Part shown: piece by piece, positions 1 to 64,000 of the stretch
How the letters are laid out: the number at the start of each line of letters is the position of its first letter
How positions within the stretch are numbered: the first letter of the stretch is position 1
From: Paenibacillus daejeonensis DSM 15491
GTDB taxonomy: Bacteria > Bacillota > Bacilli > Paenibacillales > Paenibacillaceae
Assembly (NCBI RefSeq): GCF_000378385.1
Contig: NZ_KB899661.1
Span: 162,816-226,815, forward strand
Length of the DNA stretch: 64,000 nt
Direction: 5' to 3'
Translations under genes and position numbers: made by a program
The notes under the pieces: generated by a model
The model's database searches: none
Told to the model about the DNA's origin: nothing
The model's input: the letters and a program-made list of their open reading frames with translations, nothing else

Positions 1-592
1 CTTGCACGCGACACCCACCTCCGTACCGCCTCTCCAACGAAAGTTTCTTGCCTTGCACGCACCATCCACCTCCGTGCCGCCCCTCCAACGAAAGTTTCTT
101 GCCTTGCACGCACCACCCACCTCCGTCCCGTCCCTCCAACGAAAGTTTCTTGCCTTGCACGCGCCACCCACCTCCGTACCGCCCCTCCAACGAAAGTTTC
201 TTGCCTTGCACGCGCCATCCACCTCCGTACCGCTTCTCCAACGAAAGTTTCTTGCCTTGCACGCGACACCCACCTCCGTACCGCCTCTCCAACGAAAGTT
301 TCTTGCCTTGCACGCACCATCCACCTCCGTGCCGCCCCTCCAACGAAAGTTTCTTGCCTTGCACGCACCACCCACCTCCGTCCCGTCCCTCCAACGAAAG
401 TTTCTTGCCTTGCACGCGCCACCCACCTCCGTACCGCCCCTCCAACGAAAGTTTCTTGCCTTGCACGCGCCATCCACCTACGTACCGTCTCTCCAACGAA
501 AGTTTCTTGCCTTGCACGCGCCACCCACCTCCGTACCACCTCTCCAACGAAAGTTTCTTGCCTTGCACGAGCCACCTACCGCCGATCCAAGC
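1..592 (+). repeat. 51-bp tandem repeat array 1 (11 full units plus a partial)
   Basis: Eleven exact-length 51-bp units run from the window edge to 561, followed by a decayed twelfth. Each contains CCAACGAAAGTTTCTTGCC followed by a more variable half. The AACGAAAG motif recurs at 36, 87, 138 and so on to 546. Units 1-4 are identical to units 6-9, and unit 5 differs from unit 10 at only three positions, so a 255-bp block of five units was duplicated recently. The period is a multiple of three, so all frames stay open; I do not read it as coding. The array may begin outside the window. Confidence 0.95.
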
Positions 593-600
593 CTTTGCGC

Positions 601-650
601 AACAAAAAGACCCCCGGCTTCCATCCAGAGGATGGGGTACCGGGGGTCAC
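601..650 (-). terminator. Intrinsic terminator of the solute-binding protein gene
   Basis: Read on the minus strand, GACCCCCGG pairs with CCGGGGGTC around a short inner stem, followed by TCTTTTTGTT. It lies downstream of the stop at 781, so it should end the leftward polysaccharide-utilisation transcript before array 1. Confidence 0.8.
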
Positions 651-780
651 ACTGCGGAGCGCTATACACGTTCCTGCAAGCTGATAATACTGCGTTCTAG
701 CTAGAGTAGCTTGCGCCACACGCAAGCTTCCTTCCGCTCTCCTAAAGAACGCTGCACTCCGCGAAAACTAGCCCCTTACC

Positions 781-2124
781 TTAGCCGCCACGCTCGATCA
801 GCGCGTTGTGGCGCTTGACGATGTTCTCCATCGTTTGGTCCAGATCGCGGCTATTCAGGAAATAGTTCTCTATCTCTTCGAAGCGCAGGTCGTTCAGTTG
901 GACAGGGACGGTGTTGATGTAGCTCTCCTGCTCGCCGAACAGGACGTTGCCCAGCGACTCCAGATCGTACAGCTCTTCATTGCCCTCGACCAGCTTGGCC
1001 TGGGTGACGCTGTCGTCGATCTGGCCGGAGGCCGGGATGCGACCACCCTTACTCAGATACGTCACACCTTCATCTGCGTACCACTGCAGGAACGCCCACG
1101 CCTCTTCCTTGTAGGCCGAATTCGGGTTGATCGCGACCACGTCGCTCAGTCCGCCTTCGATCCGGAAGTCGTCGCGCCCACCGTCTGGCCGTGGCACCGT
1201 AGCGAAGGCAATCTTGAAGTCACGCGGATAATCCGTCAGGTTGTTGGCATTGCGGAAAATCCAGTTGCCCGCGCCGAACATAGCCGCTTCCCCTTTCAGG
1301 AAGGAAGCATCCACCGGCAGCTTGGTCGCCACTTGCTCACCGTAAGTGGGTATGCTCTTGTCCTCGTGCATCATGCGGTGCCATGTCTCCAGTGAGCCGC
1401 GAACGACTGGCGTATCCATGTTGGACTTCCCGTCCTTGACGAATTCGTTCTGGAGCTCGCCGTCGATGTTGAAGGCGTACATGCTGGTCGGCTGCACATA
1501 CCCATAGAGGTGATTCTCGCTCAGCTTCTTCGCGTATTCCGCCAGATCGCTCTGCGTCCAATCCAGCGGAGGCAACGGCAGCCCGGCTGCATCCAGGGCA
1601 TCCTTGTTCACCCAGATAAATGTCTTGGCGGATACCGTCGGCAGACCGTAATAGCTGCCATCGAACTGCCAATCCTTCACTTGCTCACCCATCTTGCCTT
1701 CAATATCATAGCCTTCCAGCTCGCTCAGATTAAGGGCGCTACCCGCTTGCACCCGTTTCTCCAGCATGAACTTGGCGTAGTTGGTATACAGGTCGATGCT
1801 CTCGCCAGCCACCAGGGCGGTGTCCAGCTTCAGATTGCCGCTGTCGTCATTGACGTAGCGTACATATTCGACTTGAACATTCGGATTGGCTTCGTTCCAG
1901 GCTTGAACCATATCCAGCGGTCCCGCTTCCTCCGGAACACCACCCCAGAATTTAAGCGTGATGGTCTGTGCATTCTCTGTACCTGAACCTGAGTTGGTGC
2001 CCGGCGTTACTGGCTCCGTATTGCCGCCCGTACCATTACCGCCACCATTGTTGCCCCCGCAACCGCTTGCAAATACCGATAACGCCAGCATGGATGTCAG
2101 TAGTAATTTTTGTTTTCCCCTCAC
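781..2124 (-). CDS. Carbohydrate ABC transporter substrate-binding lipoprotein (family 1)
   Basis: A 447-residue extracellular binding protein expected to deliver an oligosaccharide to the permease pair encoded at 10521-12309. The N-terminus is a lipoprotein signal (positively charged MRGKQK, a hydrophobic stretch, then ASGC), with a Gly/Asn linker after the lipid-anchored Cys. The body has the layout of family 1 solute-binding proteins, including a KEEAWAFLQWYADEG-like helix near the C-terminus. The start is GTG at 2124 with GGGAGG about nine bases upstream. It is the last gene of the locus, follows the lyase by 139 bp, and has its own predicted activator-dependent promoter. No ATPase for this importer is in the window, which is usual for families that share an MsmX-type ATPase. 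Confidence 0.9.
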   Translation of the reverse strand: MRGKQKLLLTSMLALSVFASGCGGNNGGGNGTGGNTEPVTPGTNSGSGTENAQTITLKFWGGVPEEAGPLDMVQAWNEANPNVQVEYVRYVNDDSGNLKLDTALVAGESIDLYTNYAKFMLEKRVQAGSALNLSELEGYDIEGKMGEQVKDWQFDGSYYGLPTVSAKTFIWVNKDALDAAGLPLPPLDWTQSDLAEYAKKLSENHLYGYVQPTSMYAFNIDGELQNEFVKDGKSNMDTPVVRGSLETWHRMMHEDKSIPTYGEQVATKLPVDASFLKGEAAMFGAGNWIFRNANNLTDYPRDFKIAFATVPRPDGGRDDFRIEGGLSDVVAINPNSAYKEEAWAFLQWYADEGVTYLSKGGRIPASGQIDDSVTQAKLVEGNEELYDLESLGNVLFGEQESYINTVPVQLNDLRFEEIENYFLNSRDLDQTMENIVKRHNALIERGG

Positions 2125-2188
2125 CTTGCATAACCTCCCTTAGTCTGTCAGCCCCTATGAGCAAACCCGGCTGTCTGTTGCTAGCTCT

Positions 2189-2253
2189 ATCTTATCACCC
2201 GGCCTGCCCTCGCAATAGGAACGCAATTGGGTTGTAATGCGACATTTTTGGGG
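2189..2253 (-). promoter_or_regulatory. Extended -10 promoter with YesN-type direct repeat
   Basis: On the minus strand, CCCAA half-sites (plus strand TTGGG at 2227-2231 and 2248-2252) are 21 bp apart in a conserved 39-bp element (2215-2253). The invariant GG of the element is 23 bp from an extended -10, TGATAAGAT (2197-2189). There is no recognisable -35 hexamer. The same arrangement occurs before the lyase (5336-5400) and the permease operon (12404-12467). I infer that the AraC-type response regulator at 5430-6200 activates here. Confidence 0.65.
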
Positions 2254-2263
2254 AAAGCTCCAA

Positions 2264-5200
2264 TTAAGGCAGCGAGCGCAGCAGCATCTCCTGGACCCGG
2301 CTGCCCGCCTTGAACGTGAGCAGTCCCGTCCGTCCCGTCGCGAAGCTGGTGTCGGTCACCGAGGCCTGCAGCGTATAGCCGCTGCCGCTGTCTACGTACA
2401 GACGTAGCTGCGAACCTTGCAGTTCAGCCTTGACCTTGTAGTCAGCCGCCGTCGATACGTTCACGGCCGGCCCTGTCGCGAGCACGGTCCATACGCCACT
2501 CTGCCGCTTGAGAATGCGCCAGTTGCCGTTGCCTGCCGCATCAGTCGCGGTGAAGCCGAAGCGATAATAGTTCTGCGCATCGACATACCGGCCAATCATG
2601 GTCAGCGCGCTGCCTCCCGCGGAGAACTGCGTCGCCCCGCCAGTCAGCTCGATGCTGTAGTTGGAGGCGCTCACGTTCCGAATCAGACTGCGGCACTCTC
2701 CGGCAGGCTGACTGGTCACGTAGGCAAAGTCAGCAGCGCCCATGCGGGCCACGTTCCAATGTCCTGAACCACATGCAGGTGTCGTGCCCGCTGCTGCCAC
2801 GTTGATGGGCTCCCAGCGTGTAGCTGTCCCATATGTGAAGCTATCATGGAACAACCAATCGCTCTTATCCGGGACTTCGGCTACATCCGTACCTGGACCC
2901 AAAGGCGGTACAGTTAGGCTGAGTGTCGCTTCAAAGCTCTCCCCCTTGGCGCCTTGCACATCCACGTACAACTTGGTCGTAGGAGCAAACCGGGTGACAT
3001 AGACGCCCGGGCTCGCCGATACAATACTGGTCACCGGTTGATCCAACTCGATGATCAGGTAGTCCGCTGCCTTCTGTGTCGGATCGGAGACGGCCACGTG
3101 CAGCTCGTTCGCCGAGGTCCGCGTCATGACCGAGGCCTGGCCGCTGCTCGTGATGCCGCCAGCACTGCCACCCGTTGTCGTCCAGAAGTTCGCACCCGTT
3201 GCCTGCAGTCCTTCATTCCGGACCGCCTGAACAGCCGACGTATTGGCTAGAACAGTCACACCAGGGTCATCCGCATAAGCCTCTACCTGTGCACTCGACA
3301 TCCCCGGCAGCAGAACATAACTATAGGAAGCACCTGTCGGATTGAGGCCATGGTTGATCCGGAGGGACTGGAAGGTCCAGGTAATCATCGTGCTAGGGCC
3401 CGTCGTATTAATCTGCTGCCAGCTGCCCTGACGGGCGGTACGCTGACTCTCGATCGTTGCCCCGTCCGGGAAGTAGTAGCCCATGTCTGAGCCCGGTACG
3501 CCTCCCGCCAAGTGAGCCCACTGCGTACCAACCAACGATTGTGCAGAGCCTGGCGTTGTGGGCTGTGGCACGCCGTCCACGGTTAACAACTCAGTGCCGG
3601 CGCCGATTAACTTGCGGTTATCGACATTGGTCACGATCGGCCGATTGTCCGTACTGCTAATTCCCGCACCCAGTGCGACAATCGCATCATCGAACATGAA
3701 CCAAGACTTGCGGGCGGTCAAGGTGTTGCCCCAAGCGTCCAGCTCCATCCCTGTGGCACCGTAGGCCCCCTCCAGGCTTACACCACCCACCCAGCTGGCC
3801 GAGCTCAGATACTCATAACCCGAGCCGTCCAGCCGGGGATTGGTATCGACCGTCGTACCCGGCAGCCGATACGGATCGACGGTTGCCCAATAGTCATCAC
3901 TATAGTGGGACAGATCACCGTTATACAAATAGGTCATGCCGTCTCCGGTGAACCAGCCCTTGCGGTTCTCCCCATTGATGGACTCGAAGTTGTAGACACG
4001 CTCAGACGACATGCTAATTCCAAATCCGTATTCCTCCCGCAAATGAACCGTCCGGTCCATGCCCGCAAACACATGATTCATCCGAGGCTCTGGCCGCGGG
4101 ACCACAGAGGTATCGCTCATCAACTGCTTGCCCAGAACCATATTGTACATACTGCTGTAGGTGAAAAAAGGATAGAACGTATCCTCGGCTATCATAGCTT
4201 TGACCAGGCTTCGAAATGCAGCAGCATCAGCTGCAGGCGCCGTCTGGGAGAGCCGCAGGATCGCTTGAAGTGCCCGGTTGCCCGCATAATGATCCTGATA
4301 GAGGGCCCGTGAAATCTCACGTCCACGAGTCATATCCATGAGCGATCCCTTGTACAGGATAGGCTCAAACGCCTCGTAGACCCAACGGTAGACATGGCCG
4401 AGCTTGGGGTCATTGACCTCCCAGTCGGAACCGTCCAGCAAATACAGCACATTAGCAATATCGCTAATTAAAGACAAGCCGTAACCACCGGTATACGCAT
4501 ATTGATAATGCTGAATAAACGAACCATCCGCGTAGAAACCGTCGCCGCTTGTCACATAAGTGAATACGCTGCTCAGTCCGCCGCTGGCTGCAGCCAGCTT
4601 GGCCGCGTCCTTCACAATGACGCCTCTGAGCCCCACCACTGTTATTTTCCATACGCGGTTGGCCCCGGTCATCTCAACGACGGGGGAATGGGTCTCGATG
4701 GCCGCTGCATAATTCGCAATACGGGTAGCTCCCAGCTCATCATAGAGCAGAACCATCACATCATTGAGCCGCAGCGGTGTGCCGATTTCCCAGTCCCACC
4801 AGTTATTGTAGACGGTCGAACTGGCGTTATACCGATTGGCATGCAGCCAATCCAGTGCTGACAACAGGTCCGCCAGAAGATTCGGATCGCCAGCTAACGC
4901 AGCACCTGGGGTAGCATAAGCGATCGCCATGTCTTTTAGACGGGCATAGCTGCTCGTGATGTGGCTGGAATTGGTGGGACTGCAGAGGTCTGTCCACAGA
5001 CACGTCCTGGTGGCAGAGGTGTCCATGGCATCCCAGTACGTCTCAGCAAGTTGGTTGACTGCCGTCCGCTTAGCAATGATATCTGGATCGCTGCCTGCGG
5101 CTGCCGCCCCGCCTGTCAGCATCACCTTCCACTTGTCACGCAGCACATCGAACCGATCCGCCGCTGCTGCAGAAGGGGCCGACCACAGCCCTGGCAAGCC

Positions 5201-5284
5201 GCCCCACACCAGGCACACCAGCAATACCACCATGCCTGTCCGCAGGGTCCAGCCCCGCCTGGAATCACGCCTTACGTTTGTCAT
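2264..5284 (-). CDS. Secreted polysaccharide lyase family 8 (hyaluronate/chondroitin/xanthan lyase type)
   Basis: A 1006-residue secreted lyase that should cleave an acidic polysaccharide by beta-elimination. Residues 1-42 form a signal peptide (RR-rich start, hydrophobic core, SAAAAD). The alpha-toroid domain carries NNWWDWEIG near 160 and the PL8 catalytic set Asn209, His259 and Tyr268. The 50- and 9-residue spacings match, as I recall, those of streptococcal hyaluronate lyase (N349, H399, Y408); xanthan lyase is usually spaced slightly wider. Central beta-sandwich domains follow. The last 190 residues resemble a concanavalin-like carbohydrate-binding module. The start has TAAGGAGG upstream. 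No sortase or S-layer anchor is seen, so it is probably released. The exact substrate cannot be read from the sequence. Confidence 0.9.
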   Translation of the reverse strand: MTNVRRDSRRGWTLRTGMVVLLVCLVWGGLPGLWSAPSAAAADRFDVLRDKWKVMLTGGAAAAGSDPDIIAKRTAVNQLAETYWDAMDTSATRTCLWTDLCSPTNSSHITSSYARLKDMAIAYATPGAALAGDPNLLADLLSALDWLHANRYNASSTVYNNWWDWEIGTPLRLNDVMVLLYDELGATRIANYAAAIETHSPVVEMTGANRVWKITVVGLRGVIVKDAAKLAAASGGLSSVFTYVTSGDGFYADGSFIQHYQYAYTGGYGLSLISDIANVLYLLDGSDWEVNDPKLGHVYRWVYEAFEPILYKGSLMDMTRGREISRALYQDHYAGNRALQAILRLSQTAPAADAAAFRSLVKAMIAEDTFYPFFTYSSMYNMVLGKQLMSDTSVVPRPEPRMNHVFAGMDRTVHLREEYGFGISMSSERVYNFESINGENRKGWFTGDGMTYLYNGDLSHYSDDYWATVDPYRLPGTTVDTNPRLDGSGYEYLSSASWVGGVSLEGAYGATGMELDAWGNTLTARKSWFMFDDAIVALGAGISSTDNRPIVTNVDNRKLIGAGTELLTVDGVPQPTTPGSAQSLVGTQWAHLAGGVPGSDMGYYFPDGATIESQRTARQGSWQQINTTGPSTMITWTFQSLRINHGLNPTGASYSYVLLPGMSSAQVEAYADDPGVTVLANTSAVQAVRNEGLQATGANFWTTTGGSAGGITSSGQASVMTRTSANELHVAVSDPTQKAADYLIIELDQPVTSIVSASPGVYVTRFAPTTKLYVDVQGAKGESFEATLSLTVPPLGPGTDVAEVPDKSDWLFHDSFTYGTATRWEPINVAAAGTTPACGSGHWNVARMGAADFAYVTSQPAGECRSLIRNVSASNYSIELTGGATQFSAGGSALTMIGRYVDAQNYYRFGFTATDAAGNGNWRILKRQSGVWTVLATGPAVNVSTAADYKVKAELQGSQLRLYVDSGSGYTLQASVTDTSFATGRTGLLTFKAGSRVQEMLLRSLP

Positions 5285-5313
5285 ACCTTCATTACCTCCT
5301 TATTAAATTTATT

Positions 5314-5330
5314 TTTGGAAGCGTTTGCAA
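5314..5330 (-). promoter_or_regulatory. cre-like catabolite-repression site of the lyase gene
   Basis: The minus strand reads TTGCAAACGCTTCCAAA, one mismatch from the CcpA consensus WTGNAARCGNWWWCAWW. It lies just downstream of the predicted -10 (5341-5336), so bound CcpA would overlap the transcription start. Confidence 0.7.
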
Positions 5331-5335
5331 TAGTG

Positions 5336-5400
5336 AGTGTACCATGCCTGCCTTTCTCGCGGATAGGCACGCATTTGGGTTCTGGTGCTACGATTTTGGG
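5336..5400 (-). promoter_or_regulatory. Extended -10 promoter with YesN-type direct repeat (lyase)
   Basis: On the minus strand the conserved element (5363-5400) holds CCCAA repeats 21 bp apart (plus strand TTGGG at 5375-5379 and 5396-5400). It is followed after 24 bp by TGGTACACT (5344-5336), an extended -10. It is close in sequence to the elements at 2215-2253 and 12429-12467. Confidence 0.7.
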
Positions 5401-5429
5401 AGATTGGTCATGCCCAGGAACTAGCAGCT

Positions 5430-6200
5430 CTAGGAGCGGCGAAAATCACTGGGCGTTTTGCCCGTCCAGCGCTTGAACACCTTGATAAAGTAGTTATCAT
5501 TGGCGAAGCCGCAGCGCTGCGAGATGGCTGATACCGGCAGCGTCGTACTGAGCAGCTCATGCACTGCTGCTTCGACACGCACCTTTTGCGTGAAGTTGGT
5601 TATCGTATGGCCTGTCTTTTTGCGGAACACATTGCTGACATAGGTCTGCTCCATATTGACCAGCTTGGCCAGCTCCCCCAGGGTAATCTCGCGGTTGTAA
5701 TGCTCCGAGATGTAGGCGACGATCCGATCCACCTGGGGATGATCCGTCAGGCGTTCCGCCGCTTCGCCGGTCTCCAGCTGCACAGCATGGCTGATGGCAT
5801 GCAGCTTCTTCCACTTGTCCCGCTGCTCCAGCTTCGCCTTCGCCTTGCCCAGCAGCTCAACCAGCCGCTCCGGACGCAGCGAGAGCTTCAGCACATAGCC
5901 GATCGCCCCATGCTCCAGTGACTGCTGGGCATACTCGAACTCAGACATACAGGTCAGCATGATAAATGCCGGATCCCAGCCGGACTCCCGGCTTCGGCGC
6001 AGCAGCTCCACTCCGTCCATGGCGGGCATGACGATATCTGTAATAACAACATCCGGCATGTCCTGCTGCATTGCCGCATAGGCGTCAGCCCCGTTGCTGA
6101 ATTCCCCCTTGATGGCAAATCCATGCTTTTCCCAGACGATCAGATGCTTCAGCATCTCCAGTGCATACGATTCGTCTTCCACCAGATACACGCTATACAT
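5430..6200 (-). CDS. YesN-like AraC-family response regulator
   Basis: A 256-residue response regulator. The N-terminal receiver has the acidic pocket (VEDE, residues 7-10), the phosphoacceptor Asp55 in VVITDIVMPAMDG, and Lys in the YVLKLSL loop. The C-terminal 100 residues hold the two AraC helix-turn-helix motifs, ending GFANDNYFIKVFKRWTGKTPSDFR. The start overlaps the kinase stop by 8 bp and has GGAGGGAGGG upstream. Its partner is the sensor kinase at 6193-8007. I infer that it activates the three promoters of this locus that share a 21-bp direct repeat. Confidence 0.92.
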   Translation of the reverse strand: MYSVYLVEDESYALEMLKHLIVWEKHGFAIKGEFSNGADAYAAMQQDMPDVVITDIVMPAMDGVELLRRSRESGWDPAFIMLTCMSEFEYAQQSLEHGAIGYVLKLSLRPERLVELLGKAKAKLEQRDKWKKLHAISHAVQLETGEAAERLTDHPQVDRIVAYISEHYNREITLGELAKLVNMEQTYVSNVFRKKTGHTITNFTQKVRVEAAVHELLSTTLPVSAISQRCGFANDNYFIKVFKRWTGKTPSDFRRS

Positions 6201-8007
6201 GCTCTGTTCCCTCCCTCCGGTAAGGCTCTGATACCAGCAGCGGAATACGGATTTCCACCGTCGTTCCCCGTCCGTCCTCGCCTGAATGCAGATGAAGCGA
6301 TGCTCCCCCTCTGTAAAGCAGCTCCAGACGTTCCCGAATATTGCTTATTCCAATCCCTTTGCGCTTGCGCTTGATTCTCGACTGGGCAGTTGCCTCCCTG
6401 GCAGCCTCTACGCCGCGTCCATCGTCGCTCACGAGCAGCCGGAGCTCCCGTCCTTCACTGCTGGCGATATCGATGGCAATTCTGCCACCCTCCGGCGCAT
6501 CGGCGAAGCCGTGCAGAATTGCATTCTCCACAAGCGGCTGCAGCGTGAACTTGGGCACCAGCGCGTAGGAAAGGGAGGGATCATGGCTGATCTCCAACTG
6601 GTACCGCCCGTTGAACCGCGTATTCTGAATATGCATATAGGCTTCCGTGAAGCTAATCTCCTGCTCGAGCGGGACCAGATCGACTTCCGTATTCAGACTG
6701 GTCTCCAGCAGCAGTCCCAGCGACACGCAGATATCGAAGGTGACGCGGTCCTGATGCTTCATCGCCTGACTCTTGATGAGGTTCAGCGTATTGAGCAGAA
6801 AATGTGGATCCATCTGGGAAACTAGAATCTGAAACCGCACCGACTCCTTTTGCCGCTCTTCGACCTTGAGCCGGTAGATCAGGCTCTGGATATCCGCAAT
6901 CATGCGGTTGAAGCTCGTCAGGAGATGGAGAATCTCGCCGCTGTACGGCTCCGTCGGCAGCGTCACCCGCAGCTCATTGTCTGCCGCCTTGCCCATCTGG
7001 TAGCGCAGCTTCTGAAGGGGCTTGGTGACGGCCGAGGACAGCAGCAGCGTCGCTGCAATGAATAGGGCAGTGAATGCCAGCACAGCCAGCAGGACATTGC
7101 GCTTGATGGCATTCGTCTCGGCGAACATCTCCTCCAGAGAAATCTTCTTCACCAGCATCCAGTCCAGGGCCGGCATATAGCTGGCCAGGTACATCGCCGC
7201 CTCCTGATCGCTCGTCTCATAGACGGTCTTATCCGGATACGACTGCAGCTCTGCCGCCAGCCGGGCAGACAGCTCCGCAGGCATTCCGGCCTCATCCCGA
7301 CTGCGGAAGACCGGCTGGTTGCCGGCATGAATGACAAGGTAGTCCGCCTGCGCATCCGCAGAGCGCGACCATTGGGTGAGCCAGCGCTGGTGATCGATGC
7401 TGATTCGCAAAGCACCGAACGGCTGGCGTTGATCGTCCAGCAGCAGCGCATCAATCGTCAGCATCGTCTCCGCTTGCACGATATCTTTGGCTACATAAGT
7501 AGGGGCCTCCTGCCAATAGTAGCTGGCCCGTCCCCCGTTCATAGACAGCTCGGCGGTGATCTCCTCATACAGTGCCGCACCGTCGATGGCCTGCCGGGGC
7601 GTGTAGTTAAAGTAAGCCTGCCCTGCCCCATCCACCACGGTCATATAGACGGAGGGCGTCGAGAGGAAAAAGGAATTGGCCAGCGAGTCCAGATTGCGGT
7701 TGATCTCCCGTCTGGCCTCATGTGGGGCGGCCTGGCCTTCCGGGCCAAGGTACTGTTCAAAGGCCGGGTTCTGGGAGATCAGAATGAGCGACCTGGTCAT
7801 CAACCCGGTCAGATCAAGGAAATCGCTGCGAAAGCTCTCGACCTCCCGTGAATTTTGGCCAATCTGATTCTGCTTCAGCACCTGCTCGATCTTGTGGAAA
7901 CCAACCAGACACAGCGCCGAGAATGGCACGACAACCAATAGAATATAAGCCGTAAACATACGGTATTTCAAACTCTCGGGCCACCATCGTCTCCAGTTCA
8001 CCGGCAC
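6193..8007 (-). CDS. YesM-like sensor histidine kinase
   Basis: An integral membrane kinase of about 604 residues that probably senses the imported oligosaccharide or its binding protein. It has a first membrane helix near residues 16-36, a large extracellular sensor region, a second helix near 304-326, a HAMP segment, then the His-kinase domain with MDPHFLLN (His about 402) and LQPLVENAILHG with a GRG ATP lid. An ATG in frame at 8154 would overlap the upstream gene by 47 bp and add non-conserved sequence. I prefer GTG at 8007, preceded by GGAAGGA; GTG at 8001 is also possible. An extended -10, TGCTATACT, lies at 8047-8039. Confidence 0.88.
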   Translation of the reverse strand: MPVNWRRWWPESLKYRMFTAYILLVVVPFSALCLVGFHKIEQVLKQNQIGQNSREVESFRSDFLDLTGLMTRSLILISQNPAFEQYLGPEGQAAPHEARREINRNLDSLANSFFLSTPSVYMTVVDGAGQAYFNYTPRQAIDGAALYEEITAELSMNGGRASYYWQEAPTYVAKDIVQAETMLTIDALLLDDQRQPFGALRISIDHQRWLTQWSRSADAQADYLVIHAGNQPVFRSRDEAGMPAELSARLAAELQSYPDKTVYETSDQEAAMYLASYMPALDWMLVKKISLEEMFAETNAIKRNVLLAVLAFTALFIAATLLLSSAVTKPLQKLRYQMGKAADNELRVTLPTEPYSGEILHLLTSFNRMIADIQSLIYRLKVEERQKESVRFQILVSQMDPHFLLNTLNLIKSQAMKHQDRVTFDICVSLGLLLETSLNTEVDLVPLEQEISFTEAYMHIQNTRFNGRYQLEISHDPSLSYALVPKFTLQPLVENAILHGFADAPEGGRIAIDIASSEGRELRLLVSDDGRGVEAAREATAQSRIKRKRKGIGISNIRERLELLYRGGASLHLHSGEDGRGTTVEIRIPLLVSEPYRREGTEHV

Positions 8008-8038
8008 TCTGTCCTTCCGTACATCATTGATACTGCCC

Positions 8039-8047
8039 AGTATAGCA
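8039..8047 (-). promoter_or_regulatory. Extended -10 element before the kinase gene
   Basis: TGCTATACT on the minus strand, about 32 bp before the preferred GTG start, suggests an internal promoter giving basal levels of the kinase and regulator. No good -35 is seen. Confidence 0.4.
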
Positions 8048-8107
8048 GACCCTTCGGGTCCCGGATATGGCAAATCAGGCCACCCGTATCGGGCAGCCTG
8101 CTGGCTG

Positions 8108-10444
8108 TCAGCTGTAGCAGCGAATCTCGTAGATCGCAGCCGAAGGGTCGCCATTGGTCTCGTGAATTAGGACACGCAGCCGATCCGTTACGACGCCGCC
8201 CTCGCCACCCAGACGCAGCACATTGCGACGCTGATAATTGTCCCTTTGCACTGCCGCCTCGACCCATGCGTCATCCTGCCAGGCCTGGATGCTATATGAC
8301 TTGGCACACTGCGGATCGCGATAGAACGGCGGATAATGATGATACTCATGATACAGATGACCCGGAAACGTCAGCTCCACGCTGCGGATACGCTGCGCCT
8401 CTTGCCACTGCAGCTCCAGCCACTGCTCCAGCGGCTGCTGTGGATCGGAGCGCCACAGATTGGTGGAGCCGTGAGGACGGGCTACCCCGCTCTGGACTTG
8501 TGCAGGCGTGTAGCAGTTCTGCGGCGGGAAGATCCGGAAGCTGCGGTTTTCCTTGATGCTGCGCATTTTGCCATTGCCAATCTCGTAGGCCGCTGTATGA
8601 CCCGGAATCACCGTCCCGGCCTTGATCCAGGCCACCTGCTCCTGTGCCAGCAGATCGATCCGCAGGTAACTGTGCGCCGGATAGTCCCGACCAGGCTGCA
8701 AGTCCAGCTTCAGCGGCATCCACACCTCATCTCCGATGGGAACAGCAAGCACGACTTCCGCTAGCGGCTGGCCAGGGTCCGTGCGGTAATCCCAGATGCC
8801 CTCTACGGCATGAATGACGACCTGTACCTGCTGCGGCTCGCCTGACAGATTACTCAGACAGACCTCCAGTCGCTCCACCTGCTGATCGCCAACCGCCACC
8901 CACTGGCCAACACGGCGCACCAGGCGATCCCGATCATAGGGATGCTGTGGCGCCTCAGGCGCCTTGGGCTTGGTCTCCTTCCAATCCACGAGCAGCTCGG
9001 CTGTGCCGGAGGAGTGTGGCCCAACGCCGTGCGAGAGGGCTTCACTGCTTGCAGTAATGCGCGCGGTGCGGGCCAGGTCCTGCTCATCCTGATTGCTGAC
9101 ATTAGGCAGGAAACAACCATCACGCAGCAGCGTCTGTTGGATGAATTCCATTTTCTGCGCCAACAGCTCCTCTCCGCTTAGACCCTCACGCACCTTCGTA
9201 GCAGCCGCGACACCAACTGCTTGCCCCATCAGCGCCGTCGTGCCCATGACCCGCACCGTCCCCAGCGCAGCATGCGTCACGCTGACATTGCGGCCGGCCA
9301 TCATCAGGTTGTCTACGTCCTTGGACATGCAGACGCGCAGCGGGATGCCGTAGGGGCCGCAATAGCTTTTGACCGCATAGTCGGTCGTCTGGTCGTAATG
9401 CTCTGCACTGGTCGGCTCGCTCGTCGGTGCCAGCAGACCGCCTGGTGTGTGGAGGTCCAGGAACCAGCCGCCGAAGGCAATCTCATCCTCGAACACCGTC
9501 CGGCCCATCGGATCATGCTCGGTCATCAGATACTTGCCCATTATGCGGCGGCTCTCCCGCTTGCCCGGCACCTGCCCGATCCAGTCCAGCGCATAGTTGG
9601 CTGCCAGCTCACGGGTGTTGGGGTCCCGGTTCTTGATCCAGTCCCATACCCCCAGTGTGTGGCGCGTCAGCTCATGGCGGATCTGCTCTGCATCATCAAT
9701 GGTATGCCAAGGAATGCCGATTTCCAGCCACCAGTAACCGCTGCGGATATCATAAGGCGGACGCCCTTGCTCGTAGAAGAAGCTCGCATCCTCATAATGG
9801 ATGGCCCAATCCGGCAGCGTGAACGGTACGGGACGCCCCATATCCTTGGCCTTGAAATGAATGGAGTTGCCCATGACATCGGCGTTTGCCTGCTCAGGTG
9901 CATGCGGCTCGTTGTATTCATCGCGGCCCTCGCTGCCCATTCGCCATTCGCAGCCTGCCAGATCGGCCAGTACCCCGTCGCCCGTACAGTCGATGAACTG
10001 CTCGGCCGTAAGGATCAGCTCGACTTCCGCATTGTGTGTATAACACCGGATCGAACGCAGCTTGCCCTCATCGCCCATAGTCACACCCAGGACAGAGGTA
10101 TTGAGATGAAAAGTCAGTCCCTCCGTCTGCATCGCCATATCATACATGGTCATATCCCAGACACTGTTGGTCCAGCCATTCTCGGTGATCAGCTCATGAT
10201 TATGGGCCCGCTCCTCAATGAGCAGCTCCGAGATGATGCCTGTCTCCCGAGCATACGCGTGGAAGCACGCTGCGCCATGCGGCGACACCCGGATCTCGGA
10301 GGATGAGTTGCCGCCGAACACCGGACGGTCCTGAACCAGACAGGTTCGCGCCCCTTGTCTGGCCGCTGCGATAGCCGCCGAGAAGCCGGCGAGCCCGCCG
10401 CCTGCAACGACCACATCATACGTTTGGTGTAGCTGTTTTGCCAT
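8108..10444 (-). CDS. FAD-dependent oxidoreductase with C-terminal discoidin-like domain
   Basis: A 778-residue cytoplasmic flavoprotein of the FAD_oxidored family (PF12831). The N-terminal dinucleotide fold is clear: VVVAGGGLAGFSAAIAAARQG at residues 11-31, then VFGGNSSSEIR. A second FAD motif is DNLMMAGRNVSVTHAALG, in the middle of the protein. The C-terminal 130 residues resemble an F5/8-type (discoidin) module. No signal peptide is seen. RBS AAAGGAG. It sits between the importer genes and the two-component genes, so it probably acts on a sugar released after uptake. Such proteins are common in polysaccharide-utilisation loci, but their reactions are mostly unassigned. Confidence 0.85.
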   Translation of the reverse strand: MAKQLHQTYDVVVAGGGLAGFSAAIAAARQGARTCLVQDRPVFGGNSSSEIRVSPHGAACFHAYARETGIISELLIEERAHNHELITENGWTNSVWDMTMYDMAMQTEGLTFHLNTSVLGVTMGDEGKLRSIRCYTHNAEVELILTAEQFIDCTGDGVLADLAGCEWRMGSEGRDEYNEPHAPEQANADVMGNSIHFKAKDMGRPVPFTLPDWAIHYEDASFFYEQGRPPYDIRSGYWWLEIGIPWHTIDDAEQIRHELTRHTLGVWDWIKNRDPNTRELAANYALDWIGQVPGKRESRRIMGKYLMTEHDPMGRTVFEDEIAFGGWFLDLHTPGGLLAPTSEPTSAEHYDQTTDYAVKSYCGPYGIPLRVCMSKDVDNLMMAGRNVSVTHAALGTVRVMGTTALMGQAVGVAAATKVREGLSGEELLAQKMEFIQQTLLRDGCFLPNVSNQDEQDLARTARITASSEALSHGVGPHSSGTAELLVDWKETKPKAPEAPQHPYDRDRLVRRVGQWVAVGDQQVERLEVCLSNLSGEPQQVQVVIHAVEGIWDYRTDPGQPLAEVVLAVPIGDEVWMPLKLDLQPGRDYPAHSYLRIDLLAQEQVAWIKAGTVIPGHTAAYEIGNGKMRSIKENRSFRIFPPQNCYTPAQVQSGVARPHGSTNLWRSDPQQPLEQWLELQWQEAQRIRSVELTFPGHLYHEYHHYPPFYRDPQCAKSYSIQAWQDDAWVEAAVQRDNYQRRNVLRLGGEGGVVTDRLRVLIHETNGDPSAAIYEIRCYS

Positions 10445-10520
10445 GGTTGGGAACTCCTTTGTAAATAGTAATGTGTAATACCAGCTTGGTGAAAAAGTGC
10501 CGAAGAGGTACGGAATCCGG

Positions 10521-11408
10521 TCAGCCCTTGACCGCGCCGCTGGCTATCCCTTCAATAATGAAGCGCTGGCCCAGCAGGAAGACCACAATCATCGGAATCA
10601 TCGCCGCCGTCGCAGCCGCCATCATGCCGTTATAGTCCACCGAGTTTTCTAATACGAAGTTCTGCAAGCCCAGCGGCACCGTGTACAGACTTTTGTCGAC
10701 CAGGAAAATCAAGGCGTTCTCGTAATCGTTCCAATGCCAGGAGAAGTCCAGGATGGTCAGGGTTGCCAGCGGCGCCTTGGCGAGCGGTAGGATCACATGC
10801 CAGAAAATTTTCAGATGACCCGCTCCATCAATGAAAGCAGCCTCACTAATCTCCTGGGGTACGGTGATGAAGAACTGACGCAGCAGGAACACCCCGAAGA
10901 TCGTAAACATGCCCGGCAGAATCAGCGCCCAGTGCGTGTTGTAGATGCCCAACCATTCGAAGAGCACAAACTTCGGCACGAACAGAATCTGCGGCGGGAC
11001 CATCATCATCGACAGATAGATGAGGAACATGGGCTCGCGCCCCCGGAACTTCACTCGGGAGAAGCCGTAGGCAGCCAGTGCAGCGAAAGCGACTGCACCA
11101 ACCGTCGATATAATGGAGACTTGCAGTGAATTGACATAAAACGAGACAAAGTTCATCGGGCCGGTCCAGACATTCTGATGATGACGCCAGATGAACTGCT
11201 CCGGAATCCATTGAACAGGGAAGTCGAATACCTCCAGTGGTGTCTTGAACGAAGTCGAGATCATCCACACAAAAGGAAGCAGCAGGAGGACACCCATCCC
11301 CAGCATAACGGCAGTCAGCAGTACCTTCCAGAGCTGGAGTCCTTCACGTACGGAATGGCCTTTTCGGATAGAGCTTGCCCCGCGGGCGGTTACAGTGGTT
11401 GGTTTCAT
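10521..11408 (-). CDS. Carbohydrate ABC transporter permease (MalG type)
   Basis: A 295-residue inner-membrane permease with six predicted helices. The cytoplasmic EAA loop reads EAAFIDGAGHLKIFWHVILP, the coupling site for the ATPase. It ends in a MalG-type C-terminus (IIEGIASGAVKG). It follows the other permease by 10 bp and precedes the FAD oxidoreductase by 76 bp, so it should be co-transcribed. The binding protein at 781-2124 is the likely partner. Confidence 0.93.
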   Translation of the reverse strand: MKPTTVTARGASSIRKGHSVREGLQLWKVLLTAVMLGMGVLLLLPFVWMISTSFKTPLEVFDFPVQWIPEQFIWRHHQNVWTGPMNFVSFYVNSLQVSIISTVGAVAFAALAAYGFSRVKFRGREPMFLIYLSMMMVPPQILFVPKFVLFEWLGIYNTHWALILPGMFTIFGVFLLRQFFITVPQEISEAAFIDGAGHLKIFWHVILPLAKAPLATLTILDFSWHWNDYENALIFLVDKSLYTVPLGLQNFVLENSVDYNGMMAAATAAMIPMIVVFLLGQRFIIEGIASGAVKG

Positions 11409-11418
11409 GGGGACCTCC

Positions 11419-12309
11419 TCAGTAGTGAACCCAGCGTCGCTGGCCGATCCAGTTCAGCAGCATGATCAGCATGACGATGGCAAACAGCATCCAGGATATC
11501 GCGGAGGCATAGCCCATCTCGTAATAACGAAACGCCGTTTTGTAAATGTAGATCGATAGAACACTCGTCGACTCTCCGGGGCCGCCGCCAGTGGTGGCCT
11601 GAATGATGCCAAACGTCTTGATGGCGGAGATAAATCCCGTAATCAAGAGCAGGAAAGTCGTTGGCGATACCAGCGGAATTGTCACATACCGGATCGTGTG
11701 CCACAGCTTGGCGCCGTCGATCTTGGAAGCTTCGAGCAGCTCCTTGGGTACATCCTGCAACCCCGCGAGATAAATAATCATGTTGTAGCCGATCATAATC
11801 CACACCTGGATAATCGCGATCGCATAGATTGCCGTGCTTGTCTCAGCCATCCATCCCGGCGGGTTGTCGATGCCGATGAGTCGGAGGACGCCGTTGATCG
11901 GTCCCATACTCGGATGGAACAGCAGCATCCAGACGAAGGCGATAGCCACCCCATTCATAATATAGGGGAGAAAATACAACGTGCGCAGCAGCTTTTTCAG
12001 GTACACGCTCTGGTTAAGCATGTAGGCAATCGGGAACGCCAGAATGATCGAAGCCGGAACGGTCAACAGAAAAACAAGCGTCTTGCCCACGGCATTGTGG
12101 AATGAAGGGTCATTCATGAGCCGCTCCAGATTCTCAAGTCCGGTAAAATTCAACTGACCGCGGTTCATAAAGGAATAGTCGGTAAACATCATCACAAACG
12201 ACATCAGTGCCGGCACCAAATAGAACATCGTGATGCCCAGCATGCTCGGCAGTACAAACAAATAGCCGATCGGATGATGATCATGTATCCCGGTTCGTAA
12301 TCGTTTCAC
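11419..12309 (-). CDS. Carbohydrate ABC transporter permease (MalF type)
   Basis: A 296-residue membrane permease. The EAA loop is LEASKIDGAKLWHTIRYVTIP. The first gene of the leftward operon, it starts with GTG at 12309 after AGGAGG six bases upstream. It pairs with the MalG-type protein next to it. The predicted promoter with the shared activator element lies about 100 bp upstream. Confidence 0.93.
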   Translation of the reverse strand: MKRLRTGIHDHHPIGYLFVLPSMLGITMFYLVPALMSFVMMFTDYSFMNRGQLNFTGLENLERLMNDPSFHNAVGKTLVFLLTVPASIILAFPIAYMLNQSVYLKKLLRTLYFLPYIMNGVAIAFVWMLLFHPSMGPINGVLRLIGIDNPPGWMAETSTAIYAIAIIQVWIMIGYNMIIYLAGLQDVPKELLEASKIDGAKLWHTIRYVTIPLVSPTTFLLLITGFISAIKTFGIIQATTGGGPGESTSVLSIYIYKTAFRYYEMGYASAISWMLFAIVMLIMLLNWIGQRRWVHY

Positions 12310-12403
12310 AGGTATCCTCCTCGTCCTGCCGGGTGCTCTCGCCGAAGTGGAATAGGCTAGTTAACATGGCTCCGGCGATGCCCTTCTCTTCTAATGTAAT
12401 CCC

Positions 12404-12467
12404 ATTGTAGCAACGGCATCGGCGGGGTATAAGGAACGCTATTGTGCAGTAATGGCACTGTATTGGG
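12404..12467 (-). promoter_or_regulatory. Extended -10 promoter with YesN-type direct repeat (permease operon)
   Basis: On the minus strand, CCCAA (plus TTGGG 12463-12467) and CACAA (plus TTGTG 12442-12446) are 21 bp apart inside a 39-bp element. The GG of the GGAACGC core is 23 bp from TGCTACAAT (12412-12404). It matches the other two promoters of the locus in sequence and spacing. Confidence 0.65.
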
Positions 12468-12576
12468 TTGATAGCGTTGTGGCGCAGAAATCTACCTGAG
12501 CCTTGTCGGTTCCTACAGGATCTGGTAGGATGATAGGCGAATGTCAGAAACCAGAATTTAGGATGTCCATCCACCA

Positions 12577-12812
12577 ACCTATTGCTAGGCATCGCCTACC
12601 CTGAGCGTCCTCGCTGCTGCCCTCCCGGTTAACGGCCGTATATACGCTTATTTGCCCTAAAAAGGGAGCTCACCATTTCTAACGGCCATATATGCGCCTA
12701 TTGTGGCCAAACAGACCGCTGTAGCCTCGAAAACCCTCCAATAACTGCGCTGGTGGCCGTTAGACTTCAAAGTGACTCGATTTGGGCGAAATAGCGGCTG
12801 TGGTGACCGTTA
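12577..12812. repeat. Palindromic intergenic repeat R1, copy A
   Basis: First of three copies of a unit of about 245 bp (others 57705-57949 and 57970-58213). It starts with a segment related to GCTAGGCATCGCCTACCCTG. It then has two TAACGGCC arms (starting near 12629 and 12679) matched by two GGCCGTTA-type arms (near 12754 and 12804, the latter GACCGTTA). Outer and inner arms are imperfectly complementary, so the element could fold as nested hairpins. Confidence 0.85.
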
Positions 12813-12980
12813 CAGCAAAAATATAAGCTGAGTGATAAGCGATAACCTACCGCATGAATCGACACTCTCCGTACAAGCGTTAGAGGGTATAACTCACGAC
12901 TCCCACCCCTAGCATTAGTCACTATCAAGCAGACGAGCACCATACGAGTTGTTAGTCAACCATGACTCAGCCCAAAACGC
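12813..12980. other. Intergenic DNA with nothing recognised
   Basis: Between repeat R1 copy A and the terminator at 12981 I see no gene, promoter or repeat that I can support. Confidence 0.5.
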
Positions 12981-13027
12981 AAACAACGCCCCGAGGTCTT
13001 CCCGACCTCGGGGCGTTGCTTTTTTAT
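12981..13027. terminator. Strong stem-loop terminator
   Basis: AACGCCCCGAGGTC (12985-12998) pairs perfectly with GACCTCGGGGCGTT (13004-13017) over a 5-nt loop. The best T-run (CTTTTTTATTT) is on the plus side. The minus side reads GTTGTTTGCGTTTT and could end the isomerase operon after the R2 repeat. Confidence 0.75.
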
Positions 13028-13255
13028 TTATTTTCGTTGAAACGTACCGAAAAGGGCAGGATCGATTCTGGTCAACGCTTTCTGCAAGAAAGCGACTTCG
13101 GGAGCATAAGCTGCGAAGCGTTCGCCTCAGAGCTTTTCGAAGAAAAGCTAGCTTCGAAAGCATACGCTGTCCCCGGATTTCACCCCCTAAAGGGGTTAAT
13201 GAGAAAGAAATCTGGGGACAACAGTGATCGGAAGAACGATCCATGACCTTGAGCC
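13028..13255 (-). repeat. Dispersed repeat R2, copy 1
   Basis: About 210 bp that reappears in inverted orientation at 22065-22275 and, with internal deletions, at 55197-55350. Shared landmarks are GGATCG-CTTCC-ATC, TGTTGTCCCCAGATTTCTT, AATCCGGGGACAGC, GAAGCTAGCTTT, and a hairpin of CGCTTTCT with AGAAAGCG. It lies just after the isomerase stop at 13266. A 116-codon minus-strand frame spans it, but I attribute that to the repeat and not to a gene. Confidence 0.85.
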
Positions 13256-13265
13256 TCGTTTCCAA

Positions 13266-14159
13266 CTAACCTTGCAGCTTCTTCAGGAATTGAACGGCCT
13301 TGGAGATGTCAGCCTCGGGGCTGGTACCGACCTCGCGCTCAATGGTCAGGTAGCCTTTGTAGCCGATATCAGTCAGGGCTTCCAGGTAAGCCTGCCAGTT
13401 CACGCCGCCTTCACCCAGCGGTACCTCACGGAAAGCTTCGCCTTCCTCGACCATGGTAGCCATGGTCTCGTGGTTCATGCCGGTGTTTTTGTCATAGCCC
13501 AGCATGCCATAGACATCGCGCGGGTCGATTGGACGCAGCTGGATGCCGTCCTTGGCATGGGTATGAACGATGTAGTCACGCAGGTTGTAGACCCCTTCAA
13601 CCGGATCGTCGCCAGTAACCATGACCATATTGGCCGGGTCGAAGTTGACGGACAGACCGTTGGAGCTCAGCTGATCGAGGAAATGCTTCAGATGCGCGGA
13701 GCGCTCCGGACCCGTCTCGATCGCAAAGTATGCGCCCATCGAGGTCGCATAGTTGCTCAGCTCATCGCAAGCCTGGTGCATGGATGCGTAGATTTCGCTA
13801 TTCTCGTCATCGGGCACGATTCCGATATGCGTAGTCACCACGTTGGTGCCTAGCTCAACGGCCAGATCGAGGATGCGCTTGGACTTCTCGATCTTCTCCT
13901 TGTTGACCGAGCGGTCCTGGAAGCCATGGCCGCCCAGGTCGCCAACCAGCGCGGAGATCTCCAGTCCCAGCGAGGCGATATAATCTTTCATCTCTTTACG
14001 CGCCGCTGTGTTCAGGTTGGCCGGGTCCATCTCTCCCTGTACCGCGTAGATCTGTACGCCGTCCGCGCCGACCTCCTTGGACTTGATCAGGCCTTCCTTC
14101 ACGCCAAGGCGGAAACTATCGACGATCACACCAATCTTATGCTTATAGATTGTACTCAT
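13266..14159 (-). CDS. Sugar phosphate isomerase/epimerase (TIM barrel, AP endonuclease 2 superfamily)
   Basis: A 297-residue cytoplasmic TIM-barrel protein of the xylose-isomerase-like family. Metal-binding positions typical of the fold are present: a Glu in FAIETGPE, SVNFDPANM, HTHAKDG and the late Glu in YLTIEREVG. It is the last gene of the three-gene operon beginning at 16112, and follows a paralogous isomerase. These pairs usually interconvert oxidised or inositol-like sugars made by the Gfo/Idh dehydrogenase upstream. The substrate is not readable from the sequence. Confidence 0.88.
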   Translation of the reverse strand: MSTIYKHKIGVIVDSFRLGVKEGLIKSKEVGADGVQIYAVQGEMDPANLNTAARKEMKDYIASLGLEISALVGDLGGHGFQDRSVNKEKIEKSKRILDLAVELGTNVVTTHIGIVPDDENSEIYASMHQACDELSNYATSMGAYFAIETGPERSAHLKHFLDQLSSNGLSVNFDPANMVMVTGDDPVEGVYNLRDYIVHTHAKDGIQLRPIDPRDVYGMLGYDKNTGMNHETMATMVEEGEAFREVPLGEGGVNWQAYLEALTDIGYKGYLTIEREVGTSPEADISKAVQFLKKLQG

Positions 14160-14202
14160 AGCAAATGCTCCCTTCGGGGTGTAGTATATGGCTGCCTATA
14201 TA

Positions 14203-15060
14203 TTAAATGCTGTCCCAGATCGCACGAGCGTTATCCAGCGCAATCTTGGTTGCGCGTTTGCATTCTTCCATGCCTTCGAACTCGATCGAGAGGTAGCCGT
14301 CGTAGCCGGATTCTTTGACGATCCGCAATACCTCGCGCATCGGGATATCTCCGTCGCCAACAATCGCGCCGCGCAGATAGTTGCCATGGCTCGTACGGAA
14401 CCAGCCTTCGCCCTTGTTGTCTGCAGCCGGACGCAGGTAGAAGTCCTTGAGGTGAACCATCGAAGCCATACCGATGTTCTTGGCCACGGCAACCACCGGG
14501 TTTTCATCAGCGCACATGAAGTTGCCGATATCCAGTGTGGTTTTGTAATTGGGACGATTGACCGTGTTCACCAGTGCCTGTACGCGATCGCTCGCCTGCA
14601 CATAATATCCATGGTTCTCTACACTGGTCGTGATGCCCTTGGTTGCTGCGTAGTCCGCTACTTCGGCGCATGCATTTGCAATGGTCGGTAGCTCTTCGAG
14701 GAAATGCGCGATCGAGATGTCCTGCGATGAAGCAACATCATGACGCATCAGGGAAACACCGAGTGCCGCGGCAACGTCGACTTCGGCTTTTAGACGCTCG
14801 ACTTCCTCCGTTATCTCTGCGGCAGACTTGCCGCTGAAATTGCCACCTACTGCATAGTTGGAGATCTCGATGTTACGTTCAGCAGCCCGCTCTACGATTT
14901 GCTGGACGAGCTCCGGATGTTCGGTCAGCGTAATGCCGAGCGGAACGATCTCCACATGCTCACCGCCGATATTGGCGATATAATCAATGACGTCCAGAAG
15001 CGTCATCTCACCCGTCTTGGTAGCTCCGAAGAGGCTATAGGTACTGATTCCGAGTTTCAC
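14203..15060 (-). CDS. Sugar phosphate isomerase/epimerase, second paralogue
   Basis: A 285-residue TIM-barrel isomerase beginning VKLGISTYSLFG. I chose the GTG at 15060 because AAGGAGG lies just upstream and its GTGA overlaps the stop of the preceding oxidoreductase, a classic translational-coupling junction. A longer open frame to 15171 lacks a ribosome binding site. Metal-site segments include TTSVENHG, TLDIGNFM, VHLKDF and LSIEFEG. It shares its family, but little sequence, with the isomerase at 13266-14159. Confidence 0.88.
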   Translation of the reverse strand: MKLGISTYSLFGATKTGEMTLLDVIDYIANIGGEHVEIVPLGITLTEHPELVQQIVERAAERNIEISNYAVGGNFSGKSAAEITEEVERLKAEVDVAAALGVSLMRHDVASSQDISIAHFLEELPTIANACAEVADYAATKGITTSVENHGYYVQASDRVQALVNTVNRPNYKTTLDIGNFMCADENPVVAVAKNIGMASMVHLKDFYLRPAADNKGEGWFRTSHGNYLRGAIVGDGDIPMREVLRIVKESGYDGYLSIEFEGMEECKRATKIALDNARAIWDSI

Positions 15061-16112
15061 AGCTGCACCTCCTTGCCAGTCTCCGCAGATTCGTAGATTG
15101 CACGAAGAATGCGCATCAACTGTACGCCGTCCTCGACCGGACTGATTGGCTCCGTGCCGTTCTTCAGGCATTGTACAAAATGATCGATCTCCGCTTGGAA
15201 CGCCGCTTCAAATTGGAAGCCGCTATGATCGGTTTGCGGTTGAATGTTGAGGATGGTGTCGTATTTTTCGGTAACGATGGATACTTCCGGCTCGATCTCG
15301 ATGCCGCCTTTTTCACCATACAGACGAATGGATTGTTCGTTCTTGCCGTGCAAGGTGAAGCTCACGTCCACCATCAGCGAAGCGCCGTTCTCGAAGCGGA
15401 TGATCGCGTTAGCCATATCTTCCACTGTATTGTGATCCGCATTCCAGTCTGCCGCCTTGTAGAAGGACAAGTTGCGGACGTTGGCGCGGTTGCCGAGCTT
15501 GTGATACGTATTGCCGCTGACCGACTTGACCGCCGGACGGCCCATCATGTACCAGCACAGGTCAATAGCATGGACACCGATATCAATCAGCGGTCCGCCG
15601 CCAGAGCGCTCCACATCGGAGAACCAGCCGCCAGGATTGCCCAGACGACGAATGAGCGATGCCTTGGCATAATAGATCTCACCGAACTCCCCGTTGTCCT
15701 GGAACTCGCGCAGCATGGTAACGTTTGGATCGTAACGACGGACAAAGCCGACTTGCAGAAGCTTGCCCGTTTCACGAACCTGCTTTTGCACCTCAAGTGC
15801 ATCCTCGACCGAGCGGCAGAGTGGTTTTTCGACCAGTACATGCTTGCCTGCTTGAACAGCTGCAATGCTGATCTGGGCATGCGTATCGTTCCAGGTACAG
15901 ATACTGACTGCGTCAATCTCCGGATTGGCGAGCAGTTCGTTATAATCGGTATAGACATGGGAAGCCCCATATTTTTCTGCTTTTTGCCGGGCCCGTTCTT
16001 CATTCAGATCGCAGATGGCGAAAATTTCAGCATCCGGATTGTTCTTGTACGAACCCAAATGCATTTCTGAGATGGAACCGGCACCAATGACTCCAATTTT
16101 GAATTGACTCAT
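15057..16112 (-). CDS. Gfo/Idh/MocA family oxidoreductase
   Basis: A 351-residue NAD(P)-dependent dehydrogenase of the glucose-fructose oxidoreductase/inositol dehydrogenase family. The Rossmann motif is KIGVIGAGSISEMH at the N-terminus, the active-site Lys lies in VLVEKPLC, and GGPLIDIGVHAIDLCWYMMG is the typical substrate-binding helix. The first gene of the operon, divergent from the AraC regulator at 16251. ATG at 16112 or TTG at 16118 could start it; AGGAGGAG lies upstream of both. Confidence 0.9.
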   Translation of the reverse strand: MSQFKIGVIGAGSISEMHLGSYKNNPDAEIFAICDLNEERARQKAEKYGASHVYTDYNELLANPEIDAVSICTWNDTHAQISIAAVQAGKHVLVEKPLCRSVEDALEVQKQVRETGKLLQVGFVRRYDPNVTMLREFQDNGEFGEIYYAKASLIRRLGNPGGWFSDVERSGGGPLIDIGVHAIDLCWYMMGRPAVKSVSGNTYHKLGNRANVRNLSFYKAADWNADHNTVEDMANAIIRFENGASLMVDVSFTLHGKNEQSIRLYGEKGGIEIEPEVSIVTEKYDTILNIQPQTDHSGFQFEAAFQAEIDHFVQCLKNGTEPISPVEDGVQLMRILRAIYESAETGKEVQL

Positions 16113-16185
16113 AACCAATAATCTCCTCCTGCTCGCTATAGACTATGCCTTTATCATATAATGAGGTGAGAAGCGTCTCCATGAC

Positions 16186-16215
16186 GTAGACTGCTCTACA
16201 TTTGCACAATTGTGC
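16186..16215. promoter_or_regulatory. Two palindromes in the divergent promoter region
   Basis: GTAGActgcTCTAC (16186-16199) and GCACAATTGTGC (16204-16215) are adjacent perfect inverted repeats between the Gfo/Idh operon and its divergent AraC gene. They are candidate operators for the AraC protein or another regulator. Confidence 0.45.
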
Positions 16216-16250
16216 TGTGAGAGTCGAGCTTATCATTCAAGGGAGGCTGT

Positions 16251-17129
16251 ATGATGAAAAAGCCGCTGGCGCTGCTGGAACCCATGGACATGCCCGATCC
16301 CGATTTCCCCATCAAGGTGAATCTCTGCAAAGCGCACGGGTATGGCCGGGTCATGTTCCCCACGCATTGGCACAAGCATCTGGAAATCCTGTTCATTCAG
16401 TCCGGCACACTCGCAGTCGAGTGCAATTCAGAGCGGCTGACGGCGAGCGAAGGCGAGCTGGTTATCGTGAACAGCCATGATTTGCACAACGGTTTCAGCC
16501 TGTCGGAGGATTTGTCTTATTATGTGATGATTCTCGACCCATCTCTGTTGCATAGTGCCTCACTTGATGCGGCGGAGACCAAATTTATTACACCTATTAC
16601 ACGCAATCATATTGTTTTTCATAATAAATTGCCTGCGGATGGAGACATCTGCGCCTGCATCTATTCCATTATTCAAGAGCTGCGGGAGCGGGAGCTTGGC
16701 TACGAGTTGTCCGTCAAATCTCATCTCTTCCGCATGATGACGCTCCTCTTGCGCCGGCATGTGTCCACCCGTCTGCCGCAGAGCGATTACAAGCAGCGGC
16801 GTCACCACTTGGAGCGGTTTCAGCCCGTGCTGGACTACATCGAGACGCACTATGATGAGGAGCTTACCGTTGCTCAGTTGGCGGATCAGGCGGGCCTGAG
16901 TCGCTTTCATTTCAGCCGGGTATTCAAGGAGCTGACCGACCGCACGGTGACGGAATATGTCAACGAAATCCGGCTCCGCCAGGCCGAGTACCTGTTGCAC
17001 AACACTGGTATGACGATTTCGGAAATTGCCCTCGATGTCGGATTCCGAGACATCTACTATTTCAGCCGCACCTTCAAGAAGGTCCGCCAGACCTCACCCT
17101 CGGAGATCCGCAAGCGCCTGCGGTCGTAA
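16251..17129 (+). CDS. AraC family transcriptional regulator with N-terminal cupin
   Basis: A 292-residue regulator. The N-terminal half is a cupin-like sensor (PTHWHKHLEILFIQSG, then GELVIVNSHDLH). The C-terminal 100 residues carry both AraC helix-turn-helix motifs (LADQAGLSRFHFSRVFKEL and IALDVGFRDIYYFSRTFKK). GGGAGG precedes two adjacent ATGs. It is divergent from the Gfo/Idh-isomerase operon and probably controls it in response to the sugar substrate. Confidence 0.92.
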   Translation: MMKKPLALLEPMDMPDPDFPIKVNLCKAHGYGRVMFPTHWHKHLEILFIQSGTLAVECNSERLTASEGELVIVNSHDLHNGFSLSEDLSYYVMILDPSLLHSASLDAAETKFITPITRNHIVFHNKLPADGDICACIYSIIQELRERELGYELSVKSHLFRMMTLLLRRHVSTRLPQSDYKQRRHHLERFQPVLDYIETHYDEELTVAQLADQAGLSRFHFSRVFKELTDRTVTEYVNEIRLRQAEYLLHNTGMTISEIALDVGFRDIYYFSRTFKKVRQTSPSEIRKRLRS

Positions 17130-17247
17130 AACGCGCCACGGTGGCCAGGCGGCGGCTGTAGAGGAAGAATGGTGCGTTGCAGCTGGCACGTGGCCGGCGT
17201 GCGAGCAACTAGAGGAAGAAAGGTGTGCCACTCGGCAGCGACCCGCT

Positions 17248-17607
17248 CTATTTCACTGGCTCCGGGTCGCTCCCTCCCGCCTCATTCCCTTCTGTCTCCC
17301 CCTCTCCAGGTGTATACCTGTACACCTCGAGGTCGACTCGGCCGCGGGTGATCTCGACGCCCTCCGCCTCCAGCGCCAGCTCCTGGCTCATGCGGCCGTC
17401 AGGATCGGCCAGTGCGATCTCGCCCAGCCGGTTAACGACGCGGTGCCATGGCAGGCGATGGGCTTCGCTCATGCTATGCAGAATTCGCACGACCTGTCTG
17501 GCGCCTCTTGGCTGACCTGCACACGCGGCAACTTGACCATAGGTCATCACTTTGCCGGCAGGGATGGATTGAATAATATGGATGACTTGTGCGGTGAATG
17601 GCTGCAT
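17248..17607 (-). CDS. Alkyltransferase-like protein (MGMT fold without the acceptor cysteine)
   Basis: A 119-residue protein with only the DNA-binding domain of O6-alkylguanine-DNA methyltransferase. The catalytic PCHRV is replaced by PWHRV at residues 53-57 (Trp54), the signature of alkyltransferase-like proteins. These flag O6-alkylguanine lesions for nucleotide excision repair instead of repairing them directly. The GKVMTYGQVA and GARQVVRIL segments of the fold are intact. The last 20 residues are acidic and look disordered. It is convergent with the AraC gene. Confidence 0.9.
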   Translation of the reverse strand: MQPFTAQVIHIIQSIPAGKVMTYGQVAACAGQPRGARQVVRILHSMSEAHRLPWHRVVNRLGEIALADPDGRMSQELALEAEGVEITRGRVDLEVYRYTPGEGETEGNEAGGSDPEPVK

Positions 17608-17627
17608 CTGGTCTCTCTCCGTTCGTT

Positions 17628-17653
17628 AACGTCTCCAACTGGAGGCGTTTTTT
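17628..17653 (+). terminator. Plus-strand intrinsic terminator upstream of the alkyltransferase-like gene
   Basis: AACGTCTCC-aact-GGAGGCGTT followed by a T-run on the plus strand. No plus-strand gene ends close by. It would stop AraC transcription that has read antisense through the alkyltransferase-like gene. Confidence 0.6.
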
Positions 17654-17772
17654 GCTTTACTATAGCATGCCTTATCCGCATTAACGGGTGCATTCGGCAC
17701 AAAAATGAGGAGATTTTCATCTTTCGACAGCATTCTTTATGAAAAAGAATGTTAACCTTTCGTAAATTTCTC

Positions 17773-17778
17773 TATAAT
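17773..17778 (+). promoter_or_regulatory. -10 element of the Na/Pi symporter gene
   Basis: TATAAT 49 bp before the GTG start, with TGTTAA 17 bp upstream as a weak -35. An AT-rich stretch precedes it. I could not make out a convincing Pho box. Confidence 0.45.
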
Positions 17779-17826
17779 AGGGTGGTATGCACTACAACAA
17801 TCTTTTTCGTTACAGGGGGAGAGTAA

Positions 17827-19440
17827 GTGGATTGGCAGGATGTGGCTTTTAAATTTATCGGCGGTTTGGGCATCTTCTTGTTCGGCATCAAATACATGTC
17901 GGACGGACTCCAGAAATCCGCAGGAGACAAAATGCGAGGGTTATTGGAGAAGTATACGTCCAACCCTTTCTTGGGTGTGCTATTCGGCATTGTAGTAACG
18001 ATCCTTATTCAATCATCAACAGGCACGACGGTTATGGCCATCGGCTTGATTAATGCCGGACTCATGACACTCAGACAAGCCATCGGCGTCATCATGGGCG
18101 CCAATATCGGAACGACGATGACTGCGTTCATTGTCGGCATCAAGATCGAATCCTATGCCCTGCCAATTATCGGCTTAGGTGCGATACTGCTCTTCTTTAT
18201 TGGACGTCAAAAGGTAAAATATGCTGGCCAAGTCGTCTTCGGCTTCGGTATGCTCTTCTTGGGCTTGTCCACGATGGGCAGTGGGCTCAAACCACTCAGT
18301 AAACTGCCCGAATTCTCAGACTTCATCGTTGACATGTCTCAATATCCGATTCTCGGGCTCATTGCCGGGACAATATTTACGGTCATCATTCAGAGCTCTA
18401 CTGCAGCAATTGGTATTCTGCAAACCCTGGCGGATGAAGGCATGATCAGCTTCCGACACTCGCTGCCCGTCCTGTTCGGGGATAATCTGGGAACAACGAT
18501 TACAGCAGTTCTAGCTTCGATTGGTGCCAGTGTTGCTGCAAGACGAGCCGCTCTCGTGCACGTCGTATTCAATGTGTTAGGCGTAATTATTTTTATGTTT
18601 GCCTTACCACTTGTCTATAATTTTATTATGTGGATCGGTGCGGATGTGAATGTACGCCTCCAAATCGCTTATGCTCATGGCTTTTTCAATATTGCCAATA
18701 CCATTATATTCTTCCCGCTGATTCCGTTCCTGGCTTGGATTGTAACTAAGCTGGTATCAGGCAAGTCCGAGGACCTGGAGTTTGCACCCAAGTTTCTGGA
18801 TAACCGCCTGCTGGCTACGCCATCTATGGCAATGGGACAAGCGCAGCATGAGATTCTCCGGATGGGCAAATTCGCCCGGGAAGCATTGGAGGATGCAGCC
18901 AACTACTTCTTCCGCAAGGATGTGAAGCTGGCGAACAAGGCACTGCAAAAAGAACAACTGGTGAATGAGCTGGAACGAAAAATTACCGATTACATGGTGC
19001 AGATTCATCAAAACGGATTGCCGGAATCAGAGTCTGAGCGCGCAACCGGCTTGATGCACACCGTTAATGATATTGAACGAATCAGTGACCACGCCGAGAA
19101 TATCGTCGAGCTCACGCAATTTTGCACTGAGAACAAAGTGGACATTTCCGAGGATGCTGAGCAAGAGCTCAAGCAGATGCTGGAGCTGGCGGACCAGACG
19201 GTAGGCAAAGCCATCTACGCTTTGGAGCACCATGACCGTGAAGTCGCCAAGGAAGTAATGGACTGTGAGGCTGAACTGGACCGCATGGAAAAAGATTATC
19301 GGGCCGCGCATATCAACCGCCTGAACCAGAATCTTTGCTCCGGCAACTCCGGTGCGATCTTCCTTGATATCATCAGCAATCTGGAGCGTGTGGGTGACCA
19401 CAGTAAGAACATTGCCGAGTATGTCCTGAAAATGGACTAA
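17827..19440 (+). CDS. Na/Pi cotransporter family protein with C-terminal PhoU-like domain
   Basis: A 537-residue membrane symporter for sodium-driven phosphate movement. It has the internal duplication of the family, with one QSSTGTTVMAIG and one QSSTAAIGILQ motif in inverted-repeat membrane halves. From about residue 340 a soluble helical PhoU-like domain follows (E-x-x-R-ITDYMVQIHQ, HTVNDIERISDHAENI, ISNLERVGDHSKNIAE). The GTG start has AGGGGGA upstream. It is a monocistronic gene. Confidence 0.92.
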   Translation: MDWQDVAFKFIGGLGIFLFGIKYMSDGLQKSAGDKMRGLLEKYTSNPFLGVLFGIVVTILIQSSTGTTVMAIGLINAGLMTLRQAIGVIMGANIGTTMTAFIVGIKIESYALPIIGLGAILLFFIGRQKVKYAGQVVFGFGMLFLGLSTMGSGLKPLSKLPEFSDFIVDMSQYPILGLIAGTIFTVIIQSSTAAIGILQTLADEGMISFRHSLPVLFGDNLGTTITAVLASIGASVAARRAALVHVVFNVLGVIIFMFALPLVYNFIMWIGADVNVRLQIAYAHGFFNIANTIIFFPLIPFLAWIVTKLVSGKSEDLEFAPKFLDNRLLATPSMAMGQAQHEILRMGKFAREALEDAANYFFRKDVKLANKALQKEQLVNELERKITDYMVQIHQNGLPESESERATGLMHTVNDIERISDHAENIVELTQFCTENKVDISEDAEQELKQMLELADQTVGKAIYALEHHDREVAKEVMDCEAELDRMEKDYRAAHINRLNQNLCSGNSGAIFLDIISNLERVGDHSKNIAEYVLKMD

Positions 19441-19541
19441 ACCGAGCTTACGCAGAATTGTTCATATTGCGTTTGGCGCCCATGTGTATATTTTCAGCAA
19501 ACCGGGTAATGATGGATACATCCTTTTAAGGAGGGTCCATT

Positions 19542-20105
19542 ATGAAAAAACCTATTCAGCAATTACAGGAAAATATAAATGACATCAAGCAAGCAACGGA
19601 TGCGATGAAAACGGATATTCAAAGTACCATTGAGCAAGCCAAACAATCAGCAGAATATGTGAAGGGGACGCTGGGGGAGCTGAAGGAAACCCGCGAAGAT
19701 CTGAGCGCTTCGATGGATGAGGCAAAAACGAATTTCCAGGAGCTGAAGCAGGCCACCCAGGGAGACCTGAAAGAGCTGCGTCAAACCTTCAAAACCGACG
19801 ACCCCATAGAATCCGATGCCAAAGCTGAGCGGTTCGAGATGGTCAAGGAAGGCAATGGATATGTCATCTACGGACGGGACGGTCTGGTCGGCGAAATCAC
19901 CTATACCCCGCTAGATGATCATACTTGGGCAGCTGACCATACCTATGTGATCCCCCAATATCGCGGCCGGGATATTGCCCAGCGATTGCTACAGCGTGTT
20001 GTAACTGCTGCTCGCATGGAGAATAAGCTGATTGTGCCGACTTGCTCGTATGTGCTGACCCAGTTCAAACGCCATGCCGAGTACGCCGACGTCTGGAAAC
20101 GGTAG
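19542..20105 (+). CDS. Coiled-coil protein fused to a small GNAT-type acetyltransferase domain
   Basis: A 187-residue protein. Residues 1-85 are almost all helical and charged, with heptad-like spacing (apolipoprotein or phasin-like), and no signal peptide. Residues 95-187 match the small YjdJ-type GNAT family (PF14542): GEITYTPLDD, the acetyl-CoA loop QYRGRDIAQRLLQRV, and the terminal PTCSYVLTQFKRH-EYADVWKR. That family normally stands alone at about 90-95 residues, so the N-terminal fusion is unusual. RBS AAGGAGG. Followed by a strong terminator. Confidence 0.85.
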   Translation: MKKPIQQLQENINDIKQATDAMKTDIQSTIEQAKQSAEYVKGTLGELKETREDLSASMDEAKTNFQELKQATQGDLKELRQTFKTDDPIESDAKAERFEMVKEGNGYVIYGRDGLVGEITYTPLDDHTWAADHTYVIPQYRGRDIAQRLLQRVVTAARMENKLIVPTCSYVLTQFKRHAEYADVWKR

Positions 20106-20144
20106 TCTTGATGAAGGACTGTGTTTTCTTGCCGTCACTTCCCT

Positions 20145-20187
20145 GAAGTGCATCTTCATACTGGAAGATGCACTTCTTTATTTTTTG
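20145..20187 (+). terminator. Intrinsic terminator
   Basis: GAAGTGCATCTTC pairs perfectly with GAAGATGCACTTC (20164-20176), followed by TTTATTTTTTG. It ends the transcript of the acetyltransferase gene. Confidence 0.9.
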
Positions 20188-20190
20188 TTC

Positions 20191-20206
20191 TTGACCATGC
20201 GGTCAA
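20191..20206. promoter_or_regulatory. TetR operator 1
   Basis: TTGACCATGCGGTCAA is a perfect palindrome with half-sites TTGAC-N6-GTCAA, 20 bp before the tetR start. The same half-sites recur at 20823-20838 before the Old Yellow Enzyme gene. TTGACC could also be the -35 hexamer. Confidence 0.75.
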
Positions 20207-20226
20207 GAAAGTGATAAGGTAGCTGC

Positions 20227-20805
20227 ATGGGCAGAACAAGAGAATTCGATGTGGAGCGTACGCTCCATCAATGTATGGAAGTATTCTGGGAGAAGGGCTT
20301 TCAAACAACCTGTCTTGACGACCTGACAGAGACAACTGGAGTCAAGAAACAGAGTCTGTATGGCGCCTTTGAGAACAAGCGTGCCTTGTTCCTGAAGGCT
20401 CTCTCGCTTTATCGTGAGCAGAGTATCTCCCAACTGGAAGAGCTGGCCTCTGACGAAGCGCCGCCAATGGAGCAACTGCAGGCGGTAGGCAATCTCGTTT
20501 TGGGCTATACTAATGAGAACTGCAAAGGCTGTCTTATTATTAATACCGCGCTTGAGTTCGGCAGCAGCGATGAGGAGGTTCTGCGTGAAGTCGAAACGAT
20601 GTATGCCGAGACGGAACGAATCCTCTCCACCATCATCGTGCGTGGCCAAGATCAGCAGCAGATCACACGTCGTCATACGGCCCCTGAACTTGCCGCTCAT
20701 CTGACCAATGTCATTCGAGGCTCGCAGGTTCTGGCCAAATCAGGCGTTTCCGCCGACCAGTCCGGCGCCGTTTTGAAGACTGCGTTTTCTTTACTGGCGC
20801 CTTAA
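20227..20805 (+). CDS. TetR/AcrR family repressor
   Basis: A 192-residue repressor. The N-terminal helix-turn-helix reads TCLDDLTETTGVKKQSLYGAF; the C-terminal helical domain contains CKGCLIINTALEFG, seen in the YxaF/LmrA-like subgroup. It is the first of a two-gene unit with the flavin oxidoreductase. Matching palindromic operators lie before both genes, so it probably represses itself and the enzyme until an electrophile or similar ligand binds. Confidence 0.9.
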   Translation: MGRTREFDVERTLHQCMEVFWEKGFQTTCLDDLTETTGVKKQSLYGAFENKRALFLKALSLYREQSISQLEELASDEAPPMEQLQAVGNLVLGYTNENCKGCLIINTALEFGSSDEEVLREVETMYAETERILSTIIVRGQDQQQITRRHTAPELAAHLTNVIRGSQVLAKSGVSADQSGAVLKTAFSLLAP

Positions 20806-20822
20806 TTTTTTTTGCCCTTTTC

Positions 20823-20838
20823 TTGACCAGTTAGTCAA
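20823..20838. promoter_or_regulatory. TetR operator 2
   Basis: TTGACCAGTTAGTCAA, with TTGAC-N6-GTCAA half-sites identical to operator 1, lies 26 bp before the Old Yellow Enzyme start. Confidence 0.7.
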
Positions 20839-20864
20839 AAATCAACCATTTCAGGAGGCTATTT

Positions 20865-21905
20865 ATGTCTACATCTTCATCCGTTCAACCGTTATTTGCT
20901 CCATTTACCGCAGGTCCGCTGCACTTGAAGAATCGCATTGTGATGGCCCCGATGACACGCGGCTTCTCGCCAGAGGGCGTACCCGGCCCCGATGTAGCTG
21001 CTTATTACCGCCGCCGTGCGGAGAATAGTGTAGGTCTCATCGTCACTGAAGGTACGGTCATCGATCACCCCGAAGCGTCGAATCAACCAAGTGTACCGCA
21101 CTTTCACGGAGAAGCGGCACTCGCAGGCTGGGCTCGTGTTGTAGAGGACGTCCATGCAGCAGGCGGCAAAATTGTTCCGCAAATCTGGCACATGGGGACC
21201 CATGGCGATGTCAATCACTTCACCCAAGAGGACATCAATGGGCTGATCCAACGCTTCGCCGAGGCGGCGGCTGCTGCCCAACGGATCGGATTCGATGGGA
21301 TTGAATTGCACGGCGCGCACGGGTACCTGATTGACCAGTTCCTGTGGGAGCAAACAAATGCCCGGACGGATGCTTATGGTGGCAGTATGCTGGCCCGTAC
21401 CCGGTTCGCTGCTGAGGTTGTTGCGGCTTGCCGCGAGGCTGTAGGTCCAGATTTCCCCATTATCCTGCGGCTCTCGCAGTGGAAATCCAGCGACTACACG
21501 GCCAAACTGGCACCAACCCCCGAGCTGCTGGGCGAGTTCCTCGCTCCCCTCACTGAGGCTGGCGTGGACTTGTTCCATTGCTCGACCCGCCGTTTCTGGG
21601 AGCCGGAGTTTGAAGGCTCTTCCCTCAACTTCGCTGGTTGGGTGAAAAAGCTGACCGGCAAGCCAACGATTACTGTAGGCTCGGTTGGCCTGGATAGCGA
21701 GTTCACACGTCTGTTCGCCGAAGGGCAAGGCGCTGAACGTGAGGGAATCGATCGTCTCCTGGAACGTCTGGAGCAGGGAGAGTTTGACCTTGTTGCTGTA
21801 GGTCGCGCTTTGCTGCAGGACCCAGCTTGGGCTGCCAAGGTACGAGAAGGCCGCACAGATGAGCTGCAGCCGTTTGGAGCGGAGGCATTGCAGACGCTGC
21901 ATTGA
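20865..21905 (+). CDS. NADH:flavin oxidoreductase, Old Yellow Enzyme family
   Basis: A 346-residue FMN enzyme that reduces activated alkenes, quinones or nitro compounds with NAD(P)H. Family motifs are LKNRIVMAPMTRGF near 20, the FMN and substrate loop GFDGIELHGAHGYLIDQFL in the middle, then NARTDAYGGS. AGGAGG lies just upstream of the ATG. Its operator ties it to the adjacent TetR gene, a common arrangement for electrophile detoxification. Confidence 0.92.
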   Translation: MSTSSSVQPLFAPFTAGPLHLKNRIVMAPMTRGFSPEGVPGPDVAAYYRRRAENSVGLIVTEGTVIDHPEASNQPSVPHFHGEAALAGWARVVEDVHAAGGKIVPQIWHMGTHGDVNHFTQEDINGLIQRFAEAAAAAQRIGFDGIELHGAHGYLIDQFLWEQTNARTDAYGGSMLARTRFAAEVVAACREAVGPDFPIILRLSQWKSSDYTAKLAPTPELLGEFLAPLTEAGVDLFHCSTRRFWEPEFEGSSLNFAGWVKKLTGKPTITVGSVGLDSEFTRLFAEGQGAEREGIDRLLERLEQGEFDLVAVGRALLQDPAWAAKVREGRTDELQPFGAEALQTLH

Positions 21906-22064
21906 ACAGCTCACGATCTGCTCTGGGAAGGCTATTACCCGCTGCTCTCTCTTCGCAGCGCGGCCAAGCGCATCCGTCGCAAGCGGCGCCTGGGCTGAGG
22001 CAGCAGATCGGCTTTGGGGCGGGATTGCGCCGAGCAGCGAAATATAGGACTGTTGTTATTGGAA
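21906..22064. other. Intergenic DNA with nothing recognised
   Basis: Between the oxidoreductase stop and repeat R2 copy 2 I see no gene or clear signal. Confidence 0.4.
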
Positions 22065-22275
22065 CCTACGGTCACGGATCGATCTTCCAATCGCTGTTGT
22101 CCCCAGATTTCTTGATTTTCTAACCGCTCTAGCGGCCCACAATCCGGGGACAGCCTATGCTTTCGAAGCTAGCTTTCCTACGAAAAGCTTTCAGGCGAAC
22201 GCTCCGCAGCGTATGCTCCCGAAGTCGCTTTCTTTCAGAAAGCGTGGACCAGATTCGATTCCGTGCCTCTTCGGC
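22065..22275 (+). repeat. Dispersed repeat R2, copy 2
   Basis: Inverted relative to copy 1 (13028-13255) and nearly colinear with it through TGTTGTCCCCAGATTTCTT, AATCCGGGGACAGC, GAAGCTAGCTTT, GGCGAACGCT and a hairpin of CGCTTTCT with AGAAAGCG. It adjoins the 51-bp array 2. Confidence 0.88.
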
Positions 22276-22298
22276 CATTACAACAGCCTGTATTGCTT

Positions 22299-22330
22299 AC
22301 CCCACTCGGCGGCTTCCCGCTGAGTGGGGT
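22299..22330. repeat. Boundary hairpin of array 2
   Basis: ACCCCACTCGGCGG pairs with CCCGCTGAGTGGGGT over a very short loop, directly against the first 51-bp unit. There is no T-run, so it may be an array boundary or the original form of the unit's internal GC hairpin. Confidence 0.7.
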
Positions 22331-22815
22331 AATTTAAGTAACATTGTGCACCTGATTCGGCGGAAGCACGCCGAACAGCGCAATTCAAGTAACATTGTGC
22401 ACCTCATTCAGTGGATTCCCGCCCAGCGGCCCAATTCAAGTAACATTGTTCACCTCATTCGGCGAAAATCCGCCCAGCGGCGCAATTCAAGTAACATTGT
22501 GCACCCCACTCGGCGGAATCCCGCCGAGCGGCGCAATTCAAGTGACATTGTGCACCTATTTCGGCGGAAGCACGCCGAGTGGCGCAATTCAAGTAACATT
22601 GTGCACCTCATTCGGCGGAATCCCACCGAGCGGCGCAATTCAAGTAACATTGTGCACCTCATTCGGCGGAATCCCGCCGAAAAGCGCAATTCAAGTAACA
22701 TTGTGCACCTCATTCGGCGGAATCCCGCCGAAAAGCGCAATTCAAGTAACATTGTGCACCTCATTCAGCGGAATCCCGCCGAGCGGCGCATTTCAAGTAA
22801 CATTGTGCACCTGAT
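22331..22815 (+). repeat. 51-bp tandem repeat array 2 (10 units)
   Basis: Ten units, each starting at the AATTCAAG position (22331, 22382, 22433 and so on to 22790), always 51 bp apart. The core AAGTAACATTGTGCACCT is constant. The remaining half contains a GC hairpin, CGGCGG-aat-CCCGCCG, with compensating variation between units. Units 7 and 8 are almost identical. It lies between two convergent genes. Confidence 0.95.
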
Positions 22816-22838
22816 ATATGCCTCACATGAATGACAAG

Positions 22839-22881
22839 AAGAGCTGGCTCGAAACCATTCGGTTTCGTTGCCAGCTCTTTT
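22839..22881. terminator. Bidirectional terminator between convergent genes
   Basis: GCTGGC and CGAAACC pair with GGTTTCG and GCCAGC in one long stem, with CTCTTTT on the plus side and TCTTCTT on the minus side. Confidence 0.8.
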
Positions 22882-22925
22882 GCTTATGCATTGTGACATT
22901 CACGGCCAACAATGGACTACGGCCC

Positions 22926-24071
22926 CTACGCCGCCGCCTTGCGGGCAAAGCGAGGGAAGGCCGTGACGGCCAGTGCCAGTCCAACGGTGCCACAGCCGAG
23001 CAAGATAAGCAGGTTGGGCCAGATGTCTCCCACGCCTGCTCCGCGGAGCAGCACATCCTGCAGGCCCTGCTGTGCCCAGTACTGTGGTGTGAATTGGCCC
23101 ATGGTCTGGACGAATGCCGGCAGCATCTCGAACGGGAACCAGAGTCCGCCGAGGATGGCACCGCCGAGCGCAATGATTTGCACCAGTCCAAGTCCCATGT
23201 TCTCACTGCCCACCACCATCGACAGCATCAGCCCCAGTCCCGTGACGCAGATCGCCAGAGCCAGTACAATGACCGAGAGCGCCAGTAGATTACCCAACTG
23301 CAGCCCATAGACGACGCGGCCAAATGTCAGCAGGGCCGCCGACTGAATGAAGACGATTAGTATGTGGGGAATCCACATGCCCATCAGGTATTGACGGGGC
23401 TTCATCGTCGTTCCCTGCAGCCGGGAGAGCATCCCGGAGCTGCGGTCCTTCAAGAATCGGGTGATCATCGAGATCATGGCGAAGAAAACAAACATGACGG
23501 TGTAGCCCGGCACGATCTGTGCAATCGGATCGTTCTCCGTCGCCTGCTCGCGGATGTCGTTCACGGTCACCGGTGCGGCCAGTAGACCCTCTACGGCTTC
23601 ACCGGGCACATACTCGGTCATGACTGCCCGCAGCTTTTCCTCCTGGTACCTGCCAGCCACGCCTTCCAGAACCCCCAGCACGGGTCCAACAGCCGCATCC
23701 TGGGTAGCATCCCGATGCAACTGGACTTCGGCCTGTTCGCCGCTCATCATCCGTTCGCCAAACCCTTCCGGAATAACCAGCAGCATCGTCTGGCGGCCTT
23801 CACTAATCTGAGACAGTTGCTCTTGCAGCGGACGCTCGGCATCCGTCTCCAGCTCGAAGCCATCAATCCCTTCCAGAATACCAACCAACTGCTGCGACTG
23901 CCCTGACCCGTCTGCATCATAATAAGGCACCGTATAGCTTGTCGTACCCGATGCATTAAAGATGGATGCGAAGATAACAATGAATACGATAGGTAATACG
24001 AATAGCCAGAAAATAACCGATTTATCCTTGAGTTGAAGCGCAATCTCTTTACTCGCGATTGTCCGTACCAT
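22926..24071 (-). CDS. ABC-2 type transporter permease
   Basis: A permease of about 381 residues with one N-terminal helix (residues about 20-42), a large extracellular domain, then five or six helices in the C-terminal half, the usual ABC-2 exporter layout. I chose ATG at 24071 (MVRTIASKEIALQL) because AGGAGG lies six bases upstream. A longer start at 24104 would overlap the ATPase gene. It is the partner of the ATPase at 24097-25020, in the LytTR-controlled module. Confidence 0.88.
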   Translation of the reverse strand: MVRTIASKEIALQLKDKSVIFWLFVLPIVFIVIFASIFNASGTTSYTVPYYDADGSGQSQQLVGILEGIDGFELETDAERPLQEQLSQISEGRQTMLLVIPEGFGERMMSGEQAEVQLHRDATQDAAVGPVLGVLEGVAGRYQEEKLRAVMTEYVPGEAVEGLLAAPVTVNDIREQATENDPIAQIVPGYTVMFVFFAMISMITRFLKDRSSGMLSRLQGTTMKPRQYLMGMWIPHILIVFIQSAALLTFGRVVYGLQLGNLLALSVIVLALAICVTGLGLMLSMVVGSENMGLGLVQIIALGGAILGGLWFPFEMLPAFVQTMGQFTPQYWAQQGLQDVLLRGAGVGDIWPNLLILLGCGTVGLALAVTAFPRFARKAAA

Positions 24072-24096
24072 GCGATCCCTCCTCTCCTGATTCGTT

Positions 24097-25020
24097 TTAT
24101 CCATCCCGCAGCTGCGTACCCGTCAGCTTCAGGAACACGCTCTCCAGCGATGGATGCATCAGCTCCAGCGCCCGGACGCGCGAACCTTTACCAACCAAAA
24201 GGGTGGTAAGCTGCTGCATCACCGAAAGCGGCTCCGCGCTCTGCAGGACCCAGCCTCTGCCCTTGGCCGTTACTTCACTGACACTTGCCAGCTCGGGCGC
24301 TTGCTCCAGCCCTTCCGCTTCGACATAGACCGCTTGCGTCGCATGCTGATCCAATAGGCCATGCAGACTGTCCTGGGCAATCACCTGACCATGATCGATA
24401 ATGGCGACATCGTCGCAGAGCGCCTCCACCTCCTCCATGTAGTGCGTCGAATAGATAATCGTTGTCCCGCGGCCGCGCAATTCTTTGATCATTTCAAAAA
24501 TCAGATTGCGTGACTGCGGGTCGATTCCGACCGTCGGCTCATCGAGGATCACCAGCTTGGGCTGATGGAGCAGCGCCCCCAGCAGGTTGACCCGCCGCTT
24601 CATGCCGCCGGAGTAACTGCCGACTGTATCCTTCGCACGGTCAGAGAGTCCGACTTGCGCCAGTCCCTCGCTAAGCCGCTGCTGCAGCTCCGCTCCACGT
24701 ACGCCCTGTGTCTGGCCGAGAAACTTCAGATTCTGGTTGGCGCTCAGCTCGTCATGCAGCGTGATCTCCTGCGGGACGTAGCCTATTTGGCTGCGAATGG
24801 CATCCATAGGTTTGCGGTTCTCCTGGCCAAAGACGCGGATCGTGCCCCGGTCCGGCTGCAGAATGCCAGTAATCATTTTCATCATCGTCGACTTACCGGC
24901 GCCATTGGGGCCCAGCAGCCCAAAGCAGGTGCCTTCTCTGACCTTCAGACTGGCCTCTTTCAGCGCCTGTGTCTGGCCATAGGTTTTGACAACCCGCTCC
25001 ACTTCAAGCACGTAGCTCAT
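24097..25020 (-). CDS. ABC transporter ATP-binding protein (ABC-2 exporter)
   Basis: A 307-residue ATPase with Walker A GPNGAGKS near residue 38, Q-loop VGYVPQE-like YVPQEITLHDEL, signature YSGGMKRR, Walker B LVILDEP and H-loop YSTHYMEE. The C-terminal extension of about 80 residues is typical of drug or lipid exporters. It sits between the DUF3021 gene (12 bp) and its permease. Confidence 0.93.
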   Translation of the reverse strand: MSYVLEVERVVKTYGQTQALKEASLKVREGTCFGLLGPNGAGKSTMMKMITGILQPDRGTIRVFGQENRKPMDAIRSQIGYVPQEITLHDELSANQNLKFLGQTQGVRGAELQQRLSEGLAQVGLSDRAKDTVGSYSGGMKRRVNLLGALLHQPKLVILDEPTVGIDPQSRNLIFEMIKELRGRGTTIIYSTHYMEEVEALCDDVAIIDHGQVIAQDSLHGLLDQHATQAVYVEAEGLEQAPELASVSEVTAKGRGWVLQSAEPLSVMQQLTTLLVGKGSRVRALELMHPSLESVFLKLTGTQLRDG

Positions 25021-25032
25021 GACATGCCCTCC

Positions 25033-25443
25033 CTATTTTTTATTCAAGGATTGATTAAGCTCCCGCTCCTGCATCTTGAAGTACCAGTTGAATCCAAACC
25101 AGAAAAGCGTGTAATTCACACTATAGATAACGAATCCAAGCAATAGGGACAGCGGAGTTAACGGCACCCAGCCCACCCAGAGATTAACCAACGCGAAGAC
25201 CGTTAACGTCAGCAGATAATGAACCGCCAGCTGTCTGAGCAGACTCCAGCGCTCGTAATCGAAGATATAGGAGCTCACCCCGTAGGTTACACCGAGAATC
25301 ATACTGCCCGCCATATGCTGCCAGATGTCCCGAACAGCGGCCTCCGTGTCTCCAATGACCAGTGCAGTTAGCGCAATGAAGGTGAAAATGGCCGAGCATC
25401 CCAATCCCCCCAGCACGCGGTATAGGACATTAGTGATCACCAT
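25033..25443 (-). CDS. DUF3021 family membrane protein
   Basis: A small protein of about 136 residues with four membrane helices and a charged C-terminal tail (QERELNQSLNKK). It fits DUF3021, a family found next to LytTR regulators. The AGGAGG of its ribosome binding site is inside the end of the LytTR gene, which overlaps it by 14 bp, so translation is probably coupled. By analogy with streptococcal LytTR systems such as HdrRM, it may restrain the neighbouring regulator at the membrane; this is inference. Confidence 0.8.
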   Translation of the reverse strand: MVITNVLYRVLGGLGCSAIFTFIALTALVIGDTEAAVRDIWQHMAGSMILGVTYGVSSYIFDYERWSLLRQLAVHYLLTLTVFALVNLWVGWVPLTPLSLLLGFVIYSVNYTLFWFGFNWYFKMQERELNQSLNKK

Positions 25444-25894
25444 CGCCACCTCCTCCCAGAATGAGGCGTTTCTTCAACTCTGCAACATAGCCACGGGAAA
25501 CATACTCTTTGCTGCCTGACTTGAAATGTACGCACAGATTGCCGTTAAAGACCAACTCAAAGCGGTCAATTTGATCGAGATTGCCAATCACGGATTTGGA
25601 GAACCGTTGAAAACGATGCTCCTGCAGCTGCTCTTCGACTTCATACAGCTTCATTTTCAGCTCGGTTGGCTGACTCTCCCGGACCGCGAACACTTTGCGA
25701 TTCTCTGCGTAGACATAATCAATTTCAGTCGGATTTAGCAAAATAGACCGTTCGTCATCCACCCCCACCAGCCGCCGGGTGGGTTGGGACTGCAGCCGCT
25801 TCATAAGCGCTGCCAGCTCATCCGTCCATTCTTTTGCCTGAATGATGATCGTTGGCTCGTCATGCTCCTCACTAATTTCAATCTTGATTTTCAT
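25430..25894 (-). CDS. LytTR-domain DNA-binding regulator
   Basis: A regulator of about 154 residues. The N-terminal 50 residues (MKIKIEIS...) lack a receiver domain. The C-terminal 100 residues are a LytTR domain (RRLVGVDDERSILL, EIDYVYAENRKVFAV, FQRFSKSVIGNLDQIDRFEL, YVSRGYVAELKKRL). An ATG at 25921 is in frame, but a TACTAT -10-like element lies right on it, so I prefer 25894. It heads the operon with DUF3021 and an ABC exporter. Confidence 0.87.
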   Translation of the reverse strand: MKIKIEISEEHDEPTIIIQAKEWTDELAALMKRLQSQPTRRLVGVDDERSILLNPTEIDYVYAENRKVFAVRESQPTELKMKLYEVEEQLQEHRFQRFSKSVIGNLDQIDRFELVFNGNLCVHFKSGSKEYVSRGYVAELKKRLILGGGGDGDH

Positions 25895-26154
25895 ATCGCG
25901 GGATCCACTCCCTCTGCTCATCTATAGTATGCCTGCTCCCCAGGCCCCCCGCTACCGAATCGGGATGAGTTGCAGCTCCTGCTGCACAAGTCGTATAAAA
26001 TGCAACCTGTACTGCATAAGGTTGTTTAACTCGTATTTGAAGGAAACGCGGCCACTTATTCGTTATCGTCATTATGTATTCAATCTGCTACTACGAAATT
26101 TGGGCTTGGTGGTTCCCCGCAAAGTGCAACTTAAGCTCCCTGTGATGCATTAAT
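25895..26154. promoter_or_regulatory. Upstream region of the LytTR module with an inverted repeat
   Basis: The stretch holds no gene. CAACCT-N10-AGGTTG (26002-26007 and 26018-26023) is a perfect inverted repeat about 110 bp before the regulator start and could be its own binding site. TACTAT near 25925-25920 on the minus strand is a possible -10. Confidence 0.4.
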
Positions 26155-26212
26155 AAAAAAACCGCCAAGCATGTGCCGAGGCGCTGCCTCGAACCATGCT
26201 GACGGTTTCTTT
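26155..26212 (-). terminator. Intrinsic terminator of the catalase gene
   Basis: On the minus strand AACCG, AGCATG and CGAGGC pair with GCCTCG, CATGCT and CGGTT, followed by seven T residues. Confidence 0.9.
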
Positions 26213-26230
26213 CCTGTGTATGAAGGTGTA

Positions 26231-28279
26231 TTAGGCCAACTCTCGCTCCCAGAACCGGTGCTGTGTGATGGCGCCGATGAACTCCTGGGCAAAATCTTCG
26301 GCAGATGAAGCTGTGAGGACACCCGGCTTACCCTTAAGGGACTCCTTCTCCAGCAGCTCTTCACCGGCATAGGATGCACCAATCGGCTTAGCGTGTGCAA
26401 AAGCCTCACGGAGGAAATAGCGCGTCTCCTCCTCGAATTTCTTGTCACCGCGCTTGCTGCCCACCACATAGATGGCGTCGAAGATGACGGAATCCGCGGT
26501 CTGGAATGTATGATCCAGCTCCAGCTCCTGACCGTCCGCTCCCTTGATAGGTGTCAGCTTACTGCTGATTAATTCAGCCTGAATGCCAGCCAGCTTCAAT
26601 GCAGACAGAACCTCACCTACTTGCTCCACAGGCGCGTCGCTGTCCAGGATGACGCCCACCTTGCGGGTAGCCGCTGCCATCGTCGTGTTCAACTGGCTGA
26701 GCGCAGGCGAGGCTTTGGTCACCTTACTTTCTTCGGCCTGTGGCGGGTTCGCACCAATATTGTCAGCCACCTGGGTCATCAACTCGCTACTCACATGGCC
26801 AAACATATCCACGGCCTGCTGCCGTACATCCTTGCTCTTCACCTTGCCCAGCTCAAAGGAGAAGGCTTGGATGATATGCAGCTGCTCCGGCTCCGACATA
26901 CTGTTCCAGAACAGACGAGCCTGGGAGAAATGGTCCTTGAAGCTCTCGCTGCGTGCGCGGACCTTGTGCCCCTCTACCCTCTCCTGATAATGGGCATATC
27001 CGCCTTCGGATTCCGGAACAGGGGCTGGTGTATTGCCGGCCAACGAGTTCTTGTGGTAGCTGACCGCTCCCCGGTTGATGGTCTGACGTCCGTGCCCGTC
27101 ACGCTGGTTGTTGAAGAACGGGCAGACGGGCCGGTTGATCGGCAGCTCGTGGAAGTTCGGTCCGCCCAGCCGGATCAGCTGGGTATCCGTATAGGAGAAC
27201 AACCGGCCTTGCAGCAGCGGATCGTTGGAGAAATCAATGCCTGGCACGACATGTCCGGGATGAAAGGCTACCTGCTCCGCCTCCGCGAAGACATTATCCA
27301 CGTTGCGATTCAACGTCATTTTGCCAATCAGCTTGACCGGCACCTCCTCCTCCGGCCAGATCTTGGTCGGGTCTAGGATATCAAAATCAAACTTGAACTC
27401 GTCTTCTTCCTTCAGCAATTGGACGCCTAGCTCATATTCTGGATAATCCCCATTCTCGATCGCATCCCACAGGTCGCGGCGATGAAAGTCCGGGTCTTTA
27501 CCCGAAATTTTTTGAGCCTCGTCCCAGACGATGGAATGAACGCCAAGTACAGGCTTCCAGTGGAATTTTACAAAGTGCGCCTGGCCCTGATCATTGATGA
27601 AACGGAAGGTATGCACGCCAAACCCTTCCATCATTCGCAGGCTGCGGGGAAGCGCTCGGTCGGACATCGCCCACATGACCATATGTGCCGTCTCCTGATT
27701 ATTAGCTACGAAATCCCAGAACGTATCGTGGGCGGAGGCGGCCTGCGGCATTTCGTTGTGCGGCTCGGGCTTGACGGCATGGATCAGATCCGGGAATTTG
27801 ATGGCATCCTGAATGAAGAAGACAGGAATGTTGTTGCCAACCAGATCATAGTTTCCTTCTTGCGTATAGAATTTGGTGGCGAAGCCTCGCGCATCTCGTA
27901 CCGTCTCAGCAGAGCCCTTGGAGCCGGCAACTGTAGAGAACCGGACGAAGACCGGCGTTTTCTCGGCTGGGTCCTGGAGAAAACCGGCTTTTGTATATTC
28001 TTTCATGGATTGGTAGAGTTCAAACTCGCCATGAGCAGCAAATCCTCGGGCATGCACGATGCGCTCGGGAATCCGCTCATGATCGAAGTGCGTCATTTTT
28101 TCGCGAAAGTGGAAGTCCTCCAACAGGGTCGGTCCCCGCTCGCCCGCCTTTAGGGAAAACTCATCCTCCGCAACTTTGAGCCCCTGGTTGGTTGTTAGGG
28201 CCTGACCTTGATCGGTGACCTTGTATTCCTCAAGTTGCTCCTGTTTACGGTTAACGGGTACTTTGTGATCGCTCATCAT
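26231..28279 (-). CDS. katE: Large-subunit catalase (HPII/KatE type)
   Basis: A haem catalase of about 682 residues that splits hydrogen peroxide. The core motifs are ERIVHARGFAAHGEFE (distal His), PVFVRFSTVAGSKGSAET, FWDFVANNQETAHMVMW and the proximal RLFSYTDTQLIRLGGPNF with the haem-ligand Tyr. The C-terminal 150 residues form the flavodoxin/glutamine-amidotransferase-like domain found only in large catalases (KVGVILDSDAP onward). Two adjacent ATGs at 28279 and 28276 follow AAGGAAGG; an upstream in-frame start at 28315 has no ribosome binding site. It is a single-gene unit. Confidence 0.93.
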   Translation of the reverse strand: MMSDHKVPVNRKQEQLEEYKVTDQGQALTTNQGLKVAEDEFSLKAGERGPTLLEDFHFREKMTHFDHERIPERIVHARGFAAHGEFELYQSMKEYTKAGFLQDPAEKTPVFVRFSTVAGSKGSAETVRDARGFATKFYTQEGNYDLVGNNIPVFFIQDAIKFPDLIHAVKPEPHNEMPQAASAHDTFWDFVANNQETAHMVMWAMSDRALPRSLRMMEGFGVHTFRFINDQGQAHFVKFHWKPVLGVHSIVWDEAQKISGKDPDFHRRDLWDAIENGDYPEYELGVQLLKEEDEFKFDFDILDPTKIWPEEEVPVKLIGKMTLNRNVDNVFAEAEQVAFHPGHVVPGIDFSNDPLLQGRLFSYTDTQLIRLGGPNFHELPINRPVCPFFNNQRDGHGRQTINRGAVSYHKNSLAGNTPAPVPESEGGYAHYQERVEGHKVRARSESFKDHFSQARLFWNSMSEPEQLHIIQAFSFELGKVKSKDVRQQAVDMFGHVSSELMTQVADNIGANPPQAEESKVTKASPALSQLNTTMAAATRKVGVILDSDAPVEQVGEVLSALKLAGIQAELISSKLTPIKGADGQELELDHTFQTADSVIFDAIYVVGSKRGDKKFEEETRYFLREAFAHAKPIGASYAGEELLEKESLKGKPGVLTASSAEDFAQEFIGAITQHRFWERELA

Positions 28280-28372
28280 GCACTTCCTTCCTTGTTTCTG
28301 GTGGGTAACAGACATAGGACAAACTACACGGCATTACCCTAGTGAACGAAAATTCAATCACCCTCCGTTCCC

Positions 28373-28388
28373 TGACAAACTGTTGTCA
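28373..28388. promoter_or_regulatory. Palindrome in the catalase/exporter divergent region
   Basis: TGACAA-actg-TTGTCA is a perfect inverted repeat between the divergent catalase and DrrA-like genes, 12 bp before a TATACT that could be the exporter -10. It is a candidate operator. Confidence 0.4.
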
Positions 28389-28494
28389 ACAATACACGGG
28401 TATACTGCTAAGGAGAACTAAGCAATCCAGAAGACATGAAGGTTTGGCGATTGCGTATAATCAAGGGAGATAGGAAAAGGAATGGGAGGTCATT

Positions 28495-29493
28495 ATGCGT
28501 ACACATCAGCCGCAAGAAGAGTGGGCAGTCGAAGCAACAGATCTGGTCAAGCGCTTCGGGGACCTGCAGGTCGTCGATGGCATCTCGCTCAAAGTTAAAA
28601 AGGGCTCAATCTATGGATTTCTTGGTCCGAATGGGGCAGGTAAGACAACGACGATCAAAATGCTGGCTACGCTGCTGCAGCCAGATGGCGGAAACGCCAC
28701 GGTCATGGGCCATGATTTGCGGAAGGATCCGGATGGCGTGCGGCAATGCATCAGTCTGACTGGCCAATTCGCGTCGGTAGATGAGGAGATGTCCGGCCGG
28801 GAAAACCTGATCCTGATTGCCAGACTGGTCGGATTCACTCGGCAAGGGGCCAAGCAGCGGGCCATGGATCTGCTGCGTGCATTTAACCTAGAGGACGCGG
28901 CAGACCGCCAGGTCAAAAAATACTCGGGCGGCATGCGACGTCGTATCGACATCGCGGCCAGCATTGTCACTGCGCCGGATCTGCTCTTCCTGGACGAGCC
29001 GACAACCGGGCTGGATCCGCGTAGTCGCAACCAGGTCTGGGATATTATCCGGGCACTGGTGAACAGTGGGACAACCGTCTTCCTGACCACGCAGTATCTG
29101 GAGGAAGCCGACCAGCTTGCGGACCGAATCGGTGTCATCGACCACGGGCGGCTGATTGCCGAAGGGACGAGCAGCGAACTGAAAGCTATGGTTGGCGCCG
29201 GGCGACTGACCGTACATCTGCAATCCAGTGATGATCTGCCGGTTGCCCATCGGGTATTGGCGGAAATCACAGGCGAGACTGTTGAAATCGACGAGCGCGC
29301 CCACCGCTTGATCGCGCAGATTGGTAATCACAGCGAAGCGGCAGCGGCACTCAGCCGACTGGTTACAGAAGGCATCCCGATTACCGATTTCTCCATGGGC
29401 CAGCCTAGCTTGGATGAGGTATTCCTCACCCTGACGGGCAAACCCGCATCAACGGAAGAAGGAGGCGATAACCATGTTAATCAGGCCGGATAG
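28495..29493 (+). CDS. DrrA-like ABC exporter ATPase
   Basis: A 332-residue ATPase of the daunorubicin-resistance family. Walker A GPNGAGKT, signature YSGGMRRR, Walker B LLFLDEPTTGLDPRSRNQVW and the DrrA-typical C-terminal region ending in ITDFSMGQPSLDEVFLTLTG are all present. RBS GGGAGG. It overlaps the permease gene by 20 bp. It probably exports an antibiotic or lipid-like compound, its own or a competitor's. Confidence 0.92.
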   Translation: MRTHQPQEEWAVEATDLVKRFGDLQVVDGISLKVKKGSIYGFLGPNGAGKTTTIKMLATLLQPDGGNATVMGHDLRKDPDGVRQCISLTGQFASVDEEMSGRENLILIARLVGFTRQGAKQRAMDLLRAFNLEDAADRQVKKYSGGMRRRIDIAASIVTAPDLLFLDEPTTGLDPRSRNQVWDIIRALVNSGTTVFLTTQYLEEADQLADRIGVIDHGRLIAEGTSSELKAMVGAGRLTVHLQSSDDLPVAHRVLAEITGETVEIDERAHRLIAQIGNHSEAAAALSRLVTEGIPITDFSMGQPSLDEVFLTLTGKPASTEEGGDNHVNQAG

Positions 29494-30298
29494 TGCCCCT
29501 GATCTGGAACAGGTGCTGTCGCTCAAGCAACGGCCCCGGCGGCCGAGTCCGCTCACCGCCTGTCTGACGCTGGCCTGGCGGGCGCTGCTGAAGATCAAAT
29601 ACGTCCCAGAGCAGCTCTTTGATGTGACGGCGTTCCCGGTCATCTTCCTGTTGATGTTCACCTACTTGTTCGGCGGAGCCATCTCGGGATCGACGGGCGA
29701 GTATTTGAACTTCGTCCTCCCAGGCATTCTGGTCATGACGGTGTCGATGATCACCATGTACACGGGCACGGACCTGAACAAGGATATCCAAAAAGGAATC
29801 TTCGACCGATTCCGTACGCTGCCGTTCTGGCGGCCTGCCGTACTCGTTGGCGCGCTGATGGTCGATACGGTCCGCTATCTGCTGGCTTCATCGATCATGA
29901 TCGGTCTCGGCTATGCGCTAGGCTTCCGCCCGGACAACGGATTGGGCGGGCTGTTGCTCGGCGTGGGATTGCTGCTCGTCTTCGCCTTCAGCCTCTCCTG
30001 GATCTGGACCCTGCTGGGCCTGATCGTCCGCACGGAGAAGGCGCTCATGGCGATCAGCATGATGGTGCTGTTCCCGCTGACCTTCCTCAGCAGCGTCTTC
30101 GTCGACACGTCCACGATGCCGCGTTGGCTGCAAGCGGTCGTCGACATCAATCCGGTGACGCTCGTCGTCAATGCGGTCCGCGGCCTGGCGCATGGACCGA
30201 GCGCAGCTGGTGACGTGACGCTGGTGCTCATCATCTCCGCCGCACTCGTCGCCGTGTTCGCGCCGCTGACGATGTACTTCTATAACAACAAGAAGTAA
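29474..30298 (+). CDS. DrrB-like ABC exporter permease
   Basis: A 274-residue ABC-2 permease with six predicted helices. LPGILVMTVSMITMYTG and INPVTLVVNAVRGL are characteristic DrrB segments. It is translated from an ATG within the end of the ATPase gene. A strong terminator follows. Confidence 0.92.
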   Translation: MLIRPDSAPDLEQVLSLKQRPRRPSPLTACLTLAWRALLKIKYVPEQLFDVTAFPVIFLLMFTYLFGGAISGSTGEYLNFVLPGILVMTVSMITMYTGTDLNKDIQKGIFDRFRTLPFWRPAVLVGALMVDTVRYLLASSIMIGLGYALGFRPDNGLGGLLLGVGLLLVFAFSLSWIWTLLGLIVRTEKALMAISMMVLFPLTFLSSVFVDTSTMPRWLQAVVDINPVTLVVNAVRGLAHGPSAAGDVTLVLIISAALVAVFAPLTMYFYNNKK

Positions 30299-30309
30299 GA
30301 AGTATAAGT

Positions 30310-30365
30310 GCATGACAAAAAGCCTGTCCGGTTATTGCGTTAGTTCCGGGCAGGCTTTTTTGGCG
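30310..30365 (+). terminator. Intrinsic terminator of the DrrAB-like operon
   Basis: AAAAAGCCTGTCCGG pairs with CCGGGCAGGCTTTTTT around a 14-nt loop. Confidence 0.9.
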
Positions 30366-30497
30366 TGTGGTGAGGGGCTAATGCCCAAGGTAGATGAGAT
30401 AGGTGGTTGAGTGGGTTGAGTGGGTTGAGTAGGTTGCGCAGGGTACGTAGAGTGCTAGAGATGGGGGGGAGTGAGCCTGGCAGCGCTACGGCAGTGC
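30366..30497. other. Intergenic DNA with a short GTTGAGTGG repeat
   Basis: Only a degenerate run of GGTTGAGTGG-like 9-10-bp repeats (about 30400-30435) is visible; no gene is seen. Confidence 0.5.
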
Positions 30498-30905
30498 AAT
30501 TCGAGTAACATTGTGCACCTCATTTAGCTCACCTGCCCGCTTCCGAGCAATTCAAGTAACATTGTGCACCTCATTTAGCTCACCTGCCCGCTTCCGAGCA
30601 ATTCAAGTAACATTGTGCACCTCATTCAGCTCACCTGCACACTTCCGAGCGATTCAAGTAACATTGTGCACCTCATTCAGCATACTCTCCCGATTTCGAG
30701 CAATTCAAGTAACATTGTGCACCTTATTTAGCTCACCTGCCCGCTTCCGAGCAATTCAAGTAACATTGTGCACCTCATTCAGCGAGAACCCCCCAGCCAC
30801 TGAAATCCAAGTAACTTTTTACCCCTGGTTGAGCGTAATCACGGACAGCGGCACAATTCAAGTAACTTTTTGCCCCTGGTTCGCCGCACTCATCTACCGT
30901 ACCCA
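30498..30905 (+). repeat. 51-bp tandem repeat array 3 (8 units, hybrid)
   Basis: Units begin at 30498, 30549, 30600, 30651, 30702, 30753, 30804 and 30855, all 51 bp apart. Units 1-6 carry the array-2 core (AAGTAACATTGTGCACCT) with a different second half (AGCTCACCTGCCCGCTTCCG). Units 7 and 8 switch to the array-4 core (AAGTAACTTTTT-CCCCTGG). It lies between convergent genes. Confidence 0.95.
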
Positions 30906-30939
30906 CCTGATGCATCTTCCCACTCTCATCAAAAGTGGA

Positions 30940-32379
30940 TCAGATCATCCCCTCCAACAGCTTCGTCAGCTTGGGCTGCAGCTGCCACAAGTGGAAGTTC
31001 CCTTGCACGTAATATATTGCTTCCCGGTCATCCCCGAAGCCGACATATTCTGGCGATTTTTTGGGCAGCTTTTTTTTGCCAATCAGATAGGCGGGTACAT
31101 AGGGATTAGCCTCTATAGCCAGGCGCAGCATGTGCCTGATGGTTGATTCCGGCTTGTCCAATCCCTGCTCCACTAATACCCGACTGTAAGTAAACCACGC
31201 GCTGGCGTCCTCTTCATAAGCGGTTATCAACTGGGATGCCTTCTTATACTCATGTTCTTCCAGATACGCCATCAGTAGTAAATCACGCGCACCCTGATTA
31301 TCGTTCGGATTGAGCTCCAGCATTTCTTCGAGCTGAAGAATCGCCTCTTCCTGATTGAACATCGTCGCACAGGTCTGAGCATAATTCAGCTTCGCCCTCA
31401 TGTACGGCCGGGTTTCAACATCCATCCAGAAATGTCCCTTGGCTGCCTTGAATCGTTTTTCCCCAAGCGCCCGCTCTCCAGCAAGCATCCCTTCCCGGTA
31501 ATAATAAGCGGCCACACGCGGATTAGGAGCTAACTCCCCAAGTATGGAATAAGCATCAGCCTCATCCGGATTGACCTCGATGACCTGGCGGGCAAGCCTC
31601 TCACGTTTGACAGGATCGTTCTGGGACATGGCTTGATCCAATAATGCTGCGGCATTTCGTCCTTTGGCCTTGTTGTTTGAACCAATTTGAACCGCAGGTG
31701 CCGGCATGGCGCCATCGTTTTGCATCAGGTTTTTCAAGAATGCCTGTGCCTCTTCCATCGTCTCAAAATCCTGATTGGCCAACATGTCCTGAATCGCCTT
31801 CATTTGAGCTTCCATCGAATTACGCGATTGAAGATTCATGGGAGGTTCCCCCACTGAATCCTCCATTGCTTCCCATTGAGCCACAAAATAATCAAATACT
31901 TGATCCATTTTGTTTGAAATTGTCGCCGCCGATACCCCGTATTTTCTCGCTAGATCAGCCTGAGTAATAAAGGTATCCGTCAAAATTGCGAGCATATTTT
32001 CCAAGACGGCTGGAAAAACCGCTACTTTGCGAATAATTGGCTGGTTTTCAGCGGCAAATTGATTCCAAATGACTACAAGATCATAAATATCTTCATCGTC
32101 ATACCGACCCGACGTGTGCTCTACAAACAGCTTGGCCACTTCGAGATGAATGGGAATATCCCATACCAATTCCTCGTTCATCGCTTTTTCCAGATTGAAT
32201 TCTGGCGCAGCAGAATCGAAACGGGTCACATTGTTCATCGCGTCTTCCAGGTTCCATTCAGGCTCGGCCTTAGGGCCGATGCGTGTGATATTGCTTTCCT
32301 GGTCTTTGTCGAGACAGCATTTCTTATACTTTTTCCCGCTTCCGCAGTGGCAATTGTCGTTACGTCCTAATTTTTGCAT
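30940..32379 (-). CDS. SEC-C zinc-motif protein with helix-turn-helix and TPR-like repeats
   Basis: A protein of about 479 residues. It starts MQKLGRNDNCHCGSGKKYKKCC, the zinc-binding SEC-C motif also found at the end of SecA. Near residue 140 there is a helix-turn-helix-like segment (TQADLARKYGVSAATISNKMD). The C-terminal half has TPR-like helical pairs, including LEEMLELNPNDNQGARDLL. No signal peptide or membrane segment is seen. I chose ATG at 32379 (GAAAGG upstream) over in-frame starts at 32415 and 32433. The role is unknown; SEC-C proteins often bind proteins or nucleic acids. Confidence 0.82.
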   Translation of the reverse strand: MQKLGRNDNCHCGSGKKYKKCCLDKDQESNITRIGPKAEPEWNLEDAMNNVTRFDSAAPEFNLEKAMNEELVWDIPIHLEVAKLFVEHTSGRYDDEDIYDLVVIWNQFAAENQPIIRKVAVFPAVLENMLAILTDTFITQADLARKYGVSAATISNKMDQVFDYFVAQWEAMEDSVGEPPMNLQSRNSMEAQMKAIQDMLANQDFETMEEAQAFLKNLMQNDGAMPAPAVQIGSNNKAKGRNAAALLDQAMSQNDPVKRERLARQVIEVNPDEADAYSILGELAPNPRVAAYYYREGMLAGERALGEKRFKAAKGHFWMDVETRPYMRAKLNYAQTCATMFNQEEAILQLEEMLELNPNDNQGARDLLLMAYLEEHEYKKASQLITAYEEDASAWFTYSRVLVEQGLDKPESTIRHMLRLAIEANPYVPAYLIGKKKLPKKSPEYVGFGDDREAIYYVQGNFHLWQLQPKLTKLLEGMI

Positions 32380-32528
32380 CTCTATCAGCCTTTCATTCGA
32401 CAACTTTTTGTCCATATTAACATAGACGGCCATTTAAAACACATAAACCAGAGCCTTGAGGCGAATTTCCAGTGTGCTACAATAAGTCCAACACAATAAG
32501 TCCAACGAAACCCAAGGAGGCTGATAGC

Positions 32529-33419
32529 ATGCAGACATTATCCGACGAGACCATTCGGGAGGCGCTGAGCCAGCGTACCGTTACGCTGCCCGACGGTACC
32601 AGGATCCCGGCACTAGGTCAGGGCACGTGGAATATGGGCGACAATCCCGCACGACGGGAGGAAGAAGTTCAGGCCCTGCGTCTGGGTATCGAGCTCGGCA
32701 TGACGGTCGTGGATACGGCGGAGATGTATGGTGAGGGGTTGTCAGAGTCGCTAGTCGGTGAGGCGATCAAGGGGAAACGCGATGAAGTGTTCCTCGTCTC
32801 CAAGGTTTATCCGCACAATGCAGGCGGCGAACGGCTCGCGCGCAGCTGCGAAGCGAGTCTGCAGCGGCTCGGGACGGATCACCTGGATCTGTATCTGCTC
32901 CATTGGCGTGGAAGCATCCCCCTGGCGGAAACGGTTCAAGGAATGGAACAGCTGGTAGCTGAGGGCAAAATCCGCCGCTGGGGCGTCTCCAACCTGGACA
33001 CCTCCGATATGCAGGAGCTCTGGAAGGTGCCAGGTGGAGAAGCATGTGCAGTGAATCAGGTGCTCTATCATATCGCATCGCGCGGAATTGAGTATGAGCT
33101 CCAGCCTTGGCTGCAACAGCAACGCATTCCCATGATGGCTTATAGCCCGTTGGCACAAGGTGGATCGATGCGGAAAGGGATGCTGGAGAATAAAGTCGTG
33201 CAAAGTATTGCTAAGGAATACCAAGTGTCACCTTCGCAGCTGATTCTGGCTTGGACCATTCGCAAGAGCGGCGTGCTCTCGATTCCCAAAGCTTCCAGCT
33301 CCGACCACGTACGCGAGAATGCTGCGGCGGCCAGCATTGACCTGCGTGAGGATACGCTGGCTCAATTGGAGGAGGCATTCCCTGCACCGAAACGCAAAGT
33401 GCCGCTGGATATCATCTAG
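32529..33419 (+). CDS. Aldo/keto reductase
   Basis: A 296-residue NADPH-dependent reductase. The catalytic tetrad can be placed: Asp in VVDTAEMYGEG, the Tyr of that segment, Lys in VFLVSKVYPHN, and His in YLLHWRG. The coenzyme end reads PKASSSDHVRENAAA. AAGGAGG precedes ATG at 32529; a longer frame from 32472 is not supported. Its last 8 bp overlap the convergent response-regulator gene. Confidence 0.92.
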   Translation: MQTLSDETIREALSQRTVTLPDGTRIPALGQGTWNMGDNPARREEEVQALRLGIELGMTVVDTAEMYGEGLSESLVGEAIKGKRDEVFLVSKVYPHNAGGERLARSCEASLQRLGTDHLDLYLLHWRGSIPLAETVQGMEQLVAEGKIRRWGVSNLDTSDMQELWKVPGGEACAVNQVLYHIASRGIEYELQPWLQQQRIPMMAYSPLAQGGSMRKGMLENKVVQSIAKEYQVSPSQLILAWTIRKSGVLSIPKASSSDHVRENAAAASIDLREDTLAQLEEAFPAPKRKVPLDII

Positions 33420-34176
33420 TAGAACGCTCTGCCTCTCCCATGACAGCCGTTTTATAAGTACCCGGCGTGTGTGTGGTAAACTGTTTAAACACTTTGTAGA
33501 AATGACGGATACTCTCGTAACCAACGCTGCGCGCCACCTGCTCGACTGTCGGCTGCTGCGGGTGGACGAGCAGTTCTTTGGCCCGCTCGATCTTCACGCT
33601 GTTCAAGTAATGGACGAAGGTCATGCCCGTCTCCCGTTTCAGCACACTGCAAAAATAGTTGGGATGCATCCCCAAATGGGAGGCCACCTCTTCCAGTGCC
33701 AGATCGTGCATGTAATGCTCCTGCACGTAGGCTTTGAATTTGCTGATAACCGGCAGCTCTGCCGCCTGCAATGCAGGCGGCGAGGCCGGTTCATCTTTGT
33801 TGGCTGCCATGATCTCAATCGCTTGCCGATTCAGAACCTCAAACAGCTCGCGATGTTGAATTGGCTTCAGGAGATAATCCTCCACCCCCATCCGCATCGC
33901 CTGCCGCGCATAATCGAATACGTCATAGCCAGAGAGAATGACGAAGCGCTGCATTTGACGCAGCTGAGCCTCCCGAATGAGGGCCAGTCCATCCATCTCC
34001 GGCATCTGGATATCGGTGATCATCAGATCGTACGATTCACAATCCATGCGCTCCAGCGCCTCGAAGGCATCGTAGGCGCAGTCCACCTGCGTGAACAAGG
34101 ACCGCTCCGCCATAATCATATGCCGCAGACCACCCACGATAATCGGCTCATCATCCACAATCAGCAGCTTCAGCAT
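33412..34176 (-). CDS. YesN-like AraC-family response regulator, second
   Basis: A 254-residue regulator. The receiver has VDDEP, phosphoacceptor Asp55 in LMITDIQMPEMDG, and DYLLKPIQHRE. The C-terminus holds both AraC helix-turn-helix motifs (ASHLGMHPNYFCSVLKRETG and ARSVGYESIRHFYKVFKQF). Its start overlaps the kinase gene by 26 bp. It is the last gene of the LplABC-type operon and probably controls it. Confidence 0.92.
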   Translation of the reverse strand: MLKLLIVDDEPIIVGGLRHMIMAERSLFTQVDCAYDAFEALERMDCESYDLMITDIQMPEMDGLALIREAQLRQMQRFVILSGYDVFDYARQAMRMGVEDYLLKPIQHRELFEVLNRQAIEIMAANKDEPASPPALQAAELPVISKFKAYVQEHYMHDLALEEVASHLGMHPNYFCSVLKRETGMTFVHYLNSVKIERAKELLVHPQQPTVEQVARSVGYESIRHFYKVFKQFTTHTPGTYKTAVMGEAERSTR

Positions 34177-35953
34177 GCATCTCCGCTCCTCTCTTGACCA
34201 ACAGAATCTGGAACGCGGCTCCTTCGCCCGCTTCCTCTCTCAGCCGAATTCCCGTATTCTCTCCATTGTACGATTTTACCCGCTCATGCACATTCCGCAG
34301 TCCGATTCCCAGCTTCGATTCCTCGTCTGTCTCCAGCTGTCCATCCAGCATGCGAGTAATAAGCTGCCGCCGTTCTGGAGTCAACCCCGGTCCATTGTCC
34401 CGAATTTCAATACGCCAGTAGTCTGCTTCCTCCGTAACCGTCAACTCGATCTCCCCTTTGCCGCGCCGGTTGCCCAGGCCATGCAGGATGCTGTTCTCGA
34501 CAATCGGCTGCAGAATCGACCTTGGCGTACGCACACCCGTGATGTCACCATCGATGTGCAGCTCGAACTGCAGCCGCTCCCCCATCCGAACCTGATGAAT
34601 GCCGATGTAATCCCGCACATGCGCCAGCTCATCGGTCAGCAGCGCTTCATCCCGGTTGCGCACCAGACTATATCGCAGCAGGTTGCCCAGCGACGACGCG
34701 ACCTCCGCCAGCTCCTTTTCCCCCCGCATGAGCGCCATCATCCGCATCGTCTCCAGCGTATTGTATAAGAAGTGAGGCTTGATCTGAGCATGCAGCATCT
34801 TGATCTCCGCCTCCTTCTTCAGCATCTCCGACCGGTGGTAATCCCGCGACAGCTCATCCATCCGCCGGATCATGGCATTGTACGATTGGATCAAAAAACC
34901 AATCTCATCCGTACCGCTCGCACCGCTATAGACGGCAATCCGGGGGTCATCGACCCGCTTCAAATGCCGGGAGAACCTTAGGAGCCGGTTCGTCACGGAG
35001 GAAGCGACGGCGAAATAACAGAGCGACAAAATGATCAACATGAGTACGCCAGCCCCAATCAACCACCATTGGTCGATACGGACATCCAGCAGGGAAACCA
35101 CATGACCGACCTCGACAATAATGAGCCCCAGCGTTGTCAAACGAATGGCGTGCGTCAGATAATCATCCCCATGGACAAAAAAGCTCGTGATGCCCCGCTC
35201 CGGTGCATGACTTGCCAGTGCCGCCAGTTCGCCCTCCACAAAGCCGGGAGCCGTCTGCTCATACACCTGCTCACCGTCCTTACCGACAATCGCCCAATAC
35301 CTATTGGAAGCCTGCGGCGATGCTCCTGCGAATTGACCAAACAACCGCTGATTAACCTCCACGACGAGGAACCCCAGACTTTCCGTATAATTGTCATTGT
35401 AGAGGTTCTTGATGTAGTACACCGTCGGCAGCCTGCCCTCATCGGGGAGATAGGTCCACTGGCCCTGGTTCGGACGCAGCGCAGTGATCTGTTCCATAGA
35501 TAAGGGGCCCCCATAAGCAGCACCCTCTGTGAGATCGGGCTCCAGGCTCAGCACCTGGTCGTTGCGCATATAGACACTCAGGTTCTGGATCGCCGGTACG
35601 CTTTTCAAGGCAAAATTAAAGGTCGTGCGGATATCATTCTGGTAGGTGTAGATCATCTCCCAATCCGTCTTGTACTCGCCTTCGAGATAGCGGATCAGCG
35701 TATCGTTATTCTGGAAGAGGGAGTGCACGGACTCGATCTTCGACATTTCAATCTCCAGGTTGGCGAGCGACTGCTCCGTAAACTTCTCCTGGTCGACAAG
35801 GTATTGGGACTTCATATTGTTGTACATTTGATGGTAGAAATAGACGCCGAACAGCGTAAAGGGAATACAGACCAGCAGGACATAGCCGATGATTAGTTTG
35901 GGGACGATGCGCAAATGTCGCAGCTGGTCGATCCACCTATAAAGCGCTGTCAT
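34151..35953 (-). CDS. YesM-like sensor histidine kinase, second
   Basis: A membrane kinase of about 600 residues. Helix 1 is near residues 18-38, a 250-residue extracellular sensor follows, helix 2 is near 297-318, then a HAMP segment, the His box IKPHFLYN (His394), LQPIVENSILHG and the ATP lid. I prefer ATG at 35953; a TTG at 35968 is in frame. It is the partner of the regulator at 33412-34176. Confidence 0.9.
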   Translation of the reverse strand: MTALYRWIDQLRHLRIVPKLIIGYVLLVCIPFTLFGVYFYHQMYNNMKSQYLVDQEKFTEQSLANLEIEMSKIESVHSLFQNNDTLIRYLEGEYKTDWEMIYTYQNDIRTTFNFALKSVPAIQNLSVYMRNDQVLSLEPDLTEGAAYGGPLSMEQITALRPNQGQWTYLPDEGRLPTVYYIKNLYNDNYTESLGFLVVEVNQRLFGQFAGASPQASNRYWAIVGKDGEQVYEQTAPGFVEGELAALASHAPERGITSFFVHGDDYLTHAIRLTTLGLIIVEVGHVVSLLDVRIDQWWLIGAGVLMLIILSLCYFAVASSVTNRLLRFSRHLKRVDDPRIAVYSGASGTDEIGFLIQSYNAMIRRMDELSRDYHRSEMLKKEAEIKMLHAQIKPHFLYNTLETMRMMALMRGEKELAEVASSLGNLLRYSLVRNRDEALLTDELAHVRDYIGIHQVRMGERLQFELHIDGDITGVRTPRSILQPIVENSILHGLGNRRGKGEIELTVTEEADYWRIEIRDNGPGLTPERRQLITRMLDGQLETDEESKLGIGLRNVHERVKSYNGENTGIRLREEAGEGAAFQILLVKRGAEMHAEAADCG

Positions 35954-35960
35954 AAAATAA

Positions 35961-36070
35961 CCCCACAAAGTGAAGCCTTTTCTTCGAAGCTTAGCCAGAT
36001 ACTTTGCGGGGGGCCCCGAAAACTTATAAATTGTATAATAATAAAAAAGCCTCCTCGGCGGTCTTTTTCT
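35961..36070 (-). terminator. Hairpin-rich spacer before the kinase gene
   Basis: CCCCACAAAGT (35961) pairs with ACTTTGCGGGG (near 36008) as one hairpin, and a second weak hairpin at 36040-36070 ends in a T-run on either strand. These may attenuate read-through from the binding-protein gene into the kinase. TATACAAT near 36040 on the minus strand is a possible internal -10. Confidence 0.4.
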
Positions 36071-36136
36071 ATTAGTATAGCACGCCTGTCCATTGCCTCT
36101 GGGCCGCTAACTTGCGACAAACCATGGCGTGCCAAA

Positions 36137-36166
36137 GGGGAGCAGGACCCCTAGGTCCACTCCCCT
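36137..36166. terminator. Stem-loop after the second binding-protein gene
   Basis: GGGGAG and GACC pair with GGTC and CTCCCC. It lies just downstream of the stop at 36172 but has a weak T-run, so it may set a transcript step-down rather than fully terminate. Confidence 0.5.
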
Positions 36167-36171
36167 GGTTT

Positions 36172-37752
36172 TTAAGATTCGAGCTGGGCCTTGGCTTGCT
36201 CGTAGCGTTCATTGGCCCACGCTTCCAGCCGCTCCAGACCGATCCGATTGGCCTGCTCCACCATCGCATCGTATGCCGCGGAGGCTGCCTCCTCTGATGT
36301 AGCGAGCAGCACCTTGCTCTCTTCACTCTTAATCATTTCCTGGATATTCGTCAGCACAACCTGCTCATCCGAATCCGCATCCGGGGCCACCAGGCCAATC
36401 GCCGGAATGAACTGGGTTTCGTCCGTAACGACCTTGTTGGTGCGTGTTGCATCTGTGTCCGGTTCATACAGCGCACGCATTTCTGTCGTGGTCGAGCCGA
36501 TCAGCAAGCCCCAATAGAATGCACCGCGGGCTACGCGCTCCGCATCGTCCATGGTGTTGTATTTGAACACAGGGTAATCCCCATCCGCTGCATAATCCCA
36601 ATGCTCGCCTTCAATACCCCACAGCGCCAGCTTCTGGCCTTCGTCCGATTGGAGGAACTGCATCAGCTTGATGGAGGCCTCGGGGTTTTTGTTCTCTTTG
36701 GTAATAAATACGCCTTGCCAGCCAACTGCCGAGTTGACGATCTTCAGGTTATCCGTCAGGCGTACAGGCAGGTTGACGAAGGTATGACCGCCCTGCTCCT
36801 TCGCTGCCGATGTCAGCTGGTCTGAGCCTTGCGTTGTCCAGGAGTAGGCAAAGCCAGTGCCGTTAAACATCAGCTGCTTGCCTTGATCTTCCGATTTGTA
36901 CGCGTAGTTCTCCGCCCGGATGAAGCCTTTGCGGTAGAGGTCATTCATATATAGATACATGTCTTTGTACTCTGGCATGTTGAGGGAGTACACCAACTGA
37001 CCGTTCACGTCATTGAAGCCGCTCAGCGCCCCGAACTGCTGCTCGAAGTACGCCCGATGCCAGTTCGGCGGGTTCAAGACCAGCGGAATCATGTCGGGAT
37101 ATGTGTCCTTGACCGTCTGGAACAGTGCCGTCAGGTCTTCCAGTGAAGCAATCTCTGGGTTGCCCAGCGCCTCCATAATGTCCTGACGCACCGAGATCCC
37201 ACCAGTGTACAGCAGCGCTGTGTCCTTGTGTTCCTCCCACTCCGCTTCCGTCGAGAAGAAGTTGCGGATGGTATAGAAGTTGCCGTCCTCCGCCGTATTC
37301 ACGCCGATGCGCTCCTGCTCCAGCTCCCAGTCCGGGGCATACTCGGCAATCAGGTCATTCCAGGCCAGCGACAGATCCGGATCGGACATCCGCTTCACCT
37401 GACCGCTGGTGACGACCAGATCAGGCAGATCGCCCGAAGCAATCATGACCTGCAGCTGCTTATCATCCGTGGCGACGGTTACATTCAGATTCACGCCTGT
37501 TTGTTTTGTTATCTCTTCAGCTACCGCGCCCGACCAATCCTTCATCGGCCACCAGGTTTGATCCACGAACAGATCCAGCGTCACTTGCTCCGGCGCTCCG
37601 TTCGTCTGGCCATTGTTGCCTGACGCAGCAGGCGTCTCTCCTGCATTGCCGCCGTTATTTGGTGTAGCGTTATTGCCGGCGCATGCGGAGAGCAGCAGCA
37701 CCATCAGGCTGGCTGTAATCAGCCAAGCCGACCCCTTTTGTACCTTTCTCAT
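36172..37752 (-). CDS. Extracellular solute-binding lipoprotein (LplA type)
   Basis: A binding protein of about 526 residues. The lipoprotein signal ends in LLLSAC, followed by an Asn/Gly-rich linker. TWWPMKDWSGAVAEEITKQTG and the SGDLPDLVVTSG segment are typical of the LplA/YtcQ family of large oligosaccharide-binding proteins. ATG at 37752 has GGGAG nine bases upstream; a TTG at 37761 would be too close to it. It follows the two permeases. An oligosaccharide is the likely ligand. Confidence 0.9.
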   Translation of the reverse strand: MRKVQKGSAWLITASLMVLLLSACAGNNATPNNGGNAGETPAASGNNGQTNGAPEQVTLDLFVDQTWWPMKDWSGAVAEEITKQTGVNLNVTVATDDKQLQVMIASGDLPDLVVTSGQVKRMSDPDLSLAWNDLIAEYAPDWELEQERIGVNTAEDGNFYTIRNFFSTEAEWEEHKDTALLYTGGISVRQDIMEALGNPEIASLEDLTALFQTVKDTYPDMIPLVLNPPNWHRAYFEQQFGALSGFNDVNGQLVYSLNMPEYKDMYLYMNDLYRKGFIRAENYAYKSEDQGKQLMFNGTGFAYSWTTQGSDQLTSAAKEQGGHTFVNLPVRLTDNLKIVNSAVGWQGVFITKENKNPEASIKLMQFLQSDEGQKLALWGIEGEHWDYAADGDYPVFKYNTMDDAERVARGAFYWGLLIGSTTTEMRALYEPDTDATRTNKVVTDETQFIPAIGLVAPDADSDEQVVLTNIQEMIKSEESKVLLATSEEAASAAYDAMVEQANRIGLERLEAWANERYEQAKAQLES

Positions 37753-37814
37753 ATCGGACAACTCCCTCGATTAGATTGAACACGCTTGCGATTCTTATCT
37801 ATGAAAGTCCGTCC

Positions 37815-37828
37815 CCCGGGATCCCGGG
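37815..37828. repeat. Perfect 14-bp palindrome
   Basis: CCCGGGATCCCGGG lies in the 112-bp gap between permease and binding-protein genes. It could be a processing or attenuation hairpin giving different amounts of the two products. Confidence 0.45.
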
Positions 37829-37864
37829 CACCCGATAGAAACGGAACCTGTCACCAGCAGTCTG

Positions 37865-38743
37865 TCAGCCCTTGACTGAGCCCAGCATCATGCCCTGTAC
37901 GAAGTACTTCTGAATGAAAGGATACACACAGATAATCGGGAAAACGGAGATCACCATGGCCGTGGCCTGTGCCGAAAATGAAGTCACCTGCATGCTGCCG
38001 GCATACGCTGCACCAATCGCATCGGTGTTGATCATCGTCTGATTGATGACCTCAATCATGCGGTACGCCAGCGTCCGCAGCCCCTGACCCTGGACAAAAT
38101 AGGCCGAGTCCAACCAAGCATTCCACTGATTGGAGCCGAGGAACAAGCCCATCGTTGCCAGCAGCGGCAGAGAAATCGGCAAGATCATTCGGAAGAAAAT
38201 CGTCATCTCTCCCGCTCCATCCATCCGAGCCGACTCGCCGATCTCCTCGGGTATTTCCCGGAAGAAGGAGACAGCAATGAGCAGGAAGAACAGGCTCAGC
38301 ATCGTCGGCACGACATAAACGGCAAACGTATTGAGCAGACCCAGGCCGCGCAGCACCACGTAGAAAGCGATGAGACCGCCCGAGATGTTCATCGCAATGA
38401 CGATGAGCAGGAAATAGAACCGACGGAACAACAGATACGGCTTGGACAAGCCATAGGCAACCAGACAGGTGAAGATGACGCCCAGCAGCGTGCCGACAAC
38501 GGTCCGTGCCACTGTAATGAAGAAGGCGTTGACCCAATGTTTATCATTGAAGAAATAGATATAGTTATTGAGCGTAAATGCCCGGGGCAGCAGGTACAAT
38601 CCACCACGTGCCGTATCCTGACCAAGATTAAAGGAAGCTATCAGGACATAATAGAATGGATACAACGTAATAAGCGCTACCAGCGCGAGCAATATATAAT
38701 TGATCGTATCGACAGTATAATCTTCTCTTGTCTTACGGGCCAT
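37865..38743 (-). CDS. Carbohydrate ABC transporter permease (LplC/YtcP type)
   Basis: A 292-residue permease with six helices. The EAA loop reads ESARMDGAGEMTIFFRMILP. The C-terminus YFVQGMMLGSVKG is typical of the LplC subfamily. It follows the LplB-type gene by 26 bp. Confidence 0.93.
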   Translation of the reverse strand: MARKTREDYTVDTINYILLALVALITLYPFYYVLIASFNLGQDTARGGLYLLPRAFTLNNYIYFFNDKHWVNAFFITVARTVVGTLLGVIFTCLVAYGLSKPYLLFRRFYFLLIVIAMNISGGLIAFYVVLRGLGLLNTFAVYVVPTMLSLFFLLIAVSFFREIPEEIGESARMDGAGEMTIFFRMILPISLPLLATMGLFLGSNQWNAWLDSAYFVQGQGLRTLAYRMIEVINQTMINTDAIGAAYAGSMQVTSFSAQATAMVISVFPIICVYPFIQKYFVQGMMLGSVKG

Positions 38744-38769
38744 ACAGGCATCTCCTTTCCTTGCCGTGG

Positions 38770-39756
38770 TCAGTACAGGCCAGTGCCCGATACGCGCTTG
38801 GCGATAAAGTTGCTCGTGAGAATAAGGAACACGGCGATGATAGACTGCACTAGATCGATGGCGGTGGCAAAAGCAAACCGTCCTTGAGCCAGGCCGACAT
38901 TAAAGGCATACGTCTGAATAATCTGCGACTTGTCATTGTTGATCGTATTGCCGAGCAGCATCGACTGCTCGAAGTTAGAGCCTACAAGCCCACCGCCTAG
39001 CATACTGCCAATCGACAAAATCAGGACGACTACAATGGGTCCCCGCATACCCGGCAAGGTTACATGCCAGATGCGGCGCAAACGCCCGGCCCCGTCCAAC
39101 TGGGCTGCTTCATAGAGTCCAGGGTCAATACCTGCGATGGCAGCCAGGAAGATAATCGTCCACCAGCCCGCTTCCTTCCACACAGCCGTACCAACAGCCA
39201 GGCCCCAGAAGGAATCCGGGTCGGTCAAGACCGTCAGAGGTTCATGTATAATCCCCAATGTGATCAATGCGTGGTTGATAATGCCAATCTCGGTCGAGAA
39301 GAAAGCATACGCGATACCGACCACCACGACCCACGAAATGAAGTGAGGCAAGTAGCTGAAGGTTTGGACAAGCCGCTTGATTACCGCCTGTTTGACCTCT
39401 GTAATCATGATAGCCAGCAGAATCGGCACCGGAAAAGCAAAGACCAGCTTCAGCAAGCTAATGGCCAGCGTATTACGCACCAGCATCGGGAACCTGTAGT
39501 CGTTCACCAGCTCGTGAAAGTACTTGAGCCCCACCCACTCACTCGTGAAGATTCCCGCAATGCCAGTCGATATTTTGTAATCCTTGAACGCCATAATAAC
39601 GCCAAACATCGGCGTAAAGCTGAATACCAGCAGGAACGCCATGCCCAGCCACACAAAAATCTGGATCGTGAGCTGCTTGCGCAATTGCCGCCCCAGCGAT
39701 GGCTTGGAAGCAGCACCTATAGGTTTGTTTTCTTGAACAGCCGGGTTCGTCTTCAT
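38770..39756 (-). CDS. Carbohydrate ABC transporter permease (LplB type)
   Basis: A 328-residue permease with the EAA loop YEAAQLDGAGRLRRIWHVTLP and the LplB-typical GNTINNDKSQIIQTYAFNVGL. It is the first gene of the operon, with AGGAGG before the ATG. The order permease, permease, binding protein, kinase, regulator is the standard one for this importer class. No glycoside hydrolase or lyase is attached. Confidence 0.93.
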   Translation of the reverse strand: MKTNPAVQENKPIGAASKPSLGRQLRKQLTIQIFVWLGMAFLLVFSFTPMFGVIMAFKDYKISTGIAGIFTSEWVGLKYFHELVNDYRFPMLVRNTLAISLLKLVFAFPVPILLAIMITEVKQAVIKRLVQTFSYLPHFISWVVVVGIAYAFFSTEIGIINHALITLGIIHEPLTVLTDPDSFWGLAVGTAVWKEAGWWTIIFLAAIAGIDPGLYEAAQLDGAGRLRRIWHVTLPGMRGPIVVVLILSIGSMLGGGLVGSNFEQSMLLGNTINNDKSQIIQTYAFNVGLAQGRFAFATAIDLVQSIIAVFLILTSNFIAKRVSGTGLY

Positions 39757-39776
39757 GGATTCCCCTCCTGCCTCTC

Positions 39777-39796
39777 ATTATAAAATCGCTTACAAT
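39777..39796 (-). promoter_or_regulatory. cre-like site overlapping a -10 of the LplB operon
   Basis: The minus strand reads ATTGTAAGCGATTTTAT (39796-39780), one mismatch from the CcpA consensus in the right arm. It runs into TATAAT (39782-39777), which could be the -10, leaving a leader of about 20 nt. Confidence 0.6.
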
Positions 39797-39887
39797 GCGT
39801 GTATACGGATCATACTTCGGATGGAGTGTGCTCTATCTTAAGGTAGGGACAAGCGGCGAAAAACTATTTTCAAAAAAAGCTCTACAT

Positions 39888-39930
39888 TGTGATATAAATC
39901 ACATCCCACCCCGTGATCTCGTTATATACT
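39888..39930 (+). promoter_or_regulatory. Fnr-type promoter P1
   Basis: TGTGATATAAATCACA (39888-39903) is a perfect TGTGA-N6-TCACA box. Exactly 21 bp later comes TATACT (39925-39930), which places the box at about -41.5, the class II activator position. The same arrangement is found at 40173-40215. Confidence 0.75.
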
Positions 39931-40073
39931 TAAGTCAGAAAGAAAACGAAACAGCCAAACAACACACCGGCAACACAAACAGCAGAGAGAAACCTCACAG
40001 CTGAAGATCCAGGGCCGGAAGGAATCGCGCAAGTCGCTGTTTCGGTCAATAACATAGAGGGAGAGTGAAGGTC

Positions 40074-40148
40074 ATGAAGAGATGGTGCAAGATCAAATGG
40101 CTGATACCTTATTCTTACGAAGCTAGTTTTGCTTCACAAAACTCTTAA
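40074..40148 (+). CDS. Possible 24-residue peptide
   Basis: ATG at 40074 follows GAGGGAGAG with good spacing and encodes MKRWCKIKWLIPYSYEASFA plus four residues to TAA at 40148. It is basic and aromatic at its start. It lies downstream of Fnr-type promoter P1 and before P2. Its 3' half resembles fragments of repeat R2 (GAAGCTAG) and can form hairpins, so it may be a leader or small RNA and not a functional peptide. Confidence 0.35.
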   Translation: MKRWCKIKWLIPYSYEASFASQNS

Positions 40149-40172
40149 ACGTCCTTTTCTTATACCAGACTT

Positions 40173-40215
40173 TGTGATTAAAATCACATACTTCTAGAGA
40201 AAAGTCCGCTACACT
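40173..40215 (+). promoter_or_regulatory. Fnr-type promoter P2 of the DoxX gene
   Basis: TGTGATTAAAATCACA (40173-40188) then 21 bp then TACACT (40210-40215). The sequence after the -10 (CTTAAG-CCATAAAGAGAAA) resembles that after P1 (CTTAAGTCAGAAAGAAAA), so one promoter is probably a duplicate of the other. Confidence 0.75.
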
Positions 40216-40268
40216 TAAGCCATAAAGAGAAATGAAAACAACTAAACTACAAATTGGGAGTGAGTATC

Positions 40269-40814
40269 ATGATGAAACTTTGGAGAAACAATAAATGGGC
40301 AGCCGGTATCCTGACGGTGATCCGTATCGTACTCGGATATGCTTGGCTGACAGCCGGATGGGGCAAACTTACTGGTGGCTTCGACGCCACCGGCTACCTG
40401 ACCAACGCCGTGACCAACCCGGTCCTCGACAAAGCGACTGGCGCGGCCGTCTACCCGACCTACAACGCCTTCATTGAAACGTTCGCACTGCCGAACGTCA
40501 AGCTGATCAACATTATGATCCCTTGGGGCGAATTGCTAGTCGGACTTGGATTAATCCTTGGTACACTGACCGTCACCGCCGCCTTCTTCGGACTGATGAT
40601 GAACTTCATGTTCCTCTTCGCCGGAACGGTAAGCACTAACCCTTGGCTGGTTCTGCTAGGTGTCCTCGTCCTGATGGGCGGCACCAACGCCGGACGCTTC
40701 GGACTTGACCGCTACGTCCTGCCGCTCCTGCACAAAGGCATGGACCGCTTGTTCCACCGCAAAGGCCGCAACACTGGCGCAGGTGCCGGACCGGTCATCC
40801 CGCAAGAACATTAA
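40269..40814 (+). CDS. DoxX family membrane protein
   Basis: A 181-residue protein with four helices. AWLTAGWGKLTGGFD near residue 27 and the PWGELLVGLGLILGTLT segment fit the DoxX/DoxD family, whose members include the small subunit of thiosulfate:quinone oxidoreductase. GGGAG precedes a pair of ATGs at 40269 and 40272. Its promoter has an Fnr box, so it is probably induced by oxygen limitation. A terminator follows. Confidence 0.88.
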   Translation: MMKLWRNNKWAAGILTVIRIVLGYAWLTAGWGKLTGGFDATGYLTNAVTNPVLDKATGAAVYPTYNAFIETFALPNVKLINIMIPWGELLVGLGLILGTLTVTAAFFGLMMNFMFLFAGTVSTNPWLVLLGVLVLMGGTNAGRFGLDRYVLPLLHKGMDRLFHRKGRNTGAGAGPVIPQEH

Positions 40815-40829
40815 CTACAGCTCCACTTG

Positions 40830-40862
40830 AGACGGCTGCCCTACGGGGCGGTCGTCTTTTTC
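40830..40862 (+). terminator. Intrinsic terminator of the DoxX gene
   Basis: AGACGGCTGCCC pairs with GGGCGGTCGTCT over tacg, then TTTT. Confidence 0.9.
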
Positions 40863-41045
40863 GTCCAGCTCCAAAGCCTCTATCTTAGCACCACTACCCA
40901 ATGGTTGTCTCTCATACCCGCCCACCTTTTCATTCACCTACTATTAGGTGGCCCTATCCTATCACGTCTCTTTCTCACAACGGCAGCACCTTCTATTTTG
41001 CGCTATACTGGAGGAAATGATGACATGCTTGGGGGGAAGTCACTA

Positions 41046-41813
41046 ATGTCCTTATATGAACAGGCGGGTTATGTCTCTCGAATTGAGCTGCTGCGGGAGC
41101 AGGTACCTTCGTTTGGGAGTTACCCATTCCATCTGGATGCGGTACGCGAGCTGGATACGCTGGCGCTTCATCCAAAGGTGACGTTTCTGGTCGGTGAGAA
41201 CGGCACGGGCAAATCGACGCTGATTGAAGCCATCGCGGTGGCGCTCGGCTTCAACCCGGAGGGCGGCACGAGCAACTTTACATTTGAGACGGCCCGTACC
41301 CATTCCCAGCTGAGCGAGTATTTGCGGCCCGTGCGGGGAGCGAGACGGCCGAAGGACGGGTTCTTCTTCCGGGCGGAGAGCTATTATAATCTGGCCACGA
41401 ATATTGAGGAGCTGGACCGGCAAGACGCACGGGCGCCTAAGATTATCGAATCCTATGGTGGACGCTCGCTGCACGAGCAATCGCATGGCGAATCGTTCTT
41501 TGCCACCTTCCTGCACCGGTTCGGGGGCAGAGGCCTGTATGTGCTGGACGAGCCCGAGGCTGCGCTATCCCCCTCCCGACAGATGGCCATGCTGGCACGC
41601 ATGCATCAGCTCGTCGGGCAGCAATCCCAGTTCCTCATCGCCACCCACTCCCCAATCCTGATGGCTTACCCCGACGCCTGGATCTATCAGTTGGACGGAG
41701 ACGGCATCCGCCGTGTAGCCTGGCAGGAAACGGAGCACTATATCGTCACCAAGCAGTTCATGAACAACAGCGAGCGCATGCTGGGAGAACTGTTGGGGGA
41801 CGAGGATGCTTGA
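41046..41813 (+). CDS. AAA-family ATPase (SMC/ABC-type fold)
   Basis: A 255-residue soluble ATPase with Walker A VGENGTGKST, Walker B RGLYVLDEPEAALSP and H-loop LIATHSPILMAYPDAWIY, the layout of AAA_21/AAA_23 proteins. I start at ATG 41046 (GGGGGGAAG upstream) because the open frame back to 40827 runs into the preceding terminator. It has no membrane partner nearby. A nuclease-like or toxin-antitoxin partner was looked for and not found. The function is unknown. Confidence 0.85.
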   Translation: MSLYEQAGYVSRIELLREQVPSFGSYPFHLDAVRELDTLALHPKVTFLVGENGTGKSTLIEAIAVALGFNPEGGTSNFTFETARTHSQLSEYLRPVRGARRPKDGFFFRAESYYNLATNIEELDRQDARAPKIIESYGGRSLHEQSHGESFFATFLHRFGGRGLYVLDEPEAALSPSRQMAMLARMHQLVGQQSQFLIATHSPILMAYPDAWIYQLDGDGIRRVAWQETEHYIVTKQFMNNSERMLGELLGDEDA

Positions 41814-41836
41814 GCGGCTGGGGGAGTTGTTGGTGC

Positions 41837-42075
41837 AATCCAAGTAACTTTTTGCCCTTGGTTGGGTGGGATCCCCTCTGTTGGTGCAATCCAAGTAACT
41901 TTTTACCCTTGGTTGGGTGCAATCCCCTCCGTTGGTGCAATCCAAGTAACTTTTTACCCTTGGTTGGGTGCAATCCCCTCCGTTGGTGCAATCCAAGTAA
42001 CTTTTTACCCTTGGTTGGGTGGAAACCCCTCCTTCAGCGCAATCCAAGTAACTTTTTGCCCTTGGTTCAGCGGCG
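41837..42075 (+). repeat. 51-bp tandem repeat array 4 (5 units)
   Basis: Units start at 41837, 41888, 41939, 41990 and 42041. The core is CAATCCAAGTAACTTTTT followed by RCCCTTGGTT, and the second half is GGGTGCAATCCCCTCCGTTG. It begins only about 20 bp after the ATPase stop and lies between convergent genes. The last two units of array 3 share this core. Confidence 0.95.
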
Positions 42076-42151
42076 CCCCCCCATCCCCTTAAATCAACAC
42101 AACAAAGACCCGGGCCGCACCGGATATCGGCACACCCTGGGTCTTCTGCAA

Positions 42152-43024
42152 TTACAATACCGGGCACGTGGTCAGGCGCACGCCGATGCCGCTCGGGTCG
42201 CGGAAGTACCACCCGTCGCCCTTGGTCTCCACCACAATGCCTGCCTCCTCGAGCCAGACCAAGATGTCTTCGATGTGCCCTACATCGGGATTGACGATGG
42301 TGTAGCTCGCCAACCCCGGGGCCTTCTCCGGCGTCGGCGGCGCGCCCTCTCCGGCCCATGTGTTGAGGCCGAGATGGTGGTGGTAGCCGCCCGCGGCCAC
42401 GAAGAGCGCCGAGGGGCCATAGCGCAGCTTCACACTGAAGCCCAGCAGCCCGCAATAGAAACGCTCTGCCTCCGCCAGGTTCCGCACATGCAGATGTACA
42501 TGCCCCATCCGGGTCCCCGCCGGCATGCCGTTCCATTCCCGCCCCTCAGCCTCGCGGAGCAGTCCATGCGCGTCCAGCGTATCCGCGCTCATGTAGATCT
42601 GTCCGCCCGCGAGTTGGGTCCATTGCTCCACCCGGCGGTCCCAATAGATCTCAATTCCGTTGTGGTCGGGATCAGACAGATAGAGCGCCTCGCTCACATC
42701 ATGGTCTGCGGAGCCTAGCTGAACCCTGCACTCTGCCAGCTGCCGAAGCACGAGCCCCAGATCGCTGCGGGTCGGCACCAGCAGCGCAAAATGATACAAA
42801 CCACTGGTTGAACGCGGCCGCACCTGCACCGCATCCTTTATTTCCTCCAGTACGATCAATGGATGAATGCCATCCACCGTCAGCCGCGTCAAGCCGTGGT
42901 ACCGGTTGAGCACGCGCAGCCCCAATACCTCGGTATAGAACGCCTCAGACCGCGCCATATCACTCACCCGCAGCTGCACAGAGCCCACCTCGGTTCCTGC
43001 ATGCGTCCGAGGCTTCATCGCCAT
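42152..43024 (-). CDS. Two-domain VOC protein (catechol-2,3-dioxygenase CatE-like)
   Basis: A protein of about 290 residues with two vicinal-oxygen-chelate halves. Recognisable ligand segments are GLYHFALLVP, DPDHNGIEIYWDR, GHVHLHVRNL and GGYHHHLGLNTW, the CatE-like pattern of extradiol ring-cleavage enzymes. AGGAGG favours the start at 43024; ATG at 43051, one base after the preceding gene, is an alternative. It is the last gene of the kinase operon. The substrate is unknown. Confidence 0.85.
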   Translation of the reverse strand: MAMKPRTHAGTEVGSVQLRVSDMARSEAFYTEVLGLRVLNRYHGLTRLTVDGIHPLIVLEEIKDAVQVRPRSTSGLYHFALLVPTRSDLGLVLRQLAECRVQLGSADHDVSEALYLSDPDHNGIEIYWDRRVEQWTQLAGGQIYMSADTLDAHGLLREAEGREWNGMPAGTRMGHVHLHVRNLAEAERFYCGLLGFSVKLRYGPSALFVAAGGYHHHLGLNTWAGEGAPPTPEKAPGLASYTIVNPDVGHIEDILVWLEEAGIVVETKGDGWYFRDPSGIGVRLTTCPVL

Positions 43025-43052
43025 CGCGGGACCGCCTCCTGCCGCGCCCATC

Positions 43053-43889
43053 TTAAGGCAGGGCCGGGGCCAGCGTCATGGTCGAGCCGCGAAAGCCCTT
43101 GACCTTATCCATGAACGCCTTGACCCGCTTTTCGTCGACCGCATTCTCGAACACGCCATCCTTCTTGAACGTGGTCCCCACTACCGCGCCATCTGCAACC
43201 GACAGCTGGGTCTCCACATTATCCAGCCGCATCCCCGTGTTGGCGAGCACAACCGTCTGCGGCACCGTATCCTTCACCCGCTTGAGAAGCTGCGTATCTG
43301 TCTCGGCACCGGCAATCAGGCCGGAGACACAGAGGGCATCGGGCCGATTATTGAACACCGTCGAGCGGGCAATGCTCTCAATATCGCGGTGCGCCAAGTA
43401 TTGGGCCGCCTCAGGGACAATATTGAAGAGCAGCTTGACGTTGGAAGCACCCAGCGCCTTCTGATGCCGGATCGTCTCGCCCACCTTTGTGTTCCACAAA
43501 CCAAAATCACTGGCATATACGCCTGTGAAAATCTCCCGTACGAACTGCGCACCTGTAGCAGCTGCCAGATCCAGCGATTTCTTGGCATCCCACAGCACAT
43601 TGACGCCATAGGGAATCCGGATATCCCGCATCAGCTCGCCAATGACCCGGGCCATCGCCGCCACCGTCTCGGTCCGGACATCGGTCAGATACGGCAGGCT
43701 GAACTCGTTGGAGAACATCACCGCATCGACGCCGCCATTTTGCAGAGCCAGCAGGTCGGCCCGGGCCGCCTCCACCACATAATCCATCCCCCTCACTTCG
43801 TCGTAATGCGGATCACCCGGCAACGGCTGCAGATGACACATGGCGATGATTCCTTTGTCTACACCGACCAACTCTTGTAACCAATTCAT
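43053..43889 (-). CDS. BtpA/SgcQ family TIM-barrel protein
   Basis: A 278-residue protein of PF03437. MCHLQPLPGDPHY, GGVDAVMFSNEFSLPY, VREIFTGVYASDFG and PVVLANTG-like VVLANTGMRLDNV are family segments. The family includes photosystem-I biogenesis protein BtpA and the E. coli sgc operon protein SgcQ; its enzymatic reaction is not established. Here it sits among a sugar kinase, SDR and HAD phosphatase, which fits an aldolase- or isomerase-like step. Gap of 17 bp to the HAD gene. Confidence 0.9.
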   Translation of the reverse strand: MNWLQELVGVDKGIIAMCHLQPLPGDPHYDEVRGMDYVVEAARADLLALQNGGVDAVMFSNEFSLPYLTDVRTETVAAMARVIGELMRDIRIPYGVNVLWDAKKSLDLAAATGAQFVREIFTGVYASDFGLWNTKVGETIRHQKALGASNVKLLFNIVPEAAQYLAHRDIESIARSTVFNNRPDALCVSGLIAGAETDTQLLKRVKDTVPQTVVLANTGMRLDNVETQLSVADGAVVGTTFKKDGVFENAVDEKRVKAFMDKVKGFRGSTMTLAPALP

Positions 43890-43906
43890 ACGAATCTCTC
43901 CTTCTA

Positions 43907-44680
43907 TTAGATGTGGACTGCTGCTGTTTCAATGAGGATATCGTCCAACGACTCAATAATGATACTGGCGCAGGGCAGCATCCGCTCTGCCATAACCGGA
44001 TCATCGGGAATTCCGATGCCTATGCTGCCCGCGGCGCTCGCCATCGCCACATCGACGAAGGAGTCACCAATCATGGCAATCCGGGGAAGCGGCACCCCAG
44101 TCGTCCGCGAGATCAGCTCCAGCATATCGGGGTGGGGCTTGCCACGCTCTACGTCGACAGGCGTCACGATGCACGTCAGCCACTCAATCGGCACATGCCG
44201 ACCAACCGAGCGGATCGTGCGATCGTAGTCATCCGAAGTAGCAATACCAAACGGGATCGCGGCCTGCTGCAGGCGGCAAAAGATATCGGGAAACCCCCGC
44301 TTCGGCTCCAGCGCCCCCTGCAGATCGAACTGCTCATCCGATTGCCGGAAGGCCGCCGCCGCCCGTTCCCGGGCGACCCCCCAGTCCCCGCCAGTCGATA
44401 CCTTGAGCAGCGAAGCGGTCACGATAATTTCCTCCTGGGGAGGCGCCAGGGCAAAGATTCCGGCGGGATCGATGTCGAGCGCCGTCAGGCCCGTATGCGT
44501 GATACCCATCAGCTCGCACCATTCGGTCAAGCCCGCCTCCCCTAGCAGCGGCTGCAGCACGCGCATCCGTGCCTCGGCCAGGCGCTGCCAGAAATAACGA
44601 GCGTCAAAGAGCAGTCCATCCTTGTCGAAGATGACCAGATCCACCTCAAAGGTCTGTTCCTTCATCCGTAGTACAGCCAT
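43907..44680 (-). CDS. HAD-family hydrolase (phosphatase type)
   Basis: A 257-residue hydrolase. The nucleophile motif FDKDGLLFD (in place of the usual DxDGTL), GIATSDD, the Lys in RGKPHPDML and MIGDSFVDVAMA complete the four HAD motifs. AAAGGAG precedes ATG 44680. A C1-type cap domain lies between motifs 1 and 2. It probably dephosphorylates a sugar phosphate made in this operon. Confidence 0.9.
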   Translation of the reverse strand: MAVLRMKEQTFEVDLVIFDKDGLLFDARYFWQRLAEARMRVLQPLLGEAGLTEWCELMGITHTGLTALDIDPAGIFALAPPQEEIIVTASLLKVSTGGDWGVARERAAAAFRQSDEQFDLQGALEPKRGFPDIFCRLQQAAIPFGIATSDDYDRTIRSVGRHVPIEWLTCIVTPVDVERGKPHPDMLELISRTTGVPLPRIAMIGDSFVDVAMASAAGSIGIGIPDDPVMAERMLPCASIIIESLDDILIETAAVHI

Positions 44681-44787
44681 GCTACCTTCTCCTTTCGCAA
44701 CGCGCGAACGCCATCACCAGTTCTATTGCTGCGTGTCATCCCTACAACTGACAGTCTCACCCGCAGAACACCGCCTCACCGCTCGCC

Positions 44788-46401
44788 TTACCACGTGGCC
44801 AACACGCCGTCGGTGCGGGGATCAGTGCCCCCGCAGAGGACACCGGTCTTCGGATCGCGCCAGATGATCTGGCCCCGGCCGAATAGCCCGGCATGCTCGG
44901 AGACAACCAGCTCGTGGCCCCGGGCGCGCAGCGCCTCAGCCAGCTCCGCCGGAAAATCCGGCTCAATCAGCACCTGGCGGTCCCTCTCCCAGCGCCAGCG
45001 CGGCGCATCCAGGGCAGCCTGGGGATTCAAACCTTCCTCGAGCGTGTGCAGCAGCACCTGCAGATGACCCTGCGGCTGCATGAAAGCCCCCATAACGCCG
45101 AACGGACCGATCGGCTGGCCGTCCTGCGAGAGGAAGCCGGGAATGATCGTATGATACGTCCGTTTGCCCGGCGCCAGGCAATTGGGGTGTCCCTCATTGA
45201 GAGTGAACGTGTGCCCCCGGTTATGCAGGCCGACACCGGTTTCCGGCACAACTAGGCCTGAGCCGAATTCCATATAGTTGCTCTGGATGTAAGAGACCAT
45301 ATTGCCTTCCCCATCCGCTGTCGCCAGATAGACCGTCCCGCCCCGAGGGACCGATCGCATCTCGGGCAGCAGTGCCTGCTCACCGATGCGTGCAGCCTTC
45401 TCCGCAGCCCAGGCCTCCGAGAGCAGATGGCTCACTGTCTCCTCCGGCATCTGGGCCGGGTCGGTGATCGCCCACAGGCCATCCTCGAAGGCCAGCTTCA
45501 TCGCCTCAATTCGCTGGTGACAGGCCGCTGCCGGATCGTCCGGCGGCTCGCCCAGCGCCTTAAGAATATTAAGCGCCATCAGTGTTACGATGCCCTGGCC
45601 ATTGGGCGGCAGCTCCCAGACCTCGCAATCGCGGTAATGGCTGCTGATCGGCGTCACCCACTCCGGCTGGAAGGCGGCCAGATCCGATTTGCGCAAATAA
45701 CCGCCATGCTCGCGGGAGAATGCATCGATTCGGTCAGCCAACTCGCCCTCATAGAAATCCCTTGCTTGACTTTGCGCAATCCGCCGCAGCGTATCCGCAT
45801 GACCCGGCGAAGCCCAAATCTCCCCGGGCTCCGGCGGCCTGCCGCCCGGCGCAAAGGTCTTGAACCAGGTAGCATACTGCTCGCCCTCGATGGCCTGTTC
45901 ATATTCATAGAACGCCTTCTTCCAGAACTTGCTTGCGGTCGGCGATACGGCGTAGCCCTCCTCCGCATAACGGATGGCGGGCTCCAGCAGCTCATCGAAG
46001 GGCAGCCGCCCGAACCGCTCGGAGAGCGCCGCCCAGGCAGCAGGCGCACCGGGCACCGTCACCGGCGTCCAGCCGTAGACCGGCATCTCGGTAAGCCCTT
46101 GCGCCCGCAGCTTGGCGGCGGAGATGCCCATCGGCGCCGGACCACTGGCGTTGAGGCCATGCAGCCGGTCCTTCATCCAGACGAGGGCAAAGGCATCGCC
46201 GCCGATGCCGTTGGAGCATGGCTCCACGACCGTCAGGCAAGCCGCCGTGGCGACGGCAGCGTCGACGGCGTTGCCGCCTTTCTTCAGCATATCCAGCCCG
46301 GCCTGGGCCGCCAGATGCTGAGAGGCGGCAACCATCCCGGAGCGGGCATAGAGCGTGGTGCGTTTAGATGCATGGGGGTACCGCGAAGCGTCTGTGTTCA
46401 T
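44788..46401 (-). CDS. Gamma-glutamyltransferase family protein
   Basis: A protein of about 537 residues of the Ntn-hydrolase GGT family. Family landmarks are GMVAASQHLAAQAGLDMLKKGGNAVDAAVA, EPCSNGIGGDAFALVW, the putative catalytic Thr in PRGGTVYLATADGEGNMVSYIQS and GWT-like ends. No signal peptide is seen, unlike many GGTs, so it is probably a cytoplasmic YwrD-like member. I start at ATG 46401 (AGAGGAGAAAG upstream), not at the longer frame to 46461. Its role in a sugar operon is unclear. Confidence 0.87.
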   Translation of the reverse strand: MNTDASRYPHASKRTTLYARSGMVAASQHLAAQAGLDMLKKGGNAVDAAVATAACLTVVEPCSNGIGGDAFALVWMKDRLHGLNASGPAPMGISAAKLRAQGLTEMPVYGWTPVTVPGAPAAWAALSERFGRLPFDELLEPAIRYAEEGYAVSPTASKFWKKAFYEYEQAIEGEQYATWFKTFAPGGRPPEPGEIWASPGHADTLRRIAQSQARDFYEGELADRIDAFSREHGGYLRKSDLAAFQPEWVTPISSHYRDCEVWELPPNGQGIVTLMALNILKALGEPPDDPAAACHQRIEAMKLAFEDGLWAITDPAQMPEETVSHLLSEAWAAEKAARIGEQALLPEMRSVPRGGTVYLATADGEGNMVSYIQSNYMEFGSGLVVPETGVGLHNRGHTFTLNEGHPNCLAPGKRTYHTIIPGFLSQDGQPIGPFGVMGAFMQPQGHLQVLLHTLEEGLNPQAALDAPRWRWERDRQVLIEPDFPAELAEALRARGHELVVSEHAGLFGRGQIIWRDPKTGVLCGGTDPRTDGVLATW

Positions 46402-46444
46402 CTCTTTCTCCTCTCTGGCCCACTGAATCTGCCATCCACAGGGG

Positions 46445-47227
46445 CTATAGCAGATCAGCACCGCCGGTGACGTCCAGTGCTTCGCCCGTTATGAAATCCG
46501 CGCCCGGTGAAGCGAGGAAGACGACAGCCTTGGCTACGTCCTCCGCCTCCTCCAGACGACCGAGCGGCGTCATGCGAATGTACTCCTCGCGCACCGCCTC
46601 CGGCGTCATACCGCGCAGCTCAGCCTCCCAGAGCAGCTCGCGGCTCTGCATCCCCGTGTTCACATAGCCGGGACAGACACAGTTGACCGTAATCCCATCC
46701 GGAGCAAGCTCAATCGCCGCACTCTTGGTGAAGCCAACCACCGCCCACTTGGATGCTGCATAGTGCGCCAGCAGCGGGACGCCGCGCTTACCTGCCATGG
46801 AGGCGGTATTGACGATGCGGGAGGTCGGCTGCAGTTTCAGATAGGGGTAAGCCGCTTGCGTACAGAGGAAGATGCCCTTAATATTCACATCAAAATTAAA
46901 ATCCCACTCTCGCTCCGTCAAATTCTCGATGCGGTTCATGGTCGACACGCCCGCATTGTTGACCAGAATGTCCAACTGGCTGTACTCGGCATGAATGTCG
47001 CTGAACACCCCGCTCACATGCTCCTTGCTCGTAACATCCAGTACACGCGATGTATGCGGTTTGTCTACCGGAGCAGCCAGCAGCGTGACCGTCTCGTGCG
47101 CAGCATCCCCGTTCACGTCGGTTGCAATCACCGTCGCGCCTGCCACTGCCAGATGAATGGCAATACTGCGGCCGATCCCGCTCCCCGCGCCTGTTACGAC
47201 GGCTACCTGTCCGCCCAATGTCTTCAT
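46445..47227 (-). CDS. Short-chain dehydrogenase/reductase
   Basis: A 260-residue NAD(P) oxidoreductase with TGAGSGIG near residue 13, NNAG, catalytic Ser in IVNTASMAG and YAASK. Its start overlaps the kinase stop by 4 bp. It probably oxidises a sugar or polyol in the operon. Confidence 0.92.
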   Translation of the reverse strand: MKTLGGQVAVVTGAGSGIGRSIAIHLAVAGATVIATDVNGDAAHETVTLLAAPVDKPHTSRVLDVTSKEHVSGVFSDIHAEYSQLDILVNNAGVSTMNRIENLTEREWDFNFDVNIKGIFLCTQAAYPYLKLQPTSRIVNTASMAGKRGVPLLAHYAASKWAVVGFTKSAAIELAPDGITVNCVCPGYVNTGMQSRELLWEAELRGMTPEAVREEYIRMTPLGRLEEAEDVAKAVVFLASPGADFITGEALDVTGGADLL

Positions 47228-48771
47228 CCTCTGTGTCCTCCTGTCATGAGCTCATGCTGCTCTTGGCTGTATAATGCATTCACACGGGCAAACTGCGGCT
47301 GCAGCTGCGGATACAGCTCCCGGTAGATTTGGTACGCCCGGTCGTAGATGCGGCGCTGCTCCTCCTGCGGCTCGTAGTCCCGATACTCCGTCAGGAAGCT
47401 GTCAATCTCCCGCCACTCCTCCATGAGCCCCACTGATTTGCCTGCCAGAAAAGCGACGCCCAGCGCCGACCCCGGGTGTGCCGGATAGGCACGGATACGG
47501 ACACCCAGCACATCGGCTGCAATCTGGCACCAGAATTTGCTCTTGGCACCGCCATTAGTCGCCAGTACCCGAGTCGGCTCACAGCCCAGCTCGCGGAGGA
47601 CATCCAGATGATGACGGAAGCCGTAGATGACCGCCTCCAGGATGGCCCGGAAGATGTGACCTCTGCCGTGGGATAACGTCAGGCCGAACAACACGCCCCG
47701 GGCCTCGGGATCCAGAATCGGCGTCTTCTCGCCGAGAAAATACGGCAGGATGATCAAGCCGTCCGAACCCGCAGGGACCGCCGCCGCTTCCTTATCCAAG
47801 GTAGCGAATAGCTCCGGCGACGAATCCTGCAGCATTTCATTCGCATACCATTTCACGAGCGAACCACTGGAGGCCATACAGCCATTGAGCAGGTACGCCT
47901 CCGGAATGACGTGATAGTCAAAGAACAGCTGGGGATCCGGGCGAATGTCCTCCGTACAATAGAGGATATCGCCGGCACCGCCGAACTTGATCAGCAGCTC
48001 CCCGGGCTCGGTGATGCCCGCCGCCAGCGTCGAAGCCACATGGTCGGCACTGCCAGCAATAACCGGGATGCCTACCGGAAGACCCGTAAGCGCCGCGGCG
48101 GCTTCACTGATCCCGCCGATCACCGACTGCGATTCATACACGGGCGGCAGCACGGTCTCCGGCAGACCCAGCAGCGCAAGCGAGTCATCTAGCCAGCGCC
48201 GGCTGCGGATATCATACATGCCACTCTCAACCGCCCAATTGATCTCCAGTGCCCGAACGCCCGTCAGCTTGTAATTGATATAATCATACGAGCCCATCAC
48301 GGTAGCGATGCCACGCCAGACTTCAGGCTCATGCCGCTTCACCCACAGCATCCGCGGCAGCACATGCTGCTGATTCGTATATCCGCCGGTGCGCCGGAAC
48401 AACGCGTCCTGATCCAGCGTCTCCGTGACCTCAGCAATCTCAGCGACTGCGCGGGCATCATTCTGCTGGATGGTCGGCCGCAGCGGCTCACCCGCTTCGT
48501 CCAGTAGAACAATCGCCGGCACCATGCCGCTGACCCCCACTGCAACGATGCCGCCAGCTGCGTCAGGGACGCGCTCATGCATGCGGCGAAGACCCGTCTG
48601 TGTATTTTGCCACCACTCACCGGCATCCTCCTCGGCCCAGCCAATCTGCGGCGAACGCAGTTGCTGCGCCACACTCGTCTGATAGACGATGCGATCCCGC
48701 GAGAGGAGAATAATTTTGACCCCGGTGGTCCCGATGTCGATCCCCAATGTATACGATGGCAGCTCGCCCAC
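47224..48771 (-). CDS. FGGY-family carbohydrate kinase (xylulokinase-like)
   Basis: A 515-residue ATP-dependent sugar kinase. GIDIGTTGVKIILL at the N-terminus, GVSGMVPAIVLLD, GSADHVASTLAAG, FGGAGDILYC and TNGGAKSKFWCQIAADVLG are the family motifs. The start is GTG at 48771, with AAGG close by. It is the first gene of the operon. Xylulose, ribulose, glycerol or erythritol-type substrates are all possible. Confidence 0.9.
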   Translation of the reverse strand: MGELPSYTLGIDIGTTGVKIILLSRDRIVYQTSVAQQLRSPQIGWAEEDAGEWWQNTQTGLRRMHERVPDAAGGIVAVGVSGMVPAIVLLDEAGEPLRPTIQQNDARAVAEIAEVTETLDQDALFRRTGGYTNQQHVLPRMLWVKRHEPEVWRGIATVMGSYDYINYKLTGVRALEINWAVESGMYDIRSRRWLDDSLALLGLPETVLPPVYESQSVIGGISEAAAALTGLPVGIPVIAGSADHVASTLAAGITEPGELLIKFGGAGDILYCTEDIRPDPQLFFDYHVIPEAYLLNGCMASSGSLVKWYANEMLQDSSPELFATLDKEAAAVPAGSDGLIILPYFLGEKTPILDPEARGVLFGLTLSHGRGHIFRAILEAVIYGFRHHLDVLRELGCEPTRVLATNGGAKSKFWCQIAADVLGVRIRAYPAHPGSALGVAFLAGKSVGLMEEWREIDSFLTEYRDYEPQEEQRRIYDRAYQIYRELYPQLQPQFARVNALYSQEQHELMTGGHRG

Positions 48772-48991
48772 CTCGCCTTCTCTTGTTGAATGCCGATCTA
48801 ATGCGATGGTTCCCCGCCACTCCCATGTCCGGGGTTCCTCTCCAGAACACGGGTCCGCCTGTTTTGTATAGGCTTAAACGATCCCCGTGCCGCGCTATGT
48901 CTGATTATTGTCTCCGCGTTGTCTCGCACACTTCGGCGTACTTTTACAGGCATTCTTATGATGGCACTAACCATTCTCGCGTCTACCACAA

Positions 48992-50302
48992 TCACGCTTT
49001 TACCGTGCTATCCTGCCCTGACTTGGCCTTCTCGCTCTTGACCGGAGCAAACGCCGGGTCCAGCGGGCAGGCTTCCTTCCAGGGAATGCCCTTGGGCGCA
49101 ATAACGCCTTCGCTGTAGATTTTGTCCATCGGGATGTCCGGGTCCAGCCCCAGCGGCTTCTCGCCTTGCTCCATCCGTTTGAGTGATTTTAGAATCATCC
49201 GCCGCAACGCAATGACCCCAACATCGCTGGTCCCCAGATGCTCGCGGGAACGGTCAACGATCGGTCCCATGCTCTCGGTCACGGCGTGGTCCTGATTGCT
49301 GATGCCGACGATACCAGAGAAATTGCCCGCCTTCATCATCTCCCGGTCCTGCTGGTAGTTGTTGCTCTTGTTGTAGAGCTTGCGGTAGTTCTCATCCACC
49401 CAGAGCCCGCGCCGTTCCTTCTGCGTGTCATGATTGAGCGGACGATCCAGGGTGAAGTGGATGTCGTAGGACCATGTCGTATGATCGTCGATCGGCACAT
49501 AGGCGTGGAACAGATGATCCTCCTCCTTGACCCGCGGGGTGTAGGCGAAGCTCGGCATCAGAATCGGCGCCTCCAGAATGAACTGCTCCTCCTCCCCCGA
49601 CTGCCCGACGAACATATTGCGGAAGCCGTAGGTGGTCGGTTCCACCGTCAACAGCGGGTTGTGGGAGGTGACAAGCGGATGCGACGGATTGATGCCCAGC
49701 TCGGTGCTGAGCGCCCCCTCCTTCATGTCCTGCTCCTGCAGGGCCAGATGGGCAAAAGCGGCGTGCATATAATCGATCTCATTCTCCCAAATCTGCAGAT
49801 AGTTGCACTCCTGGTACACCTTGGCCACCATCCGGTGCGACTCGGGCAGCGAGGTCCAGATTAGGTTGGGAAACGGCGGCTGCTCCTCGGCAAGTCCCAT
49901 GTAGGTCCAGACCAGACCGCCCGCCTCATGGATCGGGTAGCTTTTCTGTTTGATTGTATCTTTGAATTTGCTGTAGTCAGGCTCCGAAGGCATATTCGTG
50001 CATGAGCCATCCGTATCGAATGCCCAACCGTGATAGATACAGGTCAGGCCACAATCGTCGTTGCGGCCCAGCGCCAGGGAGGTTCCCCGATGCGGACAAA
50101 ATTCCCCGACCAGCCCAACCTTGCCCCCGCTGTTGCGAAAAGCAACCAGGCGCTCGCCGAGCAGCTTGACGGGCACCGGCGCCCCGCCGGGCTTGAGCTC
50201 CTCCGAGAGCAGTGCCGGGAGCCAGTAGCTGCGGAATAGCGCGCCAAGCGGCGTGCCTGCCCCGACCTGGGTGATGCGCTCGTTATCTTTGTGTGACAGC
50301 AT
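48992..50302 (-). CDS. Rieske non-haem iron oxygenase, large subunit
   Basis: A 436-residue aromatic-ring-hydroxylating type oxygenase. The Rieske [2Fe-2S] ligands are Cys69, His71, Cys88 and His91 (CPHRG and CIYHGW). The mononuclear iron site is IDYMHAAFAH with Asp177, His180 and His185. The phthalate dioxygenase/VanA-like single-component family fits best. I start at ATG 50302 (GGAGGG eight bases upstream); a longer frame to 50596 overlaps the amidase gene. Electrons should come from the ferredoxin at 54802-55158; no reductase is present. Confidence 0.92.
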   Translation of the reverse strand: MLSHKDNERITQVGAGTPLGALFRSYWLPALLSEELKPGGAPVPVKLLGERLVAFRNSGGKVGLVGEFCPHRGTSLALGRNDDCGLTCIYHGWAFDTDGSCTNMPSEPDYSKFKDTIKQKSYPIHEAGGLVWTYMGLAEEQPPFPNLIWTSLPESHRMVAKVYQECNYLQIWENEIDYMHAAFAHLALQEQDMKEGALSTELGINPSHPLVTSHNPLLTVEPTTYGFRNMFVGQSGEEEQFILEAPILMPSFAYTPRVKEEDHLFHAYVPIDDHTTWSYDIHFTLDRPLNHDTQKERRGLWVDENYRKLYNKSNNYQQDREMMKAGNFSGIVGISNQDHAVTESMGPIVDRSREHLGTSDVGVIALRRMILKSLKRMEQGEKPLGLDPDIPMDKIYSEGVIAPKGIPWKEACPLDPAFAPVKSEKAKSGQDSTVKA

Positions 50303-50346
50303 GTGTTCATCCCTCCATGGTGTTGGACATCTGCGTACGCCCGGGG

Positions 50347-51294
50347 TCAGCCAGCTTGCGCCGGACCGATCACCGACGTGTCGAGCATCCCGTGGACACC
50401 CTTGACGCCGTTGACGACCTGGGTAATATGAAAATCGGCGGCCAGACTGCACAGGCGGTACGCTTCCTTGTATGACAAGCCATATTGCGTCTCCAGCAGC
50501 TCGATCATGTGCCGGGTGGCGGCCACCAGCGCCCCTGTCAGACTCTCTTCCAGCCCCATGCTGATCAGGAGATGACCGCGTCTTGCATACGGCCACCGCT
50601 GATCCGTGCCCTTCAGGAGCTCAAAGTGAAACTCCCCCTCCAGGGCGGTCTCAATTGCCGTTACGTCAATCTCGCCATCACCCTGGGCGCCGTGCCCGTC
50701 GCCGGCATAGAAGAACGCGCCTTCCCGCATAACAGGCAAGTACAGCGTTGTACCTTCAATCAGCTGCTTGTTGTCGAGGTTGCCGCCGAAGCGACCCGGC
50801 GTGATGCTCGATACCCGGCCCCAGCTCTCCGGCGGGGCTACGCCCATGATGCCGAAGAACGGGCGGGTCGGCAGCTGCAACCGGCCCAGCTGGGCCGTGC
50901 TGCGATCTTCGTTATAAGTAAGAATGGCAGTATCCGGTTCATCAAACGCATGGTACAGCAGTCCTGACATCGGACCGATATAGTTAAAACCGTAAGGCGC
51001 ATCAATTTGAATTCGGTCCATACGCACTACGAGGGTGTCCCCGGGCTCGGCGCCCTTCACTGCAACCGGCCCCGTCAGGATATGAACCCCGGCTCCCCGA
51101 TCCGTCACGTGCTCATGGATGCTGCGCAGCTCCGGCGAAATCCAGGCTGCCGGCACGGGATCATCCGGTGAACCAGCGACCGAGCGCAGCACGAGCGAAT
51201 CGCCAGGTTCAATCTCCAAGGCCGGCTCCTGCGCCCCGCCGACATATCCCCAATGAACCGTTTCGGGCGAGGGATTCAAGTGATGTTTGGCCAT
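50347..51294 (-). CDS. Acetamidase/formamidase family protein
   Basis: A 315-residue amidase of the FmdA/AmdA family. HILTGPVAVKGAEPGDTL, GGNLDNKQLIEGTTLYLPV and FYAGDGHGAQGDGEI are diagnostic. It would release ammonia from an amide such as formamide or from a larger product. It lies between the binding protein and the Rieske oxygenase. Confidence 0.93.
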   Translation of the reverse strand: MAKHHLNPSPETVHWGYVGGAQEPALEIEPGDSLVLRSVAGSPDDPVPAAWISPELRSIHEHVTDRGAGVHILTGPVAVKGAEPGDTLVVRMDRIQIDAPYGFNYIGPMSGLLYHAFDEPDTAILTYNEDRSTAQLGRLQLPTRPFFGIMGVAPPESWGRVSSITPGRFGGNLDNKQLIEGTTLYLPVMREGAFFYAGDGHGAQGDGEIDVTAIETALEGEFHFELLKGTDQRWPYARRGHLLISMGLEESLTGALVAATRHMIELLETQYGLSYKEAYRLCSLAADFHITQVVNGVKGVHGMLDTSVIGPAQAG

Positions 51295-51324
51295 CTGAGA
51301 CGTCCCTCCTTGTCTGCTCTGCTG

Positions 51325-52368
51325 TTAGTCCGCGATTCGGCTGACGAATTCCTGATCCAGTACCTGACTAATATCAATCTTCTCCGGCACTGCGCCGGTT
51401 GAGGACAAAATCTCGTTGTAGTTCTCGATTTCATCAACTGCCGAGTCGTCCATGAACACCTCCAGCCGGAGCTGGGCCAGCCGCTCGGCCATCTCTTCCT
51501 CCGTCAGCTGGGTCGCGGCGCCAATGATCTTGCCGGCCTCCTCCGGGTTTTCCTCCAGGAACGTCTGCGCCTGCTGCAATGCGCGGATCAGCCTGCCGTA
51601 GGCGGCCGTGTACGCCTCATCCGACAGCGAGCCCTTCGAGACAAGCAGGTACGTTGTATTGGGAATGCCCAGTTCGCCGGAGGTGGTGATCAGCTTGACC
51701 TTGTCACCAAGCGCCTTCACCGCGTTGGCCGGGAACGGATCCCACAGTGCAAAAGCATCAATATCGCCGCGCGCCATCAAGGCTACCATCTCCGCTGGTC
51801 CGGTCTGCGTCACACTGTAGTCATCCCGCGTCAGGCCGGCATCGGCCAGGTACATATTTTCCAGCACATACTGGCTGACCGAGCCCGGTACGATCCCGAT
51901 GCTCCGCCCCTTCAGATCCTCAGGCCCCTCGACGTCGCTGCTGACGACAATGCTGACCGCTTCGGGCTGCTGGCTAACCGCTGTCAGTCCAGTGATGCCG
52001 ATGTCGACACCCCGGATTGGGAACGTGTCCGCTGCCCCGAAGGCCACCTGGATCTGTCCGGCCTGCAGGGAATCGACCGCCTCCGCGCCATTGGCGAACG
52101 AGACAATCTCATAATCCAGTCCCTGATCGGAGATAAAGCCCTGATCATCCGCAATGAATAGCAGGCCCGAGGAAGGACCGGATTCCCGGGAGATTCGCAG
52201 CGACGGCAGCTCCACAGCAGGCTCTGCCCCGCCATTGTTCACCGCATTTGTGCCTTCAGACGATCCTTGCGTCGATCCTGAGGTGCCCGTGCTCGCGCTG
52301 TTGCCGCAAGCCGCTACGACCAGACTCACTGCCATCACCATAACTGCAACGTACAGTTTGATTTTCAT
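51325..52368 (-). CDS. ABC transporter substrate-binding lipoprotein (NMT1/SsuA type)
   Basis: A binding protein of about 347 residues. The lipoprotein signal is MKIKLYVAVMVMAVSLVVAAC, cut here at position 21 of the listing (the anchored Cys). The body has SAGQIQ-type and GRSIGIVPGS segments of the NMT1/taurine/nitrate family. I start at ATG 52368; ATG 52377 is too close to its Shine-Dalgarno. It should bind the cluster's substrate outside the cell. Confidence 0.85.
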   Translation of the reverse strand: MKIKLYVAVMVMAVSLVVAACGNSASTGTSGSTQGSSEGTNAVNNGGAEPAVELPSLRISRESGPSSGLLFIADDQGFISDQGLDYEIVSFANGAEAVDSLQAGQIQVAFGAADTFPIRGVDIGITGLTAVSQQPEAVSIVVSSDVEGPEDLKGRSIGIVPGSVSQYVLENMYLADAGLTRDDYSVTQTGPAEMVALMARGDIDAFALWDPFPANAVKALGDKVKLITTSGELGIPNTTYLLVSKGSLSDEAYTAAYGRLIRALQQAQTFLEENPEEAGKIIGAATQLTEEEMAERLAQLRLEVFMDDSAVDEIENYNEILSSTGAVPEKIDISQVLDQEFVSRIAD

Positions 52369-52405
52369 CCTGCTCATCTCTCCACTCTTTTTATATAGGA
52401 TGCCT

Positions 52406-53188
52406 TTAGAGTTGATCCAGAAAATAGCGCCGACCGATTCGCTTAATCGCCTGCCTGAATGTATAGTCAATCGCGATGCCCAGCAGTCCGACGAGAATCG
52501 TACCGACGAAGATTTGATCCATCCGCATATACACACTGCCATACTTGATGATGTAGCCGACCCCCGACGTTGCATCCATCATCTCGGCCGTCACGATCGT
52601 CAGGAAGCTGTAGCTCATGCCGATCCGTGCCCCCGCCAGGATGCTTGGTACTGTGGAGGGGACAATAATTGTCCGAAACAACCGGAAGCCACTGGCCCCC
52701 ATGGCACGGGCTGCGCGGATTTTCACCTCATCGATGCTCGCCACCCCGGTCATGATGTACAGGAACGAGCCGAAGAAGGAAGCATACGTCAGCAGAATCA
52801 GCTTGGACATCTCACCCGTGCCGAACCAGAGAATAATCATGCTGAGCCAAGCGACCGGCTCGACGAACCGGAGTGGGAACAACAGCGGCTGGATGCCTCT
52901 GCGCAGCCATCCGATCATACCGAGCGCCCAGCCAATGCACGTGGCGAGCAACAGGCCAAGCAGCCACCCAGCGCAGAGCCGCAGCAGACTGACGCCCAGA
53001 CTTTCAAATATCAGACCGTTCTGCAGCATTTGTACGAAGGCGTCCCACACCTGCGCAGGCGGCGGCAGGAACAAGGACGGCACCACCTCCATAGCTGACA
53101 TGGACGCCCAGAGAGCCAGTGCCACCGCGAAGGGCAGTAGGATCAGCAAGGCTTGCATGCCTTTGGATTGCAGCTTCATCTCCATCAC
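52406..53188 (-). CDS. ABC transporter permease (SsuC/TauC type)
   Basis: A 260-residue permease with six helices and the EAA-like loop IRAARAMGASGFRLFRTIIVP. It starts at GTG 53188 or ATG 53185, overlapping the stop of the second permease. With two permeases of the same family, the importer may be a heterodimer. Confidence 0.9.
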   Translation of the reverse strand: MMEMKLQSKGMQALLILLPFAVALALWASMSAMEVVPSLFLPPPAQVWDAFVQMLQNGLIFESLGVSLLRLCAGWLLGLLLATCIGWALGMIGWLRRGIQPLLFPLRFVEPVAWLSMIILWFGTGEMSKLILLTYASFFGSFLYIMTGVASIDEVKIRAARAMGASGFRLFRTIIVPSTVPSILAGARIGMSYSFLTIVTAEMMDATSGVGYIIKYGSVYMRMDQIFVGTILVGLLGIAIDYTFRQAIKRIGRRYFLDQL

Positions 53189-53952
53189 CCCCGCAACATA
53201 AATCGATAGCCAAAGATTCGAAATGCCAATCGTACCACCGTGTCCGCAAGTACGCCCATCAACCCGAGGGTCAGCACGCCGAGCAGCGCCACATCCGTCT
53301 GATGCAGCACCCGGGCGCTCCAGATCATCTGACCGACACCTTCCTGGGCCGCCAGCGTCTCAATGCCGACAATACTCATGAAGGCAAAAGCGAGCGAGCC
53401 ACGCATGCCCTTGAGTGCTTCCGGGATAACCGATGGGATGAGTACGCCCCAGAATATCCGTAGCGGCCCCGCGCCCATGGAGCGGGCGGCCTGCAGCCGG
53501 GCAGGCGCTACGCGCTGCACCGCCTCGGCGATATTGATGGCGACGACGAGCGCCACCCCGTAACCGATAATAAGAATTTTGATCGTTTCGCCTACACCCA
53601 GCCAGATGACCAGAATCGGCACAAGCGCCACCGCCGGGATCACCCGGAAGAACTGCATCGGTGAATAGATGATCGTGCCAAACCACCGATAACGCCCCAT
53701 CACGATGCCCAGGACGAGCCCGAAGAGACTGCCCAGCCCCCAGCCCAGCATGACGCGCTGGTAGCTGGCTCCGACGGTCACGAGATACTCACGCGTTTGA
53801 ATCTGTTCAAAGAATAACAGCAGGACCCGGATCGGACCTGGTAGAAAAGAAGGTCCGGACAGCCAGGCGGCAATCTGCCACAGGAGGAGAAAACACAAGG
53901 TGCCAAGCAGACCGATCAGCCATCGCCAGCTTAAGGGCCGCCGCGAGGTCAT
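53185..53952 (-). CDS. ABC transporter permease (SsuC/TauC type), second
   Basis: A 255-residue permease with the EAA-like loop [21 protein letters not shown]. It is clearly a paralogue of the neighbouring permease. It overlaps the ATPase gene by 4 bp. Confidence 0.9.
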
Positions 53953-54776
53953 AGGACATGCACACTGGCCTTGAAGGGATTGTCGATCTCATCCAACAGG
54001 CGGTTGTACAGATTGGCGAAGGGCTCTGTCATCCGCTCTCTTGGATAAGGGAGATCCACGGGAAGATCAGCCTTGATATTGGGCTCCGGCGCCCGGGCCA
54101 TGACGATGACACGATCCGCCAGCAGGAGCGCTTCCTGAATGTCATGCGTGATGAAAAGCACGGTCTTGCCGGCCTTGCGGCAGAGTGCCGAGAGCTCCTG
54201 CTGCAGATACGTGCGCGTCTGCGCATCTAGCGCTGCGAACGGCTCATCCATGAGTAGAATCTCTGGATCGCCTGCCAGAACCCGGGCAATCTGCACCCGC
54301 TGCTTCATGCCGCCGGATAACTCCCCGGGAAATTTGGCGCCATGCTGCTCCAAGCCGACCTGCTTCATCCAATAGTGAATGCGCTCCTTCATCTCAGCCT
54401 TGGGCAGCCGCTTCATCTTCAAGCCATAGGCGATATTCTCTTCCACCGTCAGCCACGGAAACAAGGCCGTATCACTCTGGAACACAACTCCCCGCTCCGG
54501 GCCTGGCCCCTTGATGGCCTTGCCATTCATCCGGATCTCACCCTCGCTCGGCTCCTCGAAGCCTGCAACCATGTTCATCAGCGTTGTTTTGCCGCAGCCG
54601 CTTGGACCCAGCACGCAGAGAAAACCACCCCGCTCCAGCTTCAGATTCACTTCCCGAACGACCTTCACTTTCTCTTTGGTATGCCGCTGATATTCCTTGC
54701 CGATATTGACGAATTCCAGTGCGGTCTCCCGCGCCTCCGGGATGGAAGGCAGGTGTTTGGCAGCCATCGCAGACAT
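53949..54776 (-). CDS. ABC transporter ATP-binding protein (SsuB/TauB type)
   Basis: A 275-residue ATPase with Walker A GPSGCGKT, signature LSGGMKQR, Walker [13 protein letters not shown] and H-loop [17 protein letters not shown] lies before ATG 54776. It powers the two permeases at 52406-53952. Confidence 0.93.
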
Positions 54777-54801
54777 GGCATCTCTCTCCTTTTGAGTCAG
54801 A

Positions 54802-55158
54802 TTAACAATGAAGAACCACATACCCATCCTCTACCGTCACCTCGTAATGCTTCACCCGGCTCTGTCGGTCCGCGACCAGCGCATCACCACTGGTTACATC
54901 GAACTCCCACCTGTGCCAGGGGCAGCGAAGAATCTCGCCTTTGCGCCCGTAGTCGTACTCCCCCACGCAAGAGGGAAGATTGGTCCCCGTCAGCTCCCCG
55001 TCGGACAACCGGGCGCCCTGATGCGGGCAGACATCCCGCAGAGCCTGGTAACTGCCGTCCGGGGTCCGCACCAGCACAAAAGCTCGTTTGCCGACTTCCA
55101 CACTGCGCTTGCTCCCCGGGTTCATCTCCTCTTCCCTGCACACGATATGCTTCTTCAC
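54802..55158 (-). CDS. Rieske-type [2Fe-2S] ferredoxin
   Basis: A 118-residue Rieske ferredoxin with Cys44, His46, Cys79 and His82 (CPHQG and CPWHRW). AAGGAGG is followed by a GTG start at 55158; the open frame continues into repeat R2 upstream, which I exclude. It presumably passes electrons to the oxygenase at 48992-50302. Confidence 0.88.
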
Positions 55159-55196
55159 CTGCGGCTTCCTCCTTTTCAAACACGCTAAGGCTGGTG

Positions 55197-55350
55197 ATAA
55201 AGAAAAGCCTACAGTCACGGATCGATCTTCCGATCGCTGTTGTCCCCAGATTTCTTTGATTTTCCCCCCTTCTTGGGGTGAAATCCGGGGACAAAGGCGA
55301 ACGCTTCGCTTCTCCAGATTCGATTCCGTGCCTCTCCGGCCTTTTTTCAA
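55197..55350 (+). repeat. Dispersed repeat R2, copy 3 (internally deleted)
   Basis: Shares TCACGGATCGATCTTCC, TGTTGTCCCCAGATTTCTTT, AATCCGGGGACA, GGCGAACGCTTCGC and AGATTCGATTCCGTGCCTCT with copy 2 but lacks the two hairpin blocks in between. It lies in the spacer between the amidohydrolase and ferredoxin genes. Confidence 0.85.
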
Positions 55351-55434
55351 CAGCCTGAATCTTTAGACACTCTATTCTGAATATTCAGAATAAAATAAAT
55401 GCACAAATGCTTGGCCCGCTATTCACTGACATCC

Positions 55435-56514
55435 TTAAGTCAATCCGTAGAACTTGGCGGCATTTTCGTAGAAAATCTTGCGCTTCAGCTCCTTGCTGAA
55501 GCTAGTCGGCAGGGAACGCAGCGGCGAGTCAAAATCCCAATGCGGATAATCCGTCGAGAACATCAACAGCTCGTCGCTGTCCATCAGCTCCACCATCTTG
55601 AGCATGTGCATCGGATCAGGGTCTTCGATGGGCTGCGTCGCAAAGCGGAAGTGCTCCTTCACATATTCGCTCGGCAGCCGCTTGACCCACGGAACTTCGA
55701 GCCGCAGCGACTTGTAGTTCTGATCCATCCGCCACATCAGCGACGGCAGCCAGGAGAAGCCACCCTCCAGCATCGCAATCCTTGTCCCCGGATACTTGTC
55801 GAACACGCCGTTCACGATCAGATTAACGACGGAGGCCATGAACGCTTGCGACAAAATCGTATGCCACTCGATATAGTAGCGCGGCTGCCCGAATGGACTG
55901 CGAACCGAGTTGCCCTGGTGCATAGCGACGACCAATCCTTTGCGCTCGGCGGCTTCATAGATGCCGTGGTAGAAAGGATCGCCGTAAGCCGCTGTGCCGA
56001 TCGGCAGCAGCACCTGCACCATGCGCGGATGATCGGCCATCCGCTCAATCTCCCGTACGGCCAGCTCTGGAATCTGGGGCGCAACGTGAATGGAGCCGAG
56101 AAAACGTTCATCCTTATCTAGCCAATGCTCGACCATCCAATCGTTATAGGCTGAGGCTAGCGCTGCCGCTAGCTCGAACTGGGCCTCCATGGTGGCCGGG
56201 TAGAACAATCCTGTCAGCATTGCCTTGTGGATATCGTACTTGTCCATGAGCTGCTCCTGCAGCACGCCCAGATCCGAGCCCGGCACATTACCGTTCGGGA
56301 GCAGCGAATCGAGCTTGGAGCCGCCGATCGGATGAATATACTTCAGCTCTCCCCAACCCGTCCAATGCTCCATGTAGCTCAGGAACGGCTCCTTCATATA
56401 CGGGAGCAGCTCTTGGATCGAAGCGAACCTTTCGTGCACATCCGTGTCGATAATCGGGACGGTCTCGGTCCGGTTGGTCTCACGCTGCTCCGGACTCACT
56501 TGGCTAATCGTCAT
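55435..56514 (-). CDS. Amidohydrolase family protein (ACMSD-like, PF04909)
   Basis: A 359-residue TIM-barrel metal hydrolase or decarboxylase. The N-terminal metal motif is IIDTDVHERF; further ligands are expected in GLVVAMHQGN and the Asp of LLMFSTDYPHWDFD. Members include aminocarboxymuconate-semialdehyde and resorcylate decarboxylases. The gene has a near-perfect sigma-A promoter. It is upstream of the ferredoxin gene and separated from it by repeat R2. Confidence 0.88.
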   Translation of the reverse strand: MTISQVSPEQRETNRTETVPIIDTDVHERFASIQELLPYMKEPFLSYMEHWTGWGELKYIHPIGGSKLDSLLPNGNVPGSDLGVLQEQLMDKYDIHKAMLTGLFYPATMEAQFELAAALASAYNDWMVEHWLDKDERFLGSIHVAPQIPELAVREIERMADHPRMVQVLLPIGTAAYGDPFYHGIYEAAERKGLVVAMHQGNSVRSPFGQPRYYIEWHTILSQAFMASVVNLIVNGVFDKYPGTRIAMLEGGFSWLPSLMWRMDQNYKSLRLEVPWVKRLPSEYVKEHFRFATQPIEDPDPMHMLKMVELMDSDELLMFSTDYPHWDFDSPLRSLPTSFSKELKRKIFYENAAKFYGLT

Positions 56515-56543
56515 CCCTGCTTCAGCCTCCCCACCAATATTAT

Positions 56544-56553
56544 GTTATATAAC
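56544..56553. promoter_or_regulatory. Palindromic candidate operator
   Basis: GTTATATAAC is a perfect palindrome in the leader between the -10 and the amidohydrolase start, about 30 bp before the ATG. A bound repressor would block transcript elongation. Confidence 0.4.
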
Positions 56554-56592
56554 CTAACACATTTGCTAGGCGAACTAGCTTTGGTAGTTCCG

Positions 56593-56621
56593 ATTATAGA
56601 ACGTTTTTGAATATGTGTCAA
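56593..56621 (-). promoter_or_regulatory. Consensus sigma-A promoter of the amidohydrolase gene
   Basis: On the minus strand TTGACA (56621-56616), 17 bp, TATAAT (56598-56593): an exact match to both hexamers and the optimal spacer. Confidence 0.9.
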
Positions 56622-56730
56622 CTATAATCACATAATGATCTTTAATCAATCAAGTTTTGATCAATTTTAATCGGACATACTGCCGACACAACAGCGATAA
56701 CGTCATATTATCTAACTTAAACATAACAAA

Positions 56731-56768
56731 AAAAGCCTGCCCGGCTGCACCGTGCAGCTAAGCAAGCT
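56731..56768 (-). terminator. Terminator of the DeoR gene
   Basis: On the minus strand AGCTGCAC pairs with GTGCAGC in an extended stem, followed by TTTTTTT. Confidence 0.8.
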
Positions 56769-56785
56769 AGACTCATCTAATCCTT

Positions 56786-57529
56786 CTACACAATCGTCAA
56801 ACGGCCGTGGAAACCCAACTCCTCGCCGGAAGTCGGAATCGCCGTTGTCACTAACTCGTCAATCTCATTGTAGTCGCACACCTTCACTAGCGAGGCACCG
56901 CCATATTTGGAGCCATCCGCCAGTGCAATCACCTTCTTTGATCGTTCGATCATATGGCGCTTGATCTCAACCTCTTCCAAATTAAAATCCGTCGGACCTT
57001 GCTCGGCATTAAACCCTGCCAGCCCCATGAAGAAGCGGTCAAAGTTGAACTGGCGTATCGTTTCCTTAGCTAGCGTCCCCACCATCGACTGCTCCGACTT
57101 GCGGAAGCGTCCCCCGATGACATAGACGTTATGCTGGCTACGGGAGAGAATAAAGGCAATTTGAAGAGAGTAGGTAAACACGGTCAGATTGGACATTTTC
57201 AGCAGCTCTTTGGCCAGCTCCGCATTCGTCGTCCCAGCGTCGAGCGCAATCACCTCGCCTTCCGCAATCTGACTGGCTGCATACTGGGCGATCCGCTTCT
57301 TGTCATCCTGGTTGTGTCGGGAACGCTGATTGAACAGCGGTTCAAAGCCCAGTCCAGGCAATGACGCCCCGCCCCGCTGCCGCAGAATTACCCCATCCTG
57401 CTCCATCGCAGCCAGGTCGCGCCTCACAGTCGGTTCCGACACCTGCAGCAGCACAGCCAGCTCTTCCACCGTCAGCGGCGACTTCTCTTGCAGAAAAGCA
57501 AGGATTCGTTCTTCGCGCATGTTGGTCAT
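56786..57529 (-). CDS. DeoR family transcriptional regulator
   Basis: A 247-residue regulator. The N-terminal winged helix reads LTVEELAVLLQVSEPTVRRDL; the C-terminal sugar-phosphate-binding domain has ALDAGTTNAELAKEL and ADGSKYGGASLVKVC. I start at ATG 57529 (AAAGGAAA upstream). DeoR proteins often regulate sugar-kinase operons, so the FGGY kinase operon or the Rieske cluster are likely targets. Confidence 0.88.
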   Translation of the reverse strand: MTNMREERILAFLQEKSPLTVEELAVLLQVSEPTVRRDLAAMEQDGVILRQRGGASLPGLGFEPLFNQRSRHNQDDKKRIAQYAASQIAEGEVIALDAGTTNAELAKELLKMSNLTVFTYSLQIAFILSRSQHNVYVIGGRFRKSEQSMVGTLAKETIRQFNFDRFFMGLAGFNAEQGPTDFNLEEVEIKRHMIERSKKVIALADGSKYGGASLVKVCDYNEIDELVTTAIPTSGEELGFHGRLTIV

Positions 57530-57704
57530 AGCATCGTTTCCTTTTTTTCTTTTCACTATACCATAACCCATGATCATTTGTGTGCGAAATAATCAATTTC
57601 GATCAACATCATTCTTTCAACTCGTATCGCTGGCATAATGCTAGGGCTCCCCCCAGCGTCCCGGCCTCGGCCACAACCTCATACCGCTCCCCATCCTGGC
57701 TTGC

Positions 57705-57949
57705 CCAGCCGGCGACCTACTACCAGGCGTCGCCTACCCTGCGCTTCCTCGCTGCCCTCCCGGCTAATGGCCATATATGCGCTTATTTGCCCTGAAAAGG
57801 TAGCTCATCATTTCTAACGGCCATATTTACGCCTATTGTGGCCAAACAGACCGTTGGAGCCTCGAAAACCCTCCAATAACTGCGCTGGTGGCCGTTAGAA
57901 TTCAAAGTGACTCGATTTGGGCGAAATAGCGGCTGTGGTGGCCGTTAGA
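57705..57949. repeat. Palindromic intergenic repeat R1, copy B
   Basis: In tandem with copy C at a 265-bp interval. It contains TAATGGCCATATATGCGCTT, TTTCTAACGGCCATATTTAC, GGTGGCCGTTAGAA and GGTGGCCGTTAGAG arms. Confidence 0.9.
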
Positions 57950-57969
57950 GCAGAGGAGGGTGGTTGCGC

Positions 57970-58213
57970 CCAGCCGCCGACCTACTGCTAGGCGTCACCT
58001 ATCCTGCGCGTCCTCGCTGCCCTCCCGGCTAATGGCCATATATGCGCTTATTTGCCCTGAAAAGGTAGCTCATCATTTCTAACGGCCATATTTGCGCCTA
58101 TTGTGGCCAAACAGACCGCTGGAGTCTCGAAAACCCTCCAATAACTGCGCTGGCGGCCGTTAGATTCAAAGTGACTCGATTTGGGCGAAATAGCGGCTGT
58201 GGTGGCCGTTACA
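57970..58213. repeat. Palindromic intergenic repeat R1, copy C
   Basis: Nearly identical to copy B over its whole length, with scattered substitutions (for example ATTTGC against ATTTAC in the inner arm). It ends in GGTGGCCGTTACAG. Copies B and C arose by tandem duplication. Confidence 0.9.
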
Positions 58214-58296
58214 GGGCTAATGCGTTTTACTATTAGCAACGTTGGGCTGGTGTACTTTTGAGAAGCTCTTGCGCGGCGTCACCCGACTATTGCGCT

Positions 58297-58360
58297 AATC
58301 CAACTGCCATTCGGCATCTATTCCCGTTCTTCTGCCCGCCTCAGCCCAATCCAACTGCCA
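58297..58360 (+). repeat. Two-unit relic of a 51-bp repeat
   Basis: AATCCAACTGCCA occurs at 58297 and again exactly 51 bp later at 58348. AATCCAA also begins the array-4 core. The second halves are unrelated. It may be a decayed or nascent member of the 51-bp family. Confidence 0.5.
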
Positions 58361-58540
58361 AATAACAGCTATCCCGACATGTGGTCTTCTCGTCGCGCCA
58401 CGCCGCAAGTACATTCTCGCTACGGCCACCACAGGCACCACATGCCTGACCACCCCCGCACTAGACAACTCCGCGCATGCCAAAAACGACGCCCACCGCA
58501 AGGCAGGCGCCGCTCTGGCTCATGCTATCTAGCTATCCAC
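58361..58540. other. Intergenic DNA with nothing recognised
   Basis: Between the two-unit relic and the rRNA methyltransferase stop I see no supported feature. Confidence 0.4.
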
Positions 58541-59629
58541 TCACACTGTGGCGCCGCGTCGTTCGGAATCCCGGTCAGCCTTGACCTGCTTGCTCCGCAG
58601 CTGGCCGCAGGCGGCATCGATGTCGGCGCCATGCTCCAAGCGAACGCTGACACTGACCTGCTGCTTCTTAAGCGTATCGAAGAACGCTCGCACTGCCTCC
58701 TGCGCCGGGCGCTGGTATTGCCCATGCTCATCGACAGGGTTGTACGGAATGAGATTGACGTTGACGAGCGGCCGGCGGCTGCCGATCAGCTCCGCCAGCT
58801 CCAGCGCATGCGCTTCGCCGTCGTTGATCCCTTTGAGCAGAATGTACTCCAGCGTCAGGCGCCGGTTGGTCCGCTCCAGATAGTAGTCGATAGCGTCCAT
58901 CAGCTTCTCAATTGGAATCGCACGATTAATCTTCATAATGCGCGTCCGTAGCTCATTGTTCGGCGCATGCAGCGAGATCGCCAGATTCACCTGAAGGTCG
59001 CTGTCGGCGAACTCCCTGATTTTGTCTGCCAGCCCGCTGGTGGAGACAGTGATATGTCGGGCACCGATCGCCAGCCCTTTGTGATCCTTGATCGTGCGGA
59101 GGAAATCACTCAGGTTGGCGTAGTTGTCGAACGGTTCACCGATCCCCATCACTACGAGATGCGTGACCCGTTCGCCCTTGCCCGCCGCATCCAGATAGAG
59201 CTGCACCTTAACGACCTGCTCCGTAATCTCGCCTGCCGTCAGATCCCGACTCTTGGGCAGCAGTCCACTCGCGCAGAAGCTGCAGCCAATATTACAGCCG
59301 ACCTGTGTAGTGACGCAGACGGACAGACCAAACTTGTGGCGCATCAGCACAGTCTCAATCAGATTGCCGTCCTCCAGCCGGAACAGGAACTTCACAGTGC
59401 CATCCTCGGATTCCTGCCGTGTATGCTCCTGCAGCGTCGAGATTGTGAAGTGTTCATTCAACAGCGGCAGGCAGTCCGGATGCACCTCCGCCATAGCCGC
59501 AAAGTCGGTTTCCCGCTGACGATACAAGCCTTCCCAGACTCGGGTGGCCCGAAACTTTTTATGTCCTCGCTCGCCCAGCCACTGGGTCAGCTGGTCCTGC
59601 GTTAATCCATAGATGGATGGTTTATTCAT
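58541..59629 (-). CDS. rlmN: 23S rRNA (adenine2503-C2)-methyltransferase, radical SAM
   Basis: A 362-residue RlmN-type enzyme that methylates A2503 of 23S rRNA (and A37 of some tRNAs). The radical-SAM cluster cysteines are Cys112, Cys116 and Cys119 ([10 protein letters not shown]). [12 protein letters not shown] and HITVSTSGL are SAM-site segments. The methyl-accepting Cys is at about 341 in IDAACGQL. The N-terminus ([24 protein letters not shown]) is typical of Bacillales RlmN. The related resistance enzyme Cfr cannot be fully excluded, but the overall sequence favours RlmN. Confidence 0.9.
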
Positions 59630-59789
59630 GGTTACCCTCTTTTCAAAAATAGCGCATCGGACGTCGCGGTATGACTACCCGCGGCACACGCAACACACCT
59701 GTGCATTCACAGCCTATTGTCCCAAATTTCCGCCGGGAACACAAGAGGATGCCCCTGCCAACATGGCAAAGACATCCCATACATATGGC

Positions 59790-61019
59790 TTATATCGGCC
59801 GATAATCCTCTTGCTTCACATCGCCCGGGGCCGGTTCACCCGCAGCCCCCTTGTTCTCGATCTCCCGCTCTTTATCCTTGATGTATCGTTTCTTCAGCTT
59901 ACTCACCTGCTGGAGCCCCACATGAATCATCGCAAAGGCAATGATCCAGGAGATCAACGTCAGCAGCAGGTGGCTGACTGGAAACAAGGTGCCGCTGATA
60001 CCAGAGTTCCAGGTGGCATGGAGGACAACGACGATAATAAAGATGCGCAGGAACCTGGAGTCCTTGAGCATCCCCCAGTCCCAAGCCCCCCGCCCTTTGA
60101 CCATACAGATTGCAGCTCCCGAGAGTGCCGCCCAAACGATATGTCCACCTGGGGCCAACAGTGCCCGCAAGAAGATAGTCGAGAACATCTCACTTGATCC
60201 CGCAGCCCCCATCCGCAGGGCATAGCCCGCCGACTCAAAAGCAGCAAAGCCTGTGCCGACCGCCGCACCCACGAGCAGTCCGTTCAGGATGTAATGGTCC
60301 TTGGGACGCTTGCGCAGACACCACAGGATTGCCAGTACCTTGGCCACTTCTTCAATAATGCCTACGACGATTGGAGCCACAGCGAGATTTCCAACGGTCT
60401 CGAAGAACAACAGCGCAATAATGAGCGACAGGATGCCGCCGATGAACACATAATACATTAACCGGTACAGCGGAATATTCTGCGGTGCGTTAATCTCCCA
60501 GAAGAAAATCAGCAAGGCAACCGGCACTACAAACGACCCCACAATGATCAGACCCGGCAGCAAATTGGCATTCTCAAAAAATAAAAAGCCAAAATAAAAC
60601 CCAAGGAAGCCGATGAGTCCCACAATAAAAATCCGCATAAACAACCACGGCTTCGGCCAAGTATCAATTAATTGATCCATGGTAGGCGTTGTCGAAGAAG
60701 TCCCCGCAATAAAGAGCCGTTCGGCGTCTTCCTCTGTATGCTTCTTGAAGGTGTCAGTAAAGATATCCTTAATCTTGATCTCGACCTTTTCTTCAAAACC
60801 AGCCACCCGGTGCAGCTTATCTGCAAAATCCTGAAAGATACCACCGCCCGACGTTGTCCTCGTTTCCCCCTCAGCGGGACCCGCCGACGCCTCTTGCCGC
60901 TGTCCGGCACCAGCCGTCTCCGCCGAGGCCGCCGCTTCCGCCGTGGCCAGCTCGTTGCCGCAACCCGGACAGAAGCGCGCACCCTCTCCCGCCTTGTATC
61001 CACACGAAGGACAGAACAT
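59790..61019 (-). CDS. PrsW-type intramembrane protease with an N-terminal zinc ribbon
   Basis: A 409-residue membrane protein. Residues 1-25 form a zinc ribbon (CPSCGYK and CPGCGNE). An acidic, low-complexity linker follows, then eight or so helices with PrsW motifs: VVGIIEEVAKVLAI, GFAAFESAGYA, HIVWAALSGAAI and LHATWNS. PrsW of B. subtilis cleaves the anti-sigma factor RsiW. The zinc ribbon makes this one look like a multi-domain variant; its substrate is unknown. Confidence 0.88.
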   Translation of the reverse strand: MFCPSCGYKAGEGARFCPGCGNELATAEAAASAETAGAGQRQEASAGPAEGETRTTSGGGIFQDFADKLHRVAGFEEKVEIKIKDIFTDTFKKHTEEDAERLFIAGTSSTTPTMDQLIDTWPKPWLFMRIFIVGLIGFLGFYFGFLFFENANLLPGLIIVGSFVVPVALLIFFWEINAPQNIPLYRLMYYVFIGGILSLIIALLFFETVGNLAVAPIVVGIIEEVAKVLAILWCLRKRPKDHYILNGLLVGAAVGTGFAAFESAGYALRMGAAGSSEMFSTIFLRALLAPGGHIVWAALSGAAICMVKGRGAWDWGMLKDSRFLRIFIIVVVLHATWNSGISGTLFPVSHLLLTLISWIIAFAMIHVGLQQVSKLKKRYIKDKEREIENKGAAGEPAPGDVKQEDYRPI

Positions 61020-61173
61020 GACGCCACTCCCTTCATCTCATCCATGTTAAGATTTACTATATCTTACAGCACTAATATCAATCATACCATAACCCATCCT
61101 CACCCGGGCGAAACGTCCGTACCATCATATGTAATCGACAGGGCCGCCATGCCGTTTCCGTCTGCAGACAGAA

Positions 61174-61200
61174 AGAGACCCGCAGCCTGCAGCCGCGGGT
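61174..61200. terminator. Stem-loop between PrsW and SDR genes
   Basis: GACCCGC pairs with GCGGGTC around CTGCAG. There is no clear T-run, and it may end the minus-strand SDR transcript only partly. Confidence 0.4.
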
Positions 61201-61305
61201 CCAATGTATATCTATCATAAAGGGGGGTCAGTTATTAGTATAGGCTCGTTATCTTAAATGAACCTGAAAATTCAGTTGCAGCTTCATTACATTTCATGGG
61301 TGCAA

Positions 61306-62091
61306 TTAGTATTTGGCCGACTGTGCGCCATCAATCGGAATAATCGTTCCGTTCAGGAATGGCGAATCGCCCGATAGCAGATAAGCGACCAAGTGACCAA
61401 TTTCCTCCGGTTTGCCCAGCCGCTTGGCCGGATTCTCCTTCACAAATTCCTTGGCTGCAGATTCCCAATCATTCGGATTGATCTGCTTGAACGAGCCAAT
61501 CACCATATCCGTCAGGATTGCACCCGGTGCAATCGCATTCACACTGATACCATGCTCGGCATATTCGATGGCCGCGTCCTTGGTCATCCCGGCAACTGCA
61601 TGCTTGCTGGCCCCGTAGGCAATCTGATTCATGACAGCGCGGATTCCGCCCACCGATGAAGTGTTGACGATATAGCCGCTCTTCTGCTGCTTCATGACAG
61701 GCAGGACGTGCTTCAGTCCATAGAAGACACCCTTGAGATTGATTGCAATGACCTTGTCAAAAATACTGCTGTCGTAGTCCTCGGTCAAGGCCTGCTTGCC
61801 TTCGATACCGGCATTGTTGAAGAAGCCATCGACCCGTCCAAAACGTTCCATCGTCTCGCTGACGTACCGCTGAACAGCCGCTTCATCCGACACGTCAGCA
61901 GTTAGAAGCAATATTTCTCCGGCAGCGCCCGAATCCGTAATTTGCTGCTTGGTTGCTTCCAGACCCTCCATCTTAATATCAACCAGCGACAGATGAGCGC
62001 CCTCCGCTGCCAGCTGCAGCGCAGCTGCCCGCCCCAAGCCAGATCCGCCCCCTGTAATCACGACCACTTTGTTATTAAACCGTCCTGCCAT
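61306..62091 (-). CDS. Short-chain dehydrogenase/reductase, second
   Basis: A 261-residue NAD(P) oxidoreductase with TGGGSGLG near residue 14, NNAGIEG, catalytic Ser in NTSSVGG and YGASK. GGAGGAG lies before the ATG. It stands alone and the substrate is unknown. Confidence 0.9.
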   Translation of the reverse strand: MAGRFNNKVVVITGGGSGLGRAAALQLAAEGAHLSLVDIKMEGLEATKQQITDSGAAGEILLLTADVSDEAAVQRYVSETMERFGRVDGFFNNAGIEGKQALTEDYDSSIFDKVIAINLKGVFYGLKHVLPVMKQQKSGYIVNTSSVGGIRAVMNQIAYGASKHAVAGMTKDAAIEYAEHGISVNAIAPGAILTDMVIGSFKQINPNDWESAAKEFVKENPAKRLGKPEEIGHLVAYLLSGDSPFLNGTIIPIDGAQSAKY

Positions 62092-62185
62092 TCCTACTCC
62101 TCCTTGTATGCATAGCTGTACTCCTTCGCTAGTATGGACAGAGAGCGCTGGATTTATCAGCCTTTTCTGGGGACGGGTGTCGTGT

Positions 62186-62191
62186 TATGCT
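62186..62191 (+). promoter_or_regulatory. Extended -10 of the rlmA leader transcript
   Basis: TGTTATGCT (TG at 62183-62184, TATGCT at 62186-62191) would start a leader of about 180 nt. The -35 is weak. Confidence 0.45.
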
Positions 62192-62229
62192 AGAGGAGTC
62201 ATTTCCATAGAAAAAGGATGCGAGAAAGC

Positions 62230-62265
62230 ATGTCCCATTACATTCGTTATATGCGTTTAAGGTAA
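62230..62265 (+). CDS. Leader peptide MSHYIRYMRLR of the rRNA methyltransferase gene
   Basis: An 11-residue open frame, AAGGA upstream; an in-frame ATG at 62218 is less likely. It ends MRLR directly before the stop. Macrolide-stalled leader peptides such as ErmDL (MTHSMRLR...) stall at the same Arg-Leu-Arg (+X+) motif. It precedes a terminator-like hairpin (62268-62341) and an rRNA methyltransferase gene, the usual setting of ribosome-mediated attenuation. Confidence 0.7.
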   Translation: MSHYIRYMRLR

Positions 62266-62267
62266 GC

Positions 62268-62341
62268 AAGGCACAACGGGAAAAGCGTCGGGCACTCGTA
62301 AAAAAACGAGCATAGCCGCGCTTATTTGTTGTGCCCTTTTG
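62268..62341 (+). terminator. Conditional terminator (attenuator) in the rlmA leader
   Basis: GGCACAAC (62270-62277) pairs with GTTGTGCC (62328-62335). Inside, AAGCG-CGG-CTCGT pairs with ACGAG-GCCG-CGCTT around an A-rich loop, and CTTTT follows. In addition CATTCGTT in the leader frame (62241-62248) is exactly complementary to AACGAATG (62353-62360), just before the methyltransferase start, so an alternative fold is available. Confidence 0.75.
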
Positions 62342-62377
62342 CATTCACCTAAAACGAATGAATGGGGTGCTTTTTTT

Positions 62378-63268
62378 GTGCTGGAATTAAACCGTAAAAT
62401 CCGTGCAGCTCAGCTGCTTACCTTACATGATGCTCTGTTTCTATGTCCACACTGCCGGGGCACGCTGCATCTCTCTGATGACCACAGCATGGTCTGCCCG
62501 GCTAACCACCGCTTCGATCTGGCTCGTGACGGTTATCTCCCCTTGCTTGGTCGCCCCTATACGGGGAGCGAACGCTATGATCGCGAGCTGTTCATCGCCC
62601 GTCGCCGCGTTCATCAGTTCGGTTTCTTCCAGCCACTGCAGGAAGCCATCGAGCAGGAGCTGCGGCCGCTGACGAGTGCATGCCAGCTTTACCGGCTGCT
62701 GGACGCCGGATGCGGGGAAGGCTCGCTGCTCGCAGATCTGATCAGCAGGCTCGTTACCCGGACGGAAGCGCCGATCCTTGGCGTTGGTCTCGACTTGGCC
62801 AAGGACGCCATCCTCACCGCTGCCAAGCAAGATGCAGCCAGCACCCTCTGGTGTGTCGGCGATCTGGCGGCAGTCCCGTGTGCCAGTCAGTCTTTTGACG
62901 TGATCCTGAATATCCTGTCTCCCTCCAACTACCCCAGCTTCCACCGTCTGTTGGCACCTGGGGGCCAGGTCATCAAGGTGATGCCGGGACCGCACTACCT
63001 GCAGGAGCTGCGACAGCTACTATATGGCGATCACACAGTGCCCATGAAAGGCACAGCCAGCATGGCCCGGTTCAGGGACGCTTTCCCGGTATGCCGACAA
63101 CGTCGTATTACAGGGCGTATGGTCCTCGAAGGCCCGTTGATCCATGACATGCTGCGGATGACTCCCCTGGCCTGGCGCGCACCTGCTGCAGCACTTGAGG
63201 CCATCCACCGGTTGGGCCAGTTGGAGGTGACACTCGACTGGGTTCTCGTAGTCGGCCAGTCGAACTAA
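62378..63268 (+). CDS. 23S rRNA (guanine-N1)-methyltransferase, RlmA family
   Basis: A protein of about 296 residues. The N-terminal zinc finger reads CPHC-x14-CPANH, then RFDLARDGYLPLL, as in RlmA(I) and RlmA(II)/TlrB. The SAM motif is LLDAGCGEGSLL near residue 110, followed by FDVILNILSPS. RlmA enzymes modify G745 or G748 in the exit-tunnel region; the Gram-positive type affects macrolides such as tylosin. The start is GTG 62378 (GGGGTG upstream); a TTG at 62339 lies inside the attenuator. Confidence 0.87.
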   Translation: MLELNRKIRAAQLLTLHDALFLCPHCRGTLHLSDDHSMVCPANHRFDLARDGYLPLLGRPYTGSERYDRELFIARRRVHQFGFFQPLQEAIEQELRPLTSACQLYRLLDAGCGEGSLLADLISRLVTRTEAPILGVGLDLAKDAILTAAKQDAASTLWCVGDLAAVPCASQSFDVILNILSPSNYPSFHRLLAPGGQVIKVMPGPHYLQELRQLLYGDHTVPMKGTASMARFRDAFPVCRQRRITGRMVLEGPLIHDMLRMTPLAWRAPAAALEAIHRLGQLEVTLDWVLVVGQSN

Positions 63269-63360
63269 CATTCCATCGCCTTTCCACCATCATACAATCG
63301 GCCCTCGCACGCCGGGAACTGCGGCGGAAAGAGATAGGACCGTCGTTGCAGCGGCGGGAT

Positions 63361-63390
63361 TTGTCCTGACTCGCACTGGACGAGTATAAT
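63361..63390 (+). promoter_or_regulatory. Sigma-A promoter of the aldo/keto reductase gene
   Basis: TTGTCC (63361-63366), 18 bp, TATAAT (63385-63390), 30 bp before the ATG. Confidence 0.6.
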
Positions 63391-63420
63391 AAGGCCAACA
63401 TGAATAAGGAGATGATCCGT

Positions 63421-64000
63421 ATGCACTATCGCAGACTGGGAGGCAGCGGGCTGCAGGTGTCAGCCCTGGGCCTAGGCACCAACGCCTTCGGCAAACGTGC
63501 GAATGCCAAGGATTCGAAGCGTGTCATCGATACCGCCATCGAGCTGGGCATTACGTTCCTCGACACCGCCAACATCTATGCCCGCACCGCCTCCGAGACC
63601 ATTCTAGGGGAGGCGCTGCTAGGCCGCCGGGAGCATGTGATCCTTGCCACTAAGGCTGGACTTCCAACTGGTGACGGACCGTATGATCGCGGCTCCTCGC
63701 GGCATCATCTAATGCGTGAACTCGAGGGCAGTTTACAGCGGCTGCAGACGGATTACATCGACCTGTACCAGATTCACACCTTCGATCCCGACACGCCGCT
63801 CGAGGAGACTCTGCGGACCCTGGAGGATATGGTCAGCTCCGGCAAGGTCCGCTATATCGGCGCCTCCAATTATGCGGCGTGGGAGCTCATGAAGGCGCTG
63901 GGTATAAGCGACCGGCTAGCCCTGCCGCGGTATGTCTCGATGCAGACGAGCTATTCCTTGGCTGATCGTACGCCCGAGCAAGAACTGGTGCCGCTGTGTC
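63421..64000 (+). CDS. Aldo/keto reductase, cut by the window edge
   Basis: The first 193 residues of an NADPH-dependent reductase. MHYRRLGGSGLQVSALGLG starts it, with Asp and Tyr in FLDTANIYARTA, Lys in VILATKAGLPT and His in YQIHTFDP completing the catalytic tetrad. AAGGAG precedes ATG 63421; a second ATG at 63400 is in frame but less well spaced. The frame is open to the window end. Confidence 0.93.
   Translation, partial: MHYRRLGGSGLQVSALGLGTNAFGKRANAKDSKRVIDTAIELGITFLDTANIYARTASETILGEALLGRREHVILATKAGLPTGDGPYDRGSSRHHLMRELEGSLQRLQTDYIDLYQIHTFDPDTPLEETLRTLEDMVSSGKVRYIGASNYAAWELMKALGISDRLALPRYVSMQTSYSLADRTPEQELVPLC

Follow-up and report, generated by a model that had tools for sequence, protein, structure and literature searches.

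The window analysed here, a stretch of 64,000 nucleotides from Paenibacillus daejeonensis DSM 15491, contains a group of oxygenase, hydrolase and transporter genes that raises the question of which compound is degraded by their products. The original prediction described this group as an uncharacterised oxidative catabolic cluster, a description that is borne out; a close homologue of known substrate was not found for any of the genes.

Extent and conservation of the gene cluster

All previously named genes were located on the minus strand. The run from the ferredoxin to the Rieske oxygenase gene, which had been called closely spaced and codirectional, comprises seven genes with gaps of 22, -4, -4, 37, 30 and 44 bp, and the two permeases are indeed paralogous. 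The proposed limits of 48992 to 56514 proved too short: beyond 48992, down to position 42152, a half with sugar-kinase and BtpA genes is co-conserved, and a DeoR gene is located upstream. Judged by gene content, the locus is an O2-using catabolic gene set of about 14 genes conserved in relatives, spanning 42152 to 57577 and about twice the size first assigned. The following features were annotated:

42152..43051, minus strand: two-domain VOC (glyoxalase/extradiol-type) protein (Pfam, alignment)
43053..43889, minus strand: BtpA/SgcQ family protein, 71% identical to E. coli SgcQ
43907..44680, minus strand: HAD hydrolase (family profile)
44788..46401, minus strand: GGT-like Ntn hydrolase, nearest solved structure 2nlz, no obvious signal peptide
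46445..47227, minus strand: SDR oxidoreductase (family profile)
47224..48771, minus strand: FGGY carbohydrate kinase (family profile)
48992..50302, minus strand: Rieske oxygenase (RO), LigXa_C type (profile match, intact motifs)
50347..51294, minus strand: AmdA, acetamidase/formamidase family PF03069 (111 bits), GDGHxxxGDGE intact
51325..52368, minus strand: substrate-binding lipoprotein, NMT1/SsuA-type (domain/family profiles)
52406..53188, minus strand: ABC permease 2, 31% identical to permease 1
53185..53952, minus strand: ABC permease 1 (domain/family profiles)
53949..54776, minus strand: ABC importer ATPase, NMT1/SsuB-type (domain/family profiles)
54802..55158, minus strand: small Rieske ferredoxin, CxH...CxxH (Pfam, motif, adjoining the ARO gene)
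55190..55355, no strand: dispersed structured repeat between the ARO and ferredoxin genes, at least 40 genome copies
55435..56514, minus strand: amidohydrolase-related dinuclear monooxygenase (ARO), PF04909 (Pfam, structure matches, ligand alignment)
56543..56559, no strand: candidate operator palindrome TGTTA-N7-TAACA (sequence search), unique in the window
56593..56621, minus strand: perfect sigma-A-type promoter TTGACA-N17-TATAAT, sole 12/12 match in the region
56786..57577, minus strand: DeoR/GlpR-family regulator (Pfam HTH_DeoR and DeoRC)

The search for this gene set in other genomes, suggested earlier, recovered it in strain 598K, P. sabuli, Cohnella thermotolerans and genome G214, with about 55-99% identity and rearranged gene order. 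Together with the window, these are the five loci that carry an RO orthologue with 78% identity or more, and in all five the RO, AmdA, GGT-like, HAD, BtpA, VOC, FGGY, SDR and DeoR genes occur jointly. This conservation lies far beyond chance. Among the loci, ARO and ferredoxin form an optional layer, which is lacking in G214, and the importer is exchanged between an NMT1 and a sugar type, the latter being found in two of the five. A core of DeoR, BtpA, FGGY, SDR and sugar ABC genes without oxygenases is present in G074, G145, Thermus and Salipiger.

The DeoR gene, located upstream of ARO, accompanies the cluster in 598K, P. sabuli, Cohnella and G214 and is also found at the core-only loci. The palindrome recurs before ARO in 598K and P. 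sabuli; in Cohnella it precedes the ARO operon and the transporter operon, and in G214 the AmdA-RO operon. The perfect promoter and the palindrome, which recurs before cluster operons in all five genomes, point to one putative regulon. The palindrome is not over-represented in the P. daejeonensis genome (7 sites, versus 15 for the reversed control) and is supported by its position. Three other copies inspected in this genome are located near PucR/ABC genes, two-component genes or a repeat, and not near a reductase gene.

Two predicted oxygenases and their electron supply

The product of 55435-56514 had been regarded as an ACMSD-like amidohydrolase. It matches PF04909 with 140 bits (cut-off 26.4), and its best solved-structure matches are 8SM6-8SM9, including SfbO, and AibH2, at E values of about 1e-108 versus about 1e-9 for ACMSD structures; the identity to 8SM8 is 47.8%. 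AROs of the 8SM6-8SM9 group are dinuclear monooxygenases (PMC10811679), as is AibH2, for which the metal ligands are defined (PMC7782822). The metal ligands D25, H27, H199, E250, D322 and H325 and the second-sphere D327 align with D25/H27/H211/E265/D337/H340 and D342 of AibH2 and are invariant in four orthologues. The ACMSD-like identity was therefore rejected, as the first motif is D25-x-H27 and not of the mononuclear HxH type, and the protein is assigned by alignment to the ARO dinuclear monooxygenases, with a Rieske ferredoxin of its own.

With SfbO and AibH1H2 (PMC10811679, PMC10401708, PMC7782822), the ARO shares the PF04909 fold family, the six metal ligands, the second-sphere Asp, a small adjoining Rieske ferredoxin gene and a nearby importer. 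Unlike in those systems, it is linked to a sugar-kinase module; neither an AibH1-type partner beside the ARO nor an AibF-type reductase was seen in the cluster, and SfbO-type sulfate binding was rejected, since R232/R235 of SfbO align with H218/L221. Around a Rhodococcus opacus relative with 51% identity, only the ARO-ferredoxin pair was recognised. An AlphaFold model of the ARO from four sequences was too poor for use (pLDDT 45.5).

The ferredoxin is assigned here to the ARO and not to the Rieske oxygenase, because the G214 cluster has an RO and neither ARO nor ferredoxin. ARO-ferredoxin pairs also occur at loci L049, L050, L052 and L093, and the ferredoxin adjoins ARO at every inspected ARO locus reaching far enough except L051, where the gene caller detected neither of the two. 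This pairing suggests that the ferredoxin passes electrons to the ARO. The two genes are 276 bp apart, and the gap holds the dispersed repeat (about 166 bp), which strain 598K, although near-identical, lacks. The reported lack of a ferredoxin reductase in the cluster was confirmed. The reductase search yielded a flavoprotein in the Cohnella cluster as a candidate, and its chromosomal homologue (G000:C1:1260459-1261421) may be the NAD(P)H:ferredoxin reductase. A PF00175 search of the P. daejeonensis genome gave four loci; judged by size only, none was recognised as a PDR/AibF-type two-component gene next to an oxygenase.

The RO has an intact CxH-x17-CxxH [2Fe-2S] motif and an intact D177-x2-H-x4-H iron triad. 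It matches the phthalate dioxygenases PDO_KF1 (7FJL/7V25) and IPDO (9INA) over the full length and shares their Rieske motif and 2-His-1-carboxylate iron site. Unlike in that group, all three carboxylate anchors (S182/R207/R244) are replaced (A/N/L), which does not fit a phthalate dioxygenase, and a PDR/VanB reductase gene is not in the locus. Plasmid-borne RO relatives (up to 43% identity) have unrelated contexts.

Hydrolases and the sugar-kinase module

From the acetamidase, the release of an amide or N-formyl group after oxidation had been deduced. AmdA travels with the RO in all five loci, which fits the release of a small amide. Since the sugar-kinase/BtpA half was missed, an interpretation in terms of aromatic amides alone does not go far enough. 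Against the formamidase profile FmdA (NF045496), AmdA reaches 60.1 bits, below the curated score of 500; inspected AmdA relatives (43-47%) lie in unrelated contexts. The GGT-like protein likewise remains below the gamma-glutamyltransferase cut-off (TIGR00066, 311.9 versus 357.85 bits) and matches PF01019, and the kinase remains below that of xylulokinase XylB (TIGR01312, 357.5 versus 380.25 bits) and matches the FGGY family. The BtpA/SgcQ protein exceeds the TIGR00259 cut-off (338.2 versus 153.4 bits). A TAG inside BtpA in three genomes is merely a normal stop codon, and a single-sequence AlphaFold model of the protein was too poor for use (pLDDT 39.6). In the VOC C-domain, the His-His-Glu triad reads His, His, Arg in five orthologues, which does not fit a type I extradiol enzyme.

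In its close SgcQ homologue and its sugar-type context, the module resembles E. coli sgcABCEQX, which contains a PTS and an epimerase, whereas an FGGY kinase, an SDR and an ABC importer are found here with oxygenases attached. The sgc operon is without known substrate; some nitrogen-containing carbon sources induce it, and its deletion mutants have no growth defect (PMC13343008). A literature search on SgcQ found no biochemical function.

A Rhizobium plasmid cluster (NZ_CP140638, NZ_CP125639) shares DeoR, BtpA (44%), FGGY (46%), SDR (52%), a GGT-family protein (33%), a sugar ABC importer and a nearby Rieske oxygenase, and is likewise uncharacterised. Unlike here, the oxygenase is of VanA_C type and split into two genes, ARO and ferredoxin were not seen, and purine- and BMP-type genes lie around. 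The Rhizobium and Salipiger versions adjoin C-N hydrolase genes (allophanate hydrolase, isochorismatase-type, AtzE/HpxZ, 8-oxoguanine deaminase, formamidase), and on this analogy the substrate may contain nitrogen.

Possible substrates and pathway

It appears somewhat probable that the cluster is an inducible catabolic regulon in which a nitrogen-containing compound that bears a polyol or sugar is stripped or opened by two O2-activating enzymes, so that its carbohydrate part can enter the BtpA/SgcQ-FGGY route. DeoR, acting at the palindrome, would keep the genes repressed until an intermediate is formed, and the compound would enter through an ABC importer, which is of NMT1 type in some species and of sugar type in others. 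The RO, plus the ARO where present, would hydroxylate either a ring or a C-H bond adjacent to N or O, the latter leading to dealkylation. AmdA and the GGT-like hydrolase would then split the freed amide bonds, giving ammonium and an acid. The SDR would oxidise the leftover polyol or keto sugar, the FGGY kinase would phosphorylate it, and BtpA and the HAD hydrolase would process it further. Against this reading, FGGY, SDR and HAD are broad families, NMT1-type importers are atypical for sugars, and the compound may be aromatic instead, as the closest RO relatives are found in aromatic-type operons. In a more specific and rather speculative version, the substrate is an amino sugar or polyol with an N-acyl group, and ARO and RO oxidise the carbon adjacent to its amide nitrogen, giving a small primary amide for AmdA and a carbonyl polyol for SgcQ/BtpA-FGGY, with a dinuclear Mn/Fe or Fe/Fe ARO. 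Riboflavin, nucleosides, rhizopine and O-methyl sugars were weighed as substrates; none is proven.

Aromatic or N-heteroaromatic catabolism is a minor possibility to be taken seriously. Here a ring hydroxylated by the RO would be cleaved by the VOC protein, ammonia would be freed from an amide by the amidase, and the kinase half would take a glycosyl or ribityl side group. This reading agrees with the LigXa_C/phthalate-dioxygenase grouping of the RO, whose closest relatives outside the set (51-53%) belong to operons of aromatic type, one of which also contains a VOC dioxygenase and meta-cleavage enzymes, with the constant company of the VOC gene, and with the 8-oxoguanine deaminase and BMP-type ABC genes near the Rhizobium version. 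The replaced anchors of the RO, the Arg in the VOC triad, the absence of lower meta- or ortho-cleavage genes and the sugar-type importers argue against it.

Oxidative O-demethylation of a methylated sugar or cyclitol, with formaldehyde released by ARO and/or RO and the freed sugar passed to FGGY, SDR and BtpA, is considered unlikely. MocDEF in rhizopine demethylation provides a precedent, the ferredoxin weakly matches the MocE family, and the VanA_C oxygenase beside BtpA-FGGY-GGT in Rhizobium has a demethylase-type C-terminus. Dealkylation is carried out by Rieske oxygenases (PMC10511449) and by AROs (PMC10811679). However, AmdA, the GGT-like protein and CocE/NonD hydrolases would be left unexplained, and no dedicated gene for formaldehyde disposal is conserved in the set.

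That two unrelated operons, one with oxygenases and importer and one with the sugar-kinase pathway, are adjacent by chance is very improbable and largely refuted: the 220-bp RO-FGGY gap and the core module standing alone in other Paenibacillales and Thermus would fit, but in 598K about 50 bp separate RO from FGGY, G214 has RO and AmdA immediately ahead of FGGY with no importer between, the Cohnella genes are intermixed in a different order, and no RO orthologue with 78% identity or more was found outside this set.

Most AROs are orphan enzymes, and the native substrates of four ARO candidates could not be inferred from genomic data (PMC10811679). The ARO described here sits in a conserved, apparently regulated set, so that its substrate can be searched for via induction, or by tracing the pathway back from the kinase. 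Versions with the core alone, extended by oxygenase genes, or extended by ARO provide a natural dissection series. For annotation, a PF04909 gene beside a small Rieske protein is not safely called an ACMSD-like hydrolase. The close SgcQ homologue inside the set ties the cluster to an unsolved E. coli pathway, and if the amino sugar or polyol reading were true, it would provide a native carbohydrate-catabolic role for the SfbO-type branch and the first function for SgcQ.

Cluster extent and putative regulatory sites

All genes named in the original prediction were found at the right positions, and the seven-gene run from the Rieske ferredoxin to the Rieske oxygenase is codirectional, with gaps of 22, -4, -4, 37, 30 and 44 bp. 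The limits proposed there (48992-56514) were too narrow, as genes on the same strand continue to 42152 and a DeoR regulator lies upstream.

Features of the cluster (window positions; gene boundaries are computed predictions)
56786-57577, minus strand: DeoR regulator, ahead of the run
55435-56514, minus strand: PF04909 protein (ARO, amidohydrolase-related dinuclear oxygenase)
54802-55158, minus strand: Rieske ferredoxin
50347-51294, minus strand: acetamidase/formamidase family protein (AmdA)
48992-50302, minus strand: Rieske oxygenase (RO)
after RO to 42152, minus strand: FGGY kinase, SDR, GGT-like hydrolase, HAD hydrolase, BtpA/SgcQ and two-domain VOC protein

Directly downstream of the VOC gene, a 51-bp unit forms a tandem array (41829-42067; 4.7 copies, 94% matches); a similar-looking repeat occurs in translated frames on contig C3 of the same genome near 385 kb (locus L110).

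One perfect TTGACA-17-TATAAT promoter precedes the ARO gene on the minus strand (56621-56593). Downstream of it, at 56543-56559, lies the palindrome TGTTAGGTTATATAACA, its single occurrence in the 64-kb window. It is also located ahead of ARO in Paenibacillus sp. 598K and P. sabuli, ahead of AmdA in genome G214, and in Cohnella both ahead of ARO and, with one deviating arm base, before the transporter genes. The background in twelve unrelated loci was one per 221 kb. Since the genome-wide count in the own genome was not raised (7 sites versus 15 for the reversed control), the support is positional. The palindrome is probably the DeoR operator.

A strongly structured repeat of ~166 bp (DNA fold z = -5.9) lies between the ARO and ferredoxin genes (55190-55355), a site at which 598K has none. 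At least 40 copies with 85-94% identity are present in the own genome (40 of 176 candidates scored), including near 13168-13247 and 22065-22290 of the window.

Oxygenases and reductase

The 55435-56514 protein had been read as ACMSD-like, but ACMSD structures match only at ~1e-9 versus 1e-108 for 8SM8-type AROs. Its PDB matches are 8SM8, 8SM9, 8SM7 and 8SM6 (E 1e-108 to 1e-83; 47.8% identity to 8SM8), which are amidohydrolase-related dinuclear oxygenases (PMC10811679), followed by AibH2 (1e-55) of the Mn/Fe aminoisobutyrate hydroxylase AibH1H2 (PMC7782822, PMC10401708). In the alignment, the six AibH2 metal ligands correspond to D25, H27, H199, E250, D322 and H325 and the second-sphere Asp to D327, all invariant across four orthologues. 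Like published AROs, which are known by a small Rieske protein as neighbour, it is adjoined by one; this pairing also occurs in the paralogous loci L049, L050, L052 and L093. By sequence, the protein belongs to the AROs. A sulfonate is an unlikely substrate for it, because the sulfate-binding arginines 232 and 235 of SfbO are replaced by H218 and L221.

As AROs of 41-49% identity are widespread in the order Paenibacillales (99 of 344 genomes, E <= 1e-40), possession of one is not unusual; the unusual feature is its gene context. In the order-wide survey, large genomes from family f6 often carried at least five AROs of the SfbO/AibH2 type.

RO carries a LigXa_C domain and intact motifs (CxH-x17-CxxH, D177-x2-H-x4-H). 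Phthalate dioxygenase holds its substrate by S182, R207 and R244 (PMC10511449, PMC12445078), whereas RO has A, N and L, which are kept across orthologues. Relatives at 51-53% lie in aromatic-type operons, one with meta-cleavage genes, and those at ~42% beside zinc-type dehydrogenases, ABC or meta-cleavage genes; the window's gene set was absent around the inspected relatives of both kinds. In the 344-genome sample of the order, only the own genome and G214 have RO orthologues of 78% or more, in both cases within this gene set. The VOC protein presumably resembles the Bacillus CatE (YfiE) family. Ring cleavage by it is not assumed, because Arg takes the place of the usual Glu ligand in every orthologue.

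As originally predicted, no ferredoxin reductase was found within the window's cluster; PF00175 is represented by four loci in the own genome. The Pyr_redox_2 flavoprotein ending the Cohnella cluster (L037:2957-3937), which we take to be a YumC-type ferredoxin-NAD(P) reductase, has a 70% homologue in the own genome outside the cluster (C1:1260459); this flavoprotein is a candidate reductase.

Relatives of the cluster

The set including its NMT1-type ABC importer is kept in 598K (~92-99% per protein, lowest for HAD and GGT) and P. sabuli (58-85%). Cohnella thermotolerans has, in order, ARO-ferredoxin-DeoR, a sugar-type ABC importer, RO-VOC-AmdA-FGGY-SDR-GGT-BtpA, and the genes for a DUF1349 protein, iron alcohol dehydrogenase, HAD and the TrxR-like flavoprotein. 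The order in G214 is DeoR-AmdA-RO-FGGY-SDR-GGT-HAD-BtpA-VOC-sugar ABC-CocE/NonD hydrolase-DUF1349; ARO and ferredoxin are absent from this locus, and no ARO was among the matches listed for the genome at E <= 1e-40. Genomes G074 and G145 have only DeoR, FGGY, SDR, BtpA and sugar ABC, with HAD additionally in G074.

DeoR-BtpA-FGGY-SDR-sugar ABC also occurs in Thermus, Salipiger and Rhizobium plasmids (34-52% for the enzymes and the regulator), with an additional GGT-family gene and VanA_C-type Rieske oxygenase in R. indigoferae and R. leguminosarum BT01. The Rhizobium and Salipiger versions are surrounded by C-N hydrolases (allophanate hydrolase, isochorismatase-type hydrolases, AtzE/HpxZ, 8-oxoguanine deaminase, formamidase). 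This pattern has three layers: the core is widespread, RO, AmdA, GGT and VOC move together as one block, and ARO with ferredoxin is an optional addition.

On two Rhizobium plasmids (L084/L088; NZ_CP140638, NZ_CP125639), the VanA-type Rieske oxygenase of a DeoR-BtpA-FGGY-GGT cluster is split over two genes; the cluster of NZ_CP140638 is close to 8-oxoguanine deaminase, two BMP-type ABC systems, a questin oxidase-family gene and formamidase. This Rhizobium island is apparently uncharacterised.

Proposed pathway

BtpA shares 71% identity with E. coli SgcQ. A subset of nitrogen-containing carbon sources induces the SgcQ operon, to which no substrate has been assigned (PMC13343008). In loci L060-L062, a BtpA/SgcQ of ~71% identity stands beside a purine-nucleoside-phosphorylase-family gene, FGGY kinase, DeoR, M42 peptidase and a BMP-like ABC importer, which hints that this branch of SgcQ has a role linked to nucleosides.

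The cluster genes are co-conserved and share the palindrome, as the compared sequences show. The oxygenases would hydroxylate C-H bonds next to N or O, or on a ring; SfbO catalyses N-dealkylation on surrogate substrates (PMC10811679). Amides arising from hydroxylation may be cleaved by AmdA and the GGT-like enzyme, and a polyol part would be oxidised by SDR, phosphorylated by FGGY and then processed by BtpA and HAD. AlphaFold models were of poor quality and no reading rests on them. The most specific hypothesis is that the carbon beside an amide nitrogen would be oxidised, so that AmdA would receive a small primary amide and a carbonyl polyol would enter the kinase route.

Follow-up and report, generated by a model that had tools for sequence, protein, structure and literature searches.

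A divergent tlrB-type leader with an internal duplication before an RlmA-type methyltransferase gene, and the same leader RNA before other macrolide-resistance genes

The methyltransferase locus and its leader frame

In a 64-kb stretch of the Paenibacillus daejeonensis DSM 15491 genome (the whole of the DNA that was analyzed, hereafter the window), a methyltransferase gene is preceded by a very short reading frame and a hairpin, which raises the question of whether the gene is controlled by a macrolide-sensing leader and, if so, to which known leaders it is related. The gene lies on the + strand at positions 62378-63268, starts with GTG and encodes a protein of 296 aa (P0001). This protein matches PF21302 (Zn_ribbon_RlmA) with 38.1 bits against a cut-off of 27, its methyltransferase domains are also above their cut-offs, and its only close solved structure is that of E. 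coli RlmA(I) (1P91, E 1.6e-31). The NCBIfam models for the G745 and G748 enzymes match P0001 as well, all of them below their cut-offs. In a tree of 80 homologues P0001 sits on a long branch, outside the gammaproteobacterial set and within a supported Bacillota set together with homologues from Paenibacillus chibensis, P. algorifonticola and Bacillus swezeyi, and the most similar of the homologues found shares 46% identity with it. Because the tree groups P0001 with the Bacillota homologues, RlmA(II) activity (G748) is likely. The initial annotation had called the gene an RlmA-type methyltransferase, and both the PF21302 match and the placement in the tree bear this out.

The upstream neighbor is an SDR-type oxidoreductase gene on the - strand (61306-62091), and the downstream neighbor is an aldo/keto reductase gene beginning at 63400 or at an internal ATG at 63421. 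Comparison of positions 62092-63399 with the same site in another genome of the genus (G004:C49:67672-67867) found both neighbors conserved, with the leader and rlmA missing. The flanks adjoin in that genome, and the missing stretch (approximately 62165-63355) holds the candidate promoter, the leader and the gene. Since most same-genus genomes also lack a full-length homologue of P0001, the leader and the gene behave as an accessory unit, and on this evidence either gain here or loss there would account for the difference.

The leader frame, MSHYIRYMRLR, extends from an ATG at 62230 to a TAA stop codon at 62263-62265 on the + strand, with the stop placed right after the Arg-Leu-Arg ending that had been pointed out initially. 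A candidate Shine-Dalgarno sequence (SD) for the leader peptide, AAGGA, is located at 62214-62218 (+ strand) with the ATG 11 nt downstream, and AGGAG-type sites are found at similar spacing before the leader frames of relatives. Eight ATG-started frames of 7-13 codons ending in R-x-R occur on the two strands of the window, and from this count about 0.018 would be expected in the leader's intergenic stretch. A sigma-70 scan upstream of the leader gave no two-hexamer promoter. As a candidate promoter element, TGTTATGCT (62183-62191, + strand) resembles an extended -10 with no good -35, and could imply a leader RNA of ~180 nt; the B. subtilis tlrB leader has a length of 177 nt (PMC6851288). Within 75 nt upstream, 86 of 98 relatives contain a TATAAT-like hexamer with 0-1 mismatch, a count made without a shuffled control.

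Membership in the tlrB leader class

A covariance model, R1, was aligned from 34 relatives with the window left out. Against the window R1 finds the element with 59.8 bits (E 3.7e-12), and against the whole 7.46-Mb genome the leader is the only locus found (E 4.3e-10). Reverse-strand matches of R1 were rejected as second elements, being mirror images of the near-palindromic hairpin. The B. swezeyi leader, which was outside the training set, is found by R1 at E 5.7e-20, and its peptide, MIIQFIRYR, is identical to that of B. subtilis tlrB (yxjB). Leaders before rlmA homologues encode MIHYIRLR, MIHFIRLR, MIIQFIRYR, MIIQFIRLR, MIIKFIRLR and close variants, and with R1 run on both strands a leader of this class was present at 90 of the 109 rlmA homologue loci tested in the order (27 of 29 and 63 of 80). 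In an alignment of 50 sequences including the window, the two helices consist of standard pairs at 94.8%, against 27–51% in slid controls. Four pairs of the hairpin stem show double changes; the SD helix shows none, hardly varies and is therefore backed more by conservation than by covariation. The distance from the leader stop to the end of the SD is 104 nt in the window and mostly 98-110 nt in relatives. The window copy has the lowest model score among the 44 members compared. Searching Rfam with the leader gave no family at threshold, and the best matches (E 2.1 and 8.4) were taken as chance.

By RNA homology, then, the window leader is a divergent member of the known tlrB (yxjB) attenuator class and calls for no new mechanism. 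The initial annotation had cited antibiotic-responsive termination at B. subtilis yxjB as a precedent, and both this homology and the published work (PMC6851288) make it the right one. Its suggestion of a macrolide-sensing attenuator gains from the tlrB homology (E 3.7e-12); the likeness to ErmDL on which it had drawn gives way to tlrB as the nearest relative.

Two further leaders of the class, L306 (G053:C7:20624-20762) and L282 (G002:C10), stand before an rlmA-like gene that is truncated or strongly divergent, which suggests gene decay with the leader left behind. Some other rlmA homologues, in Paenibacillus, are preceded by an ErmDL-like leader instead, reading M-V/I-H-Y-I-R-L-R-x-x-A-L-N-K and variants, ~270-350 nt before the rlmA match (L099, L177, L191, L193, L198-L202, L204, L205, L209 and L212). 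Judged from their sequences, these leaders are a second leader class for rlmA-type genes.

Pairing, hairpin and duplication within the leader

An 8-nt complementarity between the leader frame and the sequence just before the gene had been noticed at the outset. It is real, joining CATTCGTT (62241-62248) to AACGAATG (62353-62360), and is part of a longer helix that buries the SD of the methyltransferase gene. The pairing is prolonged by CCCATT (62234-62239) with AATGGG (62361-62366), with one bulged A between, so that the anti-SD arm CCCATT-A-CATTCGTT (62234-62248, + strand) within the leader frame and the 3' arm AACGAATGAATGGG (62353-62366, + strand) form a helix of 14 bp and one bulge. This helix overlaps part of the gene's SD, GGGGTG (62364-62369, + strand), which is mostly paired in the predicted ensemble, and the whole leader has a predicted fold of -68.7 kcal/mol (z -4.7). 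Sequestration of the SD is the best conserved switch of the leader.

Folding and alignment place the attenuator hairpin at 62266-62342 (+ strand), with a core of GGCACAAC (62270-62277) paired to GTTGTGCC (62328-62335). Described initially as a stable terminator hairpin, it is indeed strong (-34.9 kcal/mol, z -4.7, 0 of 200 shuffles as good), but its tail is poor, and it went unflagged in the terminator scan. The stem foot contains an A.C mismatch and ends GTGCC-C-UUUU-G (C-TTTT-G in the DNA). In relatives the tails are mostly U5-U6 directly after the stem, and a tail starting with C was found in 0 of 95 parsed relatives, with roughly a quarter of the parses unreliable. In B. subtilis tlrB, where the terminator itself is weak and NusA-dependent, termination was lost when the hairpin was cut down and two C came after it (PMC6851288); termination in the window copy is therefore probably weak, and with its terminator foot weakened, control probably falls mainly to the SD-sequestering arm. 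The 3' arm of the hairpin also carries TTATTT (62322-62327, + strand), in a conserved place and matching the NusG pause motif TTNTTT; this motif has been described as insufficient on its own for pausing (PMC12288461), and it occurs between leader and SD in all 98 of 98 relatives. Covering the hairpin's 5' arm allows GUGCCC (62331-62336) to pair with the SD in GGGGUGC, with seven U directly after, and in the folding model this pairing is a possible third leader structure.

Alignments with relatives identified a tandem 9-nt near-repeat in the leader frame, TACATTCGT / TATATGCGT (Tyr-Ile-Arg / Tyr-Met-Arg; 62239-62256, + strand), the second unit of which spans 62248-62256. The codons of the window leader are ATG TCC CAT TAC ATT CGT TAT ATG CGT TTA AGG TAA, and a leader of the MIHYIRLR type (L088) reads ATG ATT CAT TAC ATT CGT TTA AGG TAA. 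The near-duplication extends the peptide to 11 residues against the usual 8-9, and a few relatives are possibly longer as well (10-12 residues, via alternative starts). Because general position and length are what is spoken of for these leaders (PMC6851288), we take the 11 residues as variation and not as class-defining. The first unit, TACATTCGT, retains perfect pairing with AACGAATG; the second, TATATGCGT, has lost its fit to the RNA pairing and places Met-Arg ahead of Leu-Arg. We infer that pairing and arrest motif, which lie on shared codons in relatives, are split between two copies here. The pattern Y-I-R-Y-M-R-L-R-stop was absent from the 394 other genomes among the 395 of the order that were searched, and the window leader offers a natural variant for telling drug-sensing codons from RNA-switch codons.

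In B. subtilis, yxjB has been renamed tlrB and encodes RlmA(II); ribosomes stall in a tylosin-dependent manner at the RYR end of its leader peptide, MIIQFIRYR, NusG-dependent pausing buys time for translation of the leader, and control is exerted by both transcription and translation attenuation (PMC6851288). Erythromycin does not induce tlrB (PMC6851288). At the window locus the parts, the predicted pairing and the RNA homology are observed, and we read them, with a probability of about 0.85, as a dual attenuator of the tlrB type that controls the gene for an RlmA(II)-like 23S rRNA methyltransferase; stalling, pausing, termination and the identity of the drug would follow B. subtilis by analogy. 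Without drug, ribosomes would complete the 11-codon leader and depart, upon which the leader frame would pair with the gene's SD and the intervening hairpin would favor termination, leaving the gene nearly off. When a macrolide occupies the exit tunnel (tylosin or another 16-membered compound being most likely), the ribosome would stall with its P site on Leu10 and its A site awaiting Arg11, these being the two codons expected there. With its front near 62273, such a ribosome would cover the hairpin foot and a large part of the anti-SD arm (62234-62248), and we propose that transcription read-through and a usable SD are the consequence. The enzyme would then methylate helix 35 of 23S rRNA (at G748, by homology), drug binding would weaken and the system would be switched off again.

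Masking the stalled ribosome changes the predicted terminator stem from -40.9 to -28.6 kcal/mol (RNA ending at 62342). Release of the SD on masking was seen neither in the window fold nor in those of relatives including the B. swezeyi leader, and over 87 leaders the mean unpaired fraction of the SD in masked-ribosome folding was 0.18 stalled versus 0.23 free. Under masking the SD stays paired, since GUGCCC, the freed 3' arm, finds a partner in GGGGUGC, and the release step therefore rests on the B. subtilis experiments. We regard the missing release as probably a limit of equilibrium folding.

The alternative with most to recommend it, to which we give somewhat less than an even chance, is that the same leader works almost purely on translation, so that the hairpin does not terminate and only sequestration and relief of the SD matter. 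The A.C pair at the stem foot, the C before U4-G and the silence of the terminator scan would fit this reading, as would the intact 14-pair SD helix. Against it stand the strength of the hairpin core and the fact that in B. subtilis, too, the terminator is weak and needs NusA (PMC6851288), so some termination may remain in the window copy. We hold it to be rather unlikely that the duplication changed the drug spectrum, such that the YMRLR ending would give a response to erythromycin and ketolides as in ErmDL and not a tylosin-specific one. MRLR does correspond to ErmDL residues 5-8, and ErmDL stalls in the presence of erythromycin and telithromycin (PMC8298421); a change of specificity in the course of leader divergence has been suggested as possible by Yakhnin et al. 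(PMC6851288). Residues further up the tunnel matter too, however, as MDTLNRLR is non-stalling (PMC8298421), and both the RNA and the downstream gene are of the tlrB kind.

The lowest model score, the insertion in the leader and the damaged terminator foot could also mark a decaying relic, with leader and hairpin inherited, regulation lost and expression of the gene fixed. This seems improbable, as the reading frame, its RLR ending, the SD, the 14-bp helix and the pause motif have all been kept despite a protein identity of at most 46%. That a random short frame should merely have come to lie before an ordinary terminator is scarcely credible: the shortness of the frame is all that speaks for such a chance resemblance, against an R1 E-value of 3.7e-12 and an expectation of 0.018 such frames. 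The tlrB-type dual attenuator remains our preferred reading of the locus.

The leader RNA before other resistance genes and comparison with known systems

Matches to R1 are found in 142 of the 395 genomes of the order. Away from known rlmA genes, 44 such places were examined and their downstream genes compared with reference proteins: 28 lead to an Erm-type gene, 10 to an alpha/beta hydrolase and four to divergent or broken rlmA-like genes, with one O-methyltransferase and one place without a match. The leaders before Erm-type genes (L263-L271, L273-L275, L279, L281, L285 and L288-L300; leader at ~100-240, in match orientation) encode peptides such as MCCIAFIRIR and MCVQFMRLR in Paenibacillus-type genomes. 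Those before the alpha/beta-hydrolase macrolide esterase genes (L272, L277, L278, L280, L283 and L301-L305) mostly contain a frame reading ...IIKFIRLR. The NF000499 model (23S rRNA methyltransferase Erm) was matched above its curated cut-off by two of two Erm-type proteins tested, and NF052610 (macrolide esterase) likewise by two of two hydrolases tested. Leaders of both groups mostly end in RLR or RIR; 38 of 38 have GAATGA upstream of the SD and 36 of 38 have TTNTTT. The place before the O-methyltransferase-like gene (L276, G054:C1:42349-42491) is a weaker R1 match of 80 bits with no recognizable leader frame, and could be either a relic or no true member.

Macrolide esterases of this family act on and raise resistance to 16-membered, and not 14- or 15-membered, macrolides, and the report on these enzymes in Gram-positive bacteria makes no mention of a leader or of attenuation (PMC12704417). 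The open-access papers searched contained no description of erm or esterase genes preceded by the tlrB leader RNA. An earlier survey listed 180 leader peptides from Gram-positive bacteria and was confined to those upstream of tlrB homologues (PMC6851288), to which the link with erm and esterase genes is an addition. From RNA homology and gene identity, one portable attenuator is the simplest reading, and it appears probable that the tlrB leader is a portable sensor RNA for 16-membered macrolides that in Paenibacillus-type bacteria stands before unrelated rlmA, erm and esterase genes, with the window as a variant in which a duplication splits pairing and arrest. Its presence before 16-membered-specific esterases and erm genes supports sensing of 16-membered macrolides and predicts inducible resistance, and the R1 model could uncover further unrecognized macrolide-resistance genes. 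In our view the interest lies in the unusual window variant and, more so, in a leader common to three kinds of resistance gene.

With respect to known systems, the vmlR leader of B. subtilis (PMC9226507) is similar in that a resistance gene is controlled by pausing together with attenuation of both transcription and translation (PMC12288461), a likeness taken from published descriptions; vmlR differs in its ABC-F gene and its other inducers. ErmDL begins MTHSMRLR, as the initial annotation had stated (PMC8298421), and the window leader shares with it the +X+ arrest motif in its MRLR form. The gene downstream of ErmDL is an erm gene (ermD), unlike the RlmA-type gene here. The ErmDL peptide continues beyond RLR, for example with FPTLNQ, whereas in the window leader the stop follows directly (compare the M.HYIRLRFPALNK leader class). 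From tlrB itself the window copy differs in its 11 residues with the Tyr-Ile-Arg/Tyr-Met-Arg duplication in place of MIIQFIRYR, in a single stop codon where tlrB has tandem stops, in its weakened terminator foot and in its GTG gene start. It shares with tlrB a downstream RlmA gene, a short leader ending in R-x-R, a hairpin after the leader stop, an SD paired with the leader frame, the TTNTTT motif, a predicted leader length of ~180 nt and, by covariance model, a homologous RNA.
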